Source: Terriglobia bacterium
GTDB taxonomy: Bacteria; Acidobacteriota; Terriglobia; Bryobacterales; UBA6623
DNA length: 64,000 nt
NCBI GenBank assembly: GCA_009838515.1
Contig: VXRL01000057.1
Span: forward strand, 1 to 64,000
Direction of reading: 5' to 3'
Under the pieces are notes generated by a model that ran no database searches, had not been told where the DNA came from, and saw only the letters and a list, made by a program, of their open reading frames with translations. Position 1 is the stretch's first letter, and the number at the start of each line of letters is the position of its first letter. The position numbers and the translations under genes are program-made. Below, one piece after another: positions 1 to 64,000 of this stretch.

Positions 1-386
1 GCGAGAACGGCAGCCAAAATGTCACATCAAAAAATGCCGTGGGAAATTAGGCTAGGACAAGCCACGCGGAATCTTCGTTCGATCTGGCTCTTGAGCGAGA
101 CCCTCGAGTGCCGGTCGAGACACGGACCTGCGCCAAAGGGTCTGCACGCTCGGTTGGCGATGCTGCGTCTACAGCCTGTTTCGGCGGCGAGATCTCTCGC
201 AGTCATGCGGAGCCGGCGGCGCTCGCTGAGATGACGCGCTAGCACCCGCCGGGAAATCTACTCTCCTCCTTGTGACAGTGCCGTCGCCGACGCGATCGCC
301 AAGACGAACCGCACGGCTATACTTGAGCGGTGCGGTCTTGGGAGTGTCCGAAGCCGGTGACACGGATGGGGTGAGGAATATGGCGG
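1..386. other. Non-coding stretch upstream of hicAB
   Basis: I see no convincing gene here. The short open frames on both strands resemble no family and lie in arginine/serine-rich shadow sequence. The last part holds the presumed hicAB promoter-operator, listed separately. Confidence 0.5.
308..336 (+). promoter_or_regulatory. Presumed hicAB promoter/operator
   Basis: A 7-bp inverted repeat (ACCGCAC at 308-314, GTGCGGT at 330-336) brackets a good -10 hexamer, TATACT, at 318-323. No strong -35 is visible. HicB-type antitoxins usually repress their own operon by binding a palindrome at the promoter, and this site fits that role about 60 bp ahead of the toxin gene. The palindrome is seen directly; the function is inferred. 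Confidence 0.45.
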
Positions 387-641
387 ATGAAGCGGCATGA
401 GCGCCTGTTGCGGACCGTCCTTAACGGACAGTCGGACGCAAACATTCGCTTCGCCGACTTGCAGTCGCTCCTGTTCCATCTCGGTTTCTCGGAGCGAATT
501 CGCGGCAGTCATCATCTCTTCGAAAAGGAGGGTGTTGTGGAAATCGTCAACCCGCAGGTCCAGAGTGGAATGGCAAAACGCTATCAGGTAAGACAGGTTC
601 GACAGTTGATCCTGAGGTACAAGCTGGGAGGAGACTGCTGA
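387..641 (+). CDS. hicA: HicA-family mRNA interferase toxin
   Basis: An 84-residue protein of the longer HicA type. The diagnostic part is around residues 34-80: a GSHH segment carrying the catalytic histidine, then an EIVNPQ-like strand, then the conserved YQVRQVRQLI helix. HicA folds as a dsRBD-like domain and cleaves mRNA when it is not held by HicB. The stop codon overlaps the start of the HicB gene by one base, which is typical translational coupling with the toxin first. The module sits alone upstream of a sulfatase gene. The His and the C-terminal helix look intact, so I expect an active toxin. The family call is from recognisable sequence; activity is inferred. Confidence 0.85.
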   Translation: MKRHERLLRTVLNGQSDANIRFADLQSLLFHLGFSERIRGSHHLFEKEGVVEIVNPQVQSGMAKRYQVRQVRQLILRYKLGGDC

Positions 642-853
642 TGTACAAGTACGAGATCATCCTCTATTGGAGCAACGGCGATCAGGTCTTCATTGCCGAA
701 GTACCCGAATTGCCTGGGTGCATGGCACATGGCGACAGCCAGGAAACTGCATTGCAGAATATCAATGACGCGATGCAGTTCTGGATCGACACGGCCCGCG
801 AGTTGGGACGCCCCGTTCCGGAACCCAAAGGCGAGCGCCTGATGCTCGCTTGA
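641..853 (+). CDS. hicB: HicB-family antitoxin
   Basis: A 70-residue protein with the HicB signature: an N-terminal strand ending in the EVPELPGCMAHGDS motif, then a helix with AL.NI.DA and a short charged tail. HicB neutralises HicA by blocking its active site, and many HicB proteins add a C-terminal RHH or HTH DNA-binding domain. This one ends at residue 70, so a DNA-binding domain is absent or very short. Autoregulation may therefore need the HicAB complex, or the upstream palindrome may be bound differently. It is translationally coupled to hicA. Confidence 0.85.
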   Translation: MYKYEIILYWSNGDQVFIAEVPELPGCMAHGDSQETALQNINDAMQFWIDTARELGRPVPEPKGERLMLA

Positions 854-1077
854 GCGTAATCCGCATCAACCAAGGAGGACCGCCGCGCTCACGGCTCTAG
901 ATGGCCCGGCCAGTACGGACTTGCCACCAAAGGCGACAGATCGACAGCGAGCCTAAGTGGCCTCCAATCAGCGGATCTCGCTCCCGTCAACTAGCTGCAG
1001 AACGTGGGCGACGGTCCATGGGTTGTCTTCCCGTCTGGCCAGACGCCTGCTCTCAGTACGCAACCTAGAATGGTGCC

Positions 1078-2493
1078 ATGTCGCTTCGCCTTGCACTGAT
1101 CTGTGCCCTGCTACCTGTTGCCACAGTGGCCCAAGAGCGCCCGAACGTCCTGCTGATCGCAGTTGACGATCTCAACGACTGGGTGGGTTGCATGGGCGGA
1201 CACCCGCAGGCCCATACGCCCAACATCGATGGCTTGGCACAGCAAGGCGTGCTGTTCTCGAACGCTCATTGCGCCGCCCCGCTCTGCAATCCGTCCCGAA
1301 CGGCCCTGTTGTTCGGTAAGCGCCCGACGACGACAGGTGTGGTCGGCAACATGGACGACTGGCGGAAGTTCGACTCGCTGAAGAGTTCCGAATCCCTACC
1401 CCAGTTTTTCCGCCGCAACGGCTATTTCACAGCAGCGGCCGGCAAGATATTCCATGCCAATCACGGCGGCTGGCGCGGAGCCCTGACCCACGCTGAGGGC
1501 GCGCCGTACGCGGGGCGCAGCGGTTTCGGCCAGCCGGAGGCCTGGGACGAGCGCTTTCCTGCGAAGGCGATCCAGCTGCCCATGGCACCGGTCCTGATCG
1601 ACACGCACAGGAATGGCATCAACCATCATTGGGACTGGGGCCCAATCGACTTCAAGTCCGACGTGACCGAGGACGGGCAGGCCTCGCGCTGGGCGGAACG
1701 CCAGCTTCGGGCCGAGCACGAAAGGCCATTCTTCCTGGCAGTCGGCATCTACCGGCCACACGACCCGCAGTACGCTCCGAGCGAGTATTTCGATCAGCAC
1801 CCGCTTGCAGACGTTGAGTTGCCCACGATTCTTGCGTCAGATCTGGAGGACATCCCACACGTTGCTCAGGGCCACATTCGCTCTCGCAACAACTACGAGG
1901 CCATGATCCGCAAGCACAATGCGCTCCAGTCGGCAACCCGGGGATACCTAGCGTCGGTGACCTTTGCGGACGCGATGATCGGGCGCGTGCTGCGCGCGCT
2001 GGCTTCCAGCAAATACAACGACAACACAATCGTCGTGCTGTTCTCGGACCACGGCTATCACATCGGCGAGAAGCAGAAGTACCACAAGAGCACGCTCTGG
2101 GAGGAATCTACCCGTGTGCCGCTGATTGTCCGATCGCCGGGAGTGGGAGGAGCAGGCACTGTCTCAAAAAGAGCGGTCAGCCTAATCGACCTATATCCAA
2201 CGCTGGCAGAATTGGCGTCCCTGAACTCGCCCGCTGACTTGGACGGCGAAAGTCTCGTTCCGTTATTGAAGGATCCTGACGCGCCACGGAACACACCAGC
2301 GATGACCACGCGCCAAGGCCGGCACCACGCCATCCGGACGGATCGTTGGAGATACATTCGCTACGCCGACGGGAGCGAAGAGCTGTACGATCATGCCACC
2401 GATCCGATGGAATGGAAGAACCTTGCCGGCGGCGGGACACATCAGGCCACGCAGCAACGCTTGGCGGCTCAGCTGGAACGACTGCTTGAATGA
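1078..2493 (+). CDS. Secreted sulfatase, iduronate-2-sulfatase-like
   Basis: A 471-residue type I sulfatase. Residues 1-18 form a Sec signal peptide ending VATVAQ. The metal-binding DD pair lies at residues 30-31, and the formylglycine motif C-N-P-S-R starts at Cys70, the residue oxidised by a formylglycine-generating enzyme. A later FSDHGYHIGE segment and a K-x-H-like KYHKSTLWEESTRVP segment are the second metal/sulfate-binding half. The NDWVGCMGGHPQAHTPNID start and LCNPSR core resemble iduronate-2-sulfatases more than arylsulfatases. It probably removes sulfate from uronate-containing glycans in the periplasm. A TAGAAT -10-like box at 1066-1071 lies only 6 bases before the ATG, so the message may be leaderless. 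The substrate is inferred from similarity only. Confidence 0.88.
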   Translation: MSLRLALICALLPVATVAQERPNVLLIAVDDLNDWVGCMGGHPQAHTPNIDGLAQQGVLFSNAHCAAPLCNPSRTALLFGKRPTTTGVVGNMDDWRKFDSLKSSESLPQFFRRNGYFTAAAGKIFHANHGGWRGALTHAEGAPYAGRSGFGQPEAWDERFPAKAIQLPMAPVLIDTHRNGINHHWDWGPIDFKSDVTEDGQASRWAERQLRAEHERPFFLAVGIYRPHDPQYAPSEYFDQHPLADVELPTILASDLEDIPHVAQGHIRSRNNYEAMIRKHNALQSATRGYLASVTFADAMIGRVLRALASSKYNDNTIVVLFSDHGYHIGEKQKYHKSTLWEESTRVPLIVRSPGVGGAGTVSKRAVSLIDLYPTLAELASLNSPADLDGESLVPLLKDPDAPRNTPAMTTRQGRHHAIRTDRWRYIRYADGSEELYDHATDPMEWKNLAGGGTHQATQQRLAAQLERLLE

Positions 2494-2512
2494 ATCGGTA
2501 ACCGGCCTGAAA

Positions 2513-2794
2513 TCAATGGATCTCGGGACGATCTTTCGAGCGATACGGGCGCTCGGCCTCCTGCTGTTTCCGAACCAGCTTGGCAATGAGGGCAGCTGCG
2601 AGCAGCACGCCGATCACGACTAGGATGTCCTCGATCCCGCGTAGCGCCAAGAACAAGGCCCCGAGGAAGGAAAACAGAAGCAGCAGGGCTGCAACCCGGA
2701 TCACTGTTTGGCGCAGCGTCCAATTGCCTTCGTCGCCCGAGTCCTCGTCCGCGTAGACTGGCTCGTCCTCCCAGTCTCGCTCCCAGTCATTCAT
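2513..2794 (-). CDS. Small two-helix membrane protein, unknown function
   Basis: About 93 residues starting MNDWERDWEDEP; an earlier in-frame ATG adds only an arginine-rich leader and I reject it. The first 30 residues are very acidic. Two hydrophobic helices follow (roughly residues 30-51 and 57-75), then a basic tail. I do not recognise a family. It lies 67 bp downstream of msrP on the same strand and could be co-transcribed with it, but MsrQ, the usual membrane partner of MsrP, is a larger haem protein and this is not it. It may simply be a small envelope protein. Confidence 0.5.
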   Translation of the reverse strand: MNDWERDWEDEPVYADEDSGDEGNWTLRQTVIRVAALLLLFSFLGALFLALRGIEDILVVIGVLLAAALIAKLVRKQQEAERPYRSKDRPEIH

Positions 2795-2861
2795 TGGTCG
2801 CAAGGGCAGCCTCCGCCTTCGGCACATCGGTCATCCGGCCGATTCCGGCTCTGTCGAACCG

Positions 2862-3824
2862 CTAGTACTCGTTCCCGGAGTAGATCTCTGAGACGAACGC
2901 TTCGTAGCCGTTGTACATCAAAGTGGGACGCATCGAGTACATGAACGAGCCGCCCGGCCCCAAGGCAAGCAACTTCTCCTGGGCTTGCGACCAGCGGGGA
3001 TGCGGCTTATTCGGGTTTACGTTGGAATACCAGCCGTACTCGGTCGGCGCAGCCTTGTTCCAAAGTGTCGGCGGCCGCTTCTTGGTGACTTCGATCTCCA
3101 CGATCGACTTGATGTTCTTCAGGCCGTACTTCCAGGGCATGATTGCCCGGATTGGCGCCCCGTTCTGCTTGGGCAGCGGCTTGCCGTACAGCCCGGTGCA
3201 GAACAGCGCGAGCTCGTTCATCGCTTCGTCGAGCGTCAGTGCCTCTTGGTACGGCCAGTCGTAGTGCGGCTGCGAGAGGATTCCGGGCATTTCCCGCGGC
3301 CTGTAGGCGGTGAGCATCTTGATGAAGCCAGCCTCGGGCTTGGGATCGACTTCCTTCAACAGGGCCGCCATCGGAAATCCGGTCCACGGAACCGCCATCG
3401 ACCAAGCCTCGACACAGCGGAAGCGGTAGAGACGCTCCTCTAGGGGAAATCGCCGCACCAGATCGTCAAAGTCATAGGTCTTGGGGTTGTTGACCAGACC
3501 TGTCACCTTGACCTTCCACGGGTCGATCTTGAACCGGTCGACTTGGTGCCGGACCTGCCCCTTGTCGAGCGTGAATTCGTAGAAGTTGTTGTAGCCGGTC
3601 GCAATCGCTTCGGCGGTCAGAGGGCGGTCCAAGGTGTACTTGGTGTTGCGCTTGGCAGGATACAGCGACTCGTCTCCCGCTGCCCCACGCAGAGCGCTTG
3701 GCAGCAGGCTCGCCGCGCCTGCGAGGCCCATGCCCTCGAGGATCGCGCGGCGCGAATGGAACACGTGTTCGGGAGTCGCTTGGCTTTCTGGGATTTCCCA
3801 GCCACACGGAGTCTTGATGAGCAT
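2862..3824 (-). CDS. msrP: Methionine sulfoxide reductase catalytic subunit MsrP (YedY)
   Basis: A 320-residue molybdopterin oxidoreductase. A Tat-type signal (SRRAILEGMGLAGAASL) sits at residues 24-40 after the MsrP-typical leader. The molybdenum ligand Cys lies in RFRCVEAWSMAVPW, and the C-terminal half carries NGAPIRAIMPWKYG and YNGYEAFVSEIYSGNEY, all characteristic of the family. MsrP repairs oxidised methionines in periplasmic proteins, normally fed with electrons from the quinone pool by the membrane haem protein MsrQ. I see no msrQ next to it, so it is encoded elsewhere or another donor is used. A small membrane protein gene follows 67 bp downstream. Confidence 0.95.
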   Translation of the reverse strand: MLIKTPCGWEIPESQATPEHVFHSRRAILEGMGLAGAASLLPSALRGAAGDESLYPAKRNTKYTLDRPLTAEAIATGYNNFYEFTLDKGQVRHQVDRFKIDPWKVKVTGLVNNPKTYDFDDLVRRFPLEERLYRFRCVEAWSMAVPWTGFPMAALLKEVDPKPEAGFIKMLTAYRPREMPGILSQPHYDWPYQEALTLDEAMNELALFCTGLYGKPLPKQNGAPIRAIMPWKYGLKNIKSIVEIEVTKKRPPTLWNKAAPTEYGWYSNVNPNKPHPRWSQAQEKLLALGPGGSFMYSMRPTLMYNGYEAFVSEIYSGNEY

Positions 3825-3988
3825 GCCGACCTCTCAATCAAGCCGCCGCGGTGGCTGATTGGATCGCCAGCCCGACGGCAACCTCAGATTAGCATAGGGT
3901 TTGACCGCTCGCGCCGCGATTTCGTTGCGGCACTACCGCCTTGCGGCAGCCAAGTATCGCCCTCCAGCGGCGGCACCTCGCCCAAGGA

Positions 3989-5089
3989 CTAGCGTCCGTG
4001 CTGGCGATGAAAGCCGCGCACCTTCAATTGAATGCGATACAGGCTCTGGTCCACGGTCACGTACAAGACGTTGGCCCCTTCCCCGAGGCCGAATTCAACG
4101 TTGCTCGGCAGCCCGCCCGGGGGAACGGGCGGCTCGTCCTGGGCCTTCGCTTCGTTCTCAGTGAACGGCGTCTCCTCCTCGTGCACGCCCTTTGACGTAG
4201 GCAGGAAAGCGATCTGCTCCCCGCTGGGGTCCAGCACGAGGATTCCCGGCTTGGATGGCTCGCGGGCGGTCAAATAGACGTTGCCGTGCTCGTCCACCGT
4301 CATGCCGTCGCAACCGAATTGCGGCCCGAAGTCGTGGAGCGTCCGCCGCGGGCCAGAAACCAGCCCGTCGGCTCCGAGCGGAAAGGCGTAGACTCGCATC
4401 GGACCGCGATTGCCCGGCTCGACGCCCGGCATGCCATCGCCTCCATTGTTGGTCTCGGCAACATATAGCGTCCTGCCATCGGGGCTCAGCGCCAGGCCAT
4501 TGGGCTTGGTGACGTCATGGGTGATTTCCACTACCTCACCTTGGGGCGTGACGCGGTAGACCGCCCGCCAGCGTAGTTCGCGCGGCTCGTGTCCCACGTA
4601 GCGCGGATCGGTGAAGTACAGATTGCCCGCGTCGTCGGCAGTAATGTCGTTAGGGGAGTTGAAGCGCTTGCCCCTGAAGTTGTCGACGACCAGATCGCGC
4701 TGCTTGGTCTCAACGCTCCAGCGCGAGATGCGCCGTCCGCCGTGGTCAGCGCCTTCGGCGGCGTATAGGTGGCCGTCCGGGCCGAACGTCAGACCGTTCG
4801 ACTTGTGGCTGTTCGCAGCGAAGGTCTCGACCTTCTTCGTGGCCGGATCGAACCGGTGAATCCGACCGTGGTTCTCTCCTCGCAGGATGTCCGAGAAATA
4901 GATCGAGCCATCCGGCGCGACAGCGGGACTCTCAGTGAGTCCGCCCGCCTCGGTCTCGGGGCGGGTGTAGAGCAATTCGAAACGCGCACTGGGGTCGACG
5001 ATCGTCTCGCCTGTTGGGGCGGGCGCGTCTTCGGCGGGAAACGCAGACCAGCAAAGCGTTGCCAAAGCAGCCAGTTTCAGCGCTTTCAC
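3989..5089 (-). CDS. Secreted SMP-30/gluconolactonase-family lactonase
   Basis: About 366 residues. I choose the GTG start at 5089 because a GAGGTGAT ribosome site (5093-5100) precedes it and the protein then opens with a signal peptide (VKALKLAALATLCWSAFPA). A longer upstream frame has no such support. The six-bladed propeller signatures are clear: TESPAVAPDGSIYFSD, FNSPNDITADDAGNLYF, KPNGLALSPDGRTLYVAE and FGCDGMTVDEHGNVYL. The Glu, Asn and Asp of these motifs form the usual divalent-metal site. Members hydrolyse sugar lactones. It starts 4 bp after the aldose 1-epimerase stop, so the two form an operon for extracytoplasmic sugar processing. The exact substrate is unknown. Confidence 0.85.
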   Translation of the reverse strand: MKALKLAALATLCWSAFPAEDAPAPTGETIVDPSARFELLYTRPETEAGGLTESPAVAPDGSIYFSDILRGENHGRIHRFDPATKKVETFAANSHKSNGLTFGPDGHLYAAEGADHGGRRISRWSVETKQRDLVVDNFRGKRFNSPNDITADDAGNLYFTDPRYVGHEPRELRWRAVYRVTPQGEVVEITHDVTKPNGLALSPDGRTLYVAETNNGGDGMPGVEPGNRGPMRVYAFPLGADGLVSGPRRTLHDFGPQFGCDGMTVDEHGNVYLTAREPSKPGILVLDPSGEQIAFLPTSKGVHEEETPFTENEAKAQDEPPVPPGGLPSNVEFGLGEGANVLYVTVDQSLYRIQLKVRGFHRQHGR

Positions 5090-5093
5090 GGCA

Positions 5094-6242
5094 TCACCTC
5101 GCGTAAAACTTGTAGACAGTCGAGGTCTTGTAGGTCTCGCCGGGCCGTAGCACGGTGGACGGGAAATCCGGTTGATTGGGCGAATCCGGATAGTGCTGGG
5201 TTTCAAGGCAGAACCCGCTGCGGAGCTGGTGGGCGACCCCGCCCTTGCCGACGTGGTGGCCGTCGAGGAAATTGCCGCTATAGAACTGGACCCCGGGCTC
5301 GGCGGTGAGCACGTCCATCACCCGGCCGGTTTCCGGCTCGCTGACCGTGGCCGCGAGTGCCAGCCCGTCGGCGTCGCGGTCGATGACGTAGTTGTGGTCA
5401 TAACCCGCCCCGAAGCCTATCTGCTCGTCCTCCGCTTCAATCCGGGCGCCGATGGCCGTAGGTTCGCGGAAGTCCAGCGGCGAGCCATCGAGCGAGGCAA
5501 TTTCGCCAAGCGGAATCGAGGTCGCGTCGACCGGCGTGTAATTGCTGGCGTTGATCATCAACACGTGGTCGAGGATGGGGCTGGCACCGCCATCCTTGAG
5601 GTTGAAGTAGGAATGGTTGGTCAGGTTGACGACGGTCGGTTTGTCAGTGCTGGCCTCGTAATCGATCCGCAACTCGTTGCTGTCAGTCCACGTGTACGTG
5701 ACAGTAGACTCCAACGTACCGGGATAGCCCTCTTCGCCGTCTTGGCTCACATAGGCAAACGACACGCCGTCGCCAGACTCGGTGGGCGTGCCTTTCCAGA
5801 TCACCTTGTCGAAACCCTTGATGCCGCCGTGTAGCGAATTGGGCCCGTTGTTCACCGGCAATTCGTAGGCCGCGCCGTCGATTTCAAACTTGCCGCCCGC
5901 GATCCGATTGGCGTATCTGCCTGTGATCGCGCCGAAGTAGGGAGTGTCGGCAACGTAGGCATCCAGCGTGTCGAACCCGAGGACCACATCGCCGAGGTTG
6001 CCGTCGCGATCCGGAACATTGAGGCTGACCACGATGCCGCCGTACTCGATGATGCCGACATTGGCTCCCGAGGCGTTGGACAATGTAAATAGCGTGACTG
6101 GCTGGCCATCAATGGCTCCGAACTCCGAGGTTTCGATCGAGCGCATGCTCTCGGGCTCGGGCTCGGCCGGTGCACAGGCCCAAGCCAGCAGCGTCGCTGC
6201 CACAGTTGCGGCCAAAATTGCGCGGGGGTGCTTGAATCGCAT
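5094..6242 (-). CDS. galM: Aldose 1-epimerase (galactose mutarotase), exported
   Basis: About 382 residues from the ATG at 6242. The N-terminus (MRFKHPRAILAATVAATLLAWAC) is a signal peptide, probably of lipoprotein type although the lipobox is imperfect. Catalytic landmarks of the mutarotase fold are present: NSLHGGIKGFDKVIW with the first active-site His, VNLTNHSYFNLKDGG with the second, and GFCLETQHYPDSPNQ with the catalytic Glu. The enzyme interconverts alpha and beta anomers of free hexoses. Export and tight coupling (4 bp) to a lactonase gene suggest work on sugars released outside the cytoplasm. The gene diverges from the epimerase at 6310. Confidence 0.9.
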   Translation of the reverse strand: MRFKHPRAILAATVAATLLAWACAPAEPEPESMRSIETSEFGAIDGQPVTLFTLSNASGANVGIIEYGGIVVSLNVPDRDGNLGDVVLGFDTLDAYVADTPYFGAITGRYANRIAGGKFEIDGAAYELPVNNGPNSLHGGIKGFDKVIWKGTPTESGDGVSFAYVSQDGEEGYPGTLESTVTYTWTDSNELRIDYEASTDKPTVVNLTNHSYFNLKDGGASPILDHVLMINASNYTPVDATSIPLGEIASLDGSPLDFREPTAIGARIEAEDEQIGFGAGYDHNYVIDRDADGLALAATVSEPETGRVMDVLTAEPGVQFYSGNFLDGHHVGKGGVAHQLRSGFCLETQHYPDSPNQPDFPSTVLRPGETYKTSTVYKFYAR

Positions 6243-6309
6243 CGTAAGGCTCCTGCAGTTCTCCAGTGTAATCTGAGGAACTTCCGGGCGGTGGAACGCT
6301 CGAGACACC

Positions 6310-7287
6310 ATGGTTTTGATCACCGGTGCCACAGGTTTCGTGGGCAATCATGTGGCACGCTTCCTCGCTTCTCGTGGAGAGCGCCTGCGCTTGTTCATGC
6401 GGCCCTCCAGCGATCGGACCACCGTAGCCGGCCTCGACGCCGAAGTCGTGGTCGGCGATTTGCGCGATCCGACAAGCGTGGCCAAGGCCGCACGCAAATG
6501 CGACACGGTCTATCACGTCGCCGCCGAGTACCGCCTGTGGTGCAGGAATCCGCGCCAGATGTACGAAACCAACGTCGAGGGCACTCGCAACCTCCTGGAG
6601 GCCGCGCTGCAAGCAGACGTCGAGCGCTTTGTGCACACCAGCTCCATCGGCACCATTGCCCCAAGTGCGGACGGTGCCCCGGTGACAGAGGAGTCGCCGT
6701 CCTCGCTGGAGATGATGACAGGGGACTACAAGCGCTCGAAATTCTTGGCGGAGCGCGAGGCCGAGCGCTACACCAGCCGCGGCTTGGGCGTGGTGATCGT
6801 GAACCCCACCGCACCAGTCGGCGAGGGCGATTTCAAGCCGACACCTACCGGCCAGATCATCAAAGACTTCTTGGAGGGGCGAATGCCGGCCTACATCAAC
6901 ACGGGCCTGAACTTGGTAGATGTCCGCGATGTCGCCCGCGGTCACTGGCTGGCCGCTGAGAGGGGGCGGCCCGGCGAGCGCTACATCCTGGGTTCCGAGA
7001 ATCTGACCCTTCGTCAAATCCTCGCACTTGCGAGCGCCGGCGGCGAGCGCCGTCCCCCGCGGCTGCGGCTGCCGTACTTCGCCGCATGGGTAGCCGGCGC
7101 CTTCAGCACCGGATGGGCGCGCGTAGCAGCGAAACCACCGCGGGTGCCGCTGGACGGCGTGCGCATGGCAAGGCGAGCGATGTTCGCCGATTGCTCCAAA
7201 GCTAGGGAAGCACTCGGATTTGATCCCGCACCCATCCAGCCAGCGGTGGCGCGTGCCGTGGAGTGGTTCCAGCGGTCCAGCGGTTGA
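6310..7287 (+). CDS. hpnA: NAD-dependent epimerase/dehydratase, HpnA-like
   Basis: A 325-residue extended short-chain dehydrogenase/reductase. It has an N-terminal Rossmann motif GATGFVG (residues 6-12), the VYHVAAEYRLWCRNP segment, a TSS strand, YKRSK as the YxxxK catalytic pair, and NPTAPVGEGDFKPTPTGQII followed by YINTGLNLVDVRDVARGH. This combination is characteristic of the hopanoid-associated sugar epimerase HpnA, which acts on glycosylated hopanoid side chains. No other hopanoid gene lies near, so the pathway assignment rests on sequence alone. Closely related SDRs of other specificity cannot be excluded. Confidence 0.8.
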   Translation: MVLITGATGFVGNHVARFLASRGERLRLFMRPSSDRTTVAGLDAEVVVGDLRDPTSVAKAARKCDTVYHVAAEYRLWCRNPRQMYETNVEGTRNLLEAALQADVERFVHTSSIGTIAPSADGAPVTEESPSSLEMMTGDYKRSKFLAEREAERYTSRGLGVVIVNPTAPVGEGDFKPTPTGQIIKDFLEGRMPAYINTGLNLVDVRDVARGHWLAAERGRPGERYILGSENLTLRQILALASAGGERRPPRLRLPYFAAWVAGAFSTGWARVAAKPPRVPLDGVRMARRAMFADCSKAREALGFDPAPIQPAVARAVEWFQRSSG

Positions 7288-7316
7288 GCGGCGTGTGAGT
7301 CGCCGCCCCACCCGTA

Positions 7317-7643
7317 TCAGTGGACGGTTCGGATGCGACGCATGTAGACGCCGTTCTCGAGCCGTTCGAAGTAGTAGTCCACTGCCGGATGGTCAATCGC
7401 CGCGTCGCTGTCATCAGATTCGAGATTGCGCTCGGCGACGTATGTGTAGTGCTGGGCCCCATGCGGCAAGACGTGGTACCAAGGCCGATCCTTGGGCGGC
7501 CGCGAGCGCGCGACCTGCTCGTACCATTCCTCGCTCCCGCTGAACACCGGGTCGACGTCGAACACCACGCCGCGGTAGCCGAACAGCTTGTGATGGACGA
7601 GTTCGCCGATGGCGAACCTTGCTTCCGGGCCAGCTTCTGCCAT
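7317..7643 (-). CDS. hspQ: HspQ/YccV-type heat-shock protein
   Basis: A 108-residue protein with the full HspQ signature: FAIGELVHHKLFGYRGVVFD near the N-terminus, then RPWYHVLPHGAQHYTYVAERNL and a tail with VDYYFERLENGVYMRR. The family binds hemimethylated DNA in some bacteria and acts as a specificity factor for Lon protease or as a heat-stress protein in others. It lies 18 bp downstream of htpG on the same strand, so it is very likely co-expressed with the chaperone, which supports a stress role. Confidence 0.9.
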   Translation of the reverse strand: MAEAGPEARFAIGELVHHKLFGYRGVVFDVDPVFSGSEEWYEQVARSRPPKDRPWYHVLPHGAQHYTYVAERNLESDDSDAAIDHPAVDYYFERLENGVYMRRIRTVH

Positions 7644-7661
7644 GACTGTTCCAGCGACGCC

Positions 7662-9611
7662 CTAGACGGCCCGCATCATGATACCTTCGAGGGCCTTGGT
7701 GAACGGTCCCGGGTCTTCGATCTCGGCACCCTCGGCCAGCATCGCATAGCCGTACAGCAGCTCGGCATAGTCACGCAATATCGGGTCGGCCTTGTCCGCT
7801 TCGAAGCGTTGCTGCAGTCCCTGCACGAGGTCATGGGTTCCGTTGACCTCGAGGATTCGCTTCTGCTTCGGAGTGTCGGGACCCGCCATGCGCAGCATGC
7901 GCTCCATCTGCGGGCTTAGGTCGTGCTCGTCGACGGTCAGGCACGCCGGGGAGGTCGTGAGCCGCTTCGAAAGGCGTACCTGCTTGACGTGCTCTTCGAG
8001 ATGTTTGCCAAGCAGACCGAACAGGTCCCCGTAGCGCTGCTCTTGGTCCTTGCGCTCGTTCTTGGCGTCTTCGGCGGCGCCATCGGAGCCTAGGTCTAGG
8101 TCGCCCTTGCCCGCCGAGCGCAGCGTCTTGCCCTCGAACTCCATCAGGCGGGTCACCAAGAACTCATCGACGGGATCGGTCAGGAAGAGCACCTCGTAGT
8201 CTTGCTTGATGAAGGCTTCGATGAGCGGGGAGTTGGCGACTATGGAGCGCGACTCGCCGGTGATGTAGTAGATGTTCTGCTGCCCCTCCTTCATGCGGGA
8301 GAGGTAGTCCTTGAGAGTCGTAAGCTTCTCCGGATCGTTCGAGGATTCGAACATCAGCAGAGGCACGATGCGGTTCTTGTGCTCGGCGTCGAAGTCAACG
8401 CCCTCCTTGAGCACGCGTCCGAACTTGCCCCAGAACTCGAGGTACTTCTCCTCGTCGTCGCTCTGGAGCTTGGCCAAAGTGTCCAACACCTTCTTCGCTA
8501 GGAACTTGCTGATGCGCGTCAGATGCCGGTTTTCTTGCAGTGTCTGGCGGGAAATGTTGAGCGGAATGTCGGATGAGTCCACCACGCCCCGCACGAACCG
8601 TAAGAAGTGCGGCAGGACCGCATCACAGCGCTCCATGATCATCACGCGCCGAGCGTACAGCTGCAGCCCGTACTCCGCACCCCAAACGAAGAGATCCTGC
8701 GGAGCCTCGGATGGCAAGAACAGCACGGACTCGTATTCGGAGACGCCCTCGGCCTTGAAACGGATGTGCAGCGAAGGGTCGTGCCAGTCTCCGGTGATGT
8801 GCTTGTAGAACTCGTTGTACTCCTCTTCGGTGACTTCGGACTCCGGGCGCGTCCAGATCGGCTTCATCGAGTTCAGGGTCTTGTCCTCGACCACGTAGGT
8901 CGTCTTGCCATCGGGCTTGAGGATCCCCTTCTCGTCCGTCTCGCGCTTCTCCCTTCGCACCCTCTGGCGGATGGGGTAAGCGATGAAGTTGGAGTACCGC
9001 TTCACGACGCTCTCCAGCGCCCATTCGTTGGTAAAGTCCTCGATCCCCGCCTCTTGATCTGCCGCTTTTAGGTGCAGCGTCACGCTGGTCCCGGGCCCGC
9101 GGCGGTCGCCTTCCGACAGCGTGTAAGTGCCGTCGGCTTCGGAGCGCCACAGCGTCGACGTGTCGGCGCCGGCCTTGCGAGTCTCCAACGAGACTTGGTC
9201 AGCAACCATGAAGGCCGAGTAGAACCCGACGCCGAAGCGCCCGATCAGCTCGGGCATCTTCTCTGCCCCCTTCTGCGAGCCTAGTTTCTTGAGCATCTCC
9301 TGGGTGCCCGAGCGTGCGATGGAACCGATGTTGTCGATCACCTCCTGACGCGACATGCCGATGCCGTTGTCGTGGATCGTCAACGTGCGAACGTCGGCAT
9401 CGACGTCGAGGCGGATCTCAAGTTCCTCGCCCTCCGGCATCAGATTGGGCTCGGTCAAGGCACTGAATCGAAGCTTGTCGAGCGCGTCCGACGAGTTGGA
9501 GATCAGTTCGCGCAAGAAGATCTCCTTGTTCGTGTAAAGGGAGTGGATCATCAGATCCAGCAGCTGCTTTGTTTCGGCTTCGAAGTTCCGTGTTTCGGTT
9601 GCAGTGGACAT
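7662..9611 (-). CDS. htpG: Hsp90-family chaperone HtpG
   Basis: A 649-residue Hsp90, full length for the family. The N-terminal GHKL ATPase motifs are all visible: NKEIFLRELISNSSDALDKL with the catalytic Glu and the Mg-binding Asn, DNGIGM, and GRFGVGFYSAFMVAD. The middle domain carries the NISRQTLQENR segment with the catalytic Arg loop, and the C-terminal dimerisation domain follows. It is a cytoplasmic ATP-dependent chaperone for stressed clients. hspQ follows immediately and is probably in the same transcript. Upstream I see no clear heat-shock promoter or CIRCE element. Confidence 0.97.
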   Translation of the reverse strand: MSTATETRNFEAETKQLLDLMIHSLYTNKEIFLRELISNSSDALDKLRFSALTEPNLMPEGEELEIRLDVDADVRTLTIHDNGIGMSRQEVIDNIGSIARSGTQEMLKKLGSQKGAEKMPELIGRFGVGFYSAFMVADQVSLETRKAGADTSTLWRSEADGTYTLSEGDRRGPGTSVTLHLKAADQEAGIEDFTNEWALESVVKRYSNFIAYPIRQRVRREKRETDEKGILKPDGKTTYVVEDKTLNSMKPIWTRPESEVTEEEYNEFYKHITGDWHDPSLHIRFKAEGVSEYESVLFLPSEAPQDLFVWGAEYGLQLYARRVMIMERCDAVLPHFLRFVRGVVDSSDIPLNISRQTLQENRHLTRISKFLAKKVLDTLAKLQSDDEEKYLEFWGKFGRVLKEGVDFDAEHKNRIVPLLMFESSNDPEKLTTLKDYLSRMKEGQQNIYYITGESRSIVANSPLIEAFIKQDYEVLFLTDPVDEFLVTRLMEFEGKTLRSAGKGDLDLGSDGAAEDAKNERKDQEQRYGDLFGLLGKHLEEHVKQVRLSKRLTTSPACLTVDEHDLSPQMERMLRMAGPDTPKQKRILEVNGTHDLVQGLQQRFEADKADPILRDYAELLYGYAMLAEGAEIEDPGPFTKALEGIMMRAV

Positions 9612-10114
9612 GTTTTCGCGTGGCTTGGTCGGACGGGCTGACTGAACCCTCCCGGACGTAAATGAGGGTAATTCGCTTCCTGTCTTGAATTTATTGCGAC
9701 GCCGATACGGGCGTCAAGTGGGCCAAACGGAGCGCTAGAACGAGCCCAGACGGGTCACGTAGCGACGTGCCGCTAGTTGCACTCGCCCGCACTACGAATG
9801 GCCAAATTGGCACATCGTAGCATGACTAGCATGACCACCCTGAGCTCGGAAGCACGAGATCGAAGGCAGCATTCGGACATGGGCAGTTGGCACGGGCGCT
9901 GCGTCATTGACGATTCTTCTTGGGCGGGCCCTCTTCCTTGCCAGCCAGCCGACTAGAATCCGGATCGATGGCGGCATGACGAATCGGAATCGCTGGATCC
10001 GGCTCGCTGTGCTGTACCGCCTCAAGTGGCCGCCCCACTCAGAATTAGCACCGTTGAGCACAACGCCAGGAGCTTTCGGTGGACCCAGGTCGGCCAGAGT
10101 GCGCCGGGATGACG
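9612..10114. other. Intergenic region between htpG and the Kef-type antiporter
   Basis: About 500 bases with no gene that I can support. It holds the htpG promoter on the minus strand and the 3' flank of the antiporter gene. I looked for a CIRCE inverted repeat and a sigma-32-like pair and found only a weak CCCTCATTTA on the minus strand with no matching upstream element. Confidence 0.4.
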
Positions 10115-12142
10115 TCATTGAGTTCCCGTCTCGCCGGAGTCGGGCGGCCCGGCAGATGAACTCCCGGGCTGCTCCTGGAAAAGCGCAATGGCCCGGTCCA
10201 GGCTGTCACGGTCGCCCACCAGAACGACTGTGTCGCCGGCTCGGTAGTGGAAATCCGGTTCGCGACGGTACATGGGCTGTCCATCCCTGACCACGGCAAT
10301 CTGCACGGCACCGGTTTGTCGTCGCAGCCGCACTGATGTCGCGCTCATCCCGATAACCTTGGCTCCTTCGCTGATTTCCACTAGTTCCAAGGCATCGTGA
10401 ATTCCCAGGTGTTTCAACGCGTCGAGCCGCAGGTCTGGCTCCGCCGTGCCGCGAAACAGCCCGTAGTGTTCCTCGCGCACCGTTGCGGCTTCCTGCCAGA
10501 TGCGGTTGATCGGAATCCGGTAGCTCTCGAGCGCCTTGGCAAACAGTTCGATTGAGACCTCAAACTCTTCGACCACCACGTCCGTTGCACCGAGCGACAT
10601 CAGTTCGTCGATCGAGCTCGTGTACCTCGTGCGCACGACGATCTGGGCGGCAGGATTCAGGTCCCGCGCGACATGGACACCGCGCCTCTCTTCGGTCGGC
10701 GAGGAGATCGCGAAGACGATGATGCGGGCGCGTCGCGCGCCGACGTGTTTCAGGACGGCGGGCTGTGTCCCGTCTCCGAAGGTCACCGATAACCCGTCTT
10801 CGCGCGCCCGGCGGGCCAGATTCGCGTCGTGTTCGACGACGATGCACGGGATACCGGCCGCATCGAGCACCCTTGCAAGGTATCGGCCGGCAACACCGTA
10901 GCCGACGATGACCGTGTGGTCAGACATCTCGTCGCCCGAGTCGGTATCCGCGGGCGCGAGCTCGCGCGACCCCTTGACGGCCTGCGCGACGCGCCCGGCG
11001 ACGGATCCCGCAATGCGAATCAGAAAGGGCGTGGCCATCATCGAAAGCACGGCAGTGCTGAGGAACAACTGGTAGTCACCCTCGCGGAAGAGTCCCAGCG
11101 GCAGCCCCAACGCGGCGAGCAAGATGGAGAATTCACCGACCTGAGCGAGGCTGAGGCCGCTGATCAGCGCGGTTGTCAGGATACCGCCTGCCGCGCGGAC
11201 TGACAGCGTCACCAGCACAGCCTTGAGTCCGAACACGGCCGCTAGGACGGGAATGAGCACATCGAACTGTGCCACCACGGCGGGAATGTCGAGCAGCATG
11301 CCGGTGGAGATAAAGAAGATCCCGCTGAAGACGGCCCGGAAGGGCAGGACATCCGATAGAGCCTGCAATCCGTATTCCGACTCGGAGATGACCAGGCCCG
11401 CGATGAACGCCCCGATTGCGAGGGAAAAGCCCGCCCATGCGCTGACGACAGCGGTCCCGATGCCAAAGAAACCGACGCACAGGGTAAACAGTTCGGGATC
11501 ACGGAAGAGCACGATCCGGTCCAATGTCTTCCGGACGATGAATTGCCCGCCGATCACCAGCGCAGTGATGATCGCGAGTCCCCGCGCGAACTCTATGCCA
11601 ACCGCGCCCATGTCGGCCGCCTCGAGGCCAGCCAGCACTGGCAGCAGCAGAATCAGCGGCAGTACACACAAGTCCTGGAATAGCAGGATGGAGATGACGG
11701 AGCGGCCTTGCGCCGTGTCGAGTTCGGCCCGGTCGCCGTAGGTCTTGCTGACGATGGCAGTCGAGGACATCGCGGCGAGCATGCCGTAGAAGATTGACTG
11801 GCCAGGAGAAATGCCGAAAGCCAGTGCCAGGGCCGCCACGCACAGGAGCGTGCCGCTCATCTGCAATCCACCGCCGACCAAGACGGCGCGGGCCCCTTGG
11901 CGGACGTAAGAGAGCGACAGCTCCAGCCCCACCTCGAAGAGCAGCAGGGCGACACCAAGTTCGGAAAGGACCTCCACCTCTTCCGTCGCGCTGATGAGCG
12001 CGAATCCATTGGGGCCCACCAACACTCCGGCAACCAAGAATCCCACCAGCGGTGGGGCCGACAGGCGGTGTGCCAGCGCCACGATCGGGATCGCCAAGCC
12101 CACGAGCAGGGTCAGGTCGATCAGCAACCTACCTTCGTGCAC
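10115..12142 (-). CDS. Kef-type CPA2 cation/proton antiporter with RCK domains
   Basis: A 675-residue membrane protein. Residues about 1-385 form the sodium/hydrogen-exchanger domain with a dozen hydrophobic helices. They include the GPNGFALI and ELGVALLLFEVGLEL stretches and the YGMLAAMSSTAIVSK helix with FQDLCVLP, typical of KefB/KefC/YbaL proteins. Around residue 410 a TrkA-N (RCK-N) Rossmann domain starts at HTVIVGYGVAGRYLA, and a TrkA-C domain follows with GAVQIAVVRDGQ and HYRAGDTVVLVGD. Such proteins export potassium in exchange for protons and are gated by nucleotides or glutathione adducts on the RCK ring. No KefF/KefG partner is nearby. Confidence 0.9.
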   Translation of the reverse strand: MHEGRLLIDLTLLVGLAIPIVALAHRLSAPPLVGFLVAGVLVGPNGFALISATEEVEVLSELGVALLLFEVGLELSLSYVRQGARAVLVGGGLQMSGTLLCVAALALAFGISPGQSIFYGMLAAMSSTAIVSKTYGDRAELDTAQGRSVISILLFQDLCVLPLILLLPVLAGLEAADMGAVGIEFARGLAIITALVIGGQFIVRKTLDRIVLFRDPELFTLCVGFFGIGTAVVSAWAGFSLAIGAFIAGLVISESEYGLQALSDVLPFRAVFSGIFFISTGMLLDIPAVVAQFDVLIPVLAAVFGLKAVLVTLSVRAAGGILTTALISGLSLAQVGEFSILLAALGLPLGLFREGDYQLFLSTAVLSMMATPFLIRIAGSVAGRVAQAVKGSRELAPADTDSGDEMSDHTVIVGYGVAGRYLARVLDAAGIPCIVVEHDANLARRAREDGLSVTFGDGTQPAVLKHVGARRARIIVFAISSPTEERRGVHVARDLNPAAQIVVRTRYTSSIDELMSLGATDVVVEEFEVSIELFAKALESYRIPINRIWQEAATVREEHYGLFRGTAEPDLRLDALKHLGIHDALELVEISEGAKVIGMSATSVRLRRQTGAVQIAVVRDGQPMYRREPDFHYRAGDTVVLVGDRDSLDRAIALFQEQPGSSSAGPPDSGETGTQ

Positions 12143-12710
12143 GGTTCTTCTAGCTCCTGCCTCGCGGGCAACGGACGGGGCAGGGATTCAGGGAACGGCG
12201 GGCGTTGCGACCGGCAAGCACCGAGTTCTCATTCGCTGCTTGCGCCGGGAGCGCCAGTGCTCTCTCGGTCGAGGCGGATTCTACAATCCCTGCTTGCGTC
12301 TCCGCGCAGATCGCCGCCGGACCGAGCTTCAGGTCAACGGTACGGCGGCTTAGAGGCACGAGCAGTCTCGTTGGTCTCGCCGGTTCCATACGCAGACCAC
12401 CTGACACCGCGCGCGCCGGTGGCTGTCCACACTCCCTGACCATACCTTATGATAGGTGCCCTGCGGACGGTGTCGTTGGGGCAGTCCGTCGTTCCGAGCA
12501 GAGCGAGGCTGCGAACGATTCGGGCCCCGGCCTGGTGGCAACGAGGAGGCAGGCCGGGGACGGATCGTCTCCGTACGCGCTCCGCGCTGCCGAGTCGAAA
12601 CATCTGGGACCGTCGGAATGCCCATGGTGGGATACACTTAGGCGTCGGGTTCGGGGCCGCTCCGCTCAGGCAGAAGTGCTTCGCGAGTCCGAGACTCGAT
12701 CGGAGCCTCC
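12143..12710. other. Intergenic region without a supported gene
   Basis: About 570 bases. Several overlapping open frames exist on both strands but all are low-complexity Arg/Ala/Ser sequence without family features. A TACACT -10-like hexamer near 12636 may serve the downstream secreted-protein gene. I see nothing else. Confidence 0.4.
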
Positions 12711-13277
12711 ATGAGAATGACCTTCGCCTGCCTCCTGTTTGCCGCGTCCCCGCTTCTCGCGGACATGCCGACGCCCGCTCATCAGATCGCCTCTAGTGTT
12801 CAGGCCGCGCCCGAAGAGCTCCGCGCTGAAGCCACCGTCTTGGGATACGATCCCTCCGGATCAGTCGTCGTCCTCCGCGAGGGCGCCAACGACTTGAACT
12901 GCCTCGCCGACGACCCCCGCAACGAGAGCTTTTCCGTAGCCTGCTACCACAAGGACTTGGAAGCGTTCATGGCTCGCGGGCGCGAGCTGTCGGAGCAAGG
13001 CTACAAGGGCAAGGAGCGCCACCAAGTCCGCTGGAAGGATGTCGACGAGGGGCGCGTCAAGATGCCTCGCGAGGCGCGCATCCTGTACGTGTTGACGGGA
13101 AAGGGCTACGACTCGGCCAACGACGAGGTGCTTGAACCCTATCTGCGCTGGGTGATCTACACACCATACGCCACCCCGGAGTCGACCGGAATTCCAGCGA
13201 AACCCGGTCCGGGACCTTGGCTGATGTACCCCGGCACCGCCGGTGCGCACGTGATGATCAGCCCGCCCACGCCCTGA
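12711..13277 (+). CDS. Secreted protein of unknown function
   Basis: A 188-residue protein with a short signal peptide (MRMTFACLLFAASPLLA). The mature part contains VLGYDPSGSVVVLREGANDLNCLADDP with a Cys, a second Cys in SVACYHKDLEAFMARGREL, and a C-terminal GPGPWLMYPGTAGAHVMI segment. The two cysteines could form a disulfide outside the cytoplasm. I do not recognise a named family; the even hydrophilic composition and clean signal peptide indicate a real gene. It stands alone between the antiporter and a convergent sulfatase gene, so context gives no function. Confidence 0.75.
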   Translation: MRMTFACLLFAASPLLADMPTPAHQIASSVQAAPEELRAEATVLGYDPSGSVVVLREGANDLNCLADDPRNESFSVACYHKDLEAFMARGRELSEQGYKGKERHQVRWKDVDEGRVKMPREARILYVLTGKGYDSANDEVLEPYLRWVIYTPYATPESTGIPAKPGPGPWLMYPGTAGAHVMISPPTP

Positions 13278-13349
13278 GGACCTGCCCGGAGCCCACGGGC
13301 GCTTCCACGCTGGCCGGTTCGCGGAGCGTGTCGAGCCGAGCGACTCCGC

Positions 13350-14867
13350 CTATTGCATAGCGGATCGAACCGGGGGCAGATTGTCGACGAATCCAGCCCC
13401 GTCTTCCCGGAGTTCGGCGATCGCGGACGCTCGCAGGCGTTCGAGCGTGTCCCGGAACTCGGGCTTGATCGCGAGATTGTCGAGCTCTTCGGGATCGTTC
13501 TTCAGATCATAGAGTTCCTCGAGGTCCGGCACCATGGGCCGCACGTACTTGTAGCGGCCGTCAACGAGCATCACATACCACGGGACGTTGGAATGCACTG
13601 CGTCCTCCCCCTCGGGGATCGTGTCCGTATCCGACCCGTATTTTTGTCCCGTAGACGTGAGGAGCATCGGATGCGGCCATTCGCGCTGGGGATCTTCCAA
13701 GAGCGGGGTCAGGTCCTCGCCGTGCATCTCCCAAGGCAGGTCGATGCCCGCGAAGCTGAAAATCGTGGGAACCAGATCCACGCCACCCACCGGGCGCGGG
13801 CAGGCCTCGCCTTCCTGAACGCGACCCGGCATCGAAATCACGAGCGGGGAGCGAATGGAGGCGTCATACGGGGCGACTTTCTGTCGCATCCCGTGCTGCC
13901 CCCAGGCAAACCCCTGGTCCGAGGTCCAGATCACCAAAGTGTTCTCCCGCTGGCCGGATTCTTCAAGAGCCGTTAGGACGCGATCGATACCCTCGTCCAG
14001 GGCAAGGACGCCCTGGTGGTATTGCCGTGTCCAAGAAGTCAGGGTCCGGCCTCCGTACATCGGGGTGCCATCCGGCCCGCGCTCCCAGAAAGCGATCTTC
14101 TGGGCCCAGTCGGGTTTGCCCGGGCGCGGCGGGAAGACATCCGCGGGGGTGTCGAAGTCGATGCCCGGATACGCTTCCAGATGTCGGTCAGCCGGCGTGA
14201 ACGGGCTGTGGACCGCGCCGTAGCAGAGCCACAGGTACCACGGCTTGCTCTCGTCGCGGCCGTTGCCGTTGATCAGGTCCACCGCCCAGTCGGTGTACTG
14301 GTCGCTCGAATAGCGCTCCAAGACCTTGGTCTCGCCGCCCTGGTAGGTGATCGGTTGGTCGTAGTAGTAGTTCTGGTTTGTGGTCGTGTACTTCGGCCGG
14401 TTCCAAACAATCTGGAAGTCCCAGTCCCTTCCGTATCCCGTGTCCGTCCCGGTGTGCCACTTGCCGATCTGGGCGGTGAAGTAGCCGTTCTCGCGAAACA
14501 CCTTCGGCCAGAACGGCAGTACTTCCGGATCGTATGTGCTGCCTGGATACGGCCCCTCCATTCGCATCGATTCGACGCCGAACTGGTGGAACCCGGTCAG
14601 CAACGTGGCCCGAGAGGGCATGCACCACGTGCCGATGTAGGCATACTCGAATCTCACCCCCTGCGAAGCCAGTCGGTCCATGGTGGGCGTCCGCACCCAC
14701 GGGTACGCCTCCGGATATGCCCCCACGGTCCGATGGGAGTGGTCATCTGTGTAGATGAAGAGGATATTCGGGCGTTCCGGAGTGGCCGCGGCAGAGGCAG
14801 CGGCCACCGCTGCGAGCGCGCAAAGCACTGCAGAGGCCATCGTTCGAATCAAGGGAGTTGCTGGCAT
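13350..14867 (-). CDS. Secreted sulfatase
   Basis: About 505 residues from the ATG at 14867; a longer frame upstream adds a non-homologous leader. The signal peptide is at residues 1-28 (ending AAASAAA). The type I sulfatase core starts with NILFIYTDDHSHRTVGAY, carrying the metal-binding DD, followed by the formylglycine motif C-M-P-S-R at Cys82. Later elements include IGKWHTGTD, WTSDQGFAWGQHGMRQK and the YDLKNDPEELDNLA tail seen in bacterial glycan sulfatases. The enzyme should hydrolyse sulfate esters or sulfamates of polysaccharides outside the cytoplasm; the substrate cannot be read from the sequence. It runs divergently from the FitA/VapC module. Confidence 0.9.
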   Translation of the reverse strand: MPATPLIRTMASAVLCALAAVAAASAAATPERPNILFIYTDDHSHRTVGAYPEAYPWVRTPTMDRLASQGVRFEYAYIGTWCMPSRATLLTGFHQFGVESMRMEGPYPGSTYDPEVLPFWPKVFRENGYFTAQIGKWHTGTDTGYGRDWDFQIVWNRPKYTTTNQNYYYDQPITYQGGETKVLERYSSDQYTDWAVDLINGNGRDESKPWYLWLCYGAVHSPFTPADRHLEAYPGIDFDTPADVFPPRPGKPDWAQKIAFWERGPDGTPMYGGRTLTSWTRQYHQGVLALDEGIDRVLTALEESGQRENTLVIWTSDQGFAWGQHGMRQKVAPYDASIRSPLVISMPGRVQEGEACPRPVGGVDLVPTIFSFAGIDLPWEMHGEDLTPLLEDPQREWPHPMLLTSTGQKYGSDTDTIPEGEDAVHSNVPWYVMLVDGRYKYVRPMVPDLEELYDLKNDPEELDNLAIKPEFRDTLERLRASAIAELREDGAGFVDNLPPVRSAMQ

Positions 14868-15039
14868 GGTAGTCCTCACTTCCGGCGTGCGGGAGTGCTT
14901 GGATTGTACCCCGCTGTCCCGCCGCCGGACGAAAGTGTTTTTGCGCCTCATGCCCGGTCTGCCGGCAACGCTAGTTGCCGCGACGCGGCCTATCCGCAAT
15001 GGGGAAAGGTGCCGCGGCATGTCAAGAGGGGCGGAATGC

Positions 15040-15095
15040 TTGCCTCCCAAATGGGGGGTGTCTTATACTTGACAGCAATGAAGGCGTTTCATTGC
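15040..15095 (+). promoter_or_regulatory. Promoter and operator of the FitA/VapC module
   Basis: A sigma-70-like promoter is visible: TTGCCT at 15040-15045, an 18-base spacer, and TATACT at 15064-15069. A perfect 8-bp inverted repeat follows immediately (GCAATGAA 15075-15082, TTCATTGC 15088-15095, 5-base spacer), covering the expected transcription start. RHH antitoxins such as FitA bind such palindromes with the toxin to repress their operon, so this is a strong operator candidate. Confidence 0.65.
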
Positions 15096-15106
15096 AGGCA
15101 ACAATC

Positions 15107-15343
15107 ATGGCGCAGCTAACCGTCCGAAATGTGTCCCCACAAGTGATTCGCACGCTGAAGAGCAGAGCCGCCGCCCACGGCCGTTCCGCCGAGGCCGAGC
15201 ACAGAGAGATCCTTCGCAAGGTGCTGCTTGAAGGAGAGCAGGACTTCGCCTCTCGGGCTAGAGCGTTGCGAACACGTCTGAAATCCTCTGTCGACAGCAG
15301 TGAGGTCATACGGTCCGACCGGGATCGGGACAGCGTGAGATGA
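15107..15343 (+). CDS. FitA/Phd-like ribbon-helix-helix antitoxin
   Basis: A 78-residue protein from the ATG at 15107. A much longer in-frame extension is rejected because it would run through the promoter and operator. The N-terminus (MAQLTVRNVSPQVIRTLKSRA, then AAHGRSAEAEHREILRKVL) is the FitA signature: a short DNA-binding strand, then two helices with the RSAEAEHREIL motif. The C-terminal tail would wrap the toxin. It overlaps the toxin start by 4 bases (ATGA), and the palindrome just upstream is its probable operator. Confidence 0.85.
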   Translation: MAQLTVRNVSPQVIRTLKSRAAAHGRSAEAEHREILRKVLLEGEQDFASRARALRTRLKSSVDSSEVIRSDRDRDSVR

Positions 15344-15774
15344 AGGGCTATGTGGTCGATGCCAGCATTGTTGTGAAATGGTTTGTGCAGGAGCAATGGT
15401 CCGACGAAGCCTCGCGCCTGCTCGAAGCCGAAGCGACGCTGATCGCTCCGGAGTTCCTCTTCGCCGAGGCCTGCAATGCGCTGTGGGCCGCGCATCGCCG
15501 TGGTGACATCGGTCCTCAGGACCTTGCCGACGCTATCGATGCATTGAGAGCGGCACCGATTGGAGTCCCCTTCTCCACGCGTGAACTCGCCGCATCTGCT
15601 ACCCGGCTTGCGGTGGATCTCGCCCATCCAGTCTACGACTGCTTCTATCTCGCGCTCGCCATTCAGGAGCAATACCCGGTCGTCACAGCAGATGCCCGGT
15701 TTCATGCCAAGGTAAGCGGCCACCCATACCTGGCAGACCGGATCATGCACGTGGCCTCCTTCGATCTTGACTAG
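15340..15774 (+). CDS. VapC/FitB-like PIN-domain toxin
   Basis: A 144-residue PIN nuclease. The acidic metal-binding residues are in place: Asp near the N-terminus in YVVDASIVVKWF, Glu in FLFAEACNALW, Asp in HPVYDCFYLALA and Asp in VVTADARFHAKV. VapC-type toxins cleave RNA, usually tRNA or rRNA loops, when the antitoxin is degraded. Start and stop overlap with the antitoxin gene shows translational coupling. All four acidic positions are retained, so the toxin is predicted active. Confidence 0.87.
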   Translation: MKGYVVDASIVVKWFVQEQWSDEASRLLEAEATLIAPEFLFAEACNALWAAHRRGDIGPQDLADAIDALRAAPIGVPFSTRELAASATRLAVDLAHPVYDCFYLALAIQEQYPVVTADARFHAKVSGHPYLADRIMHVASFDLD

Positions 15775-15996
15775 CGCTCAATTTCAGGACTCGCGCGAAG
15801 TCGAATGTTAGGCGGCTGACGCGCTGCCGAGGGCGCTTCGGCAACGCTTAGGCGAACGGCATTGAGCTGCCACCCTCGACTTGGAATCTCAACAGGCGAT
15901 TCCGACGGCTGATTCCGGCACTCGGCTGCAATTGACCGAGCCGCGGCGTAATTGCTAGCGTAGAAGTTCTGTCCAACAGATATTGAGGAACCATAC

Positions 15997-16497
15997 ATGA
16001 GCAGACAATGCACCTTGCAGGGCAATCCACTCGATTTGCAGGGGGAGGCGCTGAATCCCGGCGATCCGGCCCCTGCCTTCACTCTGGCCGGCAATGACTT
16101 GTCCCCCGTGACGCTGGCTGACACGAGCGGTGTGCGAGTGATCAACGTCGTGCCATCTCTCGACACCCCGGTCTGCGACCTCCAGATCAAACGCTTCAAT
16201 GACGAAGCCGCCGGCTTGGGGGACGTCTCGGTCTACTGCGTGAGCTGCGACCTTCCGTTCGCACAGAAACGCTGGTGCGGCGCGGCTGAAGTCGACAAGG
16301 TCACCACCCTGTCGGACTACCAGGACGGGAACTTCGGACTTGCTTGGGGCACCATGATCGACGCCCTCAAGATCCAGTCGCGCGCCGTGTTCGTGGTGAG
16401 CGAGCACAACACCATCGTCCACGCCGAGTACGTACCGGAAGTCACGGACCATCCGGACTACGAGGCGGCGCTCGCAGCAGCCCGCGGCGCGGTCTAG
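15997..16497 (+). CDS. tpx: Thiol peroxidase Tpx (atypical 2-Cys peroxiredoxin)
   Basis: A 166-residue peroxiredoxin. The peroxidatic Cys60 lies in VVPSLDTPVCDLQ, the signature of the Tpx subfamily, and the resolving Cys94 lies in the RWCGA segment, matching the usual spacing of E. coli Tpx. Two further cysteines (Cys81 and Cys84, CVSC) are extra. The enzyme reduces alkyl and hydrogen peroxides using thioredoxin. The gene stands alone with about 220 bp of upstream sequence, which probably holds its promoter. Confidence 0.93.
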   Translation: MSRQCTLQGNPLDLQGEALNPGDPAPAFTLAGNDLSPVTLADTSGVRVINVVPSLDTPVCDLQIKRFNDEAAGLGDVSVYCVSCDLPFAQKRWCGAAEVDKVTTLSDYQDGNFGLAWGTMIDALKIQSRAVFVVSEHNTIVHAEYVPEVTDHPDYEAALAAARGAV

Positions 16498-16618
16498 ACA
16501 ACCCTTTCCGCGGCTTCGGCCGCAGTACAACGGCATTGCGTTCGGGCCATCTTCGCCATCCCAGCACGGGGCAGGGCGGCTGGCCGGGCTGTGTGGTTGT
16601 CCCGAATCGGCGCAAGCG

Positions 16619-17749
16619 TCAAGAACTGGAGCTGCGGTCGCCCCCGGGCAGGGACTCGCGGAAAAAGCGCAACCAGTTTCCGCTAAAGACTTGGTTCACT
16701 TGCGAATCGCTATATCCTTGTTGAATCATCACTTCTGCGATCTGGTGGAGGTCAGCGATAGTGTCGAGGTCGACAGGGCTTTGCTCGGTTCCGAATCCGC
16801 CGTCAAGATCGCTGCCGATCGCAACGTGGTCGACATCGCCGGCGATTGAGCAAATGTGGTCGATGTGCGCGACCACTGATTCGAAGGATGCGCGCTGGCG
16901 CTGGCTGTCTCCCCTGACATAGCCGGGCACGAGCATCCATTCGTCCATCACCACGCCGATCACTCCGCCCCGATCCACGACAGCGGCTATCTGCTGGTCG
17001 CTGATCTGTCGATCATGCTCAACCAAGGCGCGGCAGTTCCCGTGGCTAATGAACACGGCCCCTCCAAAGAGATCGAGCGCCTCAGCAAACGCCAAGTCCG
17101 CAGTGTGCACCAGATCCAAGATGAGTCCCAGCTCGCCAAACGCACCCAGCAGTTCCCTGCCCTTGGCCGTGAGCGGGCCATCCCCGCCTGTACCCATCGC
17201 ATACGCGCTTGGCCCGTAGTGAGCCAAGCAGGCTGTGCGGAGACCTTGCTGATACCACCAACGAGCTTGCGACGGCTCGACGATTGGGTCGCACCCTTCC
17301 ATGCTCAGAATTAGTCCCAGCGGTGCGTCGCTCTCGGCCCAAAGACGGTCAAGGTCTTCAGCGGAGTGGATCATGCGAACGTGCCCTTGTTGCTCCAAGA
17401 GGCGGTAGTAGGCCAACTGTCCCTGGGCCGCCGCACAGGCGATCGTCTGGTTGGCGAAGTCGAGGTCCTCACGCAGGATGACCGGTCCGTGGCTGCGGTC
17501 GCCGGTTTGCCCAAGGTCCTCAACTGGTTCGGGCAAATTGTCCGGCAAGGAGCGGCACAGCAGCGTTCCGAGGCACACGCGCACATTCGCGCGACGCATC
17601 TCCGGTAGGCTGACGGTGCAATTCCCACGGAAGCTCCCGCTCATTCCGGACTCGACTTCCCGCATCCGGTCCAACTCCAAGAGCTGGTCGCGGTCGTAGG
17701 AAAGAGCGTTCCAAGCTATGTCCAAGTGGGCATCGATAATCGGTCGCAT
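16619..17749 (-). CDS. Membrane dipeptidase family (peptidase M19)
   Basis: About 376 residues from the ATG at 17749. The M19 zinc ligands are present: IIDAHLD near the N-terminus (His and Asp), SMEGCDPI (bridging Glu), LDLVHTAD (His), FISHGNCRALV (His) and VAIGSDLDGG (Asp). The family hydrolyses dipeptides, including those with a D-residue at the C-terminal position. There is no signal peptide, so it is probably cytoplasmic. It begins 8 bp after the stop of the sulfatase gene at 17758 and should be co-transcribed with it, an unexplained pairing. Compare the second M19 protein at 45815, which lacks part of this site. Confidence 0.9.
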   Translation of the reverse strand: MRPIIDAHLDIAWNALSYDRDQLLELDRMREVESGMSGSFRGNCTVSLPEMRRANVRVCLGTLLCRSLPDNLPEPVEDLGQTGDRSHGPVILREDLDFANQTIACAAAQGQLAYYRLLEQQGHVRMIHSAEDLDRLWAESDAPLGLILSMEGCDPIVEPSQARWWYQQGLRTACLAHYGPSAYAMGTGGDGPLTAKGRELLGAFGELGLILDLVHTADLAFAEALDLFGGAVFISHGNCRALVEHDRQISDQQIAAVVDRGGVIGVVMDEWMLVPGYVRGDSQRQRASFESVVAHIDHICSIAGDVDHVAIGSDLDGGFGTEQSPVDLDTIADLHQIAEVMIQQGYSDSQVNQVFSGNWLRFFRESLPGGDRSSSS

Positions 17750-17757
17750 GGTCGGGG

Positions 17758-19143
17758 TCACATCACCTTGGGAATGGAATTCCACCAGGCGGTCAGAGCA
17801 CTCTTGAGCCTCGCTACTACCTCTGCATTCCGTTCAGCTACGTTATCGGTCTCGTCGAATCCTGCACTGAAGTCGTAGAGTTCCAGCCGCCTGCCATCGG
17901 GTTCCATCAGCAGCTTCCAGTTTCCGTCACGCACGGCCAAAGCCGGGCTGCGGTCCGATTCCAATCCGGGACGCAGGTAGCTCGGCTCACGCCCGTACTC
18001 CCAGAAGATCGGCTGGTCCCGCAGAGGCTCTTCGCCCCGAAATGCCCGACTCATGTCAATCCCGTCGAACTTCGCGTCCGGCAGGGGGATCCCGGCCAAG
18101 CGACAGAATGTCGGGAACAGGTCCACCGCAGTGACTACAGTCTTTGAGTTCGTCGCGGCGGCGGGCGCCTGGCCCGACCAACGGACGATCAGCGGCTCGC
18201 GAATGCCACCTTCGTAAAGGCTCCACTTGCGTCCGCGCAGCCCGTTCGTCTTGCCCGGCGGATCGTATCCCTCGTCGTAGTACCGCTTCCAGGCAGTGGG
18301 GCCATTGTCACTGGCCAGCACCAAGATGGTGTCGTCATCCAAGTCAAGAGCGTCAATCTCACCGAAGAGCCTCCCTAGTTGGCGGTCCATCTCGTCCATC
18401 ACCGCAAAGTACTGCTGCCTGTACGGATTCGAGGCAAACTGCGCGAACTTGGCGAGGAGTTCCGGCTTAGGAAAGAAGCGGTCGTGGACATCGTTGAGCC
18501 AGACATGGAGATAAAACGAACGGTCTTTGTTCCTGCGGATGAAGTCGATCGCACGGTCCACGTAAATCTCGGTCATCTCGTGCTTGGGCACATCGCGGAT
18601 AGTGCCTTGGCCGAGCTGCTTGCTCTGCTCCGACAAGCCACCGGGAGGTAGGATGCGATCCCCGAGCCCCTCGAACGACACAAGTGACTCATCGAAGCCG
18701 TAGGCCTGCGGTAACGGCGCGTCGTCGACATCGCGCCCACCACCCATGTGCCACTTCCCGAAGTGTGCGGTAGCGTAGCCCGCATCTTGAAACGTTCGGG
18801 CGATTACGGGAACGGTCGGATCCAAGAAGTCCCGCATGCCACGCTCCCGGTTGCGCTCGCGGGAGTTGAGATACGAGTGAATCAGGTGCCGCGCGGGGTA
18901 TTGGCCCGTGCTGATTCCGACCCTTGATGGCGAGCAGATCGGCGAGGCAACGTAGAACTGCTCGAATCTGATGCCCTCCGCAGCTAATCGATCAATATTG
19001 GGGGTCGCGACGTCAGTGTTGCCGTAGCAACTCAGGTCGCCGTACCCCATATCGTCAATGAAGACGAAGACGAAGTTGGGCCGGTCCGCAGCGAAAGCGG
19101 CAAGGCCGCTGCCAACCAGGGCGAGAAGAATCCGATACAACAT
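17758..19143 (-). CDS. Secreted arylsulfatase-type sulfatase
   Basis: A 461-residue enzyme with a signal peptide (MLYRILLALVGSGLAAFA). The core starts RPNFVFVFIDDMGYGDLSCYG, with the metal-binding DD, and has the formylglycine motif C-S-P-S-R at Cys70. FGKWHMGGGRD carries the Lys-x-His pair and VLASDNGPTAWK the Asp-Asn pair that complete the Ca/sulfate site. All key residues look intact. This organisation is common in bacterial exo-sulfatases for carrageenan, fucoidan or glycosaminoglycan fragments; I cannot choose among them. It is the first gene of a two-gene operon with an M19 dipeptidase. Confidence 0.92.
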   Translation of the reverse strand: MLYRILLALVGSGLAAFAADRPNFVFVFIDDMGYGDLSCYGNTDVATPNIDRLAAEGIRFEQFYVASPICSPSRVGISTGQYPARHLIHSYLNSRERNRERGMRDFLDPTVPVIARTFQDAGYATAHFGKWHMGGGRDVDDAPLPQAYGFDESLVSFEGLGDRILPPGGLSEQSKQLGQGTIRDVPKHEMTEIYVDRAIDFIRRNKDRSFYLHVWLNDVHDRFFPKPELLAKFAQFASNPYRQQYFAVMDEMDRQLGRLFGEIDALDLDDDTILVLASDNGPTAWKRYYDEGYDPPGKTNGLRGRKWSLYEGGIREPLIVRWSGQAPAAATNSKTVVTAVDLFPTFCRLAGIPLPDAKFDGIDMSRAFRGEEPLRDQPIFWEYGREPSYLRPGLESDRSPALAVRDGNWKLLMEPDGRRLELYDFSAGFDETDNVAERNAEVVARLKSALTAWWNSIPKVM

Positions 19144-19316
19144 GCGAGTCGACCCGGCTGCGGATAGGGGCGGCGCAGCGATCTCCGCATGATACCCCGC
19201 CCGACACTCTGGGTCGCACGCGGCTCGCCCCCCGTTTGCTCAAACGCGGTGCCTACACTAGAAACCCAACGCGCGGCACGGAAACTACAAATCAGTGCCC
19301 GCCATCTCAGGCCGCC

Positions 19317-20579
19317 ATGAACCGCAGACACTTGCTGACCTCCGCAGCTGCCACAGCTGCCTCCTACAAGAAGATCCTTGGGGCGAACGATCGCATCCAG
19401 CTTGGGATCATCGGCACCGGCAACCGTGGCGGCCAAGTCTGGAGAGAAGCTCTTGAGCAGCCCGATGCGGATCCGGTTGCCGCGTGCGACGTCTACGAAC
19501 CCCATCTGGAGAGTGCTCTGAGTACATCTAAGGGCCGGGCCAAGGCGTACAGAGACTTCCGTTCGCTCCTGGAGCACCGTCCCATCGACGCCGTTCTGAT
19601 CGCCACGCCCGATCACTGGCATGCGATTCAGACGATCATGGCGTGCCGCGCCGGGCTGGACGTGTATGTGGAGAAGCCGCTTTCATTGACGGTTGAGGAG
19701 GGTCGAAAGATGGTCGATGCGGCCCGCCAGCACGACCGCGTCGTGCAGACTGGCAGCCAGCAACGCTCCGGCCCGCACTACATCGAGGCAATCGAAATCG
19801 TTCGCTCCGGCGAGATCGGCGACGTCCATCACGTGGAAGCCGGAATGGAGAGAAATTCGATGCCGGGCTTCGGAACGCCCCAAGACGCCGAGCCGCCGGC
19901 CGACTTCAACTACGACATGTGGCTGGGGCCGGCACCGGCCCGCCGGTACAACCCTCTGCGGGGCCACTACCACTTCCGTTGGTTCTGGGACCAGTCTGGC
20001 GGCCAGATGACCAACTGGGGCGCCCACAACATCGACATCGCTCGCTGGGGCATGGGCGCCGAGTCCCCTGCCTCCGTGATGGGCTGCGGCGGGAGGTTCG
20101 CCATCCGGGACAACGGCGAGACACCCGACGTGCAAGAAGTGCTCTACGAGGTCGATCAGGGCGTTTTGACGTGGTCAGTTCGCGAACTGAACGGCACGCG
20201 CGGTTCATACCTCGTCTTCCATGGCACCAAGGCTGACCTAGACGTCGACCGGGGCGGTTACTCCTTGCGCGGCCAGAAATGGCAGCGAAAGGATCCGGCA
20301 ATGGCCAAGGACCGCGAATCCAGGCCAGAGAACGCCGCTCGGAAACTGACGGCACAGCACATCCGCAACTTCCTCGACTGCGTCAAGAGCCGCGAGCGTC
20401 CCAGTGCCGACGTGGAGATCGGCCATCGCACGGCGGTGTTCTGCCACCTGGGGAATATTGCGACCCGCCTAGGTCGGTCCTTGCGGTGGAACGGGACTGA
20501 GGAGCGGTTCGAAGGGGACGAGGAAGCGAATCGCTCTCTGTCCAAGCCGTACCGCAGTCCTTGGACGCTCGACATCTAG
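19317..20579 (+). CDS. Gfo/Idh/MocA-family oxidoreductase with Tat signal
   Basis: A 420-residue protein starting at the ATG at 19317. The N-terminus (MNRRHLLTSAAATAASYKK) has a twin-arginine signal, typical of the exported Gfo/Idh/MocA proteins of Acidobacteriota and Planctomycetes. The Rossmann fold begins LGIIGTGNRGG, and the EKPLSLTVEEGRKM motif carries the catalytic-region EKP. A C-terminal alpha/beta domain with WDQSGGQMTNWGAHNIDIA follows. These enzymes oxidise sugars or inositols or act as NAD-dependent glycosidase-like enzymes. An in-frame-deleted copy lies at 21681-22030, showing that this gene and the hydrolase gene after it were duplicated in tandem. Confidence 0.9.
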   Translation: MNRRHLLTSAAATAASYKKILGANDRIQLGIIGTGNRGGQVWREALEQPDADPVAACDVYEPHLESALSTSKGRAKAYRDFRSLLEHRPIDAVLIATPDHWHAIQTIMACRAGLDVYVEKPLSLTVEEGRKMVDAARQHDRVVQTGSQQRSGPHYIEAIEIVRSGEIGDVHHVEAGMERNSMPGFGTPQDAEPPADFNYDMWLGPAPARRYNPLRGHYHFRWFWDQSGGQMTNWGAHNIDIARWGMGAESPASVMGCGGRFAIRDNGETPDVQEVLYEVDQGVLTWSVRELNGTRGSYLVFHGTKADLDVDRGGYSLRGQKWQRKDPAMAKDRESRPENAARKLTAQHIRNFLDCVKSRERPSADVEIGHRTAVFCHLGNIATRLGRSLRWNGTEERFEGDEEANRSLSKPYRSPWTLDI

Positions 20580-20670
20580 CCGAGGCGCGACCGGCGAGCC
20601 GCTGCGGCCACCTCTGGCGAGCGGGGCGCTGCATCAGGCCGCCGAGCGCTCAACCCCGCGGACGTCGCGC

Positions 20671-21633
20671 TCAGGGCGGTGAGTTGTCGGCTGTCGTTTC
20701 CAGCCTCTCGAGCACGTGCCTGATAGCCTCCACTATCGCATCTGGCTGATCGTGCTGGATGAAGTGACCCGCACCATCTACGACCTGCCACTCGCTGTTT
20801 GTCGAGAGCCGAGACAAGTCTTCCTGCATGGCCATCCAAGACTGTGCTCGCATCTGGCCCTGGCTCAAGACCACGAGCGGCTTGCTTCCAAGATCGACAG
20901 TACTTTCAGCAACCTGCCGCAAGCTCTCGCGCAGACCGGACATTTCCCTTGTGGCGGTCCGAAGTGTCCGATTGGTCATCAATAGTTCTCTCTCCTGCTC
21001 TCGTACCGAAATCTCGCGTGACTCTGGATTACCAGCCGGCACGGGAAACAGCATCCGCACGATTCCAATCGGCCCAAGGGTCTTCATCGCAAACGAGATC
21101 GTGTCGATCTCTCGTAGGCCCAGCGTGCGATGGGCTTGGTCTGGATGTGACGAATCCACCAACACCATGCCCGTGAAGTCATTCGGAAACCGCGTGGCGT
21201 ACAACTGCATCACCAAGCCCCCAAACGAGTGTCCCGTAAGGATATAAGGGGGTTCAATGTCAGAACTTTGCAAGAGCATTCTCAACTCTTGCGCGATTGT
21301 TTCTGCAGTCCGTGACGAGTCAGTGGGTTGGCTCCAGCCGTATCCGGGTCGGTCGTACGTGCACACTCGCGTCAGTTCGGCAATTTCGGAAAACACCGAC
21401 ATCCACGTCAGCGAACTGGCGGGCAGGCCCGCCTCGAGGATCACGGTCGGGGCACCCTCTCCGGCACACAGCACATGAACCTTCCGGCCATTCAACTCGA
21501 CCAGTCGGCCTGGCGAAGGGTTGTTGCGCAGGCTGAGGTGCGACGACAACGCCTGATATCCCGTTGTCGCGATGACGCCTAAGACGACCCCTGCGCCCAC
21601 CCACAGAACGACGCGGTTCAACGACTTGTTCAC
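20671..21633 (-). CDS. Membrane-anchored alpha/beta hydrolase (copy 1)
   Basis: About 320 residues. I choose the GTG at 21633 because the same GTG and surrounding bases occur at the start of the copy at 22156-23121; the longer frame would begin with a TTG inside the neighbouring remnant. One N-terminal hydrophobic helix anchors the protein. The hydrolase core has the CTYDRPGYGWS strand, the nucleophile elbow GHSFGG, an Asp in VLVDSSHPDQ and the final His in DGAGHFIQHDQPDAI. The fold suits esterase or lipase activity on a small acyl substrate. It is convergent with the oxidoreductase gene, 91 bp away. Confidence 0.87.
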   Translation of the reverse strand: MNKSLNRVVLWVGAGVVLGVIATTGYQALSSHLSLRNNPSPGRLVELNGRKVHVLCAGEGAPTVILEAGLPASSLTWMSVFSEIAELTRVCTYDRPGYGWSQPTDSSRTAETIAQELRMLLQSSDIEPPYILTGHSFGGLVMQLYATRFPNDFTGMVLVDSSHPDQAHRTLGLREIDTISFAMKTLGPIGIVRMLFPVPAGNPESREISVREQERELLMTNRTLRTATREMSGLRESLRQVAESTVDLGSKPLVVLSQGQMRAQSWMAMQEDLSRLSTNSEWQVVDGAGHFIQHDQPDAIVEAIRHVLERLETTADNSPP

Positions 21634-21680
21634 TCGGTCAGTTAGACGCCGACTGAGCGGAGTGAGTTCCGTTCCCAAGT

Positions 21681-22030
21681 CCCGCCACGGCCCCTTGCTA
21701 CAGGAAGATCCTCGCAGCGAACGAGCGTATCTGGCTTGGGATCATTGCTACTGGCGATCGCGGCGGCCAAACCTGGGAAGACGGCCTCGAACAGCAGGAC
21801 ACGGACGCGTCCACTGCCTATACGGGACGCGAACCCCACCTCGAGACCACCTTGAGCGCGTCCAACGGCCCGGCCAAGGCGTACAGGGATTTCCACTCGC
21901 TCTTGGAGTACCGTCCTGCGGTGTTCTGCCACCTGGGCAAGATCGCCACTCGCCTCGGGCGGTCGTTGCAATGGGGCGGTGACACCGAGTGGCTCGCGGC
22001 AGACAGGGGAGCGAACGATTCGGTGCCAAG
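21681..22030 (+). pseudogene. Remnant of a duplicated Gfo/Idh/MocA oxidoreductase gene
   Basis: This stretch is a decayed copy of the gene at 19317. Read from 21681 it gives YRKILAANERIWLGIIATGD, then RGGQ and AKAYRDFHSLLEYRP, matching SYKKILGANDRIQLGIIGTG and AKAYRDFRSLLEHRP of the intact gene. It then jumps directly to AVFCHLGKIATRLGRSL, the C-terminal part. The missing block corresponds to 19584-20432 of the intact copy, 849 bp or 283 codons, an in-frame deletion. The start codon and Tat signal are also lost, with an in-frame TGA upstream. The Rossmann Gly motif is damaged (ATGD for GTGN). It is non-functional as an oxidoreductase. Confidence 0.88.
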
Positions 22031-22155
22031 GGTATTCCCTAGGTCTCGGACTCCGGGGCATTTGGCCGCGTTGGGATGGGTTGGCTTGGAACGGCGGATC
22101 TCGCAAGGAAGACTCCGCGCGCTTCCAGCGAGCGTGCTCATGGCAGACACCGGGC

Positions 22156-23121
22156 TCAAGGCAATGGACCGTCGGCCGTAGCCGCCGACTTCTCGATCAC
22201 CCTTCGGACAGCATCCACGACCGCATCTGGCCGGTCGTGCTGAATGAAGTGGCCAGCACCCTCCACCATCTGCCACTCGCTGTTTGTCGACAGCCGAGAC
22301 AAGTCCTCTTGCATGTGATGCCACCACTCGACTTGGCGCCGTCCTCCGGTCAAGACCACGAGCGGCTTGTTGCCAAAGTCCACAAAACTATTCCCAACCT
22401 CCCGCAGGCTTTGGCGCAGGGCCGACATTTCCGCCACTATGGTCCGGAGGGTTCGATTGGTCATCAATAGTTCCCTTTCCTGCTCTCGTACCAAGATGTC
22501 GCGCGAATCCGGATCACCGGCCGGCACAGGAAGCAGAATCCGGGCCAATCCAAGTGGCCCAACGACCTTGAGTACCAGCACGAGACCCTCGATCTCTTTC
22601 AGATCTGAGGTGCGATGAACCTGGTCGGGATGCGACGAATCCACCAACACCACACCTTCGAAGTCAGCCGGAAATCGAGCGGCGTACAACTGCATCAACA
22701 GGCCACCAAGGGAGTGCCCTGCGAGAACATAAGGTGGTTTTATTTCAGCGGCTTGCAAGAGCATTTTCAACTCTTGCACGATCACCTCGGCAGTCCGCGG
22801 CGAGCTGGCAGGCTCGCTCCAGCCATAACCCGGCCTGTCGTAGGTGCATACCCGCGTTAGTTCGGCAATCTCGGAGAACACCGACATCCATGCCAGCGAG
22901 CCAGCACCCGCTTCAAGGATCACCGTCGGAGACCCCTCTCCGGCACAGAGCAGATGGACCTGCCGTCCGTTCAACTCGACTAGTCTGCCTGGCGGAGGGT
23001 GGTTCCGAAGGCTGAGATGCGATAGCAGAGATTGCAGCCCCGCCGCCGTGACGACCACGACGACGAGTGCCCCCGCTACCCACGGAACGATACGCTTCAC
23101 GCGCTTCAGCCATCTGCTCAC
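22156..23121 (-). CDS. Membrane-anchored alpha/beta hydrolase (copy 2)
   Basis: A 321-residue paralogue of the hydrolase at 20671, starting with GTG. Long identical stretches include SHLSLRN, GRLVELNGR, TYDRPGYGWS and REQERELLMTNRTLRT. The N-terminal helix anchors it in the membrane. The nucleophile Ser137 lies in GHSLGG, and the catalytic His in GAGHFIQHDRPDA. Both copies keep complete catalytic residues, so both are probably active and may have split substrates. It forms the outer half of the second, damaged duplication unit. The bases upstream of the GTG match those upstream of copy 1 as far as about 23155. Confidence 0.87.
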   Translation of the reverse strand: MSRWLKRVKRIVPWVAGALVVVVVTAAGLQSLLSHLSLRNHPPPGRLVELNGRQVHLLCAGEGSPTVILEAGAGSLAWMSVFSEIAELTRVCTYDRPGYGWSEPASSPRTAEVIVQELKMLLQAAEIKPPYVLAGHSLGGLLMQLYAARFPADFEGVVLVDSSHPDQVHRTSDLKEIEGLVLVLKVVGPLGLARILLPVPAGDPDSRDILVREQERELLMTNRTLRTIVAEMSALRQSLREVGNSFVDFGNKPLVVLTGGRRQVEWWHHMQEDLSRLSTNSEWQMVEGAGHFIQHDRPDAVVDAVRRVIEKSAATADGPLP

Positions 23122-23238
23122 TGGATCAGGTAGACACTGACCGCGAGGAGTGAGTTCCCAGGCTCAGCGTTTCCTAGCGACTCGGGAACGTAGTCGCATT
23201 CGGGCAAAACTGCCCCGAGAGGCATCCGTCCTAGCGAC

Positions 23239-23262
23239 GACCGCGCCGCGCGGGGCGCGGTC
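23239..23262 (-). terminator. GC-rich hairpin downstream of the PQQ-propeller gene
   Basis: A perfect 9-bp stem, GACCGCGCC pairing with GGCGCGGTC around a 6-base loop, lies 24-47 bases past the stop codon of the gene at 23286 on the minus strand. There is no run of T after it in either direction, so it may be a weak or factor-assisted terminator, or an mRNA 3'-end stabiliser. Confidence 0.45.
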
Positions 23263-23285
23263 GAATATAAGGATCACAGTCAACC

Positions 23286-24611
23286 CTAGGATGCGATCTT
23301 GTACAGCGTGGAGTACGTTCGGATGAGCAGTCCGGAATCAACGACCGCGGGTGTGGCCATACACATCTCGCCCAGTTCATTGGCCCCGAGCAGATTGAAT
23401 TCCGGGCCCGCTTGGATCACGAACGTTGTGCCGGCCTCGTCAAGGCAGAACAGCTTGCCGTTGTAAGCCCATGGCGACGCAGTGAAGTTCCTGGAATCAC
23501 GGGATACGCGCTGCTTGCCGTACACCTCTTCGCCGGTCTTCGCATCATGGCAAGTGAGGAAACCCCGGTCGAAGAGCGTGTAGTAGTAACCCCTGTAAAC
23601 CAATCCGGACGGGTGATACGGCCCGCCCTGCGGAATGCTCCAAGCGATGTACTCGTTTGACGTCACGCCTTCCGGCAAAGTGATGTCCCCTGAGGCACCA
23701 GGACGGATCGCGTAAATCGGGCGCTCCTCGCTGTTCATATAGCCCGATGTCACGTACAGGAGCCCGCCAGACGAGAACGGCGTCGGAATGGCAAGCGACG
23801 ACAACCGGCTCAACTCCCACAGCACCTTCCCGTCAAGGTCGTAGGAGCGAAGCTTTTCGCGCCCCATCGTGATGATCTCGGTCCGCTCCCCGCTCTCCCA
23901 GATGAACGGAGTGGACCATGTGGTGGGTTCCTCGCGATCAACGCGCCAGATCTCCTGCCCAGTCACCTTGTCCAAGGCGACCAAGTAAGACTGGTCTTCG
24001 CTGTCATTGGTGATGTACAACCGCCCGCCGTGCAAGGCTGGCGACGAAGCCGTGCCGTAGGCCCAGCGAGTGCGCACCGGCGGCCACGCCTTCGACCAGA
24101 GCAGCTTGCCGTCGTAGTCGACACACCATGTCCCAAGGTCTCCAACGTGCCCGTAAAGGCGCTCACCATCCGTGACGCAGGTCTCAGAGGCGTACGAGTT
24201 CTTGCGGTGGCGGCCGACTTTCGGCACGCCGCGATGCAGTTCGGCCTGCCACATTTCTTTTCCACTGCCGAGTTCGATGCAATGGGCAAGCCAGCGGTGC
24301 TCATCCCCGGGCCTCGGGCTCTCAACGGCTCCCTGATAGAAGCCCCCCTCGGGAGTCGCCGTCATGCTGGCGGCATGCGCGGAGGTGAGAAAGACCCGCT
24401 CGCCCCATGTGATCGGCGACGACCATCCGCTGCCACCAATGACGGCTTTCCACGCGACGTTCTCGGTCGCGCTCCAGGATTCTGGCAATCCCGCCTCGTT
24501 CGCTGGCACGCCGGTCGAATCCGGTCCGCGGAATTTGGACCAGTTGGCCGCCATTCCCGGCACCGCGAGCGGTGCCGACGCCACTGAAAGAAAGCCCCTT
24601 CGGCTCAGCAT
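23286..24611 (-). CDS. Exported PQQ-like beta-propeller protein
   Basis: A 441-residue protein with a Tat signal (MLSRRGFLSVASAPLAVPG). The rest is a seven- or eight-bladed PQQ-type propeller, recognised by repeated aromatic-Gly blades such as ITNDSEDQSYLVALDKVTGQEIWRVD and SYDLDGKVLWEL. The NWSKFRGPDSTGVP opening is typical of the secreted 'outer membrane protein assembly factor BamB-like' proteins of Planctomycetes and Acidobacteriota. They are not true BamB, and their function is unsettled; binding of a cofactor or of sugars is possible. It is transcribed away from the esterase at 24817. Confidence 0.85.
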   Translation of the reverse strand: MLSRRGFLSVASAPLAVPGMAANWSKFRGPDSTGVPANEAGLPESWSATENVAWKAVIGGSGWSSPITWGERVFLTSAHAASMTATPEGGFYQGAVESPRPGDEHRWLAHCIELGSGKEMWQAELHRGVPKVGRHRKNSYASETCVTDGERLYGHVGDLGTWCVDYDGKLLWSKAWPPVRTRWAYGTASSPALHGGRLYITNDSEDQSYLVALDKVTGQEIWRVDREEPTTWSTPFIWESGERTEIITMGREKLRSYDLDGKVLWELSRLSSLAIPTPFSSGGLLYVTSGYMNSEERPIYAIRPGASGDITLPEGVTSNEYIAWSIPQGGPYHPSGLVYRGYYYTLFDRGFLTCHDAKTGEEVYGKQRVSRDSRNFTASPWAYNGKLFCLDEAGTTFVIQAGPEFNLLGANELGEMCMATPAVVDSGLLIRTYSTLYKIAS

Positions 24612-24816
24612 CTCCTTACCCTCCTCGCCTCGGCACGGATGATCGTCCGCGCAGCATTACCTCACGGTATCGCCCACTACTGTAGCGTGAAGCGACCAAG
24701 CACTCCCGCCCAGCCAGTCGCACACCCGCCACGTTCGGGCAAGTTGCCGCGTCGGGCAGATCGAAGGGTCGCTACGATAATGCATGCATCGCGGGATGCG
24801 AAAGGAAGAGTTCACC

Positions 24817-25704
24817 ATGTTCTGCAGGACTGCTGTCTCGGTTCTATTTCTTTCCTTCTCCGTCGGCTTGTCGCAAGCCGCCGAGCCGGAAATCTGGGAG
24901 CTGTGGCCTGGCACGCCGCCGGGCGATTCTGGCGACATCGGGACGGAGCATGACACAACCACGCCGGACGGCCGCATGGTGGCTGGCCGCCGGGTCACCC
25001 GCCTGACCAATGTTTCCAAGCCTCTGCTTTCGATCTATCGTCCGTCACCCGAACTCGATACAGGCACGGCCGTCATCATTGCCCCGGGCGGCGGGCACAG
25101 GATCCTCGCCTACGATCTCGAAGGGACGGAGGTCGCCGATTGGCTGAACTCGATTGGCGTCACGGGCGTGCTGCTCAAGTATCGAGTCCCCTTCCGGGAT
25201 CCGGACAAGCGCTGGCTCGCGGCGGCGCAGGACGGCCAGCGAGCGGTCAGCGTGGTGCGTGCCCGGGCCGGTGAGATCGGCGTAGACCCCAACAAGATCG
25301 GGATCCTCGGGTTCTCGGCCGGTGGGACTCCGGTGCGATATTCGGCACTCCTAAGCGAGCGGCTCTACGAGGCGGTCGACGAGTACGACAACGCACCGTT
25401 CCGCCCGGACTTTGCAGCGCCGATCTACTCGGGCGGGGTGCCGGAAGGCGCGACGGTTACGAAGGATAGTCCACCGTTCTTCATGGTCATCGCACACGAT
25501 GACCAAGAGCGCTCGATAGCCGTGGCCGAGCTATACATCGCCCTCAAGAAGGCCGGAGTCTCTACTGAGCTGCACATCTACGAGAGCGGCGGGCACGGAT
25601 ACGGCTTGCGGCCGACCAAGCTACCGGTAACTCGTTGGCCGGAACGCATGGAGGAGTGGATGCGAGGACTCCAATTCCTGATGCCACGGTCTCCTGAGCG
25701 GTAG
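24817..25704 (+). CDS. Secreted alpha/beta hydrolase, acetylxylan-esterase-like
   Basis: About 295 residues starting at the ATG at 24817, which has an AAGGAAGAG ribosome site and opens a signal peptide (MFCRTAVSVLFLSFSVGLSQA). The core has IIAPGGGHRILAYDLEG as oxyanion strand, GFSAGG with the nucleophile Ser, an Asp in VIAHDDQ and a His in SGGHGYGLR. This is the pattern of the bifunctional acetylxylan/feruloyl esterase (BD-FAE) and 'endo-1,4-beta-xylanase B'-annotated hydrolases. It probably removes acetyl or other acyl groups from polysaccharides, which would expose sulfated or unsulfated sugars to other enzymes in this region. Confidence 0.87.
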   Translation: MFCRTAVSVLFLSFSVGLSQAAEPEIWELWPGTPPGDSGDIGTEHDTTTPDGRMVAGRRVTRLTNVSKPLLSIYRPSPELDTGTAVIIAPGGGHRILAYDLEGTEVADWLNSIGVTGVLLKYRVPFRDPDKRWLAAAQDGQRAVSVVRARAGEIGVDPNKIGILGFSAGGTPVRYSALLSERLYEAVDEYDNAPFRPDFAAPIYSGGVPEGATVTKDSPPFFMVIAHDDQERSIAVAELYIALKKAGVSTELHIYESGGHGYGLRPTKLPVTRWPERMEEWMRGLQFLMPRSPER

Positions 25705-26044
25705 TAGCCGCTCACTGACGCAAACCCCGGGGCCCGTGTCGACCGCAACAACTAGCGAATGGGGACTTCGGCGTCGGTCGACCCCAAATACCTGAGGAGT
25801 AGCTGCTCTGATCTTGTAGCGCTTCCACCCTCTCGTGCTCAGATCGTCGTGCCAACGGCAGTCCATTGGCACGCCGGCCAAGGCAGCAGGTGGCGAGCAG
25901 TCCCGGCTCGATGCGATCGGCCTCGATGGCAGTAACGACGTGGCGCTCCACTAGGACGAGTTCTGGATTTGGCAATTTGATGTTTTGATGTCTCGATACG
26001 TTATGCTATTATGACATCATCGGGGCACCGGATCACGGCACGCA
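25705..26044. other. Intergenic region with the VapBC promoter at its end
   Basis: About 340 bases without a supported gene. The last 70 bases are AT-rich compared with the surroundings and hold the putative VapBC operator, listed separately. Confidence 0.4.
25986..26019 (+). promoter_or_regulatory. Presumed VapBC promoter/operator
   Basis: An inverted repeat, TGATGTC at 25986-25992 and GACATCA at 26013-26019, surrounds an AT-rich stretch containing TATGCTATTATG, from which a -10 box can be drawn. A further partial TGATGT at 25978-25983 precedes it. The layout, about 25 bases before the antitoxin ATG, fits repression by the antitoxin or the antitoxin-toxin complex. The repeat is seen; the function is inferred. 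Confidence 0.5.
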
Positions 26045-26314
26045 ATGCGAACAACACTCACTATTGAAGACGCCCTCGCTAAGGAACTTAAGGAACTCGT
26101 TCACCGGTCAGGCAGGTCGTTCAAGCAGGTCGTGAACGACGCCCTTCGCGCAGGCATCCGTGAGGGGCGCATTGCCAACCCTTCGAGGTTGTATCGTCTG
26201 GTCCCGCAGTCGATGGGCGATGTCGATAGCCGTTTCAACCTCGACAAGGCACTGCTGTTGGGAGATCGTCTTGAGGACGAGGAGCTGGCACGCAAGCTCA
26301 TGCTCAGGAAATGA
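26045..26314 (+). CDS. vapB: VapB-like ribbon-helix-helix antitoxin
   Basis: An 89-residue protein opening MRTTLTIEDALAKELKELV, then GRSFKQVVNDALRAGI, the strand-helix-helix layout of RHH antitoxins. The C-terminal half ending DRLEDEELARKLMLRK is the toxin-binding tail. It overlaps the toxin start by 4 bases (ATGA). The upstream palindrome is its likely binding site. This module is unrelated in sequence to the one at 15107, so the two were acquired separately. Confidence 0.85.
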   Translation: MRTTLTIEDALAKELKELVHRSGRSFKQVVNDALRAGIREGRIANPSRLYRLVPQSMGDVDSRFNLDKALLLGDRLEDEELARKLMLRK

Positions 26315-26766
26315 TTCTGGTTGACGCAAACCTGCTCATCTACGCCGTCAACAGGGACGCGATCCATCACGAGGCGTCACGCGAATGGCTCCAAGAAACG
26401 CTTAGCGGGACCATTCAGGTCGGCCTGCCTTGGATCTGCATACTCGCTTTCTTGCGCGTCACGACCCACCCGCGAATCTTTCCAGTCCCTCTGCAACCGA
26501 ACCAGGCGCTCGCGTACGTCGAGTCTTGGCTCGCCCAGCCGTTTGTCGAAGCAGTAGCTCCGGGCGAAGGGCACTGGACAGTTTTCCACAACCTGCTTCG
26601 CACTACAGGCAGCGCGGGAAATCTTACGTCAGATGCACACGTCGCCGCCCTCGCGATCGAGCACGGAGCAACCGTGTGTTCCACGGATCACGACTTCAAA
26701 CGTTTCCCAGGCGTGCACCACGTGAACCCGCTAGAACCCGACGTGATACATCAAGCGCGGGCCTAA
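26311..26766 (+). CDS. vapC: VapC-type PIN-domain toxin
   Basis: A 151-residue PIN-domain ribonuclease. Catalytic acids are visible: Asp4 in MILVDANLLIYAVN, the SDAHVAALAIEHGATVCSTD segment with two Asp residues, and a Phe-rich DHDFKRFPG end. The IILVDANLL opening and H-x-H-like AIHHEASREWL are typical of the TA-associated PIN family that cleaves structured RNA. It is translationally coupled to the antitoxin. The gene converges on the sulfatase gene at 26777 with only 10 bp between stops. Confidence 0.87.
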   Translation: MILVDANLLIYAVNRDAIHHEASREWLQETLSGTIQVGLPWICILAFLRVTTHPRIFPVPLQPNQALAYVESWLAQPFVEAVAPGEGHWTVFHNLLRTTGSAGNLTSDAHVAALAIEHGATVCSTDHDFKRFPGVHHVNPLEPDVIHQARA

Positions 26767-26776
26767 GCCACAAGAG

Positions 26777-28144
26777 CTATTGGGGCGGCATGTTCGCGCC
26801 AACCGACCTGAGATACTCGAACAGCATCCGTTCTAGCTCCGCGGCCTTGTCCGGCATCTCAGCTCCAAGATCGGTCTGCTCGCCTACATCGCTCGCGAGA
26901 TTGAACAAGTGCTGTTCTGCCGGCTGTCGCGGACTTTCGTACTTGAGCAAGAGCTTGAAATCCCCACGCCGGATCGCGGATGCCGGAAAGGCGCGGTGCA
27001 GCGGTCTGTGGAAGACCAAGCCGTCGAAGCCCCGCTCGACCCGCCCCGTCCCTCGATTCTGCAATACCTTGCGGAAGCTACCGCCATCGACTTCGGCGGG
27101 CAGCCGCTCTTGCCCTCCGGCTAGGTCGTACAGCGTCGGCAAGAGATCGTACCCCGTGACAGGAACGTGCGAGACCGAGTCTGGCTCCACACCCGGGCCG
27201 GCCACCAAGAACGGCACGCGAATTCCTCCCTCGTAGAGCGTGTGCTTCGCGCCGTTCAGCGGGCGGTTCGGCGCCGACAGCGAATTCAGAGCCCCAGGAA
27301 TCGTGCCGCGCCCACCGTTGTCAGCCATGAAGATCACATACGTGCTGTCACTGATGCCGAGCCGCTCCAAGGCATCTAGGAGCCGGCCAATCGATTCATC
27401 CAAGTCGTAGAGCATGCCCGCGAAAGCATGGGTTACCGCGCGGTCTGGGGAGCCCTTGGTTTCGAACATGTCCAGCGACTCCTGGCGGGTTTGCACTTGG
27501 AGATGCGTCGCATAGTGGCTGATCTGGACGTAGAAGGGGTGCCTGCGGATGTGGCGCTCGATGAAATCGACCGCCCGGCCAGTAATGGCAAAGGCGAGCT
27601 TCGGGTCGGCCTTGACCACGCTGCGCCCGCGCTCCTCCATCGGAGCTGGCATGCCGCCGGTGCGGTTCGTTGTCCAGCCGTCGCTCTCATCAAAGCCGAC
27701 CTCGTCGGGACTGGCTCCCATGTCCGAGCCGAACTTTCCAAAGTGCGCCGTGCGGTAGTTCGGGTCGGCTTGCTTGAGAGCTTGCGGGAGAGTCAGTCGT
27801 CCATTCCAGTCGAATTCCGACTTGAACTCCGTGCCGCGCTGACGCGCCGGCGTCATGCCGCAGAATATGCTGCGCCGGGTAGGGGTGCATAGCGGTGCCG
27901 GCGAATAGCCGCTTGTGAAGCGCATCCCTCGTTCGGCCAGTCGCGCCATATTGGGCGTGGCGAGATAGGACGAAGCAGCTTCACGAACCTCAGGGTCCAT
28001 GGCAAATGAGAGCTGGCTCCAGCCTTGGTCGTCGCTCAATATGAAGACGAAGTTAGGCCGATCCTGTCCTGCGGCAAGCGCCGCCGTCATGCTGGCGAGC
28101 AACGCAAGTAGAGTGAGCCTCTTGCCGGATTGTTTGGTTGGCAT
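26777..28144 (-). CDS. Secreted sulfatase with C-T-P-T-R motif
   Basis: About 455 residues from the ATG at 28144. The signal peptide ends near LAAG (residues 1-26). The metal-binding core RPNFVFILSDDQGWSQL is followed by the formylglycine motif C-T-P-T-R at Cys86. Most relatives have Ser at the fourth position; Thr keeps the C-x-P-x-R recognition pattern. FGKFGSDMG replaces the usual GKWHxG, so the Lys-x-His element is altered (Lys kept, no His), while FMADNGGRGT keeps the Asp-Asn pair. It should still be a sulfatase, but that replaced His deserves attention. The position next to an Nramp-like transporter gene, 110 bp upstream on the same strand, may be coincidental. Confidence 0.88.
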   Translation of the reverse strand: MPTKQSGKRLTLLALLASMTAALAAGQDRPNFVFILSDDQGWSQLSFAMDPEVREAASSYLATPNMARLAERGMRFTSGYSPAPLCTPTRRSIFCGMTPARQRGTEFKSEFDWNGRLTLPQALKQADPNYRTAHFGKFGSDMGASPDEVGFDESDGWTTNRTGGMPAPMEERGRSVVKADPKLAFAITGRAVDFIERHIRRHPFYVQISHYATHLQVQTRQESLDMFETKGSPDRAVTHAFAGMLYDLDESIGRLLDALERLGISDSTYVIFMADNGGRGTIPGALNSLSAPNRPLNGAKHTLYEGGIRVPFLVAGPGVEPDSVSHVPVTGYDLLPTLYDLAGGQERLPAEVDGGSFRKVLQNRGTGRVERGFDGLVFHRPLHRAFPASAIRRGDFKLLLKYESPRQPAEQHLFNLASDVGEQTDLGAEMPDKAAELERMLFEYLRSVGANMPPQ

Positions 28145-28254
28145 CGTACTCGCGTCATCGTACCAGCCGGCCCACGGCATATAGGATCGCCGCTCATCGC
28201 AGGGCTACGGGTCCGTCAGCTGCCCTCTCAAGCGTCAGGCGCTGCTTGGACGAC

Positions 28255-29748
28255 TCAGCCGCCGAATGCGCTGGAAAGCTGCTGGTAGAAGGCGATCCCA
28301 GAAATGCCCAAGAAGAAGACGAAGCAGGCAACTTGGCTCACTTGCATGATCATCGGCGGACGGAGCGGCTCCGGCAACAACTTGCGATTGACGTAAAGCG
28401 CGTGCAGAGCGGTCGCGCTCAATCCGAGGTTGCGCAACGCGCCAGTGACGATCGCGAGGAACAGCGGGTCTGGCGTGAGCCGCAAGGCGATCAAGCCCCA
28501 CAGAAAATACAGCCCCATGATCGTGTAGTAAATCAACTTCACTTGGTTGCCGCGCAGGTGGCGCACGTGCCTGCTACCCGTCCAGATCACCTCGGTCCAG
28601 CGCCGCACGATGTTGTCGATGTCGGAAAGCTGGCCGGGCGACAGGACAATAAACCCGCACAGCAGCGTCAGAAACCAGAACACCTCGCCAGAGCTGTCAG
28701 CTATGCCCCGAGCGGTCATCGCCGCCGCCGCGTGCCCTTCCACCTGGGCACCAGCGATGTACTCGAGGGAGAGCATTGAAGGCAGTGCCATTCCGATCAG
28801 GCAGGCCCCGCACCAGATGCCCAACTGGTCCCTGAGCAGGTGGCGCATCCATCCCCTCCAGCGCTTGAGTGACTCCTCGCTGATAGGAAAGACCTTGCCC
28901 ACATGGGCGAGTTCTACCTTCTTGCCACCGATCATGCTGGGAATCGCGCCCACCAGCGGCCCCATGCCCCAGCCCTTGTCCCTGGCGTAGTTCGAGAAGC
29001 TCGTGTTTGTGATTCCGCCCATGCCGGCGATAGCCGCAAACGCGGCCAGCGTCGGCCAGTCAATCTCCTGCTCCGGCATCGAGCCGACCTTGAGGAATCC
29101 GGTGAACACAGCCACCCACGTATCCCAGCTCACCAAGAACAAGCACACGAAGCCTAGGTAGCCCAGGACGAGGAAGATCTTCGTCACCATGACTTTCTCG
29201 ACGGTGTTGTAGACCTTGCCGCCGAAGATCAGCGGCAAGAACGCGGCCGAGAACACGCCGTACGACACCCAGCGCAGGATGTCGGCATGCTCTTCGCCCG
29301 GCAGATCGCCTAGAAAGGCTGCCACCAGCGGCACCGCCGCGTTGGATGCCAGGTATGGCCAAATCCCGCCCAAGTCCAGCAGCAGGTAGAAGAAAACCCA
29401 GAATTTCGGGCCGGGGTTGGAACGGAAGAATCCGACCAAGATCGGCTCGCCGGTGTAGAGCGTGTAGCGCATCATGCACAGGTTGTGGCTGACCTGCAGC
29501 AAGATACTGATGGCGGCGATCCACATCAACTGGCCGCCGTAGCGAGCCGTGACGATCGGGCCGAAGAGCCACTCGCCACCGCCGATCGCGCTGCCTGCCA
29601 GCAAGAGGCCCGGGCCGATCAGGAGCCTCCACTGCTTCCAAGTGAACTCCGGGGCCTTCGGCAGATCGGCGCTCTCCCACAGCGGGAAGTGCCGCCCTGC
29701 CCTCGCGCGAACTTCCCCGGAGTCGTCAGCGGGCATGGCGTGAATCAT
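28255..29748 (-). CDS. Nramp-like divalent-metal transporter
   Basis: A 497-residue membrane protein with about eleven hydrophobic helices. The first helix, LIGPGLLLAGSAIGGGEWLFGP, resembles the GPG...DPGN helix of Nramp/MntH, but the metal-binding Asp-Pro-Gly-Asn is replaced by a Gly-Gly-Glu-Trp arrangement. A later ITNTSFSNYARDKGWGMG segment is typical of this outlying Nramp-related group. True Nramps move Mn2+ or Fe2+ with protons; the substrate of this branch is not established. The start could be the second Met (MPADDSGEV), four codons in. Confidence 0.75.
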   Translation of the reverse strand: MIHAMPADDSGEVRARAGRHFPLWESADLPKAPEFTWKQWRLLIGPGLLLAGSAIGGGEWLFGPIVTARYGGQLMWIAAISILLQVSHNLCMMRYTLYTGEPILVGFFRSNPGPKFWVFFYLLLDLGGIWPYLASNAAVPLVAAFLGDLPGEEHADILRWVSYGVFSAAFLPLIFGGKVYNTVEKVMVTKIFLVLGYLGFVCLFLVSWDTWVAVFTGFLKVGSMPEQEIDWPTLAAFAAIAGMGGITNTSFSNYARDKGWGMGPLVGAIPSMIGGKKVELAHVGKVFPISEESLKRWRGWMRHLLRDQLGIWCGACLIGMALPSMLSLEYIAGAQVEGHAAAAMTARGIADSSGEVFWFLTLLCGFIVLSPGQLSDIDNIVRRWTEVIWTGSRHVRHLRGNQVKLIYYTIMGLYFLWGLIALRLTPDPLFLAIVTGALRNLGLSATALHALYVNRKLLPEPLRPPMIMQVSQVACFVFFLGISGIAFYQQLSSAFGG

Positions 29749-29773
29749 ACCCTAACGTCGTGCGTGGAACTGA

Positions 29774-31138
29774 TCAGCACACAGGCATAGCAGCGTGTCC
29801 GACGCTCGAGCCAACCGTACGTCCGGCCTCGACGCTCTCGATGCGCACCCGGGTCAATAAGCCGGGCTCGGTCTCCTCCGACTTCAGGTGGATTTCGACG
29901 AAGTTTTCGCTGAGCGCCCGCGAGGTGCCCTCGCCTGCCGCCAGGGTGACGGCCGAAACGGTACTGCCCACTAGGTTGCGCCGAAACTCAAGGTTCTTGC
30001 GGTCGATCAGTTCCCGTAGAACGCGGCTGCGCTCCCGCTTGACGGACTTGGGGACTTGGGCGTCCATGTCCGCAGCTTCCGTGCCCTCGCGCGAGGAGTA
30101 CGAGAAGACATGCAGATACGTGAAAGGCATGCGTTCGACAAATGCCCGCGTTTGCTCGAATTCGTCGTCGGTTTCGCCGGGAAAGCCCACCATTACATCC
30201 GCCCCGATGGCTGCAAGTGGCACCCAGCGCCGGACCAAGGCAAGACGGCCCTCGTAGTGACGCACTCGGTATTTCCTCCGCATGCGGCGCAGCACAGCAT
30301 CCGACCCAGACTGCAGCGGGACATGGACATGCTTGGCGATCCTTTCAGAGCCCGCCATGAACTCGATCAAGTCCTCGCTCCAGTCCATGGGCTCGACCGA
30401 GCTGAGGCGAATTCGGCCAACGGTCGTTTGGGAGAGAATCGCTCGCAGCAGCTCGACAAACTTCGGGCGGCCATCGAGATCGCGTCCCCAGCGGCCAAGG
30501 TTGATGCCCGTCAACACGATTTCGGCGTACCGATCCTGCAGCGCTCGAATCTCACGAATGACCGCTTCGGCGGTTGCGCTGCGGCTCCGGCCGCGCACCG
30601 AGGGGATCACGCAGAAGGCGCAACGGTTGCTGCAGCCGTCCTGAACCTTGACGTTCGGCCTGCTCCGCCCCAGCGGATCTCCGACCGGCATGCTCGGCAC
30701 GGTGCGCAGCTCGGCAACATCTCCCACCAATGTCGTTCCCGCGACAATCTCGCCGTGATACGCATGCCTCTGCTGTAGCGCGCCACCGATTTGCACCAGC
30801 CGCGGTGCGATCATCTCTCCGATCTCGTGCTTGTGGGAGTTGCCGACCACCCACTTCACGCCTTGGATGTTCGACAGTTCCTGAGGCGACCGCTGTGCGT
30901 AGCACCCTGTCACCAAGACTTCGGCGCCCGGGTTCTCGCGGTGAATGCGGCGGATAGCCTGGCGCGCGTCACGATCAGCTTCGGCGGTGACCGTGCAGGT
31001 GTTGAGCACTACCACGTCCGCCGCAGCGTGGTCCTCGGTCCTGTGCAGTCCGCGCGCCGCTAGGTCAGCCGCGATCCCAGCCCCATCGGCCTGGGTGGCG
31101 CGGCATCCGAAGTTCTTGATGCTGAACAGCCTAGACAC
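29774..31138 (-). CDS. mtaB: tRNA t6A37 methylthiotransferase MtaB
   Basis: About 454 residues from a GTG at 31138, just ahead of the family-typical start RLFSIKNFGCRATQ; the longer frame upstream is unsupported. The three cysteines of the auxiliary cluster lie in FGCRAT, NTCTVT and TGCYAQ. The radical-SAM motif is CSNRCAFC. Conserved HVHVPLQSGSD and GADVMVGFPGETD follow, and a TRAM-like C-terminus with the EGTSRALSENFVEI strand ends it. The enzyme adds a methylthio group to N6-threonylcarbamoyladenosine at position 37 of ANN-decoding tRNAs. The gene is on the same strand as parDE but is separated from the frameshifted parE. Confidence 0.93.
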   Translation of the reverse strand: MSRLFSIKNFGCRATQADGAGIAADLAARGLHRTEDHAAADVVVLNTCTVTAEADRDARQAIRRIHRENPGAEVLVTGCYAQRSPQELSNIQGVKWVVGNSHKHEIGEMIAPRLVQIGGALQQRHAYHGEIVAGTTLVGDVAELRTVPSMPVGDPLGRSRPNVKVQDGCSNRCAFCVIPSVRGRSRSATAEAVIREIRALQDRYAEIVLTGINLGRWGRDLDGRPKFVELLRAILSQTTVGRIRLSSVEPMDWSEDLIEFMAGSERIAKHVHVPLQSGSDAVLRRMRRKYRVRHYEGRLALVRRWVPLAAIGADVMVGFPGETDDEFEQTRAFVERMPFTYLHVFSYSSREGTEAADMDAQVPKSVKRERSRVLRELIDRKNLEFRRNLVGSTVSAVTLAAGEGTSRALSENFVEIHLKSEETEPGLLTRVRIESVEAGRTVGSSVGHAAMPVC

Positions 31139-31243
31139 GCTAGCTTCATTTAAGCATCGACCGGATCCACGATCTCTTCCAACGCGAGATGAGCCTGAGA
31201 GGAGTCCTGCCTCGGGCGTGGGAATCAACGTGTACTCGGGACG

Positions 31244-31539
31244 CTATTCACCATATCGCTGAGGCAAGTCCATCCGCCCATGCAGAACACGCACGATGTA
31301 TACTCCCGCCGTTTCGGCAGGTAGAAAACGACCTGCGCTTGGCATTCATGGCGTCTGACACTGGGTGCAATTCGGTCTGCGCGGCGACCAAGACCGGAGA
31401 GATCTGCGAGCTTTTCGAAACAACCTTGCAGGAGATTCAAGCACTCTTTCGCCTGCGCCAGCCCGTGCTGCTCGATCGTGTAGGTGTAGATGGTGTCGAG
31501 ATCGTCCGCCGCTTTCCGGGACAGCCTACAGCTGGCCAT
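31244..31539 (-). pseudogene. Frameshifted ParE/RelE-family toxin
   Basis: The frame starting at the ATG at 31539 opens as a normal ParE toxin: RLSRKAADDLDTIYTYTIEQ, then ECLNLLQGCFEKLADLSGLG, and ends ECQAQVVFYLP. From there it turns to nonsense (KRREYTSCVFCMGG). Changing frame at the A-run near 31314-31318 restores TAGVYIVRVLHGRMDLPQR, the classic ParE C-terminus, ending at a TAG at 31244. A single lost base in the CCGAAACGG stretch explains it. The toxin is therefore broken unless the sequence has an error. Translation beyond the shift lacks the C-terminal core strand and gives a 104-residue non-functional product. It overlaps parD by 14 bases. Confidence 0.82.
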
Positions 31540-31783
31540 CTCTTCGCTGACGGGTCTCGACCTCTTCCATGACGGAGGCGACCGTCTTGTCGCTCGTGCC
31601 ACTATCGAGACCTTCTTGGATTGCCACTCTAAGCGTGTCGGCATCGATGAGTCTCTGCCGGTCGCGACGAATCAAGTCCCGGATGTAGTCGCTATCGTTC
31701 GCGTAGTGGCCAGCGGAAATCTGCGCCTTGATCCAGCGATCCTGCGAATTTGTCACGGCGATCGTCTTACGAACCGCTCCCAT
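31526..31783 (-). CDS. parD: ParD-family antitoxin
   Basis: About 85 residues from the ATG at 31783, with a GGAAGGG ribosome site ahead of it. The sequence TIAVTNSQDRWIKAQISAG and DSDYIRDLIRRDRQR is the ParD ribbon-helix-helix pattern, with the DYIRDLIR helix that contacts ParE. The C-terminal half is acidic and flexible, as in toxin-binding tails. The antitoxin is intact although its toxin partner carries a frameshift, so it may act on a ParE encoded elsewhere or be a decaying relic. Confidence 0.85.
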   Translation of the reverse strand: MGAVRKTIAVTNSQDRWIKAQISAGHYANDSDYIRDLIRRDRQRLIDADTLRVAIQEGLDSGTSDKTVASVMEEVETRQRRDGQL

Positions 31784-31962
31784 GTTGACCCTTCCGCACT
31801 CTACGCCACCATGCAGCATATTATCGATGCAATGTCACGCACTAGAGTCACCGTCGCCGGCCGGGTATCCGAACGGCCACCCGAGGGCGCTCCCGTCGAA
31901 CACTGTGACCGATCCGGAGCGCACCAGCACTGCGCCATGCCAATGCCAGATAGGGCGGTGTG

Positions 31963-33186
31963 CTAGCTCGGTAGCAGGACACGCGCCCACTTTTTCCCCA
32001 GCTTCAGCACCAGTTCCGACGCCCCCTCCGGCACCTCGTAGCTCATTTCGCGGTGTTTGGCGCCGTTGACGCTAACGGAATTCTCCCTGAGCTTCCGATT
32101 CGCTTCCGCACCGGAACTGGCCAGGCCTGCCGCTCGGAGCAGCTTGTCCAGGCGGATCACGCTGGCACCACGCATTTCCTCGGGAAGGCTCATCTCCGGC
32201 ATGCTGTCCGGAACCTGCTTGTTCTGCACAACCTGACGGAACGCATCACCGCCCTTGGCGGCTCCTTCGCCGCCGTGGAAATCAGTCACGATGCGCGCGG
32301 CCAGATCGTGTTTGAGATCCATAGGGTGGAGAGAGCCGTCAGCGGCACCTTGCTTGAGCTTCTCGATCTCTCGTAACGACAGGTCGGTCAACAATTCGTA
32401 GTAGCGGAACATCAGCTCGTCCGAAGCTTGCATTACCTTGCGGTACATCACGTCGGGCGGCTCGTTGACGCCGATGTAGTTGCCCAGTGACTTCGACATC
32501 TTCTGCGTCCCGTCCAGCCCTTCCAAGATCGGCACGGTAGCCACGATCTGGCGGGGCTGGCCGTGGCTGGCCTGGAACTCCCGTCCCAGCAGCAGGTTGA
32601 ACTTCTGGTCTGTTCCGCCGAGTTCCACATCGGCCTTGAGAGCAACCGAGTCCTGAGCCTGCGTCAGCGGATACAAGAACTCGTGCAGACTGATCGGCTT
32701 GCCTTGCCTGTAGCGTTGCGTGAAGTCTTCGCGTTCAAGCAATTGAGCAATCGTTGCTTGTGAGCATAGCTCGATCATGCCTATCGTGCCCAATTCGAGC
32801 AGCCATTCGCTGTTGAAGCGGATCTCGGTCCTGCCTGGGTCCAAGATCTTGAACACCTGCTTCCTGTAGGTCTCGGCGTTCTCGAGGATCTGCTCGCGGG
32901 TCATAGGCGGGCGCGTTGTGTTCCGCCCGCTGGGATCACCAATTAGCCCGGTCACATCGCCGATCAGGAACACGGCGGTGTGGCCCAAGTCTTGGAAATG
33001 CTTCATCTTCCGCAGCAGCACCGTATGCCCCAAATGAAGGTCCGGCGCCGTGGGGTCAAATCCAGCCTTGACGCGCAGCGGGCGCCCCTTTCGAGCGCAC
33101 TCATCCAAGCGGGAGTGCAGCTCGTTCTCGGAGATGATCTCGGCGCACCCCTTGCGCAGGTATTCGAGCTGCTCGTCTATCGTCAT
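31963..33186 (-). CDS. tyrS: Tyrosyl-tRNA synthetase
   Basis: A 407-residue class I synthetase from the ATG at 33186; the open frame continues 117 codons upstream but that part is the shadow of purN. Signature elements are HLGHT (the HIGH motif) in the N-terminal Rossmann domain, the [13 protein letters not shown] and [18 protein letters not shown] segments, and KMSKS for ATP binding. A C-terminal S4-like RNA-binding domain carries [21 protein letters not shown]. It charges tRNA-Tyr in the cytoplasm. The start overlaps the purN stop by 4 bases, so the two are translationally coupled. Confidence 0.95.
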
Positions 33187-33785
33187 CTCGTGCGCACGAC
33201 CCGTCGGCCGTCGATCCTGTAGTCTCCGCTCAGCACCAGGCGAATAGCTTCCGTATAGGCCACGTGCTCTTGCTCCAAGATCCGGGCCGCGAGCGACTCC
33301 TCGGTGTCGGAGTCCAAGACTGGCACGGCTTTTTGGATCAGAATCGGGCCCGCATCGAGGCGCTCGTCCACGAAATGCACCGTGCAGCCGGTGTACTTCA
33401 CGCCGTGTTCGAGAGCCTGCGCTTGCCCCTCCAAGCCGGGGAACGACGGCAGCAGGGAGGGGTGGATGTTCAGGATGCGCCGCGGAAACTCCTCGACGAA
33501 GTAGGCGCTCAGCAGCCGCATGAAGCCGGCCAGGCACACCAAGTCGACCTGCGCATCGCGCAATTCCGCCACCACCAAGCGGTCATAAGCCTCCCGCTCC
33601 ATCGCCTTGGACGGAATGCAGACAGCCCGCAGCCCGCGCTGCCGGGCACGTTCTAAGCCCTTGGCCCGGGGGCTGTTGCTGACAACGATCGCGATCTCGG
33701 CCTCCAGCCTGCCTGCCTCGATGCTGTCGGCGATGGCCTCGAAGTTCGAGCCCCGGCCGGAAAGGAGAATGCCTAGCCGACTCAT
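33183..33785 (-). CDS. purN: Phosphoribosylglycinamide formyltransferase (GART)
   Basis: A 200-residue enzyme with the complete PurN pattern: [20 protein letters not shown] at the N-terminus for the phosphate-binding loop, the catalytic Asn and His in [14 protein letters not shown], and the catalytic Asp in [11 protein letters not shown]. It uses 10-formyl-tetrahydrofolate to formylate GAR, step three of purine synthesis. It is the middle gene of purM-purN-tyrS, with 4-base overlaps at both ends. Confidence 0.95.
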
Positions 33786-34822
33786 GGTTCGTACACGACT
33801 CCGCCAGTGCCGGGCTCCACTGCGCCGACATGGAAGGCCGCTTCCCCGCTCCGCTCCAACAGCTCGACCGCCTCCGCCGCCTGCCCGCGCGGGACGCTGG
33901 CGATCAAGCCCAGGCCCATGTTGAAGACACGCCGCATCTCATCGGCCGGGATCCCGCCCAAGCGCTGCAGCGTCTCAAACACCGCCAGAACAGGCCAGCT
34001 GCCGGGCCGAACTCTTGCCTGAAGGCCCGCTGGAAGCATCCGAGGCGTGTTTTCGGTGATGCCTCCTCCGGTGATGTGGGCCGCTGCTTCGAGCAAGCCT
34101 GCATCGGCTAGGCTGCGCAGGGGCTTGAGATAGCTGCGGTGCACCTTGAGCAGCTCGTCCCCGACTGTCGCGCCGAGACCCTCCACGTCTTGATCCGCCG
34201 CATAGCCCGCACGCTCGAAGAGCACCTTGCGGGCCAGCGAGTAACCGTTGGTGTGCAGTCCGGTAGACGGCAGGCCGACGAGCTCACTGCCCTCCGCGAC
34301 CCGTGAACCTAGCAACAGTTCCTCGCGCTCGGCCGCGCCCACGATAAATCCGGCCAAGTCGTATTCCCCGGCGCTGTACAGCCCTGGCATTTCGGCGGTC
34401 TCACCGCCGATCAGAGCTACCCCGTTCTGCTGGCAGGCGAGGCTGATGCCTCCGACGACTTGCTCGGCGACATCTGGATCGAGCCTGCCAACCGAGAAGT
34501 AGTCAAGGAAGAACAAAGGCGTCGCGCCCTGGACCGCGATGTCGTTGACACAGTGATTCACGAGGCACTGGCCGACGGTATCGTGGCGGCCCGTAGCGAA
34601 GGCGACCTTTAACTTGGTGCCGACACCATCGGCTGAACTGATCAGCACCGGATCCCGCAGTTGCCGGCCTCGCAACGAGTAGGCCGCGCCGAAGGCCCCG
34701 ACTCCGGCCAAGACATTCTCGTCGAAGGTGCGCTGGGCTAGCCGGCGGATGCGGTCAGTGGCACTGTCCGCTGCGTCGATGTCCACGCCAGCATCGACGT
34801 ATGTCAGGGACTGGTCCAGCAT
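33782..34822 (-). CDS. purM: Phosphoribosylformylglycinamidine cyclo-ligase (AIRS)
   Basis: A 346-residue enzyme from the ATG at 34822, where the protein opens SLTYVDAGVDIDAADSATDRI. Family landmarks are LISSADGVGTKLKVAFATGRH, DTVGQCLVNHCVNDIAVQGATP, ALIGGETAEMPGLYSAGEYDLAG and ITGGGITENTPRMLP. It closes the imidazole ring of FGAM to AIR using ATP. The stop overlaps the purN start (ATGA), a widespread purM-purN arrangement. The gene diverges from the cytochrome c/monooxygenase gene at 34980. Confidence 0.95.
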   Translation of the reverse strand: MLDQSLTYVDAGVDIDAADSATDRIRRLAQRTFDENVLAGVGAFGAAYSLRGRQLRDPVLISSADGVGTKLKVAFATGRHDTVGQCLVNHCVNDIAVQGATPLFFLDYFSVGRLDPDVAEQVVGGISLACQQNGVALIGGETAEMPGLYSAGEYDLAGFIVGAAEREELLLGSRVAEGSELVGLPSTGLHTNGYSLARKVLFERAGYAADQDVEGLGATVGDELLKVHRSYLKPLRSLADAGLLEAAAHITGGGITENTPRMLPAGLQARVRPGSWPVLAVFETLQRLGGIPADEMRRVFNMGLGLIASVPRGQAAEAVELLERSGEAAFHVGAVEPGTGGVVYEP

Positions 34823-34979
34823 CGCTTCACGCTCATTATCGCAAGTGGTAGACACAGCACGGAATCCGGCCTTCCGTGTCCATGCACGGGCTTGGAACTG
34901 ATTCCACCGGAACCAGTCACGCAGCCAGCGCCCCGCTCTGGCCACGATGCTGGGGTGATGGACTAACCTAAGCAGAAGA

Positions 34980-37085
34980 GTGATCGGCTCGCGCTACCAG
35001 ATCAATCTGGCCAGGGCCGCCGCCTCGGCATTGGCCTGCATGGTGCTGGCTTCAGGGCCGGCTCAAGCTCACCAGGGCGACATCTCGGTCGTGTCGGCCG
35101 CAAGCTTGGACGCCTCGGCTCCCGTCGCACCGCTCTCCATCGCATACTTGCGCGGGGAGTTCGACGAGCGCACGACCAAGGCCCCGGATGGCGTCCCCCA
35201 GCCCGAGCTGGCTTCGTACACAGCAGTGATCGAAGGCTCGGACGGCGTCGAGCACACGGCGGGTATCCTCGCCGTGGAGCCACGGCGTCTGGCGATTCTA
35301 GTCCCGGATCTCCCGGGCGGCACAGCACACCTGTCTGTCAAGCGCCACGGCTTGGAGGTCTCTGACGGCGATTTCACGGTGCGCTCGGTCAGCCCCGGCC
35401 TGTTCTCGGCAGCTGGCAGTGGCGGCGGGTTAGCGGACGCCCACGCGATGCGCGTAAACGAGCTCGACGGGACTGTGACGAACGAAGAGGTCGTTTTCTT
35501 CAATCCGAATCGCGGTGCCTACGAACCAATCCCGCTGAATCCTGCGGCCGAGGGTAGCGAACTGTACTTGATCCTGCGCGGCACCGGCATCCGCAACGCC
35601 GAGACCCTAGCCGCTTCGGTCGGCGGCATCAGCGTCCCCGCGAGCTTTCACACTGTCGAACAGCCTTCCCAAGGGGTGGACGCAATCGTGCTCGGACCGC
35701 TGCCGCTCAGCCTGGCCCAGCGACAGGTAGTCGATATCAACCTATCCGCCGACGGGATCGGGGCCAACGTCGTTCAGGTCGCATTCTCTCCTTCCAGCGG
35801 CGAAGCCGTGACATTCAGCAACCAGATCGTGCGGCTGTTCCAAGGCGAGTGCCAGACCTGCCACCGTCCCGGCCAAGTCGCCCAGTTCTCCCTGCTTGAC
35901 TACGAATCCGCAAAGCCGTGGTCCCTCGCCATCAAGAGTGCCGTGGAATCCGGCTACATGCCCCCCTGGCCGCCTGTCGCTGGCCACGGCGAGTTCATTG
36001 GGGAACGAAACCTGAGTGCCGAAGAGATCAGCCTAGTTACGCGCTGGGTCGACGCGGGTGCCCCCGAGGGCGATCCGGCCGACCTGCCCGAGCCGCTGGT
36101 GTTCAATCCTGACTGGGCACTCGGCGAGCCGGACTTCGTGATCGAGACCCCGGAGTTCACACCAGATCCGAACGGCGACGACGAGTACCGCTGCTTCAGC
36201 GTCGCGCTCCCGCCAGAGATCACGGAGCTGCGCAACATCGTCGGAATCGAGATCCAACCCGGAAACGCGAAGATCGTGCATCACCTCATCCTCTTTGGCG
36301 ACCCCAAGAGCGAGTCCGTACGGCTCGAGGCGGCCTCCACCGACGGAAAGCCCGGCTACGAGTGCTTCGGCAGCGCAAGAATCCCGACCAGCGGCTTCAA
36401 CTTCGCCGCCGACTCGTACATGATCGGGGGCTGGGCGCCGGGCGTGGCCCCGGTGGTGACGCCGGAGGGCTCGGGCTACCTTGTTCGGCCCCGATCGCAC
36501 ATCGCAGTGCAGCTTCACTACCATCCCGACGGCACCGAGCAGTCTGACAGTACTCGCATCGGCCTGCACTTTTCCGAGGGGACTACCGAGGATAACCTCT
36601 TGCTCCTCGGAGCGATCAACACGGAATTCCTCATTCCGGCGGGAGCGGAGCGCCACGAAGTCAGGGCCAGCTTCAGTCTGAATTCCATACTCGGAGGCCC
36701 CGCCAACGCCGCCCTGCGAGGGTTCCTTACCAGCAGCGGGATCTTTCCTGCGGACATCATCTCCGTGGTCCCGCACATGCACCTGCTAGGCAGGGAGATC
36801 AGCATGGAGAAGGTCTCACCGTCCGGCGAGCGCACCCCGATGGTCTACATCGATGACTGGAACTTCGACTGGCAGGGGTTCTACGACTATGTCGAGCCGA
36901 TCCCGTTCCACGCCGAGGACCGCCTAGAGGTGTTGGCCATCTACGACAATTCGGAAGCCAATCCGTTGAATCCGAACAGCCCTCCGATCTCGGTCGGCTG
37001 GGGCGAGCGAACCACCGATGAGATGTGCATAGTATTCGCGATCTTCAGGGTCCGGAGCCTTTGCGGCCTGGGCCTTTGCGAGTAA
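34980..37085 (+). CDS. TIGR03437-like domain fused to cytochrome c and type II copper monooxygenase
   Basis: A 701-residue exported protein starting at GTG, with a signal peptide ending ASGPAQA. Residues about 35-260 resemble the Solibacter-type uncharacterised domain: SVVSAASLD, ILVPDLPGG, then SVSPGLFSAAG and LYLILRGTGIRNAE. Next comes a c-type haem motif, CQTCH (Cys291, Cys294, His295), with distal WP and SAVESGYMPPWP. The C-terminal half carries copper-ligand patterns of the peptidylglycine/dopamine monooxygenase fold: HH at 434-435, LHYH with His513 and His515, and PHMHLLG with His599 and His601. It probably acts as a secreted or periplasmic redox enzyme taking electrons through the haem. 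Substrate unknown. The domain calls are by motif, not by search. Confidence 0.78.
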   Translation: MIGSRYQINLARAAASALACMVLASGPAQAHQGDISVVSAASLDASAPVAPLSIAYLRGEFDERTTKAPDGVPQPELASYTAVIEGSDGVEHTAGILAVEPRRLAILVPDLPGGTAHLSVKRHGLEVSDGDFTVRSVSPGLFSAAGSGGGLADAHAMRVNELDGTVTNEEVVFFNPNRGAYEPIPLNPAAEGSELYLILRGTGIRNAETLAASVGGISVPASFHTVEQPSQGVDAIVLGPLPLSLAQRQVVDINLSADGIGANVVQVAFSPSSGEAVTFSNQIVRLFQGECQTCHRPGQVAQFSLLDYESAKPWSLAIKSAVESGYMPPWPPVAGHGEFIGERNLSAEEISLVTRWVDAGAPEGDPADLPEPLVFNPDWALGEPDFVIETPEFTPDPNGDDEYRCFSVALPPEITELRNIVGIEIQPGNAKIVHHLILFGDPKSESVRLEAASTDGKPGYECFGSARIPTSGFNFAADSYMIGGWAPGVAPVVTPEGSGYLVRPRSHIAVQLHYHPDGTEQSDSTRIGLHFSEGTTEDNLLLLGAINTEFLIPAGAERHEVRASFSLNSILGGPANAALRGFLTSSGIFPADIISVVPHMHLLGREISMEKVSPSGERTPMVYIDDWNFDWQGFYDYVEPIPFHAEDRLEVLAIYDNSEANPLNPNSPPISVGWGERTTDEMCIVFAIFRVRSLCGLGLCE

Positions 37086-37179
37086 CAACCGGGCCGGCAA
37101 CCCGACTCGACGCGCGCCAGCTGTCTCGGCGGCCTCCCCGTGGACTTGCCGCCGATAGCGATAAGATGGGCGGTTAACA

Positions 37180-37980
37180 ATGCCAGAAGCCCTACAGCTC
37201 GAAATGCGCGGGCGGGTCGCCCTGCTCACGTTCGACCGCCCCGAGCGGAACAACGCTCTCACGCCTGCGATGCGCGACCACTACTTCGATCTCTTGGACC
37301 AGTGCCGCGACGACCCCGAGGTGCGTGCCGTCGTGCTCACGGGCGCCGGCAAGTCCTTCAGCGTCGGCGCAGATGTCCAGTCTCTGAAATCCTCGGGACA
37401 GCACACCATCGATCGCATCCGGCAGCCCGGGCGGCCGGTGCACTACTCCCTGTCCTTTCCCAAGCCCCTCATCGCCGCCATCAACGGCGCCTGCGCGGGC
37501 GTGTCTTTCGTGCATGCCCTTTGCTGCGACATCCGATTCGCCGCCGCCGGCGCGAAGCTCACGACCGCCTTTGCGCGCCGCGGCCTGATCGCCGAGTACG
37601 GCATCTCCTGGCTGCTGCCACGCTTGGTCGGCCAATCGAAGGCCTTGGACCTTTTGCTTTCGGCGCGGGTGGTCTTGGCCGAAGAGGCCGAGCGCCTCGG
37701 CCTAGTCAATGCCACGTTCCCGCGAGAGAAACTCCTCGATGCAGCGCTGGCGTACGCCAATGACCTGGCTGAGAACTGCTCCCCGGCATCCCTGGCCGCG
37801 ATCAAGCGCCAGGTCTACGGCGACTACACGCGAAGCCTAGATGAGGCGAGCGAGATTGCCTTGGAAGAAATGGTCGGCTCGTTCCGGCGGCCGGACGTGA
37901 GGGAGGGTGCAGCAAGCTTCATCGAGCGGCGCAAGCCGGAATTTCCTCCCTATCCTCCCCAGTCATCCGAGGACTCCTGA
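37180..37980 (+). CDS. Enoyl-CoA hydratase/isomerase (crotonase) family
   Basis: A 266-residue crotonase. It has FDRPERNNALTPAM in the N-terminal strand, SVGADVQSL as the oxyanion loop and AAINGACAGVSFVHALCCDIRFA with the second oxyanion glycine. FARRGLIAEYGISWLLPRLVG carries the first catalytic-position Glu. The family hydrates or isomerises enoyl-CoA esters in fatty-acid or amino-acid breakdown, and the exact substrate cannot be read. The gene follows a possible short leader: a GATAAGAT stretch lies close to the ATG. It is not linked to other beta-oxidation genes here; a second family member is at 47089. Confidence 0.87.
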   Translation: MPEALQLEMRGRVALLTFDRPERNNALTPAMRDHYFDLLDQCRDDPEVRAVVLTGAGKSFSVGADVQSLKSSGQHTIDRIRQPGRPVHYSLSFPKPLIAAINGACAGVSFVHALCCDIRFAAAGAKLTTAFARRGLIAEYGISWLLPRLVGQSKALDLLLSARVVLAEEAERLGLVNATFPREKLLDAALAYANDLAENCSPASLAAIKRQVYGDYTRSLDEASEIALEEMVGSFRRPDVREGAASFIERRKPEFPPYPPQSSEDS

Positions 37981-38071
37981 GGCCTTCGGCGCAGCGACGC
38001 CCTAGCTCTGGGCCTCGATCGCGAAACAGGCTGCCACGACATGTCCGGTTCGAATCAAACGCGGAGCCGCC

Positions 38072-38836
38072 ATGAGTAGCTCATCAGAAAGCGCGCGCTA
38101 CGAGCGCGAAGAGGCCGTCGCGAGGACGTTCGACGCGTGGGTGCGTGACGGCAAGGCGACGGGCATGGAGCGGCGGCACAAGAGGCTTGCCGAGCGCATG
38201 CTGGAGAGGCTTGACCTGCCGCCGGACTCCCGGATGCTCGATCTCGGCTGCGGTGACGGGTGGACCGCCCGGTTGGTTGCCCGGAGCCTTACCGCGGGCG
38301 CAGTCTTCGGCTTGGACGTCTCAATGGAGATGGTCTCGCTGGCTAGGGAGCTCAGCGCGGAACTGGAAAACACCCTCTTCGCGCCGGGAGCGGCCGAGGA
38401 AATCCCATGGGCTGAGGATTATTTCACCCATGTTCTGAGTATTGAGTCCGCATATTACTGGACTGACACGGATTTAGCCGCCAAGGAGATCTTTCGAGTG
38501 ACAGCGTATGGAGGCTCTTTTCACATTCTGATCAACTACTACGAGGAGAATCCGCATTCGGCGGGCTGGGATCACGAGACCGGGCTTCCGCTGCACCGGC
38601 TCAGCACCGAGCAATGGGCTCGACTGTTCCGGGACGCGGGATTCGAAGAGGTCGTCACGGATCAGATTCCAGACGACTCTCCGATCTCGCCGGGCAAGCC
38701 ACCGGAAGAGATGGCGCGGCGGCAAGGCCTGCAAGCTGTCGGAGCGTTGTATGTGACAGGCCGCAAGCCCGCGCTGCCCGAATCAGCGAGAGCGCAACGG
38801 GCCGGGGCCGTAAACCCGTTTCGGGTCCTGCGCTAG
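38072..38836 (+). CDS. Class I SAM-dependent methyltransferase
   Basis: A 254-residue methyltransferase. Motif I is MLDLGCGDGWTARLVARSL (around residues 55-73), followed by VFGLDVSMEMV as the acidic strand 2 end and IPWAEDYFTHVLSIES as strand 4. It belongs to the Methyltransf_11 type. The acceptor is unknown; the YYWTD stretch and the C-terminal half with WARLFRDAGFEEV are common in small-molecule methyltransferases of this type. It lies 50 bp upstream of the lipoprotein peptidase gene on the same strand, possibly in one transcript. Confidence 0.8.
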   Translation: MSSSSESARYEREEAVARTFDAWVRDGKATGMERRHKRLAERMLERLDLPPDSRMLDLGCGDGWTARLVARSLTAGAVFGLDVSMEMVSLARELSAELENTLFAPGAAEEIPWAEDYFTHVLSIESAYYWTDTDLAAKEIFRVTAYGGSFHILINYYEENPHSAGWDHETGLPLHRLSTEQWARLFRDAGFEEVVTDQIPDDSPISPGKPPEEMARRQGLQAVGALYVTGRKPALPESARAQRAGAVNPFRVLR

Positions 38837-38886
38837 GCCCGCCGTTGGCCATCACGGCGGCCGAATCGCTACGCTACATTAAGACT

Positions 38887-40518
38887 GTGCTGAGGTGGGC
38901 GACCCTTCTAGCCACCGCCTGCCTCGCAGGCTGCGGCGGGCCTGACCCCGGCGTAGACACTGCTGACGTGGACTACCGCGAGAAGTTGGAAGACTACGTC
39001 ACGGTGAAGTTGGCGGCTGATCTCAGCGGCCTGTCAGATTCCCAGCGCGAGATGCTGCCCCTGCTCGTTGAGGCCGCTCAGGTGATGGACGGTCTGTTCT
39101 GGCAGCAGGCATACGGCGACCGCGAAGCGCTTCTCGAAGGCATCGAAGATGCCAACGCCCGCAGGTTTGCCGAGATCAACTACGGCCCTTGGGACCGCCT
39201 CGACAACAACCGCCCTTTCTTGCCGGGCGTAGGGCCGAAGCCCCCCGGGGCGAACTACTATCCGTCCAACATGACCGCCGAGGAATTCGAGGTCGCGGCC
39301 CACAACGATCCGCGGCTCCGAAGCCAGTACGCCCTCGTGCGGCGCAATACCGCGGGCGAGCTGTTGGCGATTCCGTACAACGTGGCGTTTCGCGACCAGT
39401 TAGTCGCCGTCGCGGAACTGCTGCGCCAAGCGGCGAGCCTGGCTGAAGACAGCGGATTCCGGCGCTACCTCCAGATCCGCGCGGACGCTCTCGAATCCAA
39501 CGACTACCAGCCCAGCGACTTCGCGTGGATGGAGATGCGGGACAATGCCATCGACTTGGTCATCGGACCGATTGAATCGTACGAAGACGGCCTCTTTGGG
39601 ACGAAGACCGCATTCGAGGCCTACGTGCTCATCAAGGACAAGCAGTGGAGCGACCGGCTGGCGAAATACTCCACGATGCTCCCCGCCCTGCAGGATGGCT
39701 TGCCCGTCCCCCCGGAATACAAAGCCGAAGAGCCCGGAGGAGACTCCCAACTCAACGCCTACGACGTCCTTTACTATGCCGGGGATTGCAATGCGGGGGC
39801 CAAGACCATCGCCATCAACCTGCCCAACGACGAGCAGGTGCAGTTGGAGAAGGGCTCGCGCCGGCTGCAGCTGAAGAACGCCATGCGGGCGAAGTTCGAC
39901 AACATCTTGCTCCCCATCGCGGACATACTGATCGACGAGCAGCAGCGCGACGATATCGACTTCGAGGCATTCTTCTCGAATACGATGTTTCACGAAGTCG
40001 CCCACGGCTTGGGAATCAAGAACACGCTCGACGGTCGCGGCACGGTTCGCGAAGCGCTCAAGGACGCCTCCTCGGCGCTGGAGGAAGCTAAGGCCGACAT
40101 CCTCGGCCTGCACCTGATCGGCAAGCTCACCGATGCAGGGGAATTCCCCAAAGAGGGCCTGGCCGGCAACTACACGACATTCCTCGCGGGAATCTTCCGC
40201 TCTGTCCGCTTCGGCGCCTCGAGTGCCCACGGCCGGGCTAACTCGATCAGCTTCAACTATTTCCAGCGCTCGCAAGCGTTCTCTCGCGATAGTGTCAGCG
40301 GAACGTACCGAATCGACGCGGAAAAGATGCGGGCAGCAGTGGACTCACTGTCAGGCAAGATTCTCCGACTGCAAGGCGACGGCGACTACGATGGCGCCAA
40401 GGCGCTGCTAGCGGAAATCGGCGTCCTCGGCGGCGAGGTCGAATCGGACCTCGCTCGACTCGAAGACGCGGGCATCCCGGTCGACATCGTGTTCGAGCAG
40501 GGGCTGGACCAAGACTGA
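38887..40518 (+). CDS. Peptidase M49-like (dipeptidyl-peptidase III-type) lipoprotein
   Basis: About 543 residues from a GTG at 38887; an earlier frame overlaps the methyltransferase gene. The N-terminus (VLRWATLLATACLAGCGG) has a clean lipobox LAGC, so the protein is lipid-anchored. The zinc motif is HEVAH at His369-His373, followed by the EEAKAD motif at Glu399-400 supplying the third ligand. DPP III proper has a one-residue longer H-E-x-x-x-H; here it is H-E-x-x-H. The NPYGPWDRL-like INYGPWDRLDNNRPFLPG segment also matches this family. It should be an extracytoplasmic aminopeptidase-like zinc hydrolase, unlike the cytosolic eukaryotic DPP III. Confidence 0.78.
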   Translation: MLRWATLLATACLAGCGGPDPGVDTADVDYREKLEDYVTVKLAADLSGLSDSQREMLPLLVEAAQVMDGLFWQQAYGDREALLEGIEDANARRFAEINYGPWDRLDNNRPFLPGVGPKPPGANYYPSNMTAEEFEVAAHNDPRLRSQYALVRRNTAGELLAIPYNVAFRDQLVAVAELLRQAASLAEDSGFRRYLQIRADALESNDYQPSDFAWMEMRDNAIDLVIGPIESYEDGLFGTKTAFEAYVLIKDKQWSDRLAKYSTMLPALQDGLPVPPEYKAEEPGGDSQLNAYDVLYYAGDCNAGAKTIAINLPNDEQVQLEKGSRRLQLKNAMRAKFDNILLPIADILIDEQQRDDIDFEAFFSNTMFHEVAHGLGIKNTLDGRGTVREALKDASSALEEAKADILGLHLIGKLTDAGEFPKEGLAGNYTTFLAGIFRSVRFGASSAHGRANSISFNYFQRSQAFSRDSVSGTYRIDAEKMRAAVDSLSGKILRLQGDGDYDGAKALLAEIGVLGGEVESDLARLEDAGIPVDIVFEQGLDQD

Positions 40519-40588
40519 GTGGCTGACGCGCCGGAAGGCCGGCCAGCAGGATCGCCGCAGCGCCGACGCCCTCGATCCGTGATTCTCA

Positions 40589-42334
40589 ATGCTCGTCGAT
40601 GACCCCAAGCAGCGCTGTTGGTCGCTGGACAACAGCTACGTAGCGGCCGCGTTGTACGTTTCCGCGACGCTGCTGATGACGTTCCCGCTGGCACTGTTCT
40701 GGCGCAGCGCCCTGCCAGCAGGAGACGGTGACATTTGGCAGAACTACTGGAACTTGTGGTGGTGGAAGCAATGCTTGCTGGACGGCATGAACCCGTTCCA
40801 GACGCCGTACCTGTTCTTCCCCAACGGAACGGATCTGATCTTCCACACGCACTCGCCGTTCAACCAAGTCTTGTCCATGCCGGTGAACCTGCTATTCGGC
40901 GAGGCAGCAGCCTACAACTTCTGCGTGATGTTCGCACTAACCGTGTCCGGCTTCGCGACATACCTGTTGGTCCGCGACATCACCTCCAATGCGAGCGCAG
41001 CGTTCCTAGCCGGGCTTGTCTTTGCATACTTTCCTAACCTCGTGGAGCAGACCCAAGAGCACCTCAATCTCTTCGCGATCCAGTTCATCCCCTTGGCGTT
41101 GTTCTACCTGCTGCGGTGGGGACGGTCGTCGCGGACTGTCGATGCACTGGCGTTCGGAGCATGTTTCGGGCTCAACGCTCTGTGCGGCTGGCACCTCGGC
41201 CTGAAGTTGGCCATGGTCGTCACGCCCGTCGTGGCTTGGATCGCCTGGCGGAATCGCCGGCAATGGCGCGGCTTCGCGCGCGGACTGGGCTTGGCCGCAG
41301 CCTTGGCTGTCTTGATCGTATTGCCGGCCGTCTCGCCCATGGTCGCGTCCCTCGCGGGCGGCGCCGATTACGCCACCAAGCCCCCAGTACCACGCGGGAT
41401 CGATGCCAGCTATCTGATTACCCCTTCCTACGCCAATCCGTTGTTTGGCCCGCTGGTCGAATCAAGGTATGTTGCCAGAACATATCGGGCGGCAGGATTC
41501 GTCTGCTACTTGGGGCTCGTGCCCGTGCTGCTCGCAGCACTCGGGGCCTGGCGCGCACCGCGACAGGCGCTCGGCTGGCTGGCGTTGTTCGCGCTAGGGG
41601 TGATCCTTGCAATCGGAGTGGACCCGTCGTGGAACAACACCAGGCTCGAAGCGGACTTCCTGCCGTTCGGCTTGCTGCGAGGGATACCGCTGCTGGAAAA
41701 CCTACGGGTCGCCAATCGCTTCATGCTGGTGGCAGGTCTGGGGCTGGCAGTGCTCGTCGGTCTCGGCTGGCATCAGCTCGGCCAGAAGCGGCGCTGGGCG
41801 CTGCCGCTAGCGGCAACCTTAGTGCTGGCCGAGTACAGCTGGCTGCCATACCCGACCCGCAGAGTGGAGTTTTCTCCGCTGCTGCAGCAGGTCGCCGAAA
41901 GGCCGGGGGCAGTGCTTGACATCCCGTTCCATCAAAGAAGCCGCACCGTTCACAACATGGTGGCGCAGACAGTTCATGGCAGCCCCATCTCCGGCGGCTA
42001 CCTCTCCACCTATCCGCCCGCGACGCTGGCCGCGGTTGACAGCGAGCCGGCCCTGAGCGCCTTGGCTGGGGTGCCAAGCGCAGAGGCCGTGGTCGACGTT
42101 GAGCGCCTGAGGGAGCTTGGCTTCAAGACCGCGATCGTCCACAAGTACCGCTTGCAAAGCCACCAGCAGCAACTCCGCGAGATATCCGACCCCAGCGACA
42201 CGCTCGAGTGGAAGCGAATCCTACGCCTCGGAGGGCTCCCCGACGCGACGGCGAGTGCGCTCAGGAAGCAGTTGGACGACGCGCTGGGCGGCGCCACACT
42301 CGAGGACGAAGTCCTAGCCATCTATTTCCTTTGA
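40589..42334 (+). CDS. Polytopic membrane protein, GT-C glycosyltransferase-like
   Basis: A 581-residue protein with about ten to twelve hydrophobic helices over residues 17-420 and a soluble C-terminal domain. After the first helix a loop has LPAGDGDIWQNYWNLWWWK with acidic residues (Asp-x-Asp), then NPYLFFPNG-like TPYLFFPNGTDLIFHTH. This layout, with an acidic loop after the first helix, is the hallmark of GT-C glycosyltransferases that use lipid-linked sugars. The family assignment is tentative; it could be a YfhO-type protein. It follows the M49-like lipoprotein gene by 70 bp on the same strand. Confidence 0.65.
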   Translation: MLVDDPKQRCWSLDNSYVAAALYVSATLLMTFPLALFWRSALPAGDGDIWQNYWNLWWWKQCLLDGMNPFQTPYLFFPNGTDLIFHTHSPFNQVLSMPVNLLFGEAAAYNFCVMFALTVSGFATYLLVRDITSNASAAFLAGLVFAYFPNLVEQTQEHLNLFAIQFIPLALFYLLRWGRSSRTVDALAFGACFGLNALCGWHLGLKLAMVVTPVVAWIAWRNRRQWRGFARGLGLAAALAVLIVLPAVSPMVASLAGGADYATKPPVPRGIDASYLITPSYANPLFGPLVESRYVARTYRAAGFVCYLGLVPVLLAALGAWRAPRQALGWLALFALGVILAIGVDPSWNNTRLEADFLPFGLLRGIPLLENLRVANRFMLVAGLGLAVLVGLGWHQLGQKRRWALPLAATLVLAEYSWLPYPTRRVEFSPLLQQVAERPGAVLDIPFHQRSRTVHNMVAQTVHGSPISGGYLSTYPPATLAAVDSEPALSALAGVPSAEAVVDVERLRELGFKTAIVHKYRLQSHQQQLREISDPSDTLEWKRILRLGGLPDATASALRKQLDDALGGATLEDEVLAIYFL

Positions 42335-42457
42335 ACAGGGCCGAACCGGCAAGTGCCAAGACGCCTCGGCCGCAGGGCAGCGGCTGCAGACGGATCCGAG
42401 CTTTCCGGCGGTTCGGCGACGTGCCGCCTCGCGCCACGAGCCGGCGGCCGCCACTCG

Positions 42458-44365
42458 CTACCGAAGCGCCGGAACCGCGGACTGCACGTCAACCAGCGCC
42501 TCGGTCCAATGCCTCAGTTCATGCTCTCTGAAGGCGACGTGAGCGGTCAGCACCGCTGGTCCCCTGCCTCGCTCGGGCGCGGTCACACGGAACCGGACCC
42601 GCTCCTCCTGGCGCGGGCCGACATGCACCTCGGCAAACGCTGGCACGCACCGCCAGCCGTTGGGCACTTGCGGCTCGATCCGGAACGTCTCTGCTTCGGG
42701 CAGGTGGTTCAGGATCACGCCGTAAAGGTCGAATTCCGATCCCGCGACCGCGCGCTGCCCGTACGGGTAGAAGCGCACCCACTGCTCGTCGATGCCGAAA
42801 TTGGGATCCTCCCACGGAACCAGCTCCGCGATCACGCGCTTCTTCTCTTCCAACACCTCCCGCATCGTCGCGAGCTGTTGTTGGTCATAGCGAAAGACTT
42901 CTTCGATGTGCTGATTCACCAGCCAGTAGTCCCCCTCCATCGCCTCGATCTTGTCCAGGCAGCGGAAATGCCCGAGCCCAGGGTGTAGCAGGTGGCGATT
43001 CAGCAGGCAATAGTCGTCCAGCCCGGAAGGGCTGAACGAGTCTCCGATGAAGAAGTAGCGCTCGCCGTTGTCGCGCCTGACATCGAGTCCGCCGTGATAG
43101 ATCGCTTGGCCAGGAAAGTAGGTGTAATGGAATTCGAACTCGTGCCAACGCAGTGTTTGCCCCTCGGACAGTCCCGAGACCGGCCTGATCGGCCGGGCGG
43201 TCATGGCCGGCATGTGGTACGCCGCGGGGCGCTCTAGAATGTCCCGGATCTCCTCTCCGGCGTAGACCGGCACGGACTCCTCGGAGGCCATGGCCTGCAC
43301 GAAATCGGTGTGGTCGTCATGAAAGTGCGTGACGAAAATGCCCTCGAGGCGGTTGAACACGCGGCGGCGCTTCAAGCGCTGCACCCAGCGCATGACATCC
43401 TCGCTGCCGCAATCGATCAAGAATGCCGCCTTGGTGTCAGAAACGAGCAGGCGCGAAGTGCCGAACTTGTACCACCACCGCGGGGCCGTTTGGCGCAGCT
43501 TCACGGCCATCGGCATCCATTCGATCTCTTCGCTGCCGAGGATGCGGCGGGCCCGGCTGAGCAGGTTCTCCTCGCCCCAATACCAGCGCAGCGCGTCCGT
43601 CCGGAAGTAGGCCCGGAACAGCCGCCGAATCCGTTCGGACAGCAATTCGATGTCGCGCGCCGGATTGAGCAAGACAGGCCCGCGAGCGGGCACCACGACA
43701 TCCGGCTCGGCGGCCTTTAGCTTCGCGAGGCTGCGGAGCAGGTCGGCAGACCGGGCGGCGTAGCCATGGTAACCACGCGTCTCGGTCTCTTCAATGGAGT
43801 CCTGCAGGCTATAGAGGTCGAAGATCCGCCCGCCCTCGTAGATCAGATCGCCGGTGAAAGCGATCCGGCGGCCATCCAGCTCGAGCAGGTAGGAGACTGC
43901 GCCCCGAGTGTAGCCGGGGGTGTCGAGCACCTTGATCGAAAGACCGCGCCATTCGAACGAGCGCCCGCCGCTGGCGGCCTCATGCACGTAGAGGTCGGAG
44001 CCGAGCACCTTAGTCGACTGCTGGGCGTAGTCGTGGAACCTAGTGCCTCGAAACTCGCTCCAAAAGCCCTCGGCGTTACTGATCAGCGGGAGTTCGGCTG
44101 CGGGAGCGACCACCATCGCACCGTCGTTCGCTAGAGTCACCCCGGCCCAGGCTACGTCCCTACGGTGGTGCGTCAGGAACACTGTTTCGACGTCGCGCAG
44201 CGTTCCTTTCGGGTCGCCGTAGAATGCGATTCGAGATCCCTCTCGATAGATCGAGACCCCGTTGACGCCGCCTTGCGATGCCACGACGAGCTCCGACGGC
44301 AGTTGATTGTCGTCGCCGCACGAGCAACACCACAGCGTTAGGCCGATGACGCACCACCGCGCCAT
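42458..44365 (-). CDS. Tandem metallo-beta-lactamase-fold protein
   Basis: About 635 residues. The start at the ATG 44365 gives a possible lipoprotein signal (MARWCVIGLTLWCCSC), though the site is not canonical and an earlier start cannot be excluded. Residues about 30-260 form one MBL-like domain in which the zinc motif is degenerate (THHRRDVAWAG), with a retained TGDLIYEGG Asp. A second MBL domain follows with a full H-x-H-x-D-H motif: THFHDDHTD, His347, His349, Asp351, His352. A GDSFSPSGLDDY strand and a C-terminal Ig-like beta region end the protein. The second domain is likely the active hydrolase. Substrate unknown. Confidence 0.78.
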   Translation of the reverse strand: MARWCVIGLTLWCCSCGDDNQLPSELVVASQGGVNGVSIYREGSRIAFYGDPKGTLRDVETVFLTHHRRDVAWAGVTLANDGAMVVAPAAELPLISNAEGFWSEFRGTRFHDYAQQSTKVLGSDLYVHEAASGGRSFEWRGLSIKVLDTPGYTRGAVSYLLELDGRRIAFTGDLIYEGGRIFDLYSLQDSIEETETRGYHGYAARSADLLRSLAKLKAAEPDVVVPARGPVLLNPARDIELLSERIRRLFRAYFRTDALRWYWGEENLLSRARRILGSEEIEWMPMAVKLRQTAPRWWYKFGTSRLLVSDTKAAFLIDCGSEDVMRWVQRLKRRRVFNRLEGIFVTHFHDDHTDFVQAMASEESVPVYAGEEIRDILERPAAYHMPAMTARPIRPVSGLSEGQTLRWHEFEFHYTYFPGQAIYHGGLDVRRDNGERYFFIGDSFSPSGLDDYCLLNRHLLHPGLGHFRCLDKIEAMEGDYWLVNQHIEEVFRYDQQQLATMREVLEEKKRVIAELVPWEDPNFGIDEQWVRFYPYGQRAVAGSEFDLYGVILNHLPEAETFRIEPQVPNGWRCVPAFAEVHVGPRQEERVRFRVTAPERGRGPAVLTAHVAFREHELRHWTEALVDVQSAVPALR

Positions 44366-44553
44366 CCTCGTGGTTACCCGAACGTCTCCGGTCTCGTGGT
44401 GCATTGGTCGGCTCATCGCCCGGCGGACGCCATCCCACGGGCCACGTCCACGATCCTAGCAGTCCCCTCTCTCTCCTCGGGCAACACGGGTCAAGCGCGG
44501 CTGCCGACCTCTGCGGGCGCACTAGGATGGGACGTGGGAGATCGAGACGTGCG

Positions 44554-45207
44554 ATGAGTCAGCCAGCCGCAGGATCGGAACTCGCGCCAGGTCTATCCCG
44601 GGGCCATGACGGCAACGCTCGTTGTTTTTGGGGCGCTGGAGATCGGGACTACGCGGACTACCACGATCACGAGTGGGGAGTGCCGACCGACAACGATCTG
44701 ACCCTGTTCGAGAAGATCTGTCTTGAAGGTTTTCAGTCTGGGCTCTCGTGGCTGACGATCCTGCGCAAGCGCGACAACTTCCGGGAGGCCTTTGATGGCT
44801 TCGACTTCGAGCGAGTCGCGGAGTTTGCCGACGCAGATGTCGAGCGTCTGCTGGGGAATGCCGGCATCGTGCGACATCGCGGGAAGATTCGCTCCACGAT
44901 CAACAACGCCAAGAGGGCCCGCGAGCTGGCCGGCGAGACAGGCTCGTTGGCTAGGTATTTCTGGAGTTGGGAGCCTTCCCCGCAGTCGCGCCCTCCCTGC
45001 CTGGACTACGACACCTTGCTCTCGCTGACCAAGACGCCCGAGTCCACCGCTATGTCGAGAGATCTCAAGCGGCGGGGCTGGACATTCGTCGGACCGACAA
45101 CTGCGTATGCGTTCATGCAGGCGATGGGACTAGTGAATGACCACATCGAAGGTTGCTACGTCAGGTCACGGATCGAGCGGTTGCGGGCAGTCTTTCCGCG
45201 GCCATAG
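44554..45207 (+). CDS. tag: DNA-3-methyladenine glycosylase I
   Basis: About 217 residues from the ATG at 44554. The Tag signature is complete: CFWGAGDRDYADYHDHEWGVP with the conserved Cys and His used for zinc, EKICLEGFQSGLSWLTILRK with the catalytic-site Glu and Trp, and GWTFVGPTTAYAFMQAMGLVNDH near the end with the remaining ligand region. It removes 3-methyladenine from alkylated DNA in base-excision repair. It stands alone, divergent from the MBL gene. Confidence 0.95.
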   Translation: MSQPAAGSELAPGLSRGHDGNARCFWGAGDRDYADYHDHEWGVPTDNDLTLFEKICLEGFQSGLSWLTILRKRDNFREAFDGFDFERVAEFADADVERLLGNAGIVRHRGKIRSTINNAKRARELAGETGSLARYFWSWEPSPQSRPPCLDYDTLLSLTKTPESTAMSRDLKRRGWTFVGPTTAYAFMQAMGLVNDHIEGCYVRSRIERLRAVFPRP

Positions 45208-45368
45208 GCGACCACGGATTTGATCGGGCCGAGAAGATTGCCTCGGCAGACAGCGATGATTCTGCATGAGCCCGTGCGGCGGCGCGTTTCGCGTTGGACG
45301 AGTTGTTGTGGGCTAGGGAACCACTCTAAGCACTAGCGGAACTGACCCGTAAGGAACAGGACAAAAGT

Positions 45369-45398
45369 TTGACCACCAATCCGCCGTACAGGTATTTT
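45369..45398 (+). promoter_or_regulatory. Promoter of the DUF433 antitoxin, possibly leaderless
   Basis: A good sigma-70-like pair: TTGACC at 45369-45374, an 18-base spacer, TATTTT at 45393-45398. The ATG of the antitoxin is at 45404, so transcription starting about 7 bases after the -10 would begin at the start codon. No ribosome site is possible in so short a leader. Promoter seen, leaderless start inferred. Confidence 0.55.
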
Positions 45399-45403
45399 GA
45401 AGC

Positions 45404-45631
45404 ATGAATCTCTTGGACCGCATCACCTTGGAGCCCGATAAGAGAAGTGGCAAGCCTTGCATTCGCGGGCTTAGGATCACTGTGCACGACATCCTTGAAT
45501 ATTTGGCATCCGGGATGACGGAAGCGGAAATCTTAGCGGATTTGCCCGATCTGGAGCGCGAAGACATACGGGCGGCACTGGCATTCGCGGCGGAGCGTGA
45601 GCGCAGGTTCGTTTCGATTCCGACCGGATGA
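45404..45631 (+). CDS. DUF433 antitoxin (VapB45-like)
   Basis: A 75-residue DUF433 protein. The diagnostic motif is SGKPCIRGLRITVHDILEYLASGMTEAEILADLPDLEREDIRAAL, a winged-helix-like DNA-binding unit, listed here in parts: GKPCIRGLRI and DILEYLASGM. DUF433 proteins are the antitoxins of PIN-like toxins of the DUF5615 type, and the pair is normally expressed together. The next ATG overlaps its stop (ATGA) and opens a DUF5615-like start, but that frame ends after about 30 codons. The antitoxin is therefore an orphan with a dead partner. Confidence 0.85.
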   Translation: MNLLDRITLEPDKRSGKPCIRGLRITVHDILEYLASGMTEAEILADLPDLEREDIRAALAFAAERERRFVSIPTG

Positions 45632-45720
45632 AGCTCCTCTTCGACGAAAACAAGTTCGCCTTGCGGGAGGATTTCTGCGGACTCGGGCCGCGGCCACGAC
45701 ACCCACCGCCATCCGCCTGA
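45628..45720 (+). pseudogene. Truncated DUF5615 (PIN-like) toxin stub
   Basis: From the ATG at 45628, overlapping the antitoxin stop, the frame reads MKLLFDENKFALREDFCGLG and ends at a TGA after 30 codons. The first nine residues (MKLLFDENK) are the typical DUF5615/Mut7-C start with the catalytic-region Asp and Glu. Nothing after it matches the family, and the rest of the toxin is missing before the M19 gene at 45815. The toxin was deleted after codon nine or so. Confidence 0.7.
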
Positions 45721-45814
45721 GCGCATGCGCTCGCGCGACAGATGCAATGGCTCCCCAGAGCAGTCCGTGCTACCGAGGGCACCGTCGGACCCCAGAATCG
45801 CGGATCATGTACGC

Positions 45815-47092
45815 ATGAATCGACGTCAATTCCTCGGCACGGGCGGTTCCCTTGCTGCCGCCGCACAGTTGTCCGCGCAAACCAACGAGAGGATCGAGCG
45901 CGACCGCCAAGTGGCACTCTCGATCCTGAAGCCCAGCCAACGGGATCTCGCCTACGGCTTGGCTCTGCACGAAGAATCGCTTGTCTTCGACGCCTACGGC
46001 TTTTCACCTAGAGCAGCCGTTGATGGCGACGCCCTGCGCAAACTAGCCGAAGATGGCGGATCGGACATCGAGCTGCGGGACCGCAGCGAGGATATGGCGA
46101 TGACACGGGCCGCCACGGTCGCTGCCGAGCGCGAGGAGTTCATCCGGGCCTGGAATGCAGCCGGCATGACCTGCATCTTTCAGAACTGCGGCGAAGAGAG
46201 CAGCGACCCACTGCGGTTAATCAAACGCCTAGCCCGCTTCACATACCTGACGGATCATCTGGACGGCGTCCTGAGCCGCACGGTCAGTCCAGAGGGAGTC
46301 GAACAAGCCCACGCAGACGGGGTGGGTTGCCTCTACTTCACTGGCAACGGCGTGCCTCTGACGCAGCAATGGGTCTCGGTCGAGGATGAACTGCGCTACG
46401 TGCGGATCTTCTTTCAGCTCGGGATCCGCATGATGCACGTCACGTATAACCGGCGAAACCGGCTCGGCGATGGCTGTGCCGAGACGGCGAACGGCGGCCT
46501 GAGCGACTTCGGCCGCGCCGCCGTCGCCGAGATGAACCGAATCGGGGTGATCGTAGACGTGGCCCACTCTGGGTGGCAAACCAGCCTCGACGCCGCGCGA
46601 GCTTCCGCCAAGCCGATGGTTGCCAGCCACACCACCTGCGCGGGGCTCTACCGTCACATTCGCTCCAAACCGGACGAGGTGATGAGGGCGATCGCAGACA
46701 CTGATGGTCTCGTCGGCATCTGCTGCATTTCGCGCTTCCTGCGGCGGAGCGGAGACATCCAAGCGCTGTTGGACCATATCGACTACGCCGTCAAGCTGCT
46801 TGGCTCCGACCACGTGGCGATCGGCACGGATTTCGCCTACCGCTCGCAATTCACAGAGGCCGAAGCGCGCAAGCTGCCGAGGACAGGCCCAAGACGAACA
46901 CGTTTCGCCGCCCTGTGGCCGGAAGACGATTTCGTCACAGATGCTTCCATGACGCAGAGCCTGGCCTGGACCAACTGGCCGCTGTTCACCGTTGGCATGG
47001 TACAGCGAGGCTATTCCGACGAGTCCATTCGCAAGATCTTGGGCGGAAACGTGCTGAGGGTAGCTCGCGCCGCGCTGGGAAGTGGAGCCTAA
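45815..47092 (+). CDS. Exported M19 dipeptidase-like protein with altered metal site
   Basis: A 425-residue protein from the ATG at 45815 with a Tat signal (MNRRQFLGTGGSLAAAAQLS). The M19 fold is clear: MMHVTYNRRNRLGDGCAE, VIVDVAHSGWQTS, ASHTTCAGLYRHIRSKPDE and HVAIGTDFAYRS. The first zinc motif, normally D-x-H-x-D, reads VFDAYGFSPR, so the His and second Asp are lost. The bridging Glu region, normally I-E-G, reads YFTGNGVP. Only one metal, or none, may be bound. It may have another activity or be a binding protein. It converges on the crotonase gene with a 4-base overlap at the stops. Confidence 0.85.
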   Translation: MNRRQFLGTGGSLAAAAQLSAQTNERIERDRQVALSILKPSQRDLAYGLALHEESLVFDAYGFSPRAAVDGDALRKLAEDGGSDIELRDRSEDMAMTRAATVAAEREEFIRAWNAAGMTCIFQNCGEESSDPLRLIKRLARFTYLTDHLDGVLSRTVSPEGVEQAHADGVGCLYFTGNGVPLTQQWVSVEDELRYVRIFFQLGIRMMHVTYNRRNRLGDGCAETANGGLSDFGRAAVAEMNRIGVIVDVAHSGWQTSLDAARASAKPMVASHTTCAGLYRHIRSKPDEVMRAIADTDGLVGICCISRFLRRSGDIQALLDHIDYAVKLLGSDHVAIGTDFAYRSQFTEAEARKLPRTGPRRTRFAALWPEDDFVTDASMTQSLAWTNWPLFTVGMVQRGYSDESIRKILGGNVLRVARAALGSGA

Positions 47093-47877
47093 GTGCCAGT
47101 GAACGCCGGCCGCCGCTTTTCCACGAACGCGAGGATTCCTTCGCGACCGTCGTGAGTGCGCACGGAATCGGCTATAGCGCGCGTCTCCATTTCCATCTGC
47201 GTCTCGAGGGACTCGCTGAAGCCACCATGAAGCAGGCGCTTCGCAGTTCCCAGCGCGCAAGTAGCTCCCTCTGCCAGGCTGCCGGCCAGCGCCTCCGCCT
47301 CGGAAACGAGGTCATCGTCGGAAACGACCCGCGAGGCTAGGCCCCACTCCACAGCCTCGTCAGCCGACAGCACGCGGTTCGTAAGTGCCAGGTCCAGCGC
47401 CCGCCGCAGGCCGACCAGGCGCGGGAGGAAGTACGTGGAGGACCCATCAGGCGTCAGTCCGGCCTTGGTGTATGCCATGGTGAACTTGGCCGATTGCGAG
47501 GCTACGACAAGATCACCGGAGATCGCCAGGCTGAAGCCGCCTCCGGCCGCGAAACCGTGTACGGCACAGACCACCGGGGCGGACTGCCGGGTCAGCCGCG
47601 AGACCGCGCCGTGGAGGTAGGTCGTGGTCTCCTTCAGGTAGGCAGGCAGATCAACGCCGTGCTTGACAAACGCCTTCAAGTCACCGCCACCGCAGAACAT
47701 CGGTCCGTTGGCCCGGATCAACACCGCTCGGATGTCGGGGTTCTCATCGCACTCGATCGCTGCCGCCAGCAGCTCGCGGGCAGTCTCGGCGTTGATGACG
47801 TTGGCACGGTCAGGTCGGTTCAAGACCAAGTGCGCCAGGTGGTCCTTGACGCTGAGTTCGATTGAGCTGTAATCCAT
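47089..47877 (-). CDS. Enoyl-CoA hydratase/isomerase (crotonase) family
   Basis: About 262 residues from the ATG at 47877. It carries LVLNRPDRANVINAETA, the first oxyanion loop FCGGGDLKAFV, AVHGFAAGGGFSLAISGD for the second, and KAGLTPDGSSTYFLPRLVG, where the second catalytic-position acid is Asp. That change is common among crotonases that isomerise or hydrolyse instead of hydrating. The related gene at 37180 keeps a Glu in the neighbouring position. Specificity is unknown. It overlaps the M19-like gene at the 3' end by 4 bases on the opposite strand. Confidence 0.87.
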   Translation of the reverse strand: MDYSSIELSVKDHLAHLVLNRPDRANVINAETARELLAAAIECDENPDIRAVLIRANGPMFCGGGDLKAFVKHGVDLPAYLKETTTYLHGAVSRLTRQSAPVVCAVHGFAAGGGFSLAISGDLVVASQSAKFTMAYTKAGLTPDGSSTYFLPRLVGLRRALDLALTNRVLSADEAVEWGLASRVVSDDDLVSEAEALAGSLAEGATCALGTAKRLLHGGFSESLETQMEMETRAIADSVRTHDGREGILAFVEKRRPAFTGT

Positions 47878-47981
47878 GGCCCGAGTGTAACCCGGGGCAA
47901 GCGCGGGCACGCCCGGAGCGACGTCGCCTCATGCGGCCTCGACACGCAAGATCGGCCGGGGCTGCCGGAATATTTTTTCAC

Positions 47982-48020
47982 AAATAGATAATTCTTGGGG
48001 GAAATAGATTCCGATATACT
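47982..48020 (+). promoter_or_regulatory. Direct repeats and -10 box upstream of the S24 repressor
   Basis: The octamer AAATAGAT occurs at 47982-47989 and again at 48002-48009, exactly 20 bases apart, about two helical turns. A good -10 hexamer, TATACT, lies at 48015-48020. The region is AT-rich compared with its surroundings. Such spaced half-sites are plausible operators for the repressor encoded immediately downstream (autoregulation). Confidence 0.45.
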
Positions 48021-48032
48021 GCGGGTAGAGCC

Positions 48033-48764
48033 ATGTCAGGTCCTGAAATCATCCAGGTCATTCAAGACGCGCTGCACCGCCAAGGCAGCAATCCTAGCCG
48101 GTTCGCGAAGGAGAACGGATTCTCCGTCAATGCCATCCGCTACATCCTCGAGGGTCGGCCGCCGAGCAGCCGTCGCTTGGCAGAAGTCTGTGAAGCGCTC
48201 GGCTTGGAGTTCTACGTGGGCCCTCCCCGCGTTCCCGAAGGCAAGCGCATCGACGTGAGAGAGCTGGCCAACGAGTTGGACCGGCTAGCCATCGAAGCGC
48301 GGCGGATCGCGGACGATGTCGAGGGAGCGCCCGCCGAGATCGACCAGAACGTCCTGTACGTGTCAGCGCCTCGCTACGAGGTTCAGGCGGCCGCCGGTAG
48401 CGGCGAGGAAGTGCTGGATGAGAGTGTCAAGGGGTACCTAGGCTTCAACAAGACCTGGCTGCGCGAGCGGAACCTGTCTGCCAGCAACCTGGCGGTCATC
48501 GAAGTGCGCGGCGACTCGATGGAGCCCACCCTGCACGACGGAGACAGCGTCCTGCTGGACATGCGATCGCCGCAACTGAAGGACGGAGGGATCTACACGC
48601 TTCGACGAGGTGGCGAATTGCTTGTCAAACGGTTGCGCCGCCAAGGCGCGAGCTGGCTCATCGTCAGCGACAATCTCTCCTACGCAGTCGAGAGCTTGGA
48701 CGAGAACGTCGACGTGCTAGGCCGCGTGGTGTGGCTCGGCCGGACGTTTGCCGACGGCGCCTGA
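48033..48764 (+). CDS. HTH repressor with S24 peptidase domain (LexA/CI-like)
   Basis: A 243-residue protein. Residues 1-60 form an XRE-type helix-turn-helix (SRFAKENGFSVNAIRYILEG, then RRLAEVCEALGLEFYVG). Residues about 110-240 form the S24/LexA-like autoproteolysis domain. The catalytic Ser162 is in RGDSMEPTLHDGD and the Lys199 in ELLVKRLRR. An Ala121-Gly122 pair (AAAGSG) is a plausible self-cleavage site. It could be a stress- or damage-responsive repressor, or a relic of a phage. No phage genes are near, and the window has no recA or SOS gene. Direct repeats upstream suggest autoregulation. Confidence 0.87.
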   Translation: MSGPEIIQVIQDALHRQGSNPSRFAKENGFSVNAIRYILEGRPPSSRRLAEVCEALGLEFYVGPPRVPEGKRIDVRELANELDRLAIEARRIADDVEGAPAEIDQNVLYVSAPRYEVQAAAGSGEEVLDESVKGYLGFNKTWLRERNLSASNLAVIEVRGDSMEPTLHDGDSVLLDMRSPQLKDGGIYTLRRGGELLVKRLRRQGASWLIVSDNLSYAVESLDENVDVLGRVVWLGRTFADGA

Positions 48765-48770
48765 AGCGAC

Positions 48771-50093
48771 CTACCGGTCCACTGGCTGGCCGCCGATGAA
48801 GACCGTGTGGATGTCGCGCAGGTTCCGGATGTTCCCCAAGGGGTTGCTGTTTAGCAGGATCATGTCGGCCACCTTGCCTTCGGCCAGCGTCCCAAAGTCG
48901 CGGTCGATTCCGAGCGCCTCCGACGCGTTCTTCGAGAACGACACGATCACCTGCATGGGCGTCAGGCCCGCCTCGACCATCAGCTCTGCTTCCCAGTGCT
49001 CGAAGTAGCCGGCAAACCGGGCGGGAGGCCCAGTGTCGGTGCCGAAACCGATCTTGACACCCGCATCGGAGAGGGTCTTGAGGTTGCGCATCGCCATGCG
49101 GAAGTTCTCCCGGTTGATCTCTAGTTCCGGATCCGTCTTCTGTGTGTCTCTAAAGTTGGTGCGCAGTTCGTCCACCAAGCCAGCCTCTACGCTTCGGGTG
49201 AAGAACGGATCGGCGAGCCAGTCAGGTGCGTCCGCGTACACATACGTGGACTGTTCCCGTGTCAGGGTGGGCGAGTACGTGACGCCCCGGGCCAGCAGTC
49301 TGCGAATCAGCCCGCGGTCCACATCGGCATCGCGCACGCTGTGCACGACCATGTCCAAGCCGGCTTCGACCAACAGCTTGGCGTCGGCAAGTTCGTACAG
49401 GTGCGCGACCGCTAGCAGCCCCCGCTCGTGGGCTTGGTCGATGATGGCCCGGCATACCGACGGTTTGAGCTTTTCGAACGTGCCGTGGTGGCTATCGACC
49501 CACATCTTCACCAACTCGGCACCTTTTTCCGCCAACCGATCCACGTGCTGCCGCGCCGCGGCTGGTGTTGCGACTTCAAGCGCCAAGCCCTTCACGCCCG
49601 GTACGTGGGTGGGGTAGCCGTTTGGAGTCGTAAAGCCATGCAGGGCGGTGCGGACTCGGGCCAATCCGGGCAGAGTGCCTCGGTTCACGTCGTTGCGCAC
49701 ACCTAGGACGGCATCCATGTCCGTCCCGAGGCTGGTAGTCGTCGTCACACCGTAGGAGGCGTAGATCCGCAGGTTGTCGATGACGTTTTCCCGAGAGTAG
49801 TGCTCTTGGGACTGCGCCAAGCCCTTGGTCAGCCCGACATGGCCGTGCAAGTTGATAATGCCCGGAACCAAGGTCTTTCCCCGCCCATCGATCACCCGCG
49901 GGTCGCCCGAAATCTGGTACGTTCCGCCCTCGCCGATGACCGCGATGCGTCCCCCAAGCACAAGCACCGTGGCGTTCAGCGTCGGCGGGCCTCCGCTTCC
50001 GTCGACCAAGGTGACGTTTTCAATGACCAGCGGGCGCTGGGCCGTCAGGACCAGCGGCAACAGCAAGGCCAGAATTCCAACGCGAAGCCGCAT
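48771..50093 (-). CDS. Secreted amidohydrolase
   Basis: A 440-residue protein with a signal peptide (MRLRVGILALLLPLVLTAQ). The amidohydrolase barrel has the N-terminal metal motif NLHGHVGLT (H-x-H), a Lys in ELVKMWVDSHHG that may be carboxylated, His in VAHLYELADA and VHSVRDADV, and the terminal Asp in FGTDTGPPARF. It belongs to the imidazolonepropionase-like group often annotated so without evidence. It should hydrolyse amide or cyclic bonds outside the cytoplasm; the substrate is unknown. It converges on the S24 repressor gene with 6 bp between them. Confidence 0.85.
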   Translation of the reverse strand: MRLRVGILALLLPLVLTAQRPLVIENVTLVDGSGGPPTLNATVLVLGGRIAVIGEGGTYQISGDPRVIDGRGKTLVPGIINLHGHVGLTKGLAQSQEHYSRENVIDNLRIYASYGVTTTTSLGTDMDAVLGVRNDVNRGTLPGLARVRTALHGFTTPNGYPTHVPGVKGLALEVATPAAARQHVDRLAEKGAELVKMWVDSHHGTFEKLKPSVCRAIIDQAHERGLLAVAHLYELADAKLLVEAGLDMVVHSVRDADVDRGLIRRLLARGVTYSPTLTREQSTYVYADAPDWLADPFFTRSVEAGLVDELRTNFRDTQKTDPELEINRENFRMAMRNLKTLSDAGVKIGFGTDTGPPARFAGYFEHWEAELMVEAGLTPMQVIVSFSKNASEALGIDRDFGTLAEGKVADMILLNSNPLGNIRNLRDIHTVFIGGQPVDR

Positions 50094-50374
50094 CGCCGTT
50101 GGATTCTAGCATGTGCGAGACCGCCCCCGGAGGCTCTGAGCCTACGGTCGGAGAGCGTAGCCACGAGAGCCTCGGGGAGAGGCACCGAGCAGCCCAGTGG
50201 CACCCGCTGCGCGCCTGGGACAGCGATCTGTGCAGTGCCTCGAGAACCACCCGGTTGGCTGCGAGCGGGCTGGTCGCCAGACTCCGGCTTGGTAAGCTAC
50301 GACAGGAGCGAGCGAGCTGGACTCCGCCTGCGCCGGACTGCTGACGGCTATGCTAGTGCGGATCGGACACATCG

Positions 50375-51190
50375 ATGCTAATTGACACGAACAAGTGCGT
50401 TGCCTGCGCAAACTGCGTGCCTGTCTGCCCGATGGGCGCCATCTACGTAGACCCGGACATAGGCCGCGCTCGGATCAACCAAGACGAGTGCGTCGAATGC
50501 GGCACCTGCTTCAGAGGCATGAGCCAAGAGCACCTCAATCCCACGATGGTGCGCACGGTGCGCAAGCTCGCGCGACTGTTCCGTTTCCGCTTCGAGCCCG
50601 AGCCTGACGTCTGCCCCACGGCTGCTTTCGTGATGAACGAATTGGAGATGCCGCGCCTGGTCCGGCAGGTCTTTTCCGACCCGGTCGTGGAACACAAGTC
50701 GACCGGCATCAAGGGGCGCGGAACGGAAGAGGTCAAGACCAACGACGTCAGTCCGCGAGTCGGCGTGGGCGAGGTCGGGTATACCATCGAGTTCGGCCGG
50801 CCGGGCGTAGGGGTCCGCTTCCGCGACATCCAGGAAATGACGCTCGAGCTGGCGCGCATGGGGGTGCAGTTCGAGGCCAAGAACCCGATCAGCCACCTGA
50901 TGACCGACAAGAGCACCGGCCAGATCCGAGCTGACATCCTTGACGAGAAGATCCTCTCGGCCATTGTCGAGATCAAGACGACACTCGATCAGGTGAAAGC
51001 GGTACTAGGCACGGTGGAGGAGGTCAACCGTCGGATCGATACCGTGACAGCCGTTGGAATCTCCACCCGCTGTGACGACAGCGGCGAAGAGACGCGGCTG
51101 GCTCAGGTCTTGGAAGACTTGGGCTACGGTGCCGAGCGTGCCAAGACGAACATGGGCCTTGGCAGGCTGACCAACGCGGAGGCCGCATGA
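50375..51190 (+). CDS. Ferredoxin-like two-cluster protein of unknown function
   Basis: A 271-residue protein. The N-terminus holds a classical [4Fe-4S] motif CVACANCVPVCP (Cys8, 11, 14, 18), then a second set CVECGTC (Cys39, 42, 45) whose fourth ligand, Cys80 in DVCPTAAF, lies 34 residues further on. The intervening basic segment (FRGMSQEHLNPTMVRTVRKL) is an unusual insertion. The remaining 190 residues contain GRGTEEVKTNDVSPRVGVGE and FGRPGVGVRFRDIQEMTLE, features I associate with an uncharacterised family found mainly in anaerobes, but I cannot verify this. The stop overlaps the next gene (ATGA). Probably an electron-transfer subunit. Confidence 0.75.
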   Translation: MLIDTNKCVACANCVPVCPMGAIYVDPDIGRARINQDECVECGTCFRGMSQEHLNPTMVRTVRKLARLFRFRFEPEPDVCPTAAFVMNELEMPRLVRQVFSDPVVEHKSTGIKGRGTEEVKTNDVSPRVGVGEVGYTIEFGRPGVGVRFRDIQEMTLELARMGVQFEAKNPISHLMTDKSTGQIRADILDEKILSAIVEIKTTLDQVKAVLGTVEEVNRRIDTVTAVGISTRCDDSGEETRLAQVLEDLGYGAERAKTNMGLGRLTNAEAA

Positions 51191-51861
51191 CCAATACGCT
51201 CCACCGCTACGGCAAGTCCGAGTCCTTCCGAGACGACTTCATCTTGTTTTGCATTCCTTCTCCCGGCAAGAACGACGAGGGTGCCGTGGAGAAGCAGAAG
51301 GCTTTCTTGCGCATCTGCGCCCGCCACAACCCGGTCAACATGGGCAACGGAAATCGAGGAAGCTTCAAGCCTGAGCGGCACCTCGACCCGCGTTCCCACT
51401 GGAATCGTGACCTCTCCCCGGATTGGGAGGGAGTGATCGAGGGCGTCAACAAGCCCGGTACGGCAGCAGCAGTGTTCGATTCCGAGGAGAACGCCAGGTT
51501 ATGCCTGCAAGAGGTCGTGGATGCCGACCTAGGCCTGTCGGTAAACCTCAGCACCTCAGTGAGCGGCGCCAAGGAAGTAGCGCACTGCTGCGGCATCCCC
51601 CGTCACAGCGTCGAGTACTCCCTGGGCTTCACGGACCCGCACGATCACCTGCCGAACAGCCAGGTTCTGGAACTGGCCACGATGTGCGGCCACGGCATGG
51701 TGTCGTTCAACATGGCCCGCAAGATGCTTGACATGGTGCGGGAAGGGCGTCGCACGCCGGACCAAGCGGTAACCACCCTGGCCCGCTTCTGTCCGTGCGG
51801 AGTCTACAACCCTGCTCGGGCGCGCAGGCTGTTGGAAGAAGCCCGCACCAAAGCGACATAG
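51187..51861 (+). CDS. Cysteine-motif partner of the ferredoxin-like protein, unknown function
   Basis: A 224-residue soluble protein starting on the ATGA that ends the preceding gene. I do not recognise a named family. Cysteines cluster in well-formed motifs: VAHCCGIPRHSVEYSLGF (Cys134, Cys135), LATMCGHGMVSFNMARKM (Cys167) and RFCPCGVYNPARARRLLE (Cys202, Cys204). These look like metal- or cluster-binding elements. The middle has NMGNGNRGSFKPERHLDP and ADLGLSVNLSTSVSG. The tight coupling to a two-cluster ferredoxin-like protein suggests that the two act together in one redox reaction. No signal peptide, so cytoplasmic. Confidence 0.7.
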   Translation: MTNTLHRYGKSESFRDDFILFCIPSPGKNDEGAVEKQKAFLRICARHNPVNMGNGNRGSFKPERHLDPRSHWNRDLSPDWEGVIEGVNKPGTAAAVFDSEENARLCLQEVVDADLGLSVNLSTSVSGAKEVAHCCGIPRHSVEYSLGFTDPHDHLPNSQVLELATMCGHGMVSFNMARKMLDMVREGRRTPDQAVTTLARFCPCGVYNPARARRLLEEARTKAT

Positions 51862-52378
51862 AGCCACGCATCATTGAAGCGGCGTGAAGCTAGCCACAGC
51901 CAATTCTCCGTCACCTTGACCGGCAATTCTCCTGCCGTGCAACGATGAGCCGTGCTCCCCCTGCCCAACTTTCGTTGCGAGGGCTGCACGCGACAAACTG
52001 AACGCAGTCCGACGCCGACGTCATCACGAACGGCTGCGCCGGCTCACGCACTTGCCACGGAGGCGATAGCCGATAACCGAAATGCTGGCGCTTTCCTGGC
52101 TACCCCATCGTTAGGATCATGCCCCGCGAACCGACATCTCGGAAGTTGACGTCGATGGTCAGCGGACAGCGGCGTAGTGCACACTGCGCTGTTAGGGCGG
52201 ATTTTGCGTTCTCAGTCGGAAAATAACCCCGACCGATTGATGGAACGAGATTTCCCAACACCAACCGAGCGAACCACTCCTAAACCCTTCCTCCTCTCGC
52301 TGTTAGCTACTCGCGATCGCCTGCCGCGTTGACCGGTCGCGGCCCTTCACCCGACGGGTTGGCTACAATCCTGCCAGC
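51862..52378. other. Intergenic region without a supported gene
   Basis: About 520 bases between the Cys-motif protein and the esterase fusion. I see no gene or RNA. A TACAAT -10-like box at 52364-52369 sits 9 bases before the next ATG, with no visible ribosome site between. Confidence 0.4.
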
Positions 52379-54130
52379 ATGCAACGCTCGCTGTCGGTTC
52401 TCCTGATCTGTGCCTCGTTCGCCTTCGCGGCCGAGTACGAGCTCGGGCCAGACTCGAAGGTCCAACCCGGCGTCCCCAAGGGAACCGTCACCAAACACAG
52501 CTGGACCAGCGCGGGGACGATCTTTCCCGGTACGGTGCGCGACTACTGGGTCTACGTGCCCGCGCAGTACGATGCTTCGAAGCCCGCGGCGGTGATGGTC
52601 TTCCAAGACGGCGTCAAATGGGCGTCAAACGTGGGGAACGGCTGGCTCACTCCGATCGTGTTCGACAACTTGATTGCGAAAGGCGACATGCCGGTGACGA
52701 TCGGGATCTTCGTCAACCCCGGCATGCTGCCGGCTCGAAGCCCCGGCCTTAAGCCTCGGCTCAACCGCAACTATGAGTACGCCTCGACAAGCGGCGACTA
52801 CGCCAGGTTCATCGTGGAAGAGATTCTGCCCGAGGTTGCCAGGGACTACAACCTCACCGACGACCCGAACCTTCGCGGGATCGGCGGCTCGAGCGGGGGC
52901 GGGCAGGCGTCGTTCACCGCGGCCTGGAACCGCCCGGACGTGTTTCGACGTGTGTTGAGCTTCATCGGAAGCTACGTGAACATACGCGGCGCCGACATCT
53001 ACCAGAGCCGGGTTCGCAAGATGGAGCCCAAGCCGCTGCGAGTCTTCCTGCAAGACGGCTCCAACGATCTCGATTTGTTCTCGGGCTCGTTTTGGCTGGC
53101 AAATCAATCGCTCCGGAGCGCACTGCACTGGGCCGGCTACGACTACAAGTGGGTTGCCGGCGAGGAGGGGCACAACAAAGTCCACGGCCTGCCGATCTTG
53201 CCCGACGCCTTGCGCTGGCTCTGGCGCGATTGGGAAACCCCGATCGAGCCTTCGCGTGAGAAAACCTTCAAGCGCCCGCCGTCGATACTCGATTTCCTTG
53301 AACCCGAGCACGACTGGGAGCTCGTCAGCGAGGGGCATACGTTCCTAGAGGGGCCGGCTGTGGCGCCCAACGGGGACGTCTATTTCTCGGACGTTCGCGA
53401 GAGCAAGATCTTCCGCGTTGACGCCAAGACCAGCGAGGTCAGCCTATTCAAAGACAACACGGGCTGGACGAACGGGCTCATGTTCGGCCCTGACGGGCGG
53501 CTCTACACCTGTCGCCGCAAGACCGAGCAGATTGTCGCGATCGACGTCGAGACGATGGAAGAAGAGGTGATCGCCGAGGGCGCTCAGCCCAATGACATCG
53601 TGATCAACGCCAAGGGTGACCTGTACTTCTCGAGCCCCTGGACGAAGCGCGTCTGGTTCGTGCCCAAGGGCGGCGAGGCGCGGATCGTGTTCGAGGATCC
53701 CAATTCGGGCTTCTTGAACGGGTTGATGCTCTCGCCCGATCAGTCGATGCTGATGGTGAACGACTCGCGCAAGAAGTTTGTGTGGTCGTTCCAGATCGAG
53801 CCCGACGGCTCGCTGGCGTACGGCGAAGAGTTCTTTCGGCTGGAGACCTGGGATAAGAACAGCCAGTCGCGCGCGGACGGCATGACGATCGCCGACGACG
53901 GGCACTTGTTCGTGGCGACGGATCTTGGGGTGCAGGTCTGTAACGACAAAGGGCCCGTGGTGGGGATTATTCGGAAGCCGACGAAGGAGTTCGTTTCAAA
54001 CGTCGTCTTCGCCGGACCGGAGCTCAAGACTCTCTACGCGACCGCGTCGACGAAGCTTTTCCGCCGGAAGCTTCAAGCGAGCGGGGTGCGGCATTGGGAG
54101 CCGTTCCAGCCGCCTCGGCCTGGGCTGTAG
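52379..54130 (+). CDS. Secreted esterase fused to an SMP-30-type propeller
   Basis: A 583-residue protein with a signal peptide (MQRSLSVLLICASFAFA). Residues about 20-300 form an alpha/beta hydrolase of the Esterase-D/feruloyl-esterase type. AVMVFQDGVKWAS is the first strand, IGGSSGGGQASFTAAW holds the nucleophile Ser, VFLQDGSNDLD the acid region, and EEGHNKVHGLP the His. Residues about 310-575 form an SMP-30/gluconolactonase propeller: EGPAVAPNGDVYFSD, TNGLMFGPDGRLYTC, QPNDIVINAKGDLYF and RADGMTIADDGHLF. The two activities on one chain suggest coupled deacylation and lactone hydrolysis. A -10-like TACAAT is close to the ATG. The sulfatase gene starts 4 bp after its stop. Confidence 0.85.
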   Translation: MQRSLSVLLICASFAFAAEYELGPDSKVQPGVPKGTVTKHSWTSAGTIFPGTVRDYWVYVPAQYDASKPAAVMVFQDGVKWASNVGNGWLTPIVFDNLIAKGDMPVTIGIFVNPGMLPARSPGLKPRLNRNYEYASTSGDYARFIVEEILPEVARDYNLTDDPNLRGIGGSSGGGQASFTAAWNRPDVFRRVLSFIGSYVNIRGADIYQSRVRKMEPKPLRVFLQDGSNDLDLFSGSFWLANQSLRSALHWAGYDYKWVAGEEGHNKVHGLPILPDALRWLWRDWETPIEPSREKTFKRPPSILDFLEPEHDWELVSEGHTFLEGPAVAPNGDVYFSDVRESKIFRVDAKTSEVSLFKDNTGWTNGLMFGPDGRLYTCRRKTEQIVAIDVETMEEEVIAEGAQPNDIVINAKGDLYFSSPWTKRVWFVPKGGEARIVFEDPNSGFLNGLMLSPDQSMLMVNDSRKKFVWSFQIEPDGSLAYGEEFFRLETWDKNSQSRADGMTIADDGHLFVATDLGVQVCNDKGPVVGIIRKPTKEFVSNVVFAGPELKTLYATASTKLFRRKLQASGVRHWEPFQPPRPGL

Positions 54131-54134
54131 AGCA

Positions 54135-55418
54135 GTGGCCCATCGAGTCCTCATCGCAACGCTGCTGCTCGCCGCGCCTGTCCTTCCGGTGAGCCCCAAC
54201 ATCATCCTGATCCTTGTCGACGACCTCGGCTACGAGACCCTGGGCTCGTACGGCGGAGCCTCTTACGACACCCCCAGCCTCGATCGCCTTGCTGAGTCGG
54301 GTCTGCGCTTCACCCACGCCTACGCCATGCCGCTGTGCTCGCCGTCGCGGGTGAAGCTGATGACCGGTCGCTACAACGCTCGTAACTACACCAAGTGGGG
54401 AGTCCTGCCCAAAGACGAGCTCACCTTCGCCAACATCTTGCAGGATGCCGGGTATCGCACCCACGTCGCCGGCAAGTGGCAACTCTGGGGGCACGACCTC
54501 GTGTGGAACCGCGGCGGCGGCTGTTGCCTGCATCAAGGCCAAACCCCAGGCGACGCCGGCTTCGACGACTACTTAGTCTGGTACCTCGGCGACAAGGGAA
54601 GCCGCTACGCGGACCCCTCGCTGTCGAGCCGCAACGACGACGGCAAGACCCGCCAAGGCAGGTACGGTCCCGACCTATTGAACGACTTCGTGCTCGAAGC
54701 AATGCAGAGTGATCAGCCGTTCTTCATCTACTACTCGATGGTCCTCGTCCACGCGCCCTTCGTCCCGACACCTGATAGCGACGGCTGGCGTGGCGACCGC
54801 CACGCCGAAGACAAAGCACACTTCGCAGCCATGGTCGCCTACGTCGACAAGATGGTCGGAAAGACGCTCGCCAAGCTCGACCAGCTCGGAATTCGAGACG
54901 AGACGTTGGTACTGCTAACCGGCGACAACGGAACGCCCGGCGCGATCACCAGCGTGATGCAAGACGGAACCAAGATCCGCGGCGGCAAGGGGAAGACGAT
55001 CGACCATGGCTCGCATGTGCCTTTCATCGCCTCGTGGCCGGGAGTCATTGAGCCCGGTGTTTCAAACGCTCTGGTCGACTTCACCGACGTGCTGCCGACG
55101 CTCGCCGACGCAGCCGACGCCAAGCTCCCGAGCGACCGGATCTTCGACGGCCACAGTCTGCTTCCGGTCTTTCGCGGCGAAGCGGAACACGAGCGTGAGT
55201 GGATCTTCACGGACTACCGCGCGCAGTTTCCGAACATTACCGAGAGACGCTACGTCCACAACCGTCGCTACAAGCTCTACGATGACGGCCGGTTCTTCGA
55301 TTGGGAGAACGACATCCTCGAGCAGAACCCGCTTGCTGACGCCGAGATCACAGCCGAGGCCGCCGCGATCCGGGAGAGCTTCCGCGACGCATTGAATGGG
55401 AATTATATACGAAAATAA
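54135..55418 (+). CDS. Secreted sulfatase with 3' end inside a TnpB element
   Basis: About 427 residues from a GTG at 54135; the longer frame overlaps the esterase gene. The signal peptide is residues 1-19 (VAHRVLIATLLLAAPVLPV). The core NIILILVDDLGYETLGSYGG carries the DD, and the formylglycine motif C-S-P-S-R starts at Cys68. AGKWQLWGHD replaces the usual GKWHxG, so the Lys is kept but not the His. LTGDNGTPGAI holds the Asp-Asn pair. The last codons (NYIRK, stop) are read from the left terminal repeat of the mobile element at 55398. The original C-terminus may have been slightly longer, but the catalytic domain is complete. It forms an operon with the preceding gene. Confidence 0.88.
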   Translation: MAHRVLIATLLLAAPVLPVSPNIILILVDDLGYETLGSYGGASYDTPSLDRLAESGLRFTHAYAMPLCSPSRVKLMTGRYNARNYTKWGVLPKDELTFANILQDAGYRTHVAGKWQLWGHDLVWNRGGGCCLHQGQTPGDAGFDDYLVWYLGDKGSRYADPSLSSRNDDGKTRQGRYGPDLLNDFVLEAMQSDQPFFIYYSMVLVHAPFVPTPDSDGWRGDRHAEDKAHFAAMVAYVDKMVGKTLAKLDQLGIRDETLVLLTGDNGTPGAITSVMQDGTKIRGGKGKTIDHGSHVPFIASWPGVIEPGVSNALVDFTDVLPTLADAADAKLPSDRIFDGHSLLPVFRGEAEHEREWIFTDYRAQFPNITERRYVHNRRYKLYDDGRFFDWENDILEQNPLADAEITAEAAAIRESFRDALNGNYIRK

Positions 55419-56678
55419 CACGCGCAAAAATATGCTATTATACAAATTGGTGATCCAATATACCACCTATTCCGTGCGGTGCTCCCTCTCGCCAGCGGGC
55501 TACCGGCACCTGGACAACATCCTTGTCCGCTTGAACTGGCTCTACAACCAGGCGCTGGAGGAGCGCAAGACGGCCTACGCCGAGCGCAAGGAGACGCTGC
55601 GCCTGTACGACCAGCACAAGTGGCTGACGGGGTTGCGTGCTCGCAACGAGCAGGGCCTCGGCGAGATCGCGCTAGGTCCGGCGCGCGGCATGCTGAAGCG
55701 CTTGGACGAGGCCTTCCAGTCGTTCTTCCGGCGCGTCAAGGCCGGCCAAGCCCCGGGGTTTCCGCGCTTCCGGCCGCTCAGCCGTTGCGTCACGATCGAC
55801 TTGACGAAGATTAGTGGCGGCACTGTCAAGCCGCGGGGCGGCCACTACGAACTGCAGGTGAAAGGCTTTCCTCGCATCCGGCTGTACGGTTCGCGCGAGT
55901 TGCCGGACGCGGTGGCGAAGTCCGTCCGGCTGACCAAGCGCGGGCGGCACTGGGAAGCCTCGCTGGTGTATGCGGTCGAGCGGGCAGCCCTGCCCGCCAG
56001 CGTCAAGGCGGTGGGGATCGATCTGGGCGTGCGCAAGCGCATGACGCTGTCCAACGGCAAGCGCTACCAGCGGGCAACCCGTGACCGGAGGCGCAAGCGC
56101 CGGCTGCAGCGCGCGGTCGCACGCTGCCGGAAGGGCAGCCAGAGGCGGCGGAAACGAGTGCGGGCGCTGGCGCGCTTCCAACGTCGGGAGTTCGTGCGGG
56201 AGCGGAACGCCTGCCATCGGGCTACAACCGAGATCATCCGCGACTACGGATTGGTCGCGGTGGAGCAGCTGCAGGTCGCGAAGATGACTCGCTCGGCGCG
56301 AGGAACGGAGGAACAACCGGGCAGGAACGTCGCGGCGAAGGCCGGGCTCAACCGGGAGATACTGTCACAGAACTGGTCGCTTCTACGCAGACAACTCGAG
56401 CAAAAGGCAGAATGGGCTGGGCGAGAGTACGTGGAGGTTGATCCCAGGTACACTTCACAGGATTGCAGCAGGTGCCACGCGCGGAACAAACCGCGAGCAG
56501 CGGAGACGTACCGTTGCCGCGCCTGCGGACTGGTGGAGGATCGCGACGTGAATGCCGCGATCAACATCTTGGCGGCCGGGGTTATTGCCGCCGGAGCGTC
56601 AACGTGGGCCGTTGGGCCGTGCGTCGCTCCAGAATCGTATGCGAGGGCTGCATGACGTTACTCTCGTATATAAGCCCC
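55398..56678 (+). mobile_element. TnpB-only (IS200/IS605-type) element with terminal inverted repeats
   Basis: The tnpB gene is bracketed by a 22-base imperfect inverted repeat. The left copy starts GGGAATTATATACGA and ends AAATAAC (55398-55419). The right copy at 56657-56678 starts GTTACTCTCGTATATAA and ends GCCCC; 18 of 22 bases match when it is reversed. The element has no tnpA, so it would need a transposase in trans. It sits exactly at the end of the sulfatase gene, whose stop codon it supplies. Subterminal hairpins of the classical IS605 kind were not obvious. The ends are read by eye; a tool could move them by a few bases. Confidence 0.7.
55432..56655 (+). CDS. tnpB: TnpB, RNA-guided endonuclease of an IS200/IS605-type element
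   Basis: A 407-residue TnpB from the ATG at 55432; the ATG at 55396 lies outside the element and is rejected. RuvC catalytic acids are all present: Asp197 in VGIDLGVRK, Glu279 in VAVEQLQV and Asp372 in EDRDVNAAINIL. A zinc ribbon holds Cys345, Cys348, Cys362 and Cys365 (CSRC and CRAC). The N-terminal half is very basic and carries the RNA-binding region. TnpB proteins use an omega-RNA from the 3' end of the gene and the right end of the element to cut DNA at TAM-flanked targets. This one looks fully intact and could be active. Confidence 0.92.
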   Translation: MLLYKLVIQYTTYSVRCSLSPAGYRHLDNILVRLNWLYNQALEERKTAYAERKETLRLYDQHKWLTGLRARNEQGLGEIALGPARGMLKRLDEAFQSFFRRVKAGQAPGFPRFRPLSRCVTIDLTKISGGTVKPRGGHYELQVKGFPRIRLYGSRELPDAVAKSVRLTKRGRHWEASLVYAVERAALPASVKAVGIDLGVRKRMTLSNGKRYQRATRDRRRKRRLQRAVARCRKGSQRRRKRVRALARFQRREFVRERNACHRATTEIIRDYGLVAVEQLQVAKMTRSARGTEEQPGRNVAAKAGLNREILSQNWSLLRRQLEQKAEWAGREYVEVDPRYTSQDCSRCHARNKPRAAETYRCRACGLVEDRDVNAAINILAAGVIAAGASTWAVGPCVAPESYARAA

Positions 56679-56927
56679 CAAACGAGCACTTGAGCAAACG
56701 ATAGTCCGGAGGGCGCGCTAGACCCTTTGGATCGAGCGCTCGGTCCCTGTTCATAGGGGTTCGGGCTGTGGCAGGGATGCGCACGGTCAGCCGGATGGCT
56801 GTCATCTCTGCAGTCGTACGGCCTCCTCGTCGAGACCGACCTTGGGCGCTTTGGTCGGCAGCTAGTGTAAGCTCGGTGGATCTCGATATCCCAACATCTT
56901 TCCGCTGAGCGCCTATGATGGTCATTG

Positions 56928-58460
56928 ATGTCAGAGGTCCACGGTGAAAAAAGCAGTTTCAAACTGTCGCCTGTAATCAAGCCAAGTTCCCCTGAAACAA
57001 GAGTTGCGGCAGCTATCATGGCACTGCTCGGAACAGCCGTCTTCTGCCCGCAGACCGCTTTCGCAGAAGGAGACGCCCGCCCCAACATACTTTTCATGAT
57101 TTCAGACGATGTCTCCTGGGCTCATGCAGGAGCCTACGGTGACAAGGTCGTCAAGACATCCGCATTCGACCGAATTGCAGCAAACGGTGTGCTTTTTACT
57201 AATGCCTTTTGCTCGGTTCCATCCTGTAGCCCGTCACGCTCTGCGATCCTTACTGGTCAGGAATTCTGGCGACTTGGGGAGGCTGCCAATTTGCGTGGCA
57301 CTCTCCACAAGGATCTATACAGCGTGTATCCGTTCATGCTTGAGGAGGCCGGATACCATGTGGGCAGTCACTCCAAAGTATGGTCGCCGGGAAGCTTAGA
57401 AGCGGGAGGATGGCCGCACAATCCGGCCGGACCAGCGACAGACAATTTCCAGAGTTTTCTCAAACACTTGCCGGACGACAAACCGTTTTGCTTCTGGCAA
57501 GGTTCGCGCGATGCGCATCGACCTTTTGAAGCGGGATCAGGAGCCCGATCAGGCATGGATGTGGAGGACGTTGAGGTGCCTCCTTTTCTCCCGGACGTGC
57601 CTATAGTCCGTGAGGATATCCTCGACTACTACTTCGAAGTGCAGCGGTTCGATCAATTGATCGAGACCAACTTGAAACTGCTTGAGGAAACGGGCAGAGC
57701 TGAAAATACAATCGTCGTAGTGACCAGTGACAACGGACTACCGTTTCCGCGTGGAAAGGCTGATATGTACGATTACGGTGCGCGAATGCCGCTCGCGATC
57801 AGCTGGCCGAAGGGTGTGCGTGGCGGAAGAGTGATTCATGATTTTACGAATCTCGTTGATCTTGCGCCCACATTTCTTGAGGCCGTGGGCTTGAAACCTC
57901 ATCCCGACATGACGGGCAAGAGCCTCCTGCCTTTGCTGACCTCGAGTAAACAGGGCTGGGTAGATCCCGATCGCGACGCCACTTACTACGGCCGCGAGGC
58001 GCATTCGGTTTATGCTCGTATCCGTGAAAACAGAAGGGGCTATCCTTCGCGTGCTATTCGGACCAAAGATTTTCTCTATATTCGTAATTTCGCTCCGGAT
58101 CGCTGGCCGGTAGGAAGGGAATTCAAGGACGTCGATCCGAGCCCGACAAGAACGTACATGCTTGAACGCAAAGACGAGATACCGCGGCTGCACGAGCTGT
58201 CATTTGGCAAGCGGCCCGCTGAGGAACTCTATGATCTCAAGAGGGACCCGGCACAAATGGTGAACGTTGCTGCTCAGGCTAGGTATAAGGGTCACAAAGA
58301 AGCATTGTCGGCTCGATTGGAAAAGTACTTAAAGCAAACGAACGACCCACGTATGCGAAGCGACGGTCAAGTATTTGACCACTACCCCATATGGCGAGCC
58401 GTTCGCGGATCTGATCCACAAGCATATGAGCGCCTAGACCGTGGAGCAAGAGATCAATAG
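56928..58460 (+). CDS. Secreted sulfatase, heparan N-sulfatase-like, atypical composition
   Basis: About 510 residues from the ATG at 56928. The N-terminus is a long leader with a hydrophobic stretch (VAAAIMALLGTAVFCPQTAFA) ending in a signal-peptidase-like site. RPNILFMISDDVSWAHAGAYG carries the DD, and the C-S-P-S-R motif starts at Cys100. The remaining features are VGSHSKVWSPG, VVTSDNGLPFPRGKADMYD (Asp-Asn and Lys) and EELYDLKRDPAQM. The DDVSWAHAGAYGDKVVKTS opening is like heparan/sulfoglucosamine sulfohydrolases. The gene is visibly more AT-rich than its neighbours and uses different codons, so it was probably acquired from another organism. It follows the TnpB element by about 250 bp. 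Confidence 0.87.
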   Translation: MSEVHGEKSSFKLSPVIKPSSPETRVAAAIMALLGTAVFCPQTAFAEGDARPNILFMISDDVSWAHAGAYGDKVVKTSAFDRIAANGVLFTNAFCSVPSCSPSRSAILTGQEFWRLGEAANLRGTLHKDLYSVYPFMLEEAGYHVGSHSKVWSPGSLEAGGWPHNPAGPATDNFQSFLKHLPDDKPFCFWQGSRDAHRPFEAGSGARSGMDVEDVEVPPFLPDVPIVREDILDYYFEVQRFDQLIETNLKLLEETGRAENTIVVVTSDNGLPFPRGKADMYDYGARMPLAISWPKGVRGGRVIHDFTNLVDLAPTFLEAVGLKPHPDMTGKSLLPLLTSSKQGWVDPDRDATYYGREAHSVYARIRENRRGYPSRAIRTKDFLYIRNFAPDRWPVGREFKDVDPSPTRTYMLERKDEIPRLHELSFGKRPAEELYDLKRDPAQMVNVAAQARYKGHKEALSARLEKYLKQTNDPRMRSDGQVFDHYPIWRAVRGSDPQAYERLDRGARDQ

Positions 58461-58476
58461 TAGAACGGCTCGGCGG

Positions 58477-60579
58477 TCACCGCTCGACGAAAAACACGTC
58501 GTTTTGGATCAGTTCGCCGGGTTTGCGGTAGCGGGAGAGGCCTTCGAAGTAGAGCAGCGGCGGCGGTTTGCCTGCGGGAGGAGAGTGAAAGCCGGTCAGG
58601 CGTTCCATCGTGGGGAGGAGCGTTCCGCGGTCCGGCCGGTGAGGGATGACGCCGCTCGAAGAAAACGTCCGGCCGCCGTCGCGCGATTCGAGCCAGACGA
58701 GCCGTTGGATGTTCGGCTCATCCCTTAGCCAGAATTCCGGACGGCCGTGGATGCCGGGACTCCAATTGGCCCTCGGGTGCTCCAACGGCGCGAGCGTCAA
58801 CACGAGGCTGATGACGTCGTTGCGCGTGATCGAGACGTTGCAGTTCACGGCAACCAAGCCCGGCCAGCGTTCGGCAATCTCCTCGCGCAGGGGACGTTTC
58901 GCCCATCCACCCCTTCCGTCGGGCGTGACCATGTTGATCCCGCCAGGCTGCGGCGTGTGGCGAATGTACACGACATAGGGGCGGTCTTGTTGATCGACGG
59001 CGAGACCGCAATGCTGAATGCCGGGTTTGGGCTTGTCGGTAGCGTCGCGGGATCGCTCGCCGTAGTCGATCAAGTCCAAGGTGTCCGTGGTGGCGGGGGT
59101 CTCAATTAGCGTTCCATCCGCCTTGGTCCAGCTCTGGCCAGCGTCGTCGCTGCGCATGTAGCCGACAGCCTGAACGAGACCCTGGGGATCGCGGTTGTGC
59201 TCGCCCTCGCGCTTGGCGTCTCCGAGAAAGAACCCGACCGACATGTGCAGTGTTTTCTTCTTCGGCCCCCAGGCCATCGCGTTGTGATAAGCGGCGTAGT
59301 ATTTGAAGCGCTCCTGTTTCGTCACCAGCAGGCCGCGATACTCCCAATCCCCGCCCGGAGGCTTTGCATAGAAATCCATGCCCGCCCAGCCCTGGTCATG
59401 ACGGCCAGTGATGTAGAGCGTGTCGTCTGGGCCGGAGAGGAGTATGGGGTACGTCGTCTTCGCGAAAGTCTGGATGGGCGTCCATTCGGAAGAGTCGTTG
59501 GGGCGAATGCTTCGCCGGTATTGCAGACTGTCATGGTGCCCGCCGATGATGACGTGCAGGAAGCCTTTGCTGTCGGCCGTGATCGTGGGTCGTGCGTGGT
59601 TGTCACGGCCTTTTCCCAGGGTCTGGACCGCTGACCACTCGCCCGAGTTGCGGTCCAGAGTGCGCGCGCGGGCAAAGTAGCCTTCCTCGATCGAGTCTTG
59701 CCAGACGACATGGGTTTTGTCGCCGACTGTGACGATCTTGTTGCCGTTGCCCTGCGTGGCCCGCTCACTGCCGATGTTGGAAATCAGCGTGCGTCCAGTT
59801 TTGGTGACGTACGCTGACTCGGCAAGCTGATCTCGGATTGCCGCCGCGACAGCGTTGGCGAGAACACGGCTCCCTTCCGCGTTCGGATGCACGCCGTCTG
59901 AGAGGAGTGCGTCCGCCTGGGGTTTGGCGACCTCGTAGAGATCGTTCACCGCGACACTACGCGAAGTAACCGCCTCCAACGCGGCGGCATTATAGGCGAC
60001 TACATCGCGATCGCGGCGAATACCAGTCTTTTCCGTCCCAGAGCCAATGGGCGTCGACGCGGCCCAGATCAACTTTGCGCCCGTCGCCTTCAGGCGCGCG
60101 ATCAGTTTCCCCAGGTTGGCGCGGTAGTCTTTCAGCGGAATCTGATGCCGGCCCTCGGGCGGCGGCGCGGTCTTGCCATTGGCGTCAAGATGAGTAAGGT
60201 CGTGGATCCCTGCGTTGAAGTGGATCACGTCCCACTTCACCTCGCCGAGATAGATTTCAATTTCGGCGAGCGTCTGGCGGGTCGAACGGCAGTTGTCCGG
60301 CGCGCGATACAAGTTGGCTGCGCCCATCAGCTGCTTCCGCACCCCGGTCGTGTAGCGCATCGAAATCGAATCGCCGATGAGCAGTACGTTGGGCAGCTCC
60401 GGATCAGCCTCGACGAAGCCGTATTCCGGGCGCTCCTGGTATTTCTTCGGAACGACTTTGAACCAGGCATGATTGCTGCCGTAGGGATTCGCGCCGTCGG
60501 CTCCGGATGGGACCAGCCAAGTCACCGCAGCCACAGTCAGGGCAATGCGGCTCACTCGTGACCGGGATCGAGCGCCCAT
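58477..60579 (-). CDS. SGNH hydrolase fused to BNR/sialidase-like propeller
   Basis: About 700 residues from the ATG at 60579, with a GAGAAAG ribosome site; the longer frame starts with TTG. The signal peptide is residues 1-30. The SGNH/GDSL domain has block I LLIGDSIS (Ser71), NAGIHD for block III and the catalytic SDGVHPN (Asp228, His231). From about residue 265 a BNR-type propeller follows: KTHVVWQDSIEEGYFARART, GRDNHARPTITADSKG, FYAKPPGGDW and IQHCGLAVDQQDRPYVVY. The SGNH part likely removes acyl groups from polysaccharide, while the propeller binds or cleaves it. Convergent with the sulfatase at 56928 (16 bp apart), in the same region as another sulfatase. Confidence 0.83.
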   Translation of the reverse strand: MGARSRSRVSRIALTVAAVTWLVPSGADGANPYGSNHAWFKVVPKKYQERPEYGFVEADPELPNVLLIGDSISMRYTTGVRKQLMGAANLYRAPDNCRSTRQTLAEIEIYLGEVKWDVIHFNAGIHDLTHLDANGKTAPPPEGRHQIPLKDYRANLGKLIARLKATGAKLIWAASTPIGSGTEKTGIRRDRDVVAYNAAALEAVTSRSVAVNDLYEVAKPQADALLSDGVHPNAEGSRVLANAVAAAIRDQLAESAYVTKTGRTLISNIGSERATQGNGNKIVTVGDKTHVVWQDSIEEGYFARARTLDRNSGEWSAVQTLGKGRDNHARPTITADSKGFLHVIIGGHHDSLQYRRSIRPNDSSEWTPIQTFAKTTYPILLSGPDDTLYITGRHDQGWAGMDFYAKPPGGDWEYRGLLVTKQERFKYYAAYHNAMAWGPKKKTLHMSVGFFLGDAKREGEHNRDPQGLVQAVGYMRSDDAGQSWTKADGTLIETPATTDTLDLIDYGERSRDATDKPKPGIQHCGLAVDQQDRPYVVYIRHTPQPGGINMVTPDGRGGWAKRPLREEIAERWPGLVAVNCNVSITRNDVISLVLTLAPLEHPRANWSPGIHGRPEFWLRDEPNIQRLVWLESRDGGRTFSSSGVIPHRPDRGTLLPTMERLTGFHSPPAGKPPPLLYFEGLSRYRKPGELIQNDVFFVER

Positions 60580-60890
60580 GGCTTTCTCAGCGTACTTCAA
60601 CGGACTGAAGAGACCCCGCTCCGGCAATTACAACAGAGCCAATTACTCTGCATTGAACGCCGGGGTCGATTTTGGCGCCTAGAGAGGCTTGATGCCTGTT
60701 AGCTGCTGGGAACAAGCGAAGCCACAAACTCCTAACCGAAAGGCGCGGAAAGGCCCTTCTAGAGGGCTCCAGGCCCTGTTCAAGGGCATCCGGGTCATTT
60801 GAGTCGCAATCAATGAGCGCGAAATTCTTTCACAACATTTCCGCCGGGTCGCCGCTCCAGCAGTGGCGCAGGAGTGTTTGGCCGCCGGGG
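60580..60890. other. Intergenic region with tandem hairpins
   Basis: About 310 bases between the SGNH-BNR gene and the arylsulfatase gene. No gene is supported. It contains the pair of short hairpins at 60753-60787, listed separately, and the SGNH-BNR promoter on the minus strand. Confidence 0.45.
60753..60787. terminator. Two adjacent hairpins with identical stems
   Basis: GCCCTTCTAGAGGGC (60753-60767) and GCCCTGTTCAAGGGC (60773-60787) form two hairpins with the same 5-bp stem (GCCCT/AGGGC), different 5-base loops and a 5-base gap. They lie about 100 bases past the arylsulfatase stop (60891) on its strand. There is no long T-run, so a role as terminator or mRNA end stabiliser is only plausible. 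Confidence 0.4.
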
Positions 60891-62558
60891 CTATTCCGGG
60901 TAGAGAATCATCTCTCCGGAAGACGCCACTCGTTCCCAGGCGCCCTTGAACTCGGCGACCAGCTCAGGCTGTTCCGCGCTTACGTCTGTGGTCTCGCCTG
61001 GATCATCGATCATGTTGTACAGCTGCCATCCCGGCGCTGCTCCTCTGGGACCATGTGGCGACTTCAACCGCGAGTACTTCCAGTTGTCCTTGACCAAAGC
61101 CACTTGCCCGTCGTGTTCCCACAGGAAGACGGTGTCGGGCCGGTTCAGGTCTGCGCCCTCTTCGGTCAGCAGCGGGGCGAACGAGGCGCCTTCAAGCTCG
61201 TGCACCGGCCGGCCTTGGTAGGTTGTCCCAGGGTGCTCCACGCCCGCGAGGTCGAGAAGAGTCGCTGACAGGTCGCGGACAGTGAGGAAGGCGCTCTCTG
61301 TCCAGCCTTTGCGGATGACGCTGGAATGGTTGACGAAGGCAGCCGCGCGAATGCCGCCGGATGCGACTGTTCCTTTGTGCAAGTGGTATGGCCCCATCCC
61401 AGCTTGCGCCCAGCCAGGACCGTACGTCACGAACGAGTCGGCCCGGCCGAAGTTTTCTAGGTCGTTGTTGATTCTCTCCGGTCTGCGAGGCGCTCTGCGC
61501 GCAAAGTCTAGATCGCTGGAAGCGGCGCCGTTGTCGGACATGAAGACGATGACCGTGTTATCCAGCTCGCCGGTTTCATCAAGAAGCTCAACAATGCGTC
61601 CGACGTTGTAGTCAAGGTTTTCGACCATCGACGCATAGATCTCCATGGCCCTCGAGTACTTCGAGCGCTCCTCGTCGCTGAGGCTATTCCAGGTCCGTGC
61701 GAAGGGTTCGGCGGGCTTGTCCCTGGCTCGCTCCGAGATGACGCCTACCTCGACCGCTCCAGCGATGCGTTGCTTCCTCAGCTCGTCGTAACCTCCGTCG
61801 TACTTGCCCTCGTATTTGTCCAGCCAATCCTCGGGAACCTGCAAGGGCCAGTGCGGGCTCGTGTAGGCCATATAGCTAAACCAGGGTGCGGGGTTTTCTT
61901 TGCTTTCTTCGAGAAACGAGAGAAACTTGTCGGTGTAGAAATCCGTTGAGTAGAACTCGTTGGGCATGGATTCGAGAGTTTCACCGTCCTCCCAGTAACG
62001 CTCTGCCGGAACGTTCGCAAAGTGGACAGCGGAACCGAACTTGAGGCCAAAGGATCGATGGAAGCCCTGAGCTGCCGGACTCAGCTCCGGCGTCTCACCG
62101 AGGTGCCACTTGCCCACCATGTAGGTGCGGTAGCCGGCGTCTTGAAGAAGCTTCGGAATCGGAACGATGCGATCGGTCAGATGCCCCTCATAACCGGGTT
62201 TTCCTCGGCGAGCTTCGACCAGCGGATCGCCGTTGAACCGAGCTATCGTAACCAGCTGCGTCCCCATGCCCGCTAAGTGCGGATAGGTGCCGGAGATGAG
62301 AGCGGTACGAGTTGGAGCGCAGCTGGGGTGCACATGAAAGTTCGTCAGCCGCACGCCGCCAAAGGCAAGCTCGTCTAGGTGCGGCGTCCGAATCTCGCCG
62401 CCAAACGAACCAAGGTCGGTGTAGCCCATGTCGTCGGCGACGATCAGCAGGATGTTGGGCCGGCGAGCCTCGGTGCTGTCCGCCGTATGGTCTTGACGGC
62501 ATCCCGCTAGCACGGCGAGGCATAGGACTGCATGAATGTGAAATCGCGGGACTCGCAT
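60891..62558 (-). CDS. Lipoprotein arylsulfatase
   Basis: A 555-residue enzyme. The N-terminus (MRVPRFHIHAVLCLAVLAGC) ends in a perfect lipobox LAGC at Cys20, so it is lipid-anchored, unlike the other sulfatases here. RPNILLIVADDMGYTDLGSFGGEI carries the metal-binding DD, and the C-A-P-T-R formylglycine motif starts at Cys80. VGKWHLGETP holds the Lys-x-His pair and FMSDNGAASSD the Asp-Asn pair. LAGMGTQ and the HLHKGTVASGGIR region place it near the AtsA-like arylsulfatase group. All catalytic residues look intact. A fragment of an RraA-type gene lies 9 bp upstream on the same strand. Confidence 0.9.
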   Translation of the reverse strand: MRVPRFHIHAVLCLAVLAGCRQDHTADSTEARRPNILLIVADDMGYTDLGSFGGEIRTPHLDELAFGGVRLTNFHVHPSCAPTRTALISGTYPHLAGMGTQLVTIARFNGDPLVEARRGKPGYEGHLTDRIVPIPKLLQDAGYRTYMVGKWHLGETPELSPAAQGFHRSFGLKFGSAVHFANVPAERYWEDGETLESMPNEFYSTDFYTDKFLSFLEESKENPAPWFSYMAYTSPHWPLQVPEDWLDKYEGKYDGGYDELRKQRIAGAVEVGVISERARDKPAEPFARTWNSLSDEERSKYSRAMEIYASMVENLDYNVGRIVELLDETGELDNTVIVFMSDNGAASSDLDFARRAPRRPERINNDLENFGRADSFVTYGPGWAQAGMGPYHLHKGTVASGGIRAAAFVNHSSVIRKGWTESAFLTVRDLSATLLDLAGVEHPGTTYQGRPVHELEGASFAPLLTEEGADLNRPDTVFLWEHDGQVALVKDNWKYSRLKSPHGPRGAAPGWQLYNMIDDPGETTDVSAEQPELVAEFKGAWERVASSGEMILYPE

Positions 62559-62567
62559 CTTCCTCTC

Positions 62568-62804
62568 CTATCCGCCCTCTCCTTCGTCGGGCGTTTGAAG
62601 CTTGTGGTATTGAAGCTCCTTGCGTGCTTCATCGAGTCGCTTGCCCTGTTTGAGCAACGCCAGGATTTGCTCCTCGGCTTCGTTGATCTGTTCCGCCGTC
62701 GCGAGGACTTCTTCTTCACGGGACTTGGAAATGGCGCCAACCCCGTCGCTGTCGCCGACCATGATGTCGCCCGGCATTACGCGCGCGCCTCCGATATTGA
62801 CCGA
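62568..62804 (-). pseudogene. 5'-truncated RraA-family gene fragment
   Basis: The frame from about 62804 to the stop at 62568 reads SVNIGGARVMPGDIMVGDSD and then SKSREEEVLATAEQINEAEE, matching the C-terminal third of RraA-like proteins (HMG/CHA aldolase or RNase E regulator family): V.IGG..V.PGD...GD.DGV. Upstream the frame continues for about 130 codons but is unlike any RraA N-terminus, and other frames do not restore it. The N-terminal two thirds, including the substrate-binding Arg-Asp loop, are missing. It is therefore a remnant, probably left by a rearrangement. Confidence 0.68.
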
Positions 62805-63385
62805 CGACCGGTCTCGGGCCCGATTCAGTTTCGACCTGCGGCTCAAGATCGACCCGATGCGGTCCGCGCCAGTCGAGGCCCGGGGGCGAGAGTAGATCTG
62901 GCTACAAGTGAGGGCTCGCCCGACGCTCAAGGCAAGGTGCTGAAAGAGGCCAAGACAGAGAAAAGCACTCCTGCTGGGCGCCCTAACGTTGTCGTTCGCG
63001 GCCGCTAGTCCCGTAGACACACCCGGACCTCCGTCGCCGAGCCTGCCTTTGATTCGGTGGTGCGAGGTGGCCGCGCCGATCACGGAGGGGTAGATTGTAC
63101 CGCTGCTGTTGCATGGCGATAACAAGCGATCCAACGAACGACCTATTCTCGGCCTTCTCAAACCCTGCCCAGAGCACTCTAAGCCCTTCCACACAGTACT
63201 TTGAGCCTCTTGAGACCCTTGAATCTTCGCGGGTAAATTAACTAGCCGATTGTGCCGAATTCGCGCGTGCTACACTCGCTTGGCGAACCTCGGCACTGGG
63301 CATCTCAGATCAAGCGGACAATTGCGACACGAGACCCATTCGATGTTTGCCGCCAATTGATCACGCAGGGACGCAGCGAGCGATA
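62805..63385. other. Intergenic region between the RraA fragment and the methyltransferase
   Basis: About 580 bases. Open frames are present on both strands but none resembles a family. On the plus strand a weak TTGTGC...TACACT pair (63250-63276, 15-base spacer) could promote the methyltransferase gene. I see nothing else. Confidence 0.4.
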
Positions 63386-64000
63386 ATGTGGCCGCTCGAT
63401 AGCACCGGCAGGTATGAAGTAGTCTCCAAGACTGACCGTCGGGGCAGGCCCCTACGTACAGTTATCTGCCTGGATACGGGGTTGGTTCGCAACGACCCTG
63501 TGCCGGACGACGCCGAGCTCGCACAGTTCTACGCCGACGACTACCGCATACGCTACAAGGGCGCTCGGAAGCCTCGTCGCCGCCAGATTCTTCGGAATTT
63601 TCGACGTGCGGCAGTTCATGTGCGCACTTATCGGGATCTGCTAGAGCCTTCAAGGCGCGTGTTGGATGTGGGAGCCGGATCGGGTGAGTTCGCGTTCCTG
63701 ATGACGCGGCTCGGCAAGACCGTCACAGGGATCGAGCCCAATGTCGACTATGCGGCCTATTGCAGAGACGAACTTGGACTGGATGTACGCACCTCCCATC
63801 TAGCTCCCGACCTGTTCCTTCCCGCGCAGTTCGACCTGATCCGCATGAACCATGTGCTGGAACACCTCAACAACCCGGTAAAGTACCTCGGCGAGATAGC
63901 CAACTGGCTTGCGCCGGATGGGCTGCTTTATGTTGAAGTGCCCAACATCGAAGCCGATTGCCGCAGCAAGTCGCGCGGCCGAATGTTCCACTACGCCCAT
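63386..64000 (+). CDS. SAM-dependent methyltransferase, partial at the window end
   Basis: An open frame from the ATG at 63386 runs to the last base, 205 codons, without a stop, so the gene continues beyond the window. Motif I is VLDVGAGSGEFAFLMTRLG, then TGIEPNVDYAAYC for the acidic strand 2, and FDLIRMNHVLEHLNNPVKYL, the HVLEHL signature of the Methyltransf_23 type. The N-terminal 60 residues (YEVVSKTDRRGRPLRTVICL, TGLVRNDPVPDDAELAQFYA) resemble the zinc-ribbon leader of C-methyltransferases, but the usual CxxC pair is absent. It may modify a polysaccharide or small molecule. Confidence 0.85.
   Translation, partial: MWPLDSTGRYEVVSKTDRRGRPLRTVICLDTGLVRNDPVPDDAELAQFYADDYRIRYKGARKPRRRQILRNFRRAAVHVRTYRDLLEPSRRVLDVGAGSGEFAFLMTRLGKTVTGIEPNVDYAAYCRDELGLDVRTSHLAPDLFLPAQFDLIRMNHVLEHLNNPVKYLGEIANWLAPDGLLYVEVPNIEADCRSKSRGRMFHYAH

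Follow-up and report, generated by a model that had tools for sequence, protein, structure and literature searches.

The window analyzed here, the whole 64,000-nucleotide stretch of DNA from Terriglobia bacterium, contains two overlapping genes, designated as p1 and p2. Both open reading frames, together with their ATGA overlap, are located where the original prediction had placed them (Table 1). The p1 protein consists of an N-terminal 2[4Fe-4S] ferredoxin domain followed by a C-terminal ACT/PII-like domain of no named family, and p2 is modeled with a ferredoxin-like fold in its N-terminal half and a helical Cys domain after it. The genome that contains the window has a single copy of each gene.

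Table 1. Features of the p1-p2 locus and its surroundings, with positions in the window
Feature	Position	Strand	Basis
Sulfatase-like genes of the window	1078-2493, 13350-15050, 17758-19143, 26777-28180, 53925-55418, 56925-58460, 60891-62558		
NRAMP-like transporter ORF	28255-29748	-	judged from sequence
S24 peptidase (LexA/CI-like repressor) gene	48033-48764	+	
Divergent amidohydrolase gene (PF01979)	48771..50093	-	Pfam; homologues adjoin p2 elsewhere
p1 gene (271 aa)	50375..51190	+	ORF and alignment
p1 first cluster motif, C8-x2-C11-x2-C14-x3-C18	50396..50428	+	conserved in 81/81
p1 second cluster, ligands 1-3 (C39, C42, C45)	50489..50509	+	conserved in 81/81
p1 34-residue insertion, C45 to C80	50510..50611	+	sequence; missing in the distant homologue L120
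p1 C80, second-cluster ligand 4	50612..50614	+	conserved in 81/81; superposes within clostridial ferredoxin
p1 signature FSDP-x3-H-x2-TG-x2-GRGTEEVKTND, residues 100-124	50672..50746	+	invariant except P103
p1 ACT/PII-like domain, about residues 126-231	50750..51067	+	fold search
p1 RAKTNxGLGR motif, residues 255-264	51137..51166	+	K257, N259, G261 and G263 invariant
ATGA start/stop overlap of p1 and p2	51187..51190	+	sequence; 4-base overlap in 52/80 complete pairs outside the window
p2 gene (224 aa), partner of no named family	51187..51861	+	ORF and alignment; no Pfam, NCBIfam or PDB match
p2 ferredoxin-like alpha/beta domain, about residues 15-127	51229..51567	+	model and fold search, Z up to 7.3
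p2 H140	51604..51606	+	invariant, 81/81
p2 C167-G-H169-G-M motif	51685..51699	+	invariant; C167 and H169 in 81/81
p2 C202-x-C204-G motif	51790..51801	+	invariant; both Cys in 81/81
TnpB/OrfB-like ORF, IS200/IS605 family	55396-56655	+	

The first iron-sulfur motif of p1, CVACANCVPVCP, lies near the N-terminus and carries C8, C11, C14, and C18, and the second, CVECGTC, provides C39, C42, and C45. Exactly 34 residues then precede C80-P81, in which C80 is the fourth ligand of the second cluster; the description of two motifs, the second of them split by 34 residues, was exact. All eight ferredoxin Cys are identical in the 81 proteins compared. Pfam matched p1 with Fer4 models alone, which cover residues 1-55, and p1 belongs to the 2[4Fe-4S] ferredoxins (Fer4_10 / Fer4_7) by a Pfam score above the cut-off, the eight Cys, and the fold. 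The NCBIfam matches were of ferredoxin type and all sub-threshold, and a PDB search with p1 returned ferredoxins. A likeness to glycerate kinase in the PDB profile search was weak (E = 0.03) and was set aside. In an AlphaFold model of p1 (pLDDT 83), residues 1-88 superpose on the 2[4Fe-4S] ferredoxin of Clostridium acidurici (1fca) with a Z of 7.4 and an rmsd of 1.4 over 54 residues. This superposition indicates that the bicluster domain is complete and that the insertion is, as modeled, an excursion from an otherwise normal fold. Thus, p1 shares the fold and all eight ligands with clostridial ferredoxins but differs from them in the 34-residue insertion before the last ligand and in the attached 190-residue conserved domain. 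The p1 protein of the most distant pair, L120, does not have the insertion and reads ...CCECGACIRNSTFNCPANAI... in this region.

The invariant residues of p1, with L120 included, are FSD, H107, TG, GRGTEEVKTND, E139, GRP, E167, N170, P171, K257, N259, G261, and G263. Within the signature at residues 100-124, only P103 varies, in three Gemmatimonadota members (alignments A3 and A5). Residues 110-116, which form the most conserved loop, had a pLDDT below 50 in the model of p1 alone. A fold search related the C-terminal domain to ACT and PII proteins with a Z of 6-7 and an rmsd of about 3, an arrangement that is common and does not imply function, and an NCBIfam profile search with this domain gave no useful match.

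Exactly three Cys of p2 (C167, C202, and C204) are invariant among the 81 proteins, along with H140 and H169. The original prediction had named three Cys motifs in this protein: CGHG holds, as the invariant motif C167-GHGM; CPCG holds in the form C-x-C-G, which alone is invariant; and CC (C134 and C135) does not, the two residues being kept in 11 and 28 of the 81 proteins, respectively. The invariant residues of p2, again with L120 included, are T2, L5, H6, R7, G9, D17, H140, S141, CGHGM, R188, R189, CxCG, and N208. The N-terminus and residues 142-152 are the least confident parts of the single-chain model.

No family in Pfam, NCBIfam, or PDB was matched by p2. A Pfam search with 38 p2 sequences and a limit of E = 10 gave, as its best match, a DEP domain at 0.008, which we took as chance, and PDB profile searches with the pair gave no useful match. 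Foldseek and VIA searches with both models returned nothing above a Z of 8.0, and the matched folds were common arrangements. Both the C-terminal domain of p1 and the N-terminal half of p2 are predicted to adopt a ferredoxin-like alpha/beta fold. This fold resembles that of ACT/PII-like domains, which have a beta-alpha-beta-beta-alpha-beta arrangement and bind small molecules, but no sequence similarity to them was detected, Z stayed below 8, and the invariant charged loops of p1 and p2 are not among the defining features of the ACT/PII families. A comparison of the two ferredoxin-like domains with hhalign gave no sign of homology between them (probability 0.2%). As had been anticipated, neither protein falls into a named family beyond the ferredoxin domain, and Pfam, NCBIfam, and PDB sequence and profile searches revealed no clear match to a characterized enzyme. 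The working label "undescribed redox system" is thus fair and survives the libraries used; its redox part would follow from the ferredoxin domain. Literature searches on the sequence motif and on the combination of ACT, 4Fe-4S, and hydroxyaspartate found nothing.

The plan of a ferredoxin protein with a Cys-bearing subunit is a known kind of two-component system. HdrBC- and LutAB-type pairs consist of a 2[4Fe-4S] ferredoxin protein and a CCG-domain protein, and Lut acts in organic-acid oxidation. The p1-p2 pair is similar to these in joining a ferredoxin-type protein to a Cys-rich partner, and the role of Lut in organic-acid oxidation belongs to a comparable context, but only three Cys of p2 are invariant, and the CCG domain (PF02754) was not matched in p2 or its 37 homologues.

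Both genes are present and adjacent in 83 of 86 loci, and p1 lies beside p2 in all 30 best loci. In addition to the 4-base overlap, an overlap of 29 bases was found in 10 further pairs among the 80 complete ones. The protein distance matrices of p1 and p2 are correlated with an r of 0.957, a value that includes shared species descent, against a maximum of 0.436 in 1000 permutations. The adjacency and this correlation bear out the original view that the two proteins are made together, and support their joint inheritance. The most distant pair found, L120, with identities of 34% and 30%, also has the ATGA overlap; the gene after it (45-488, minus strand) resembles the start of an ATP-grasp protein and ends within the contig, a fragment without a Pfam match. 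Within the window's genus, both genes show a dN of about 0.08-0.13 against a dS of at least 1.2 and are thus under purifying selection. Since p2 is present in 45 of the 100 genomes of a set of relatives (the window's own included), p1 stands beside it, and both are under purifying selection, the pair is real, far above chance.

The three loci without adjacent genes were inspected individually. Two of them (L068 and L085) retain p1 at another place in the genome; the third (L072) lies at the end of a contig, and a search of that genome gave no full p1. The sole resolved split on one contig is that of genome G1303 (L141, 2094-15766), where the genes are about 12 kb apart. Here, p1 is still behind its MFS gene, with an FCD-type regulator nearby, and p2 is among sugar-oxidation genes, with sugar dehydrogenase-cytochrome c and PQQ-type genes. 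In genome G1304, p1 is on a different contig from p2, again behind an MFS-like gene. A Gemmatimonadota locus (L130, 8684-9314), in which p2 is devoid of its middle (residues 52-156) and p1 is fragmentary, was considered as a short form of p2 and rejected; its sequence reads as a decayed copy of the pair.

The pair, or its second gene, occurs at no fewer than 400 genome loci. A search of the genome collection returned 400 relatives of p2, and the hosts of the best 80 of these 400 are mostly Acidobacteriota (Bryobacterales), followed by Bacteroidota (Cyclobacteriaceae and others, including the isolate Pleomorphovibrio marinus) and Gemmatimonadota. The gene for p2 is present in 10 of 10 other genomes of the window's genus, in 7 of 7 sampled from its family, and in roughly one in three of the remaining genomes examined from the order; in a phylum-wide draw it was found in 4 of 396 genomes. 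Further draws, each counting its center genome, yielded 2 of 296 for Bacteroidota, 5 of 298 for Gemmatimonadota, and 5 of 196 for the Pleomorphovibrio family. The homologue search reached Acidobacteriota, Bacteroidota, and Gemmatimonadota, and within these three phyla the named hosts are Bryobacterales, Cyclobacteriaceae, and Gemmatimonadota, which gives no support to the link with anaerobes raised in the original prediction. The pair was not found in viral contigs, and tblastn searches of plasmids with the two proteins of the window and the two of L120 did not find it either. It is a transporter-linked module that occurs in at least three phyla.

Of the 44 divergent loci in which the upstream sequence was long enough, 25 have an MFS transporter gene immediately upstream of the pair on the same strand. 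The gap between this gene and p1 ranges from -11 to +66 and is exactly -4 in nine cases; the MFS member tested is most similar to D-galactonate transporters (the D-galactonate-transporter-like subfamily). Other transporters are found beside or near the pair elsewhere, namely DctM or DctP of the TRAP type (L050-L052, L054, L130, and L136), GntP (L049, L056, and L129), NRAMP-like (L045 and L128), and SSF (L047 and L048). Such an exchange of unrelated transporters beside a constant pair is expected if the pair acts on an imported compound, and the recurrence of such transporters with p1-p2 suggests that the pair is an undescribed enzyme through which an imported organic acid is used. No transporter is immediately beside the pair in the window, which counts against this explanation. 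An NRAMP-like transporter ORF is present in the window about 20 kb from the pair (Table 1).

The pair had been described as standing alone in a region of ordinary metabolism, but the amidohydrolase gene that diverges from it is a recurrent partner. It is a divergent neighbor in the window and its genus, and at 12 divergent loci p2 directly adjoins, on the same strand, an amidohydrolase 38-48% identical to that of the window. This enzyme is probably part of the same functional module as the pair. We dropped the grouping of the window and Bacteroidota amidohydrolases into one subfamily, their identity being only 23-26%. An S24 peptidase gene is located between the enoyl-CoA hydratase and amidohydrolase genes, and its position is conserved across the genus.

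The remaining neighbors are variable and belong to hydroxyacid and sugar-acid metabolism. A Gemmatimonadota operon (L129) comprises a BhcA-like aminotransferase, GntP, an FAD/Fe-S GlcD-type dehydrogenase, p1, and p2, its aminotransferase and GntP families being assigned through the relatives L056 and L049; L056 has a similar gene set. In Bacteroidota (L050, L051, L055, and L136), p1-p2 occurs with a TRAP or MFS transporter, an amidohydrolase, and a threonate-dehydrogenase-like protein. An FMN hydroxyacid oxidase is encoded near the pair in L040-L042, and the neighbors in G1303 include a lactonase, sugar dehydrogenase-cytochrome c, an FAA hydrolase, BKACE, and the FCD-type regulator. In the window, the next gene downstream of the pair encodes an esterase plus SMP-30/gluconolactonase-like protein. 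The downstream oxidase and TRAP genes present in other members of the genus are missing from the window. A few kb downstream of the pair, right behind a sulfatase gene, is a complete TnpB/OrfB-like ORF that may account for the missing oxidase and TRAP genes.

The explanation that we favor, and to which we give an even chance, is that p1-p2 is an obligate two-subunit Fe-S enzyme that helps to catabolize an imported organic acid, with a hydroxy or sugar acid being the most likely substrate. The two proteins would be co-translated, cytoplasmic subunits of one heteromer, in which the 2[4Fe-4S] ferredoxin domain of p1 would pass electrons into or out of an active site located between p1 and p2. This site may be formed by the p1 loops GRGTEEVKTND and RAKTNxG together with T2, H6, R7, D17, H140, R188, and R189 of p2, and C167, C202, and C204, with H169 or H140, would hold a third metal or Fe-S center. 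The conserved loops of low confidence (p1 110-116, the p2 N-terminus, and p2 142-152) could become ordered around the active site in the complex. The neighboring transporter would import the substrate, and the amidohydrolase and the hydroxyacid or sugar-acid enzymes would act before or after p1-p2. Several observations weigh against this explanation: the neighboring enzymes vary by lineage, so that no single pathway emerges; a ferredoxin domain is no requirement for a catabolic enzyme; and ACT/PII-like folds are also widespread among regulators.

A non-redox Fe-S lyase, which we regard as unlikely, would use C167, C202, and C204 of p2 to bind an open-iron [4Fe-4S] Lewis acid. The pair would then dehydrate or isomerize a hydroxy or sugar acid, and the clusters of p1 would be structural or serve cluster repair. 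Open-site [4Fe-4S] dehydratases use three Cys, the number that is invariant in p2, and the neighbors come from sugar-acid and hydroxyacid catabolism, in which dehydration is a typical first step. However, no similarity to any Fe-S dehydratase family was detectable in Pfam, metal binding by p2 is itself putative, and a complete, invariant 2[4Fe-4S] ferredoxin domain is difficult to explain without electron transfer. A specific comparison is provided by the type II Fe-S L-serine dehydratase, which has an SDH alpha domain with three Cys cluster ligands and an ACT-bearing beta part. The three invariant Cys of p2 are in an unrelated motif, and no SDH family was matched in Pfam or NCBIfam.

The ACT/PII-like folds in both p1 and p2, and the translational coupling to an MFS transporter at many loci, would also suit a sensor or regulator of uptake, in which these ferredoxin-like domains would bind a small molecule, the clusters would sense the redox state, and the adjacent transporter would be controlled. 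We consider this improbable. Dozens of charged and Gly residues are invariant at only 30-40% identity, which suggests catalysis, and the transporter family is freely swapped (MFS, TRAP, GntP, SSF, and NRAMP-like), which is unsuited to a dedicated protein-protein regulator. In addition, the fold is common and its Z is below 8.

The closest plan to p1-p2 is found in the homocysteine system of methanogens and Desulfovibrio, in which a NIL-ferredoxin protein is paired with a DUF39/COG1900 protein that bears Cys; L-aspartate semialdehyde sulfurtransferase is composed of MA1821 (DUF39/COG1900) and MA1822 (NIL-ferredoxin), and the NIL domain binds methionine in Methanosarcina (PMC5764234, PMC12068725). 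The resemblance is in architecture only: both consist of a small ferredoxin protein with a second, ligand-binding-type domain and a partner with conserved Cys, but the Cys pattern of p2 is CGHG...CxCG and its gene context is transport and organic-acid catabolism. Related sulfur or cofactor chemistry, in which the p2 Cys would carry a persulfide and p1 would supply electrons, is very improbable, because Pfam detected neither NIL in p1 nor DUF39/COG1900 in p2 (no NIL or DUF39/HcyBio domain in either protein at E up to 1, and none in 38 p2 members at E up to 10), the neighbors serve uptake and catabolism rather than sulfur amino-acid synthesis, and the patchy distribution is unlike that of an essential biosynthetic step.

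If p1-p2 is an enzyme, it would close a gap in how Acidobacteriota, many lineages of which are known mainly through genomes, use organic acids. It is possible, although we lean against it, that the pair founds a new class of three-center iron-sulfur enzymes, composed of a ferredoxin subunit and a catalytic subunit of a new family with three Cys, that opens the catabolism of an abundant hydroxy or sugar acid in Bryobacterales and in other soil and marine bacteria, through a reaction missing from current pathway databases. Despite the at least 400 loci, neither p2 nor the C-terminal domain of p1 has a name in any of the protein-family libraries searched. The small operon unit of transporter, p1, p2, and in some cases amidohydrolase makes the substrate findable through ordinary growth and binding screens.

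The 64 kb of the window also contain at least seven sulfatase-like genes, one confirmed with Pfam and the others assigned from their sequences, which suggests the degradation of sulfated polysaccharides by this MAG.
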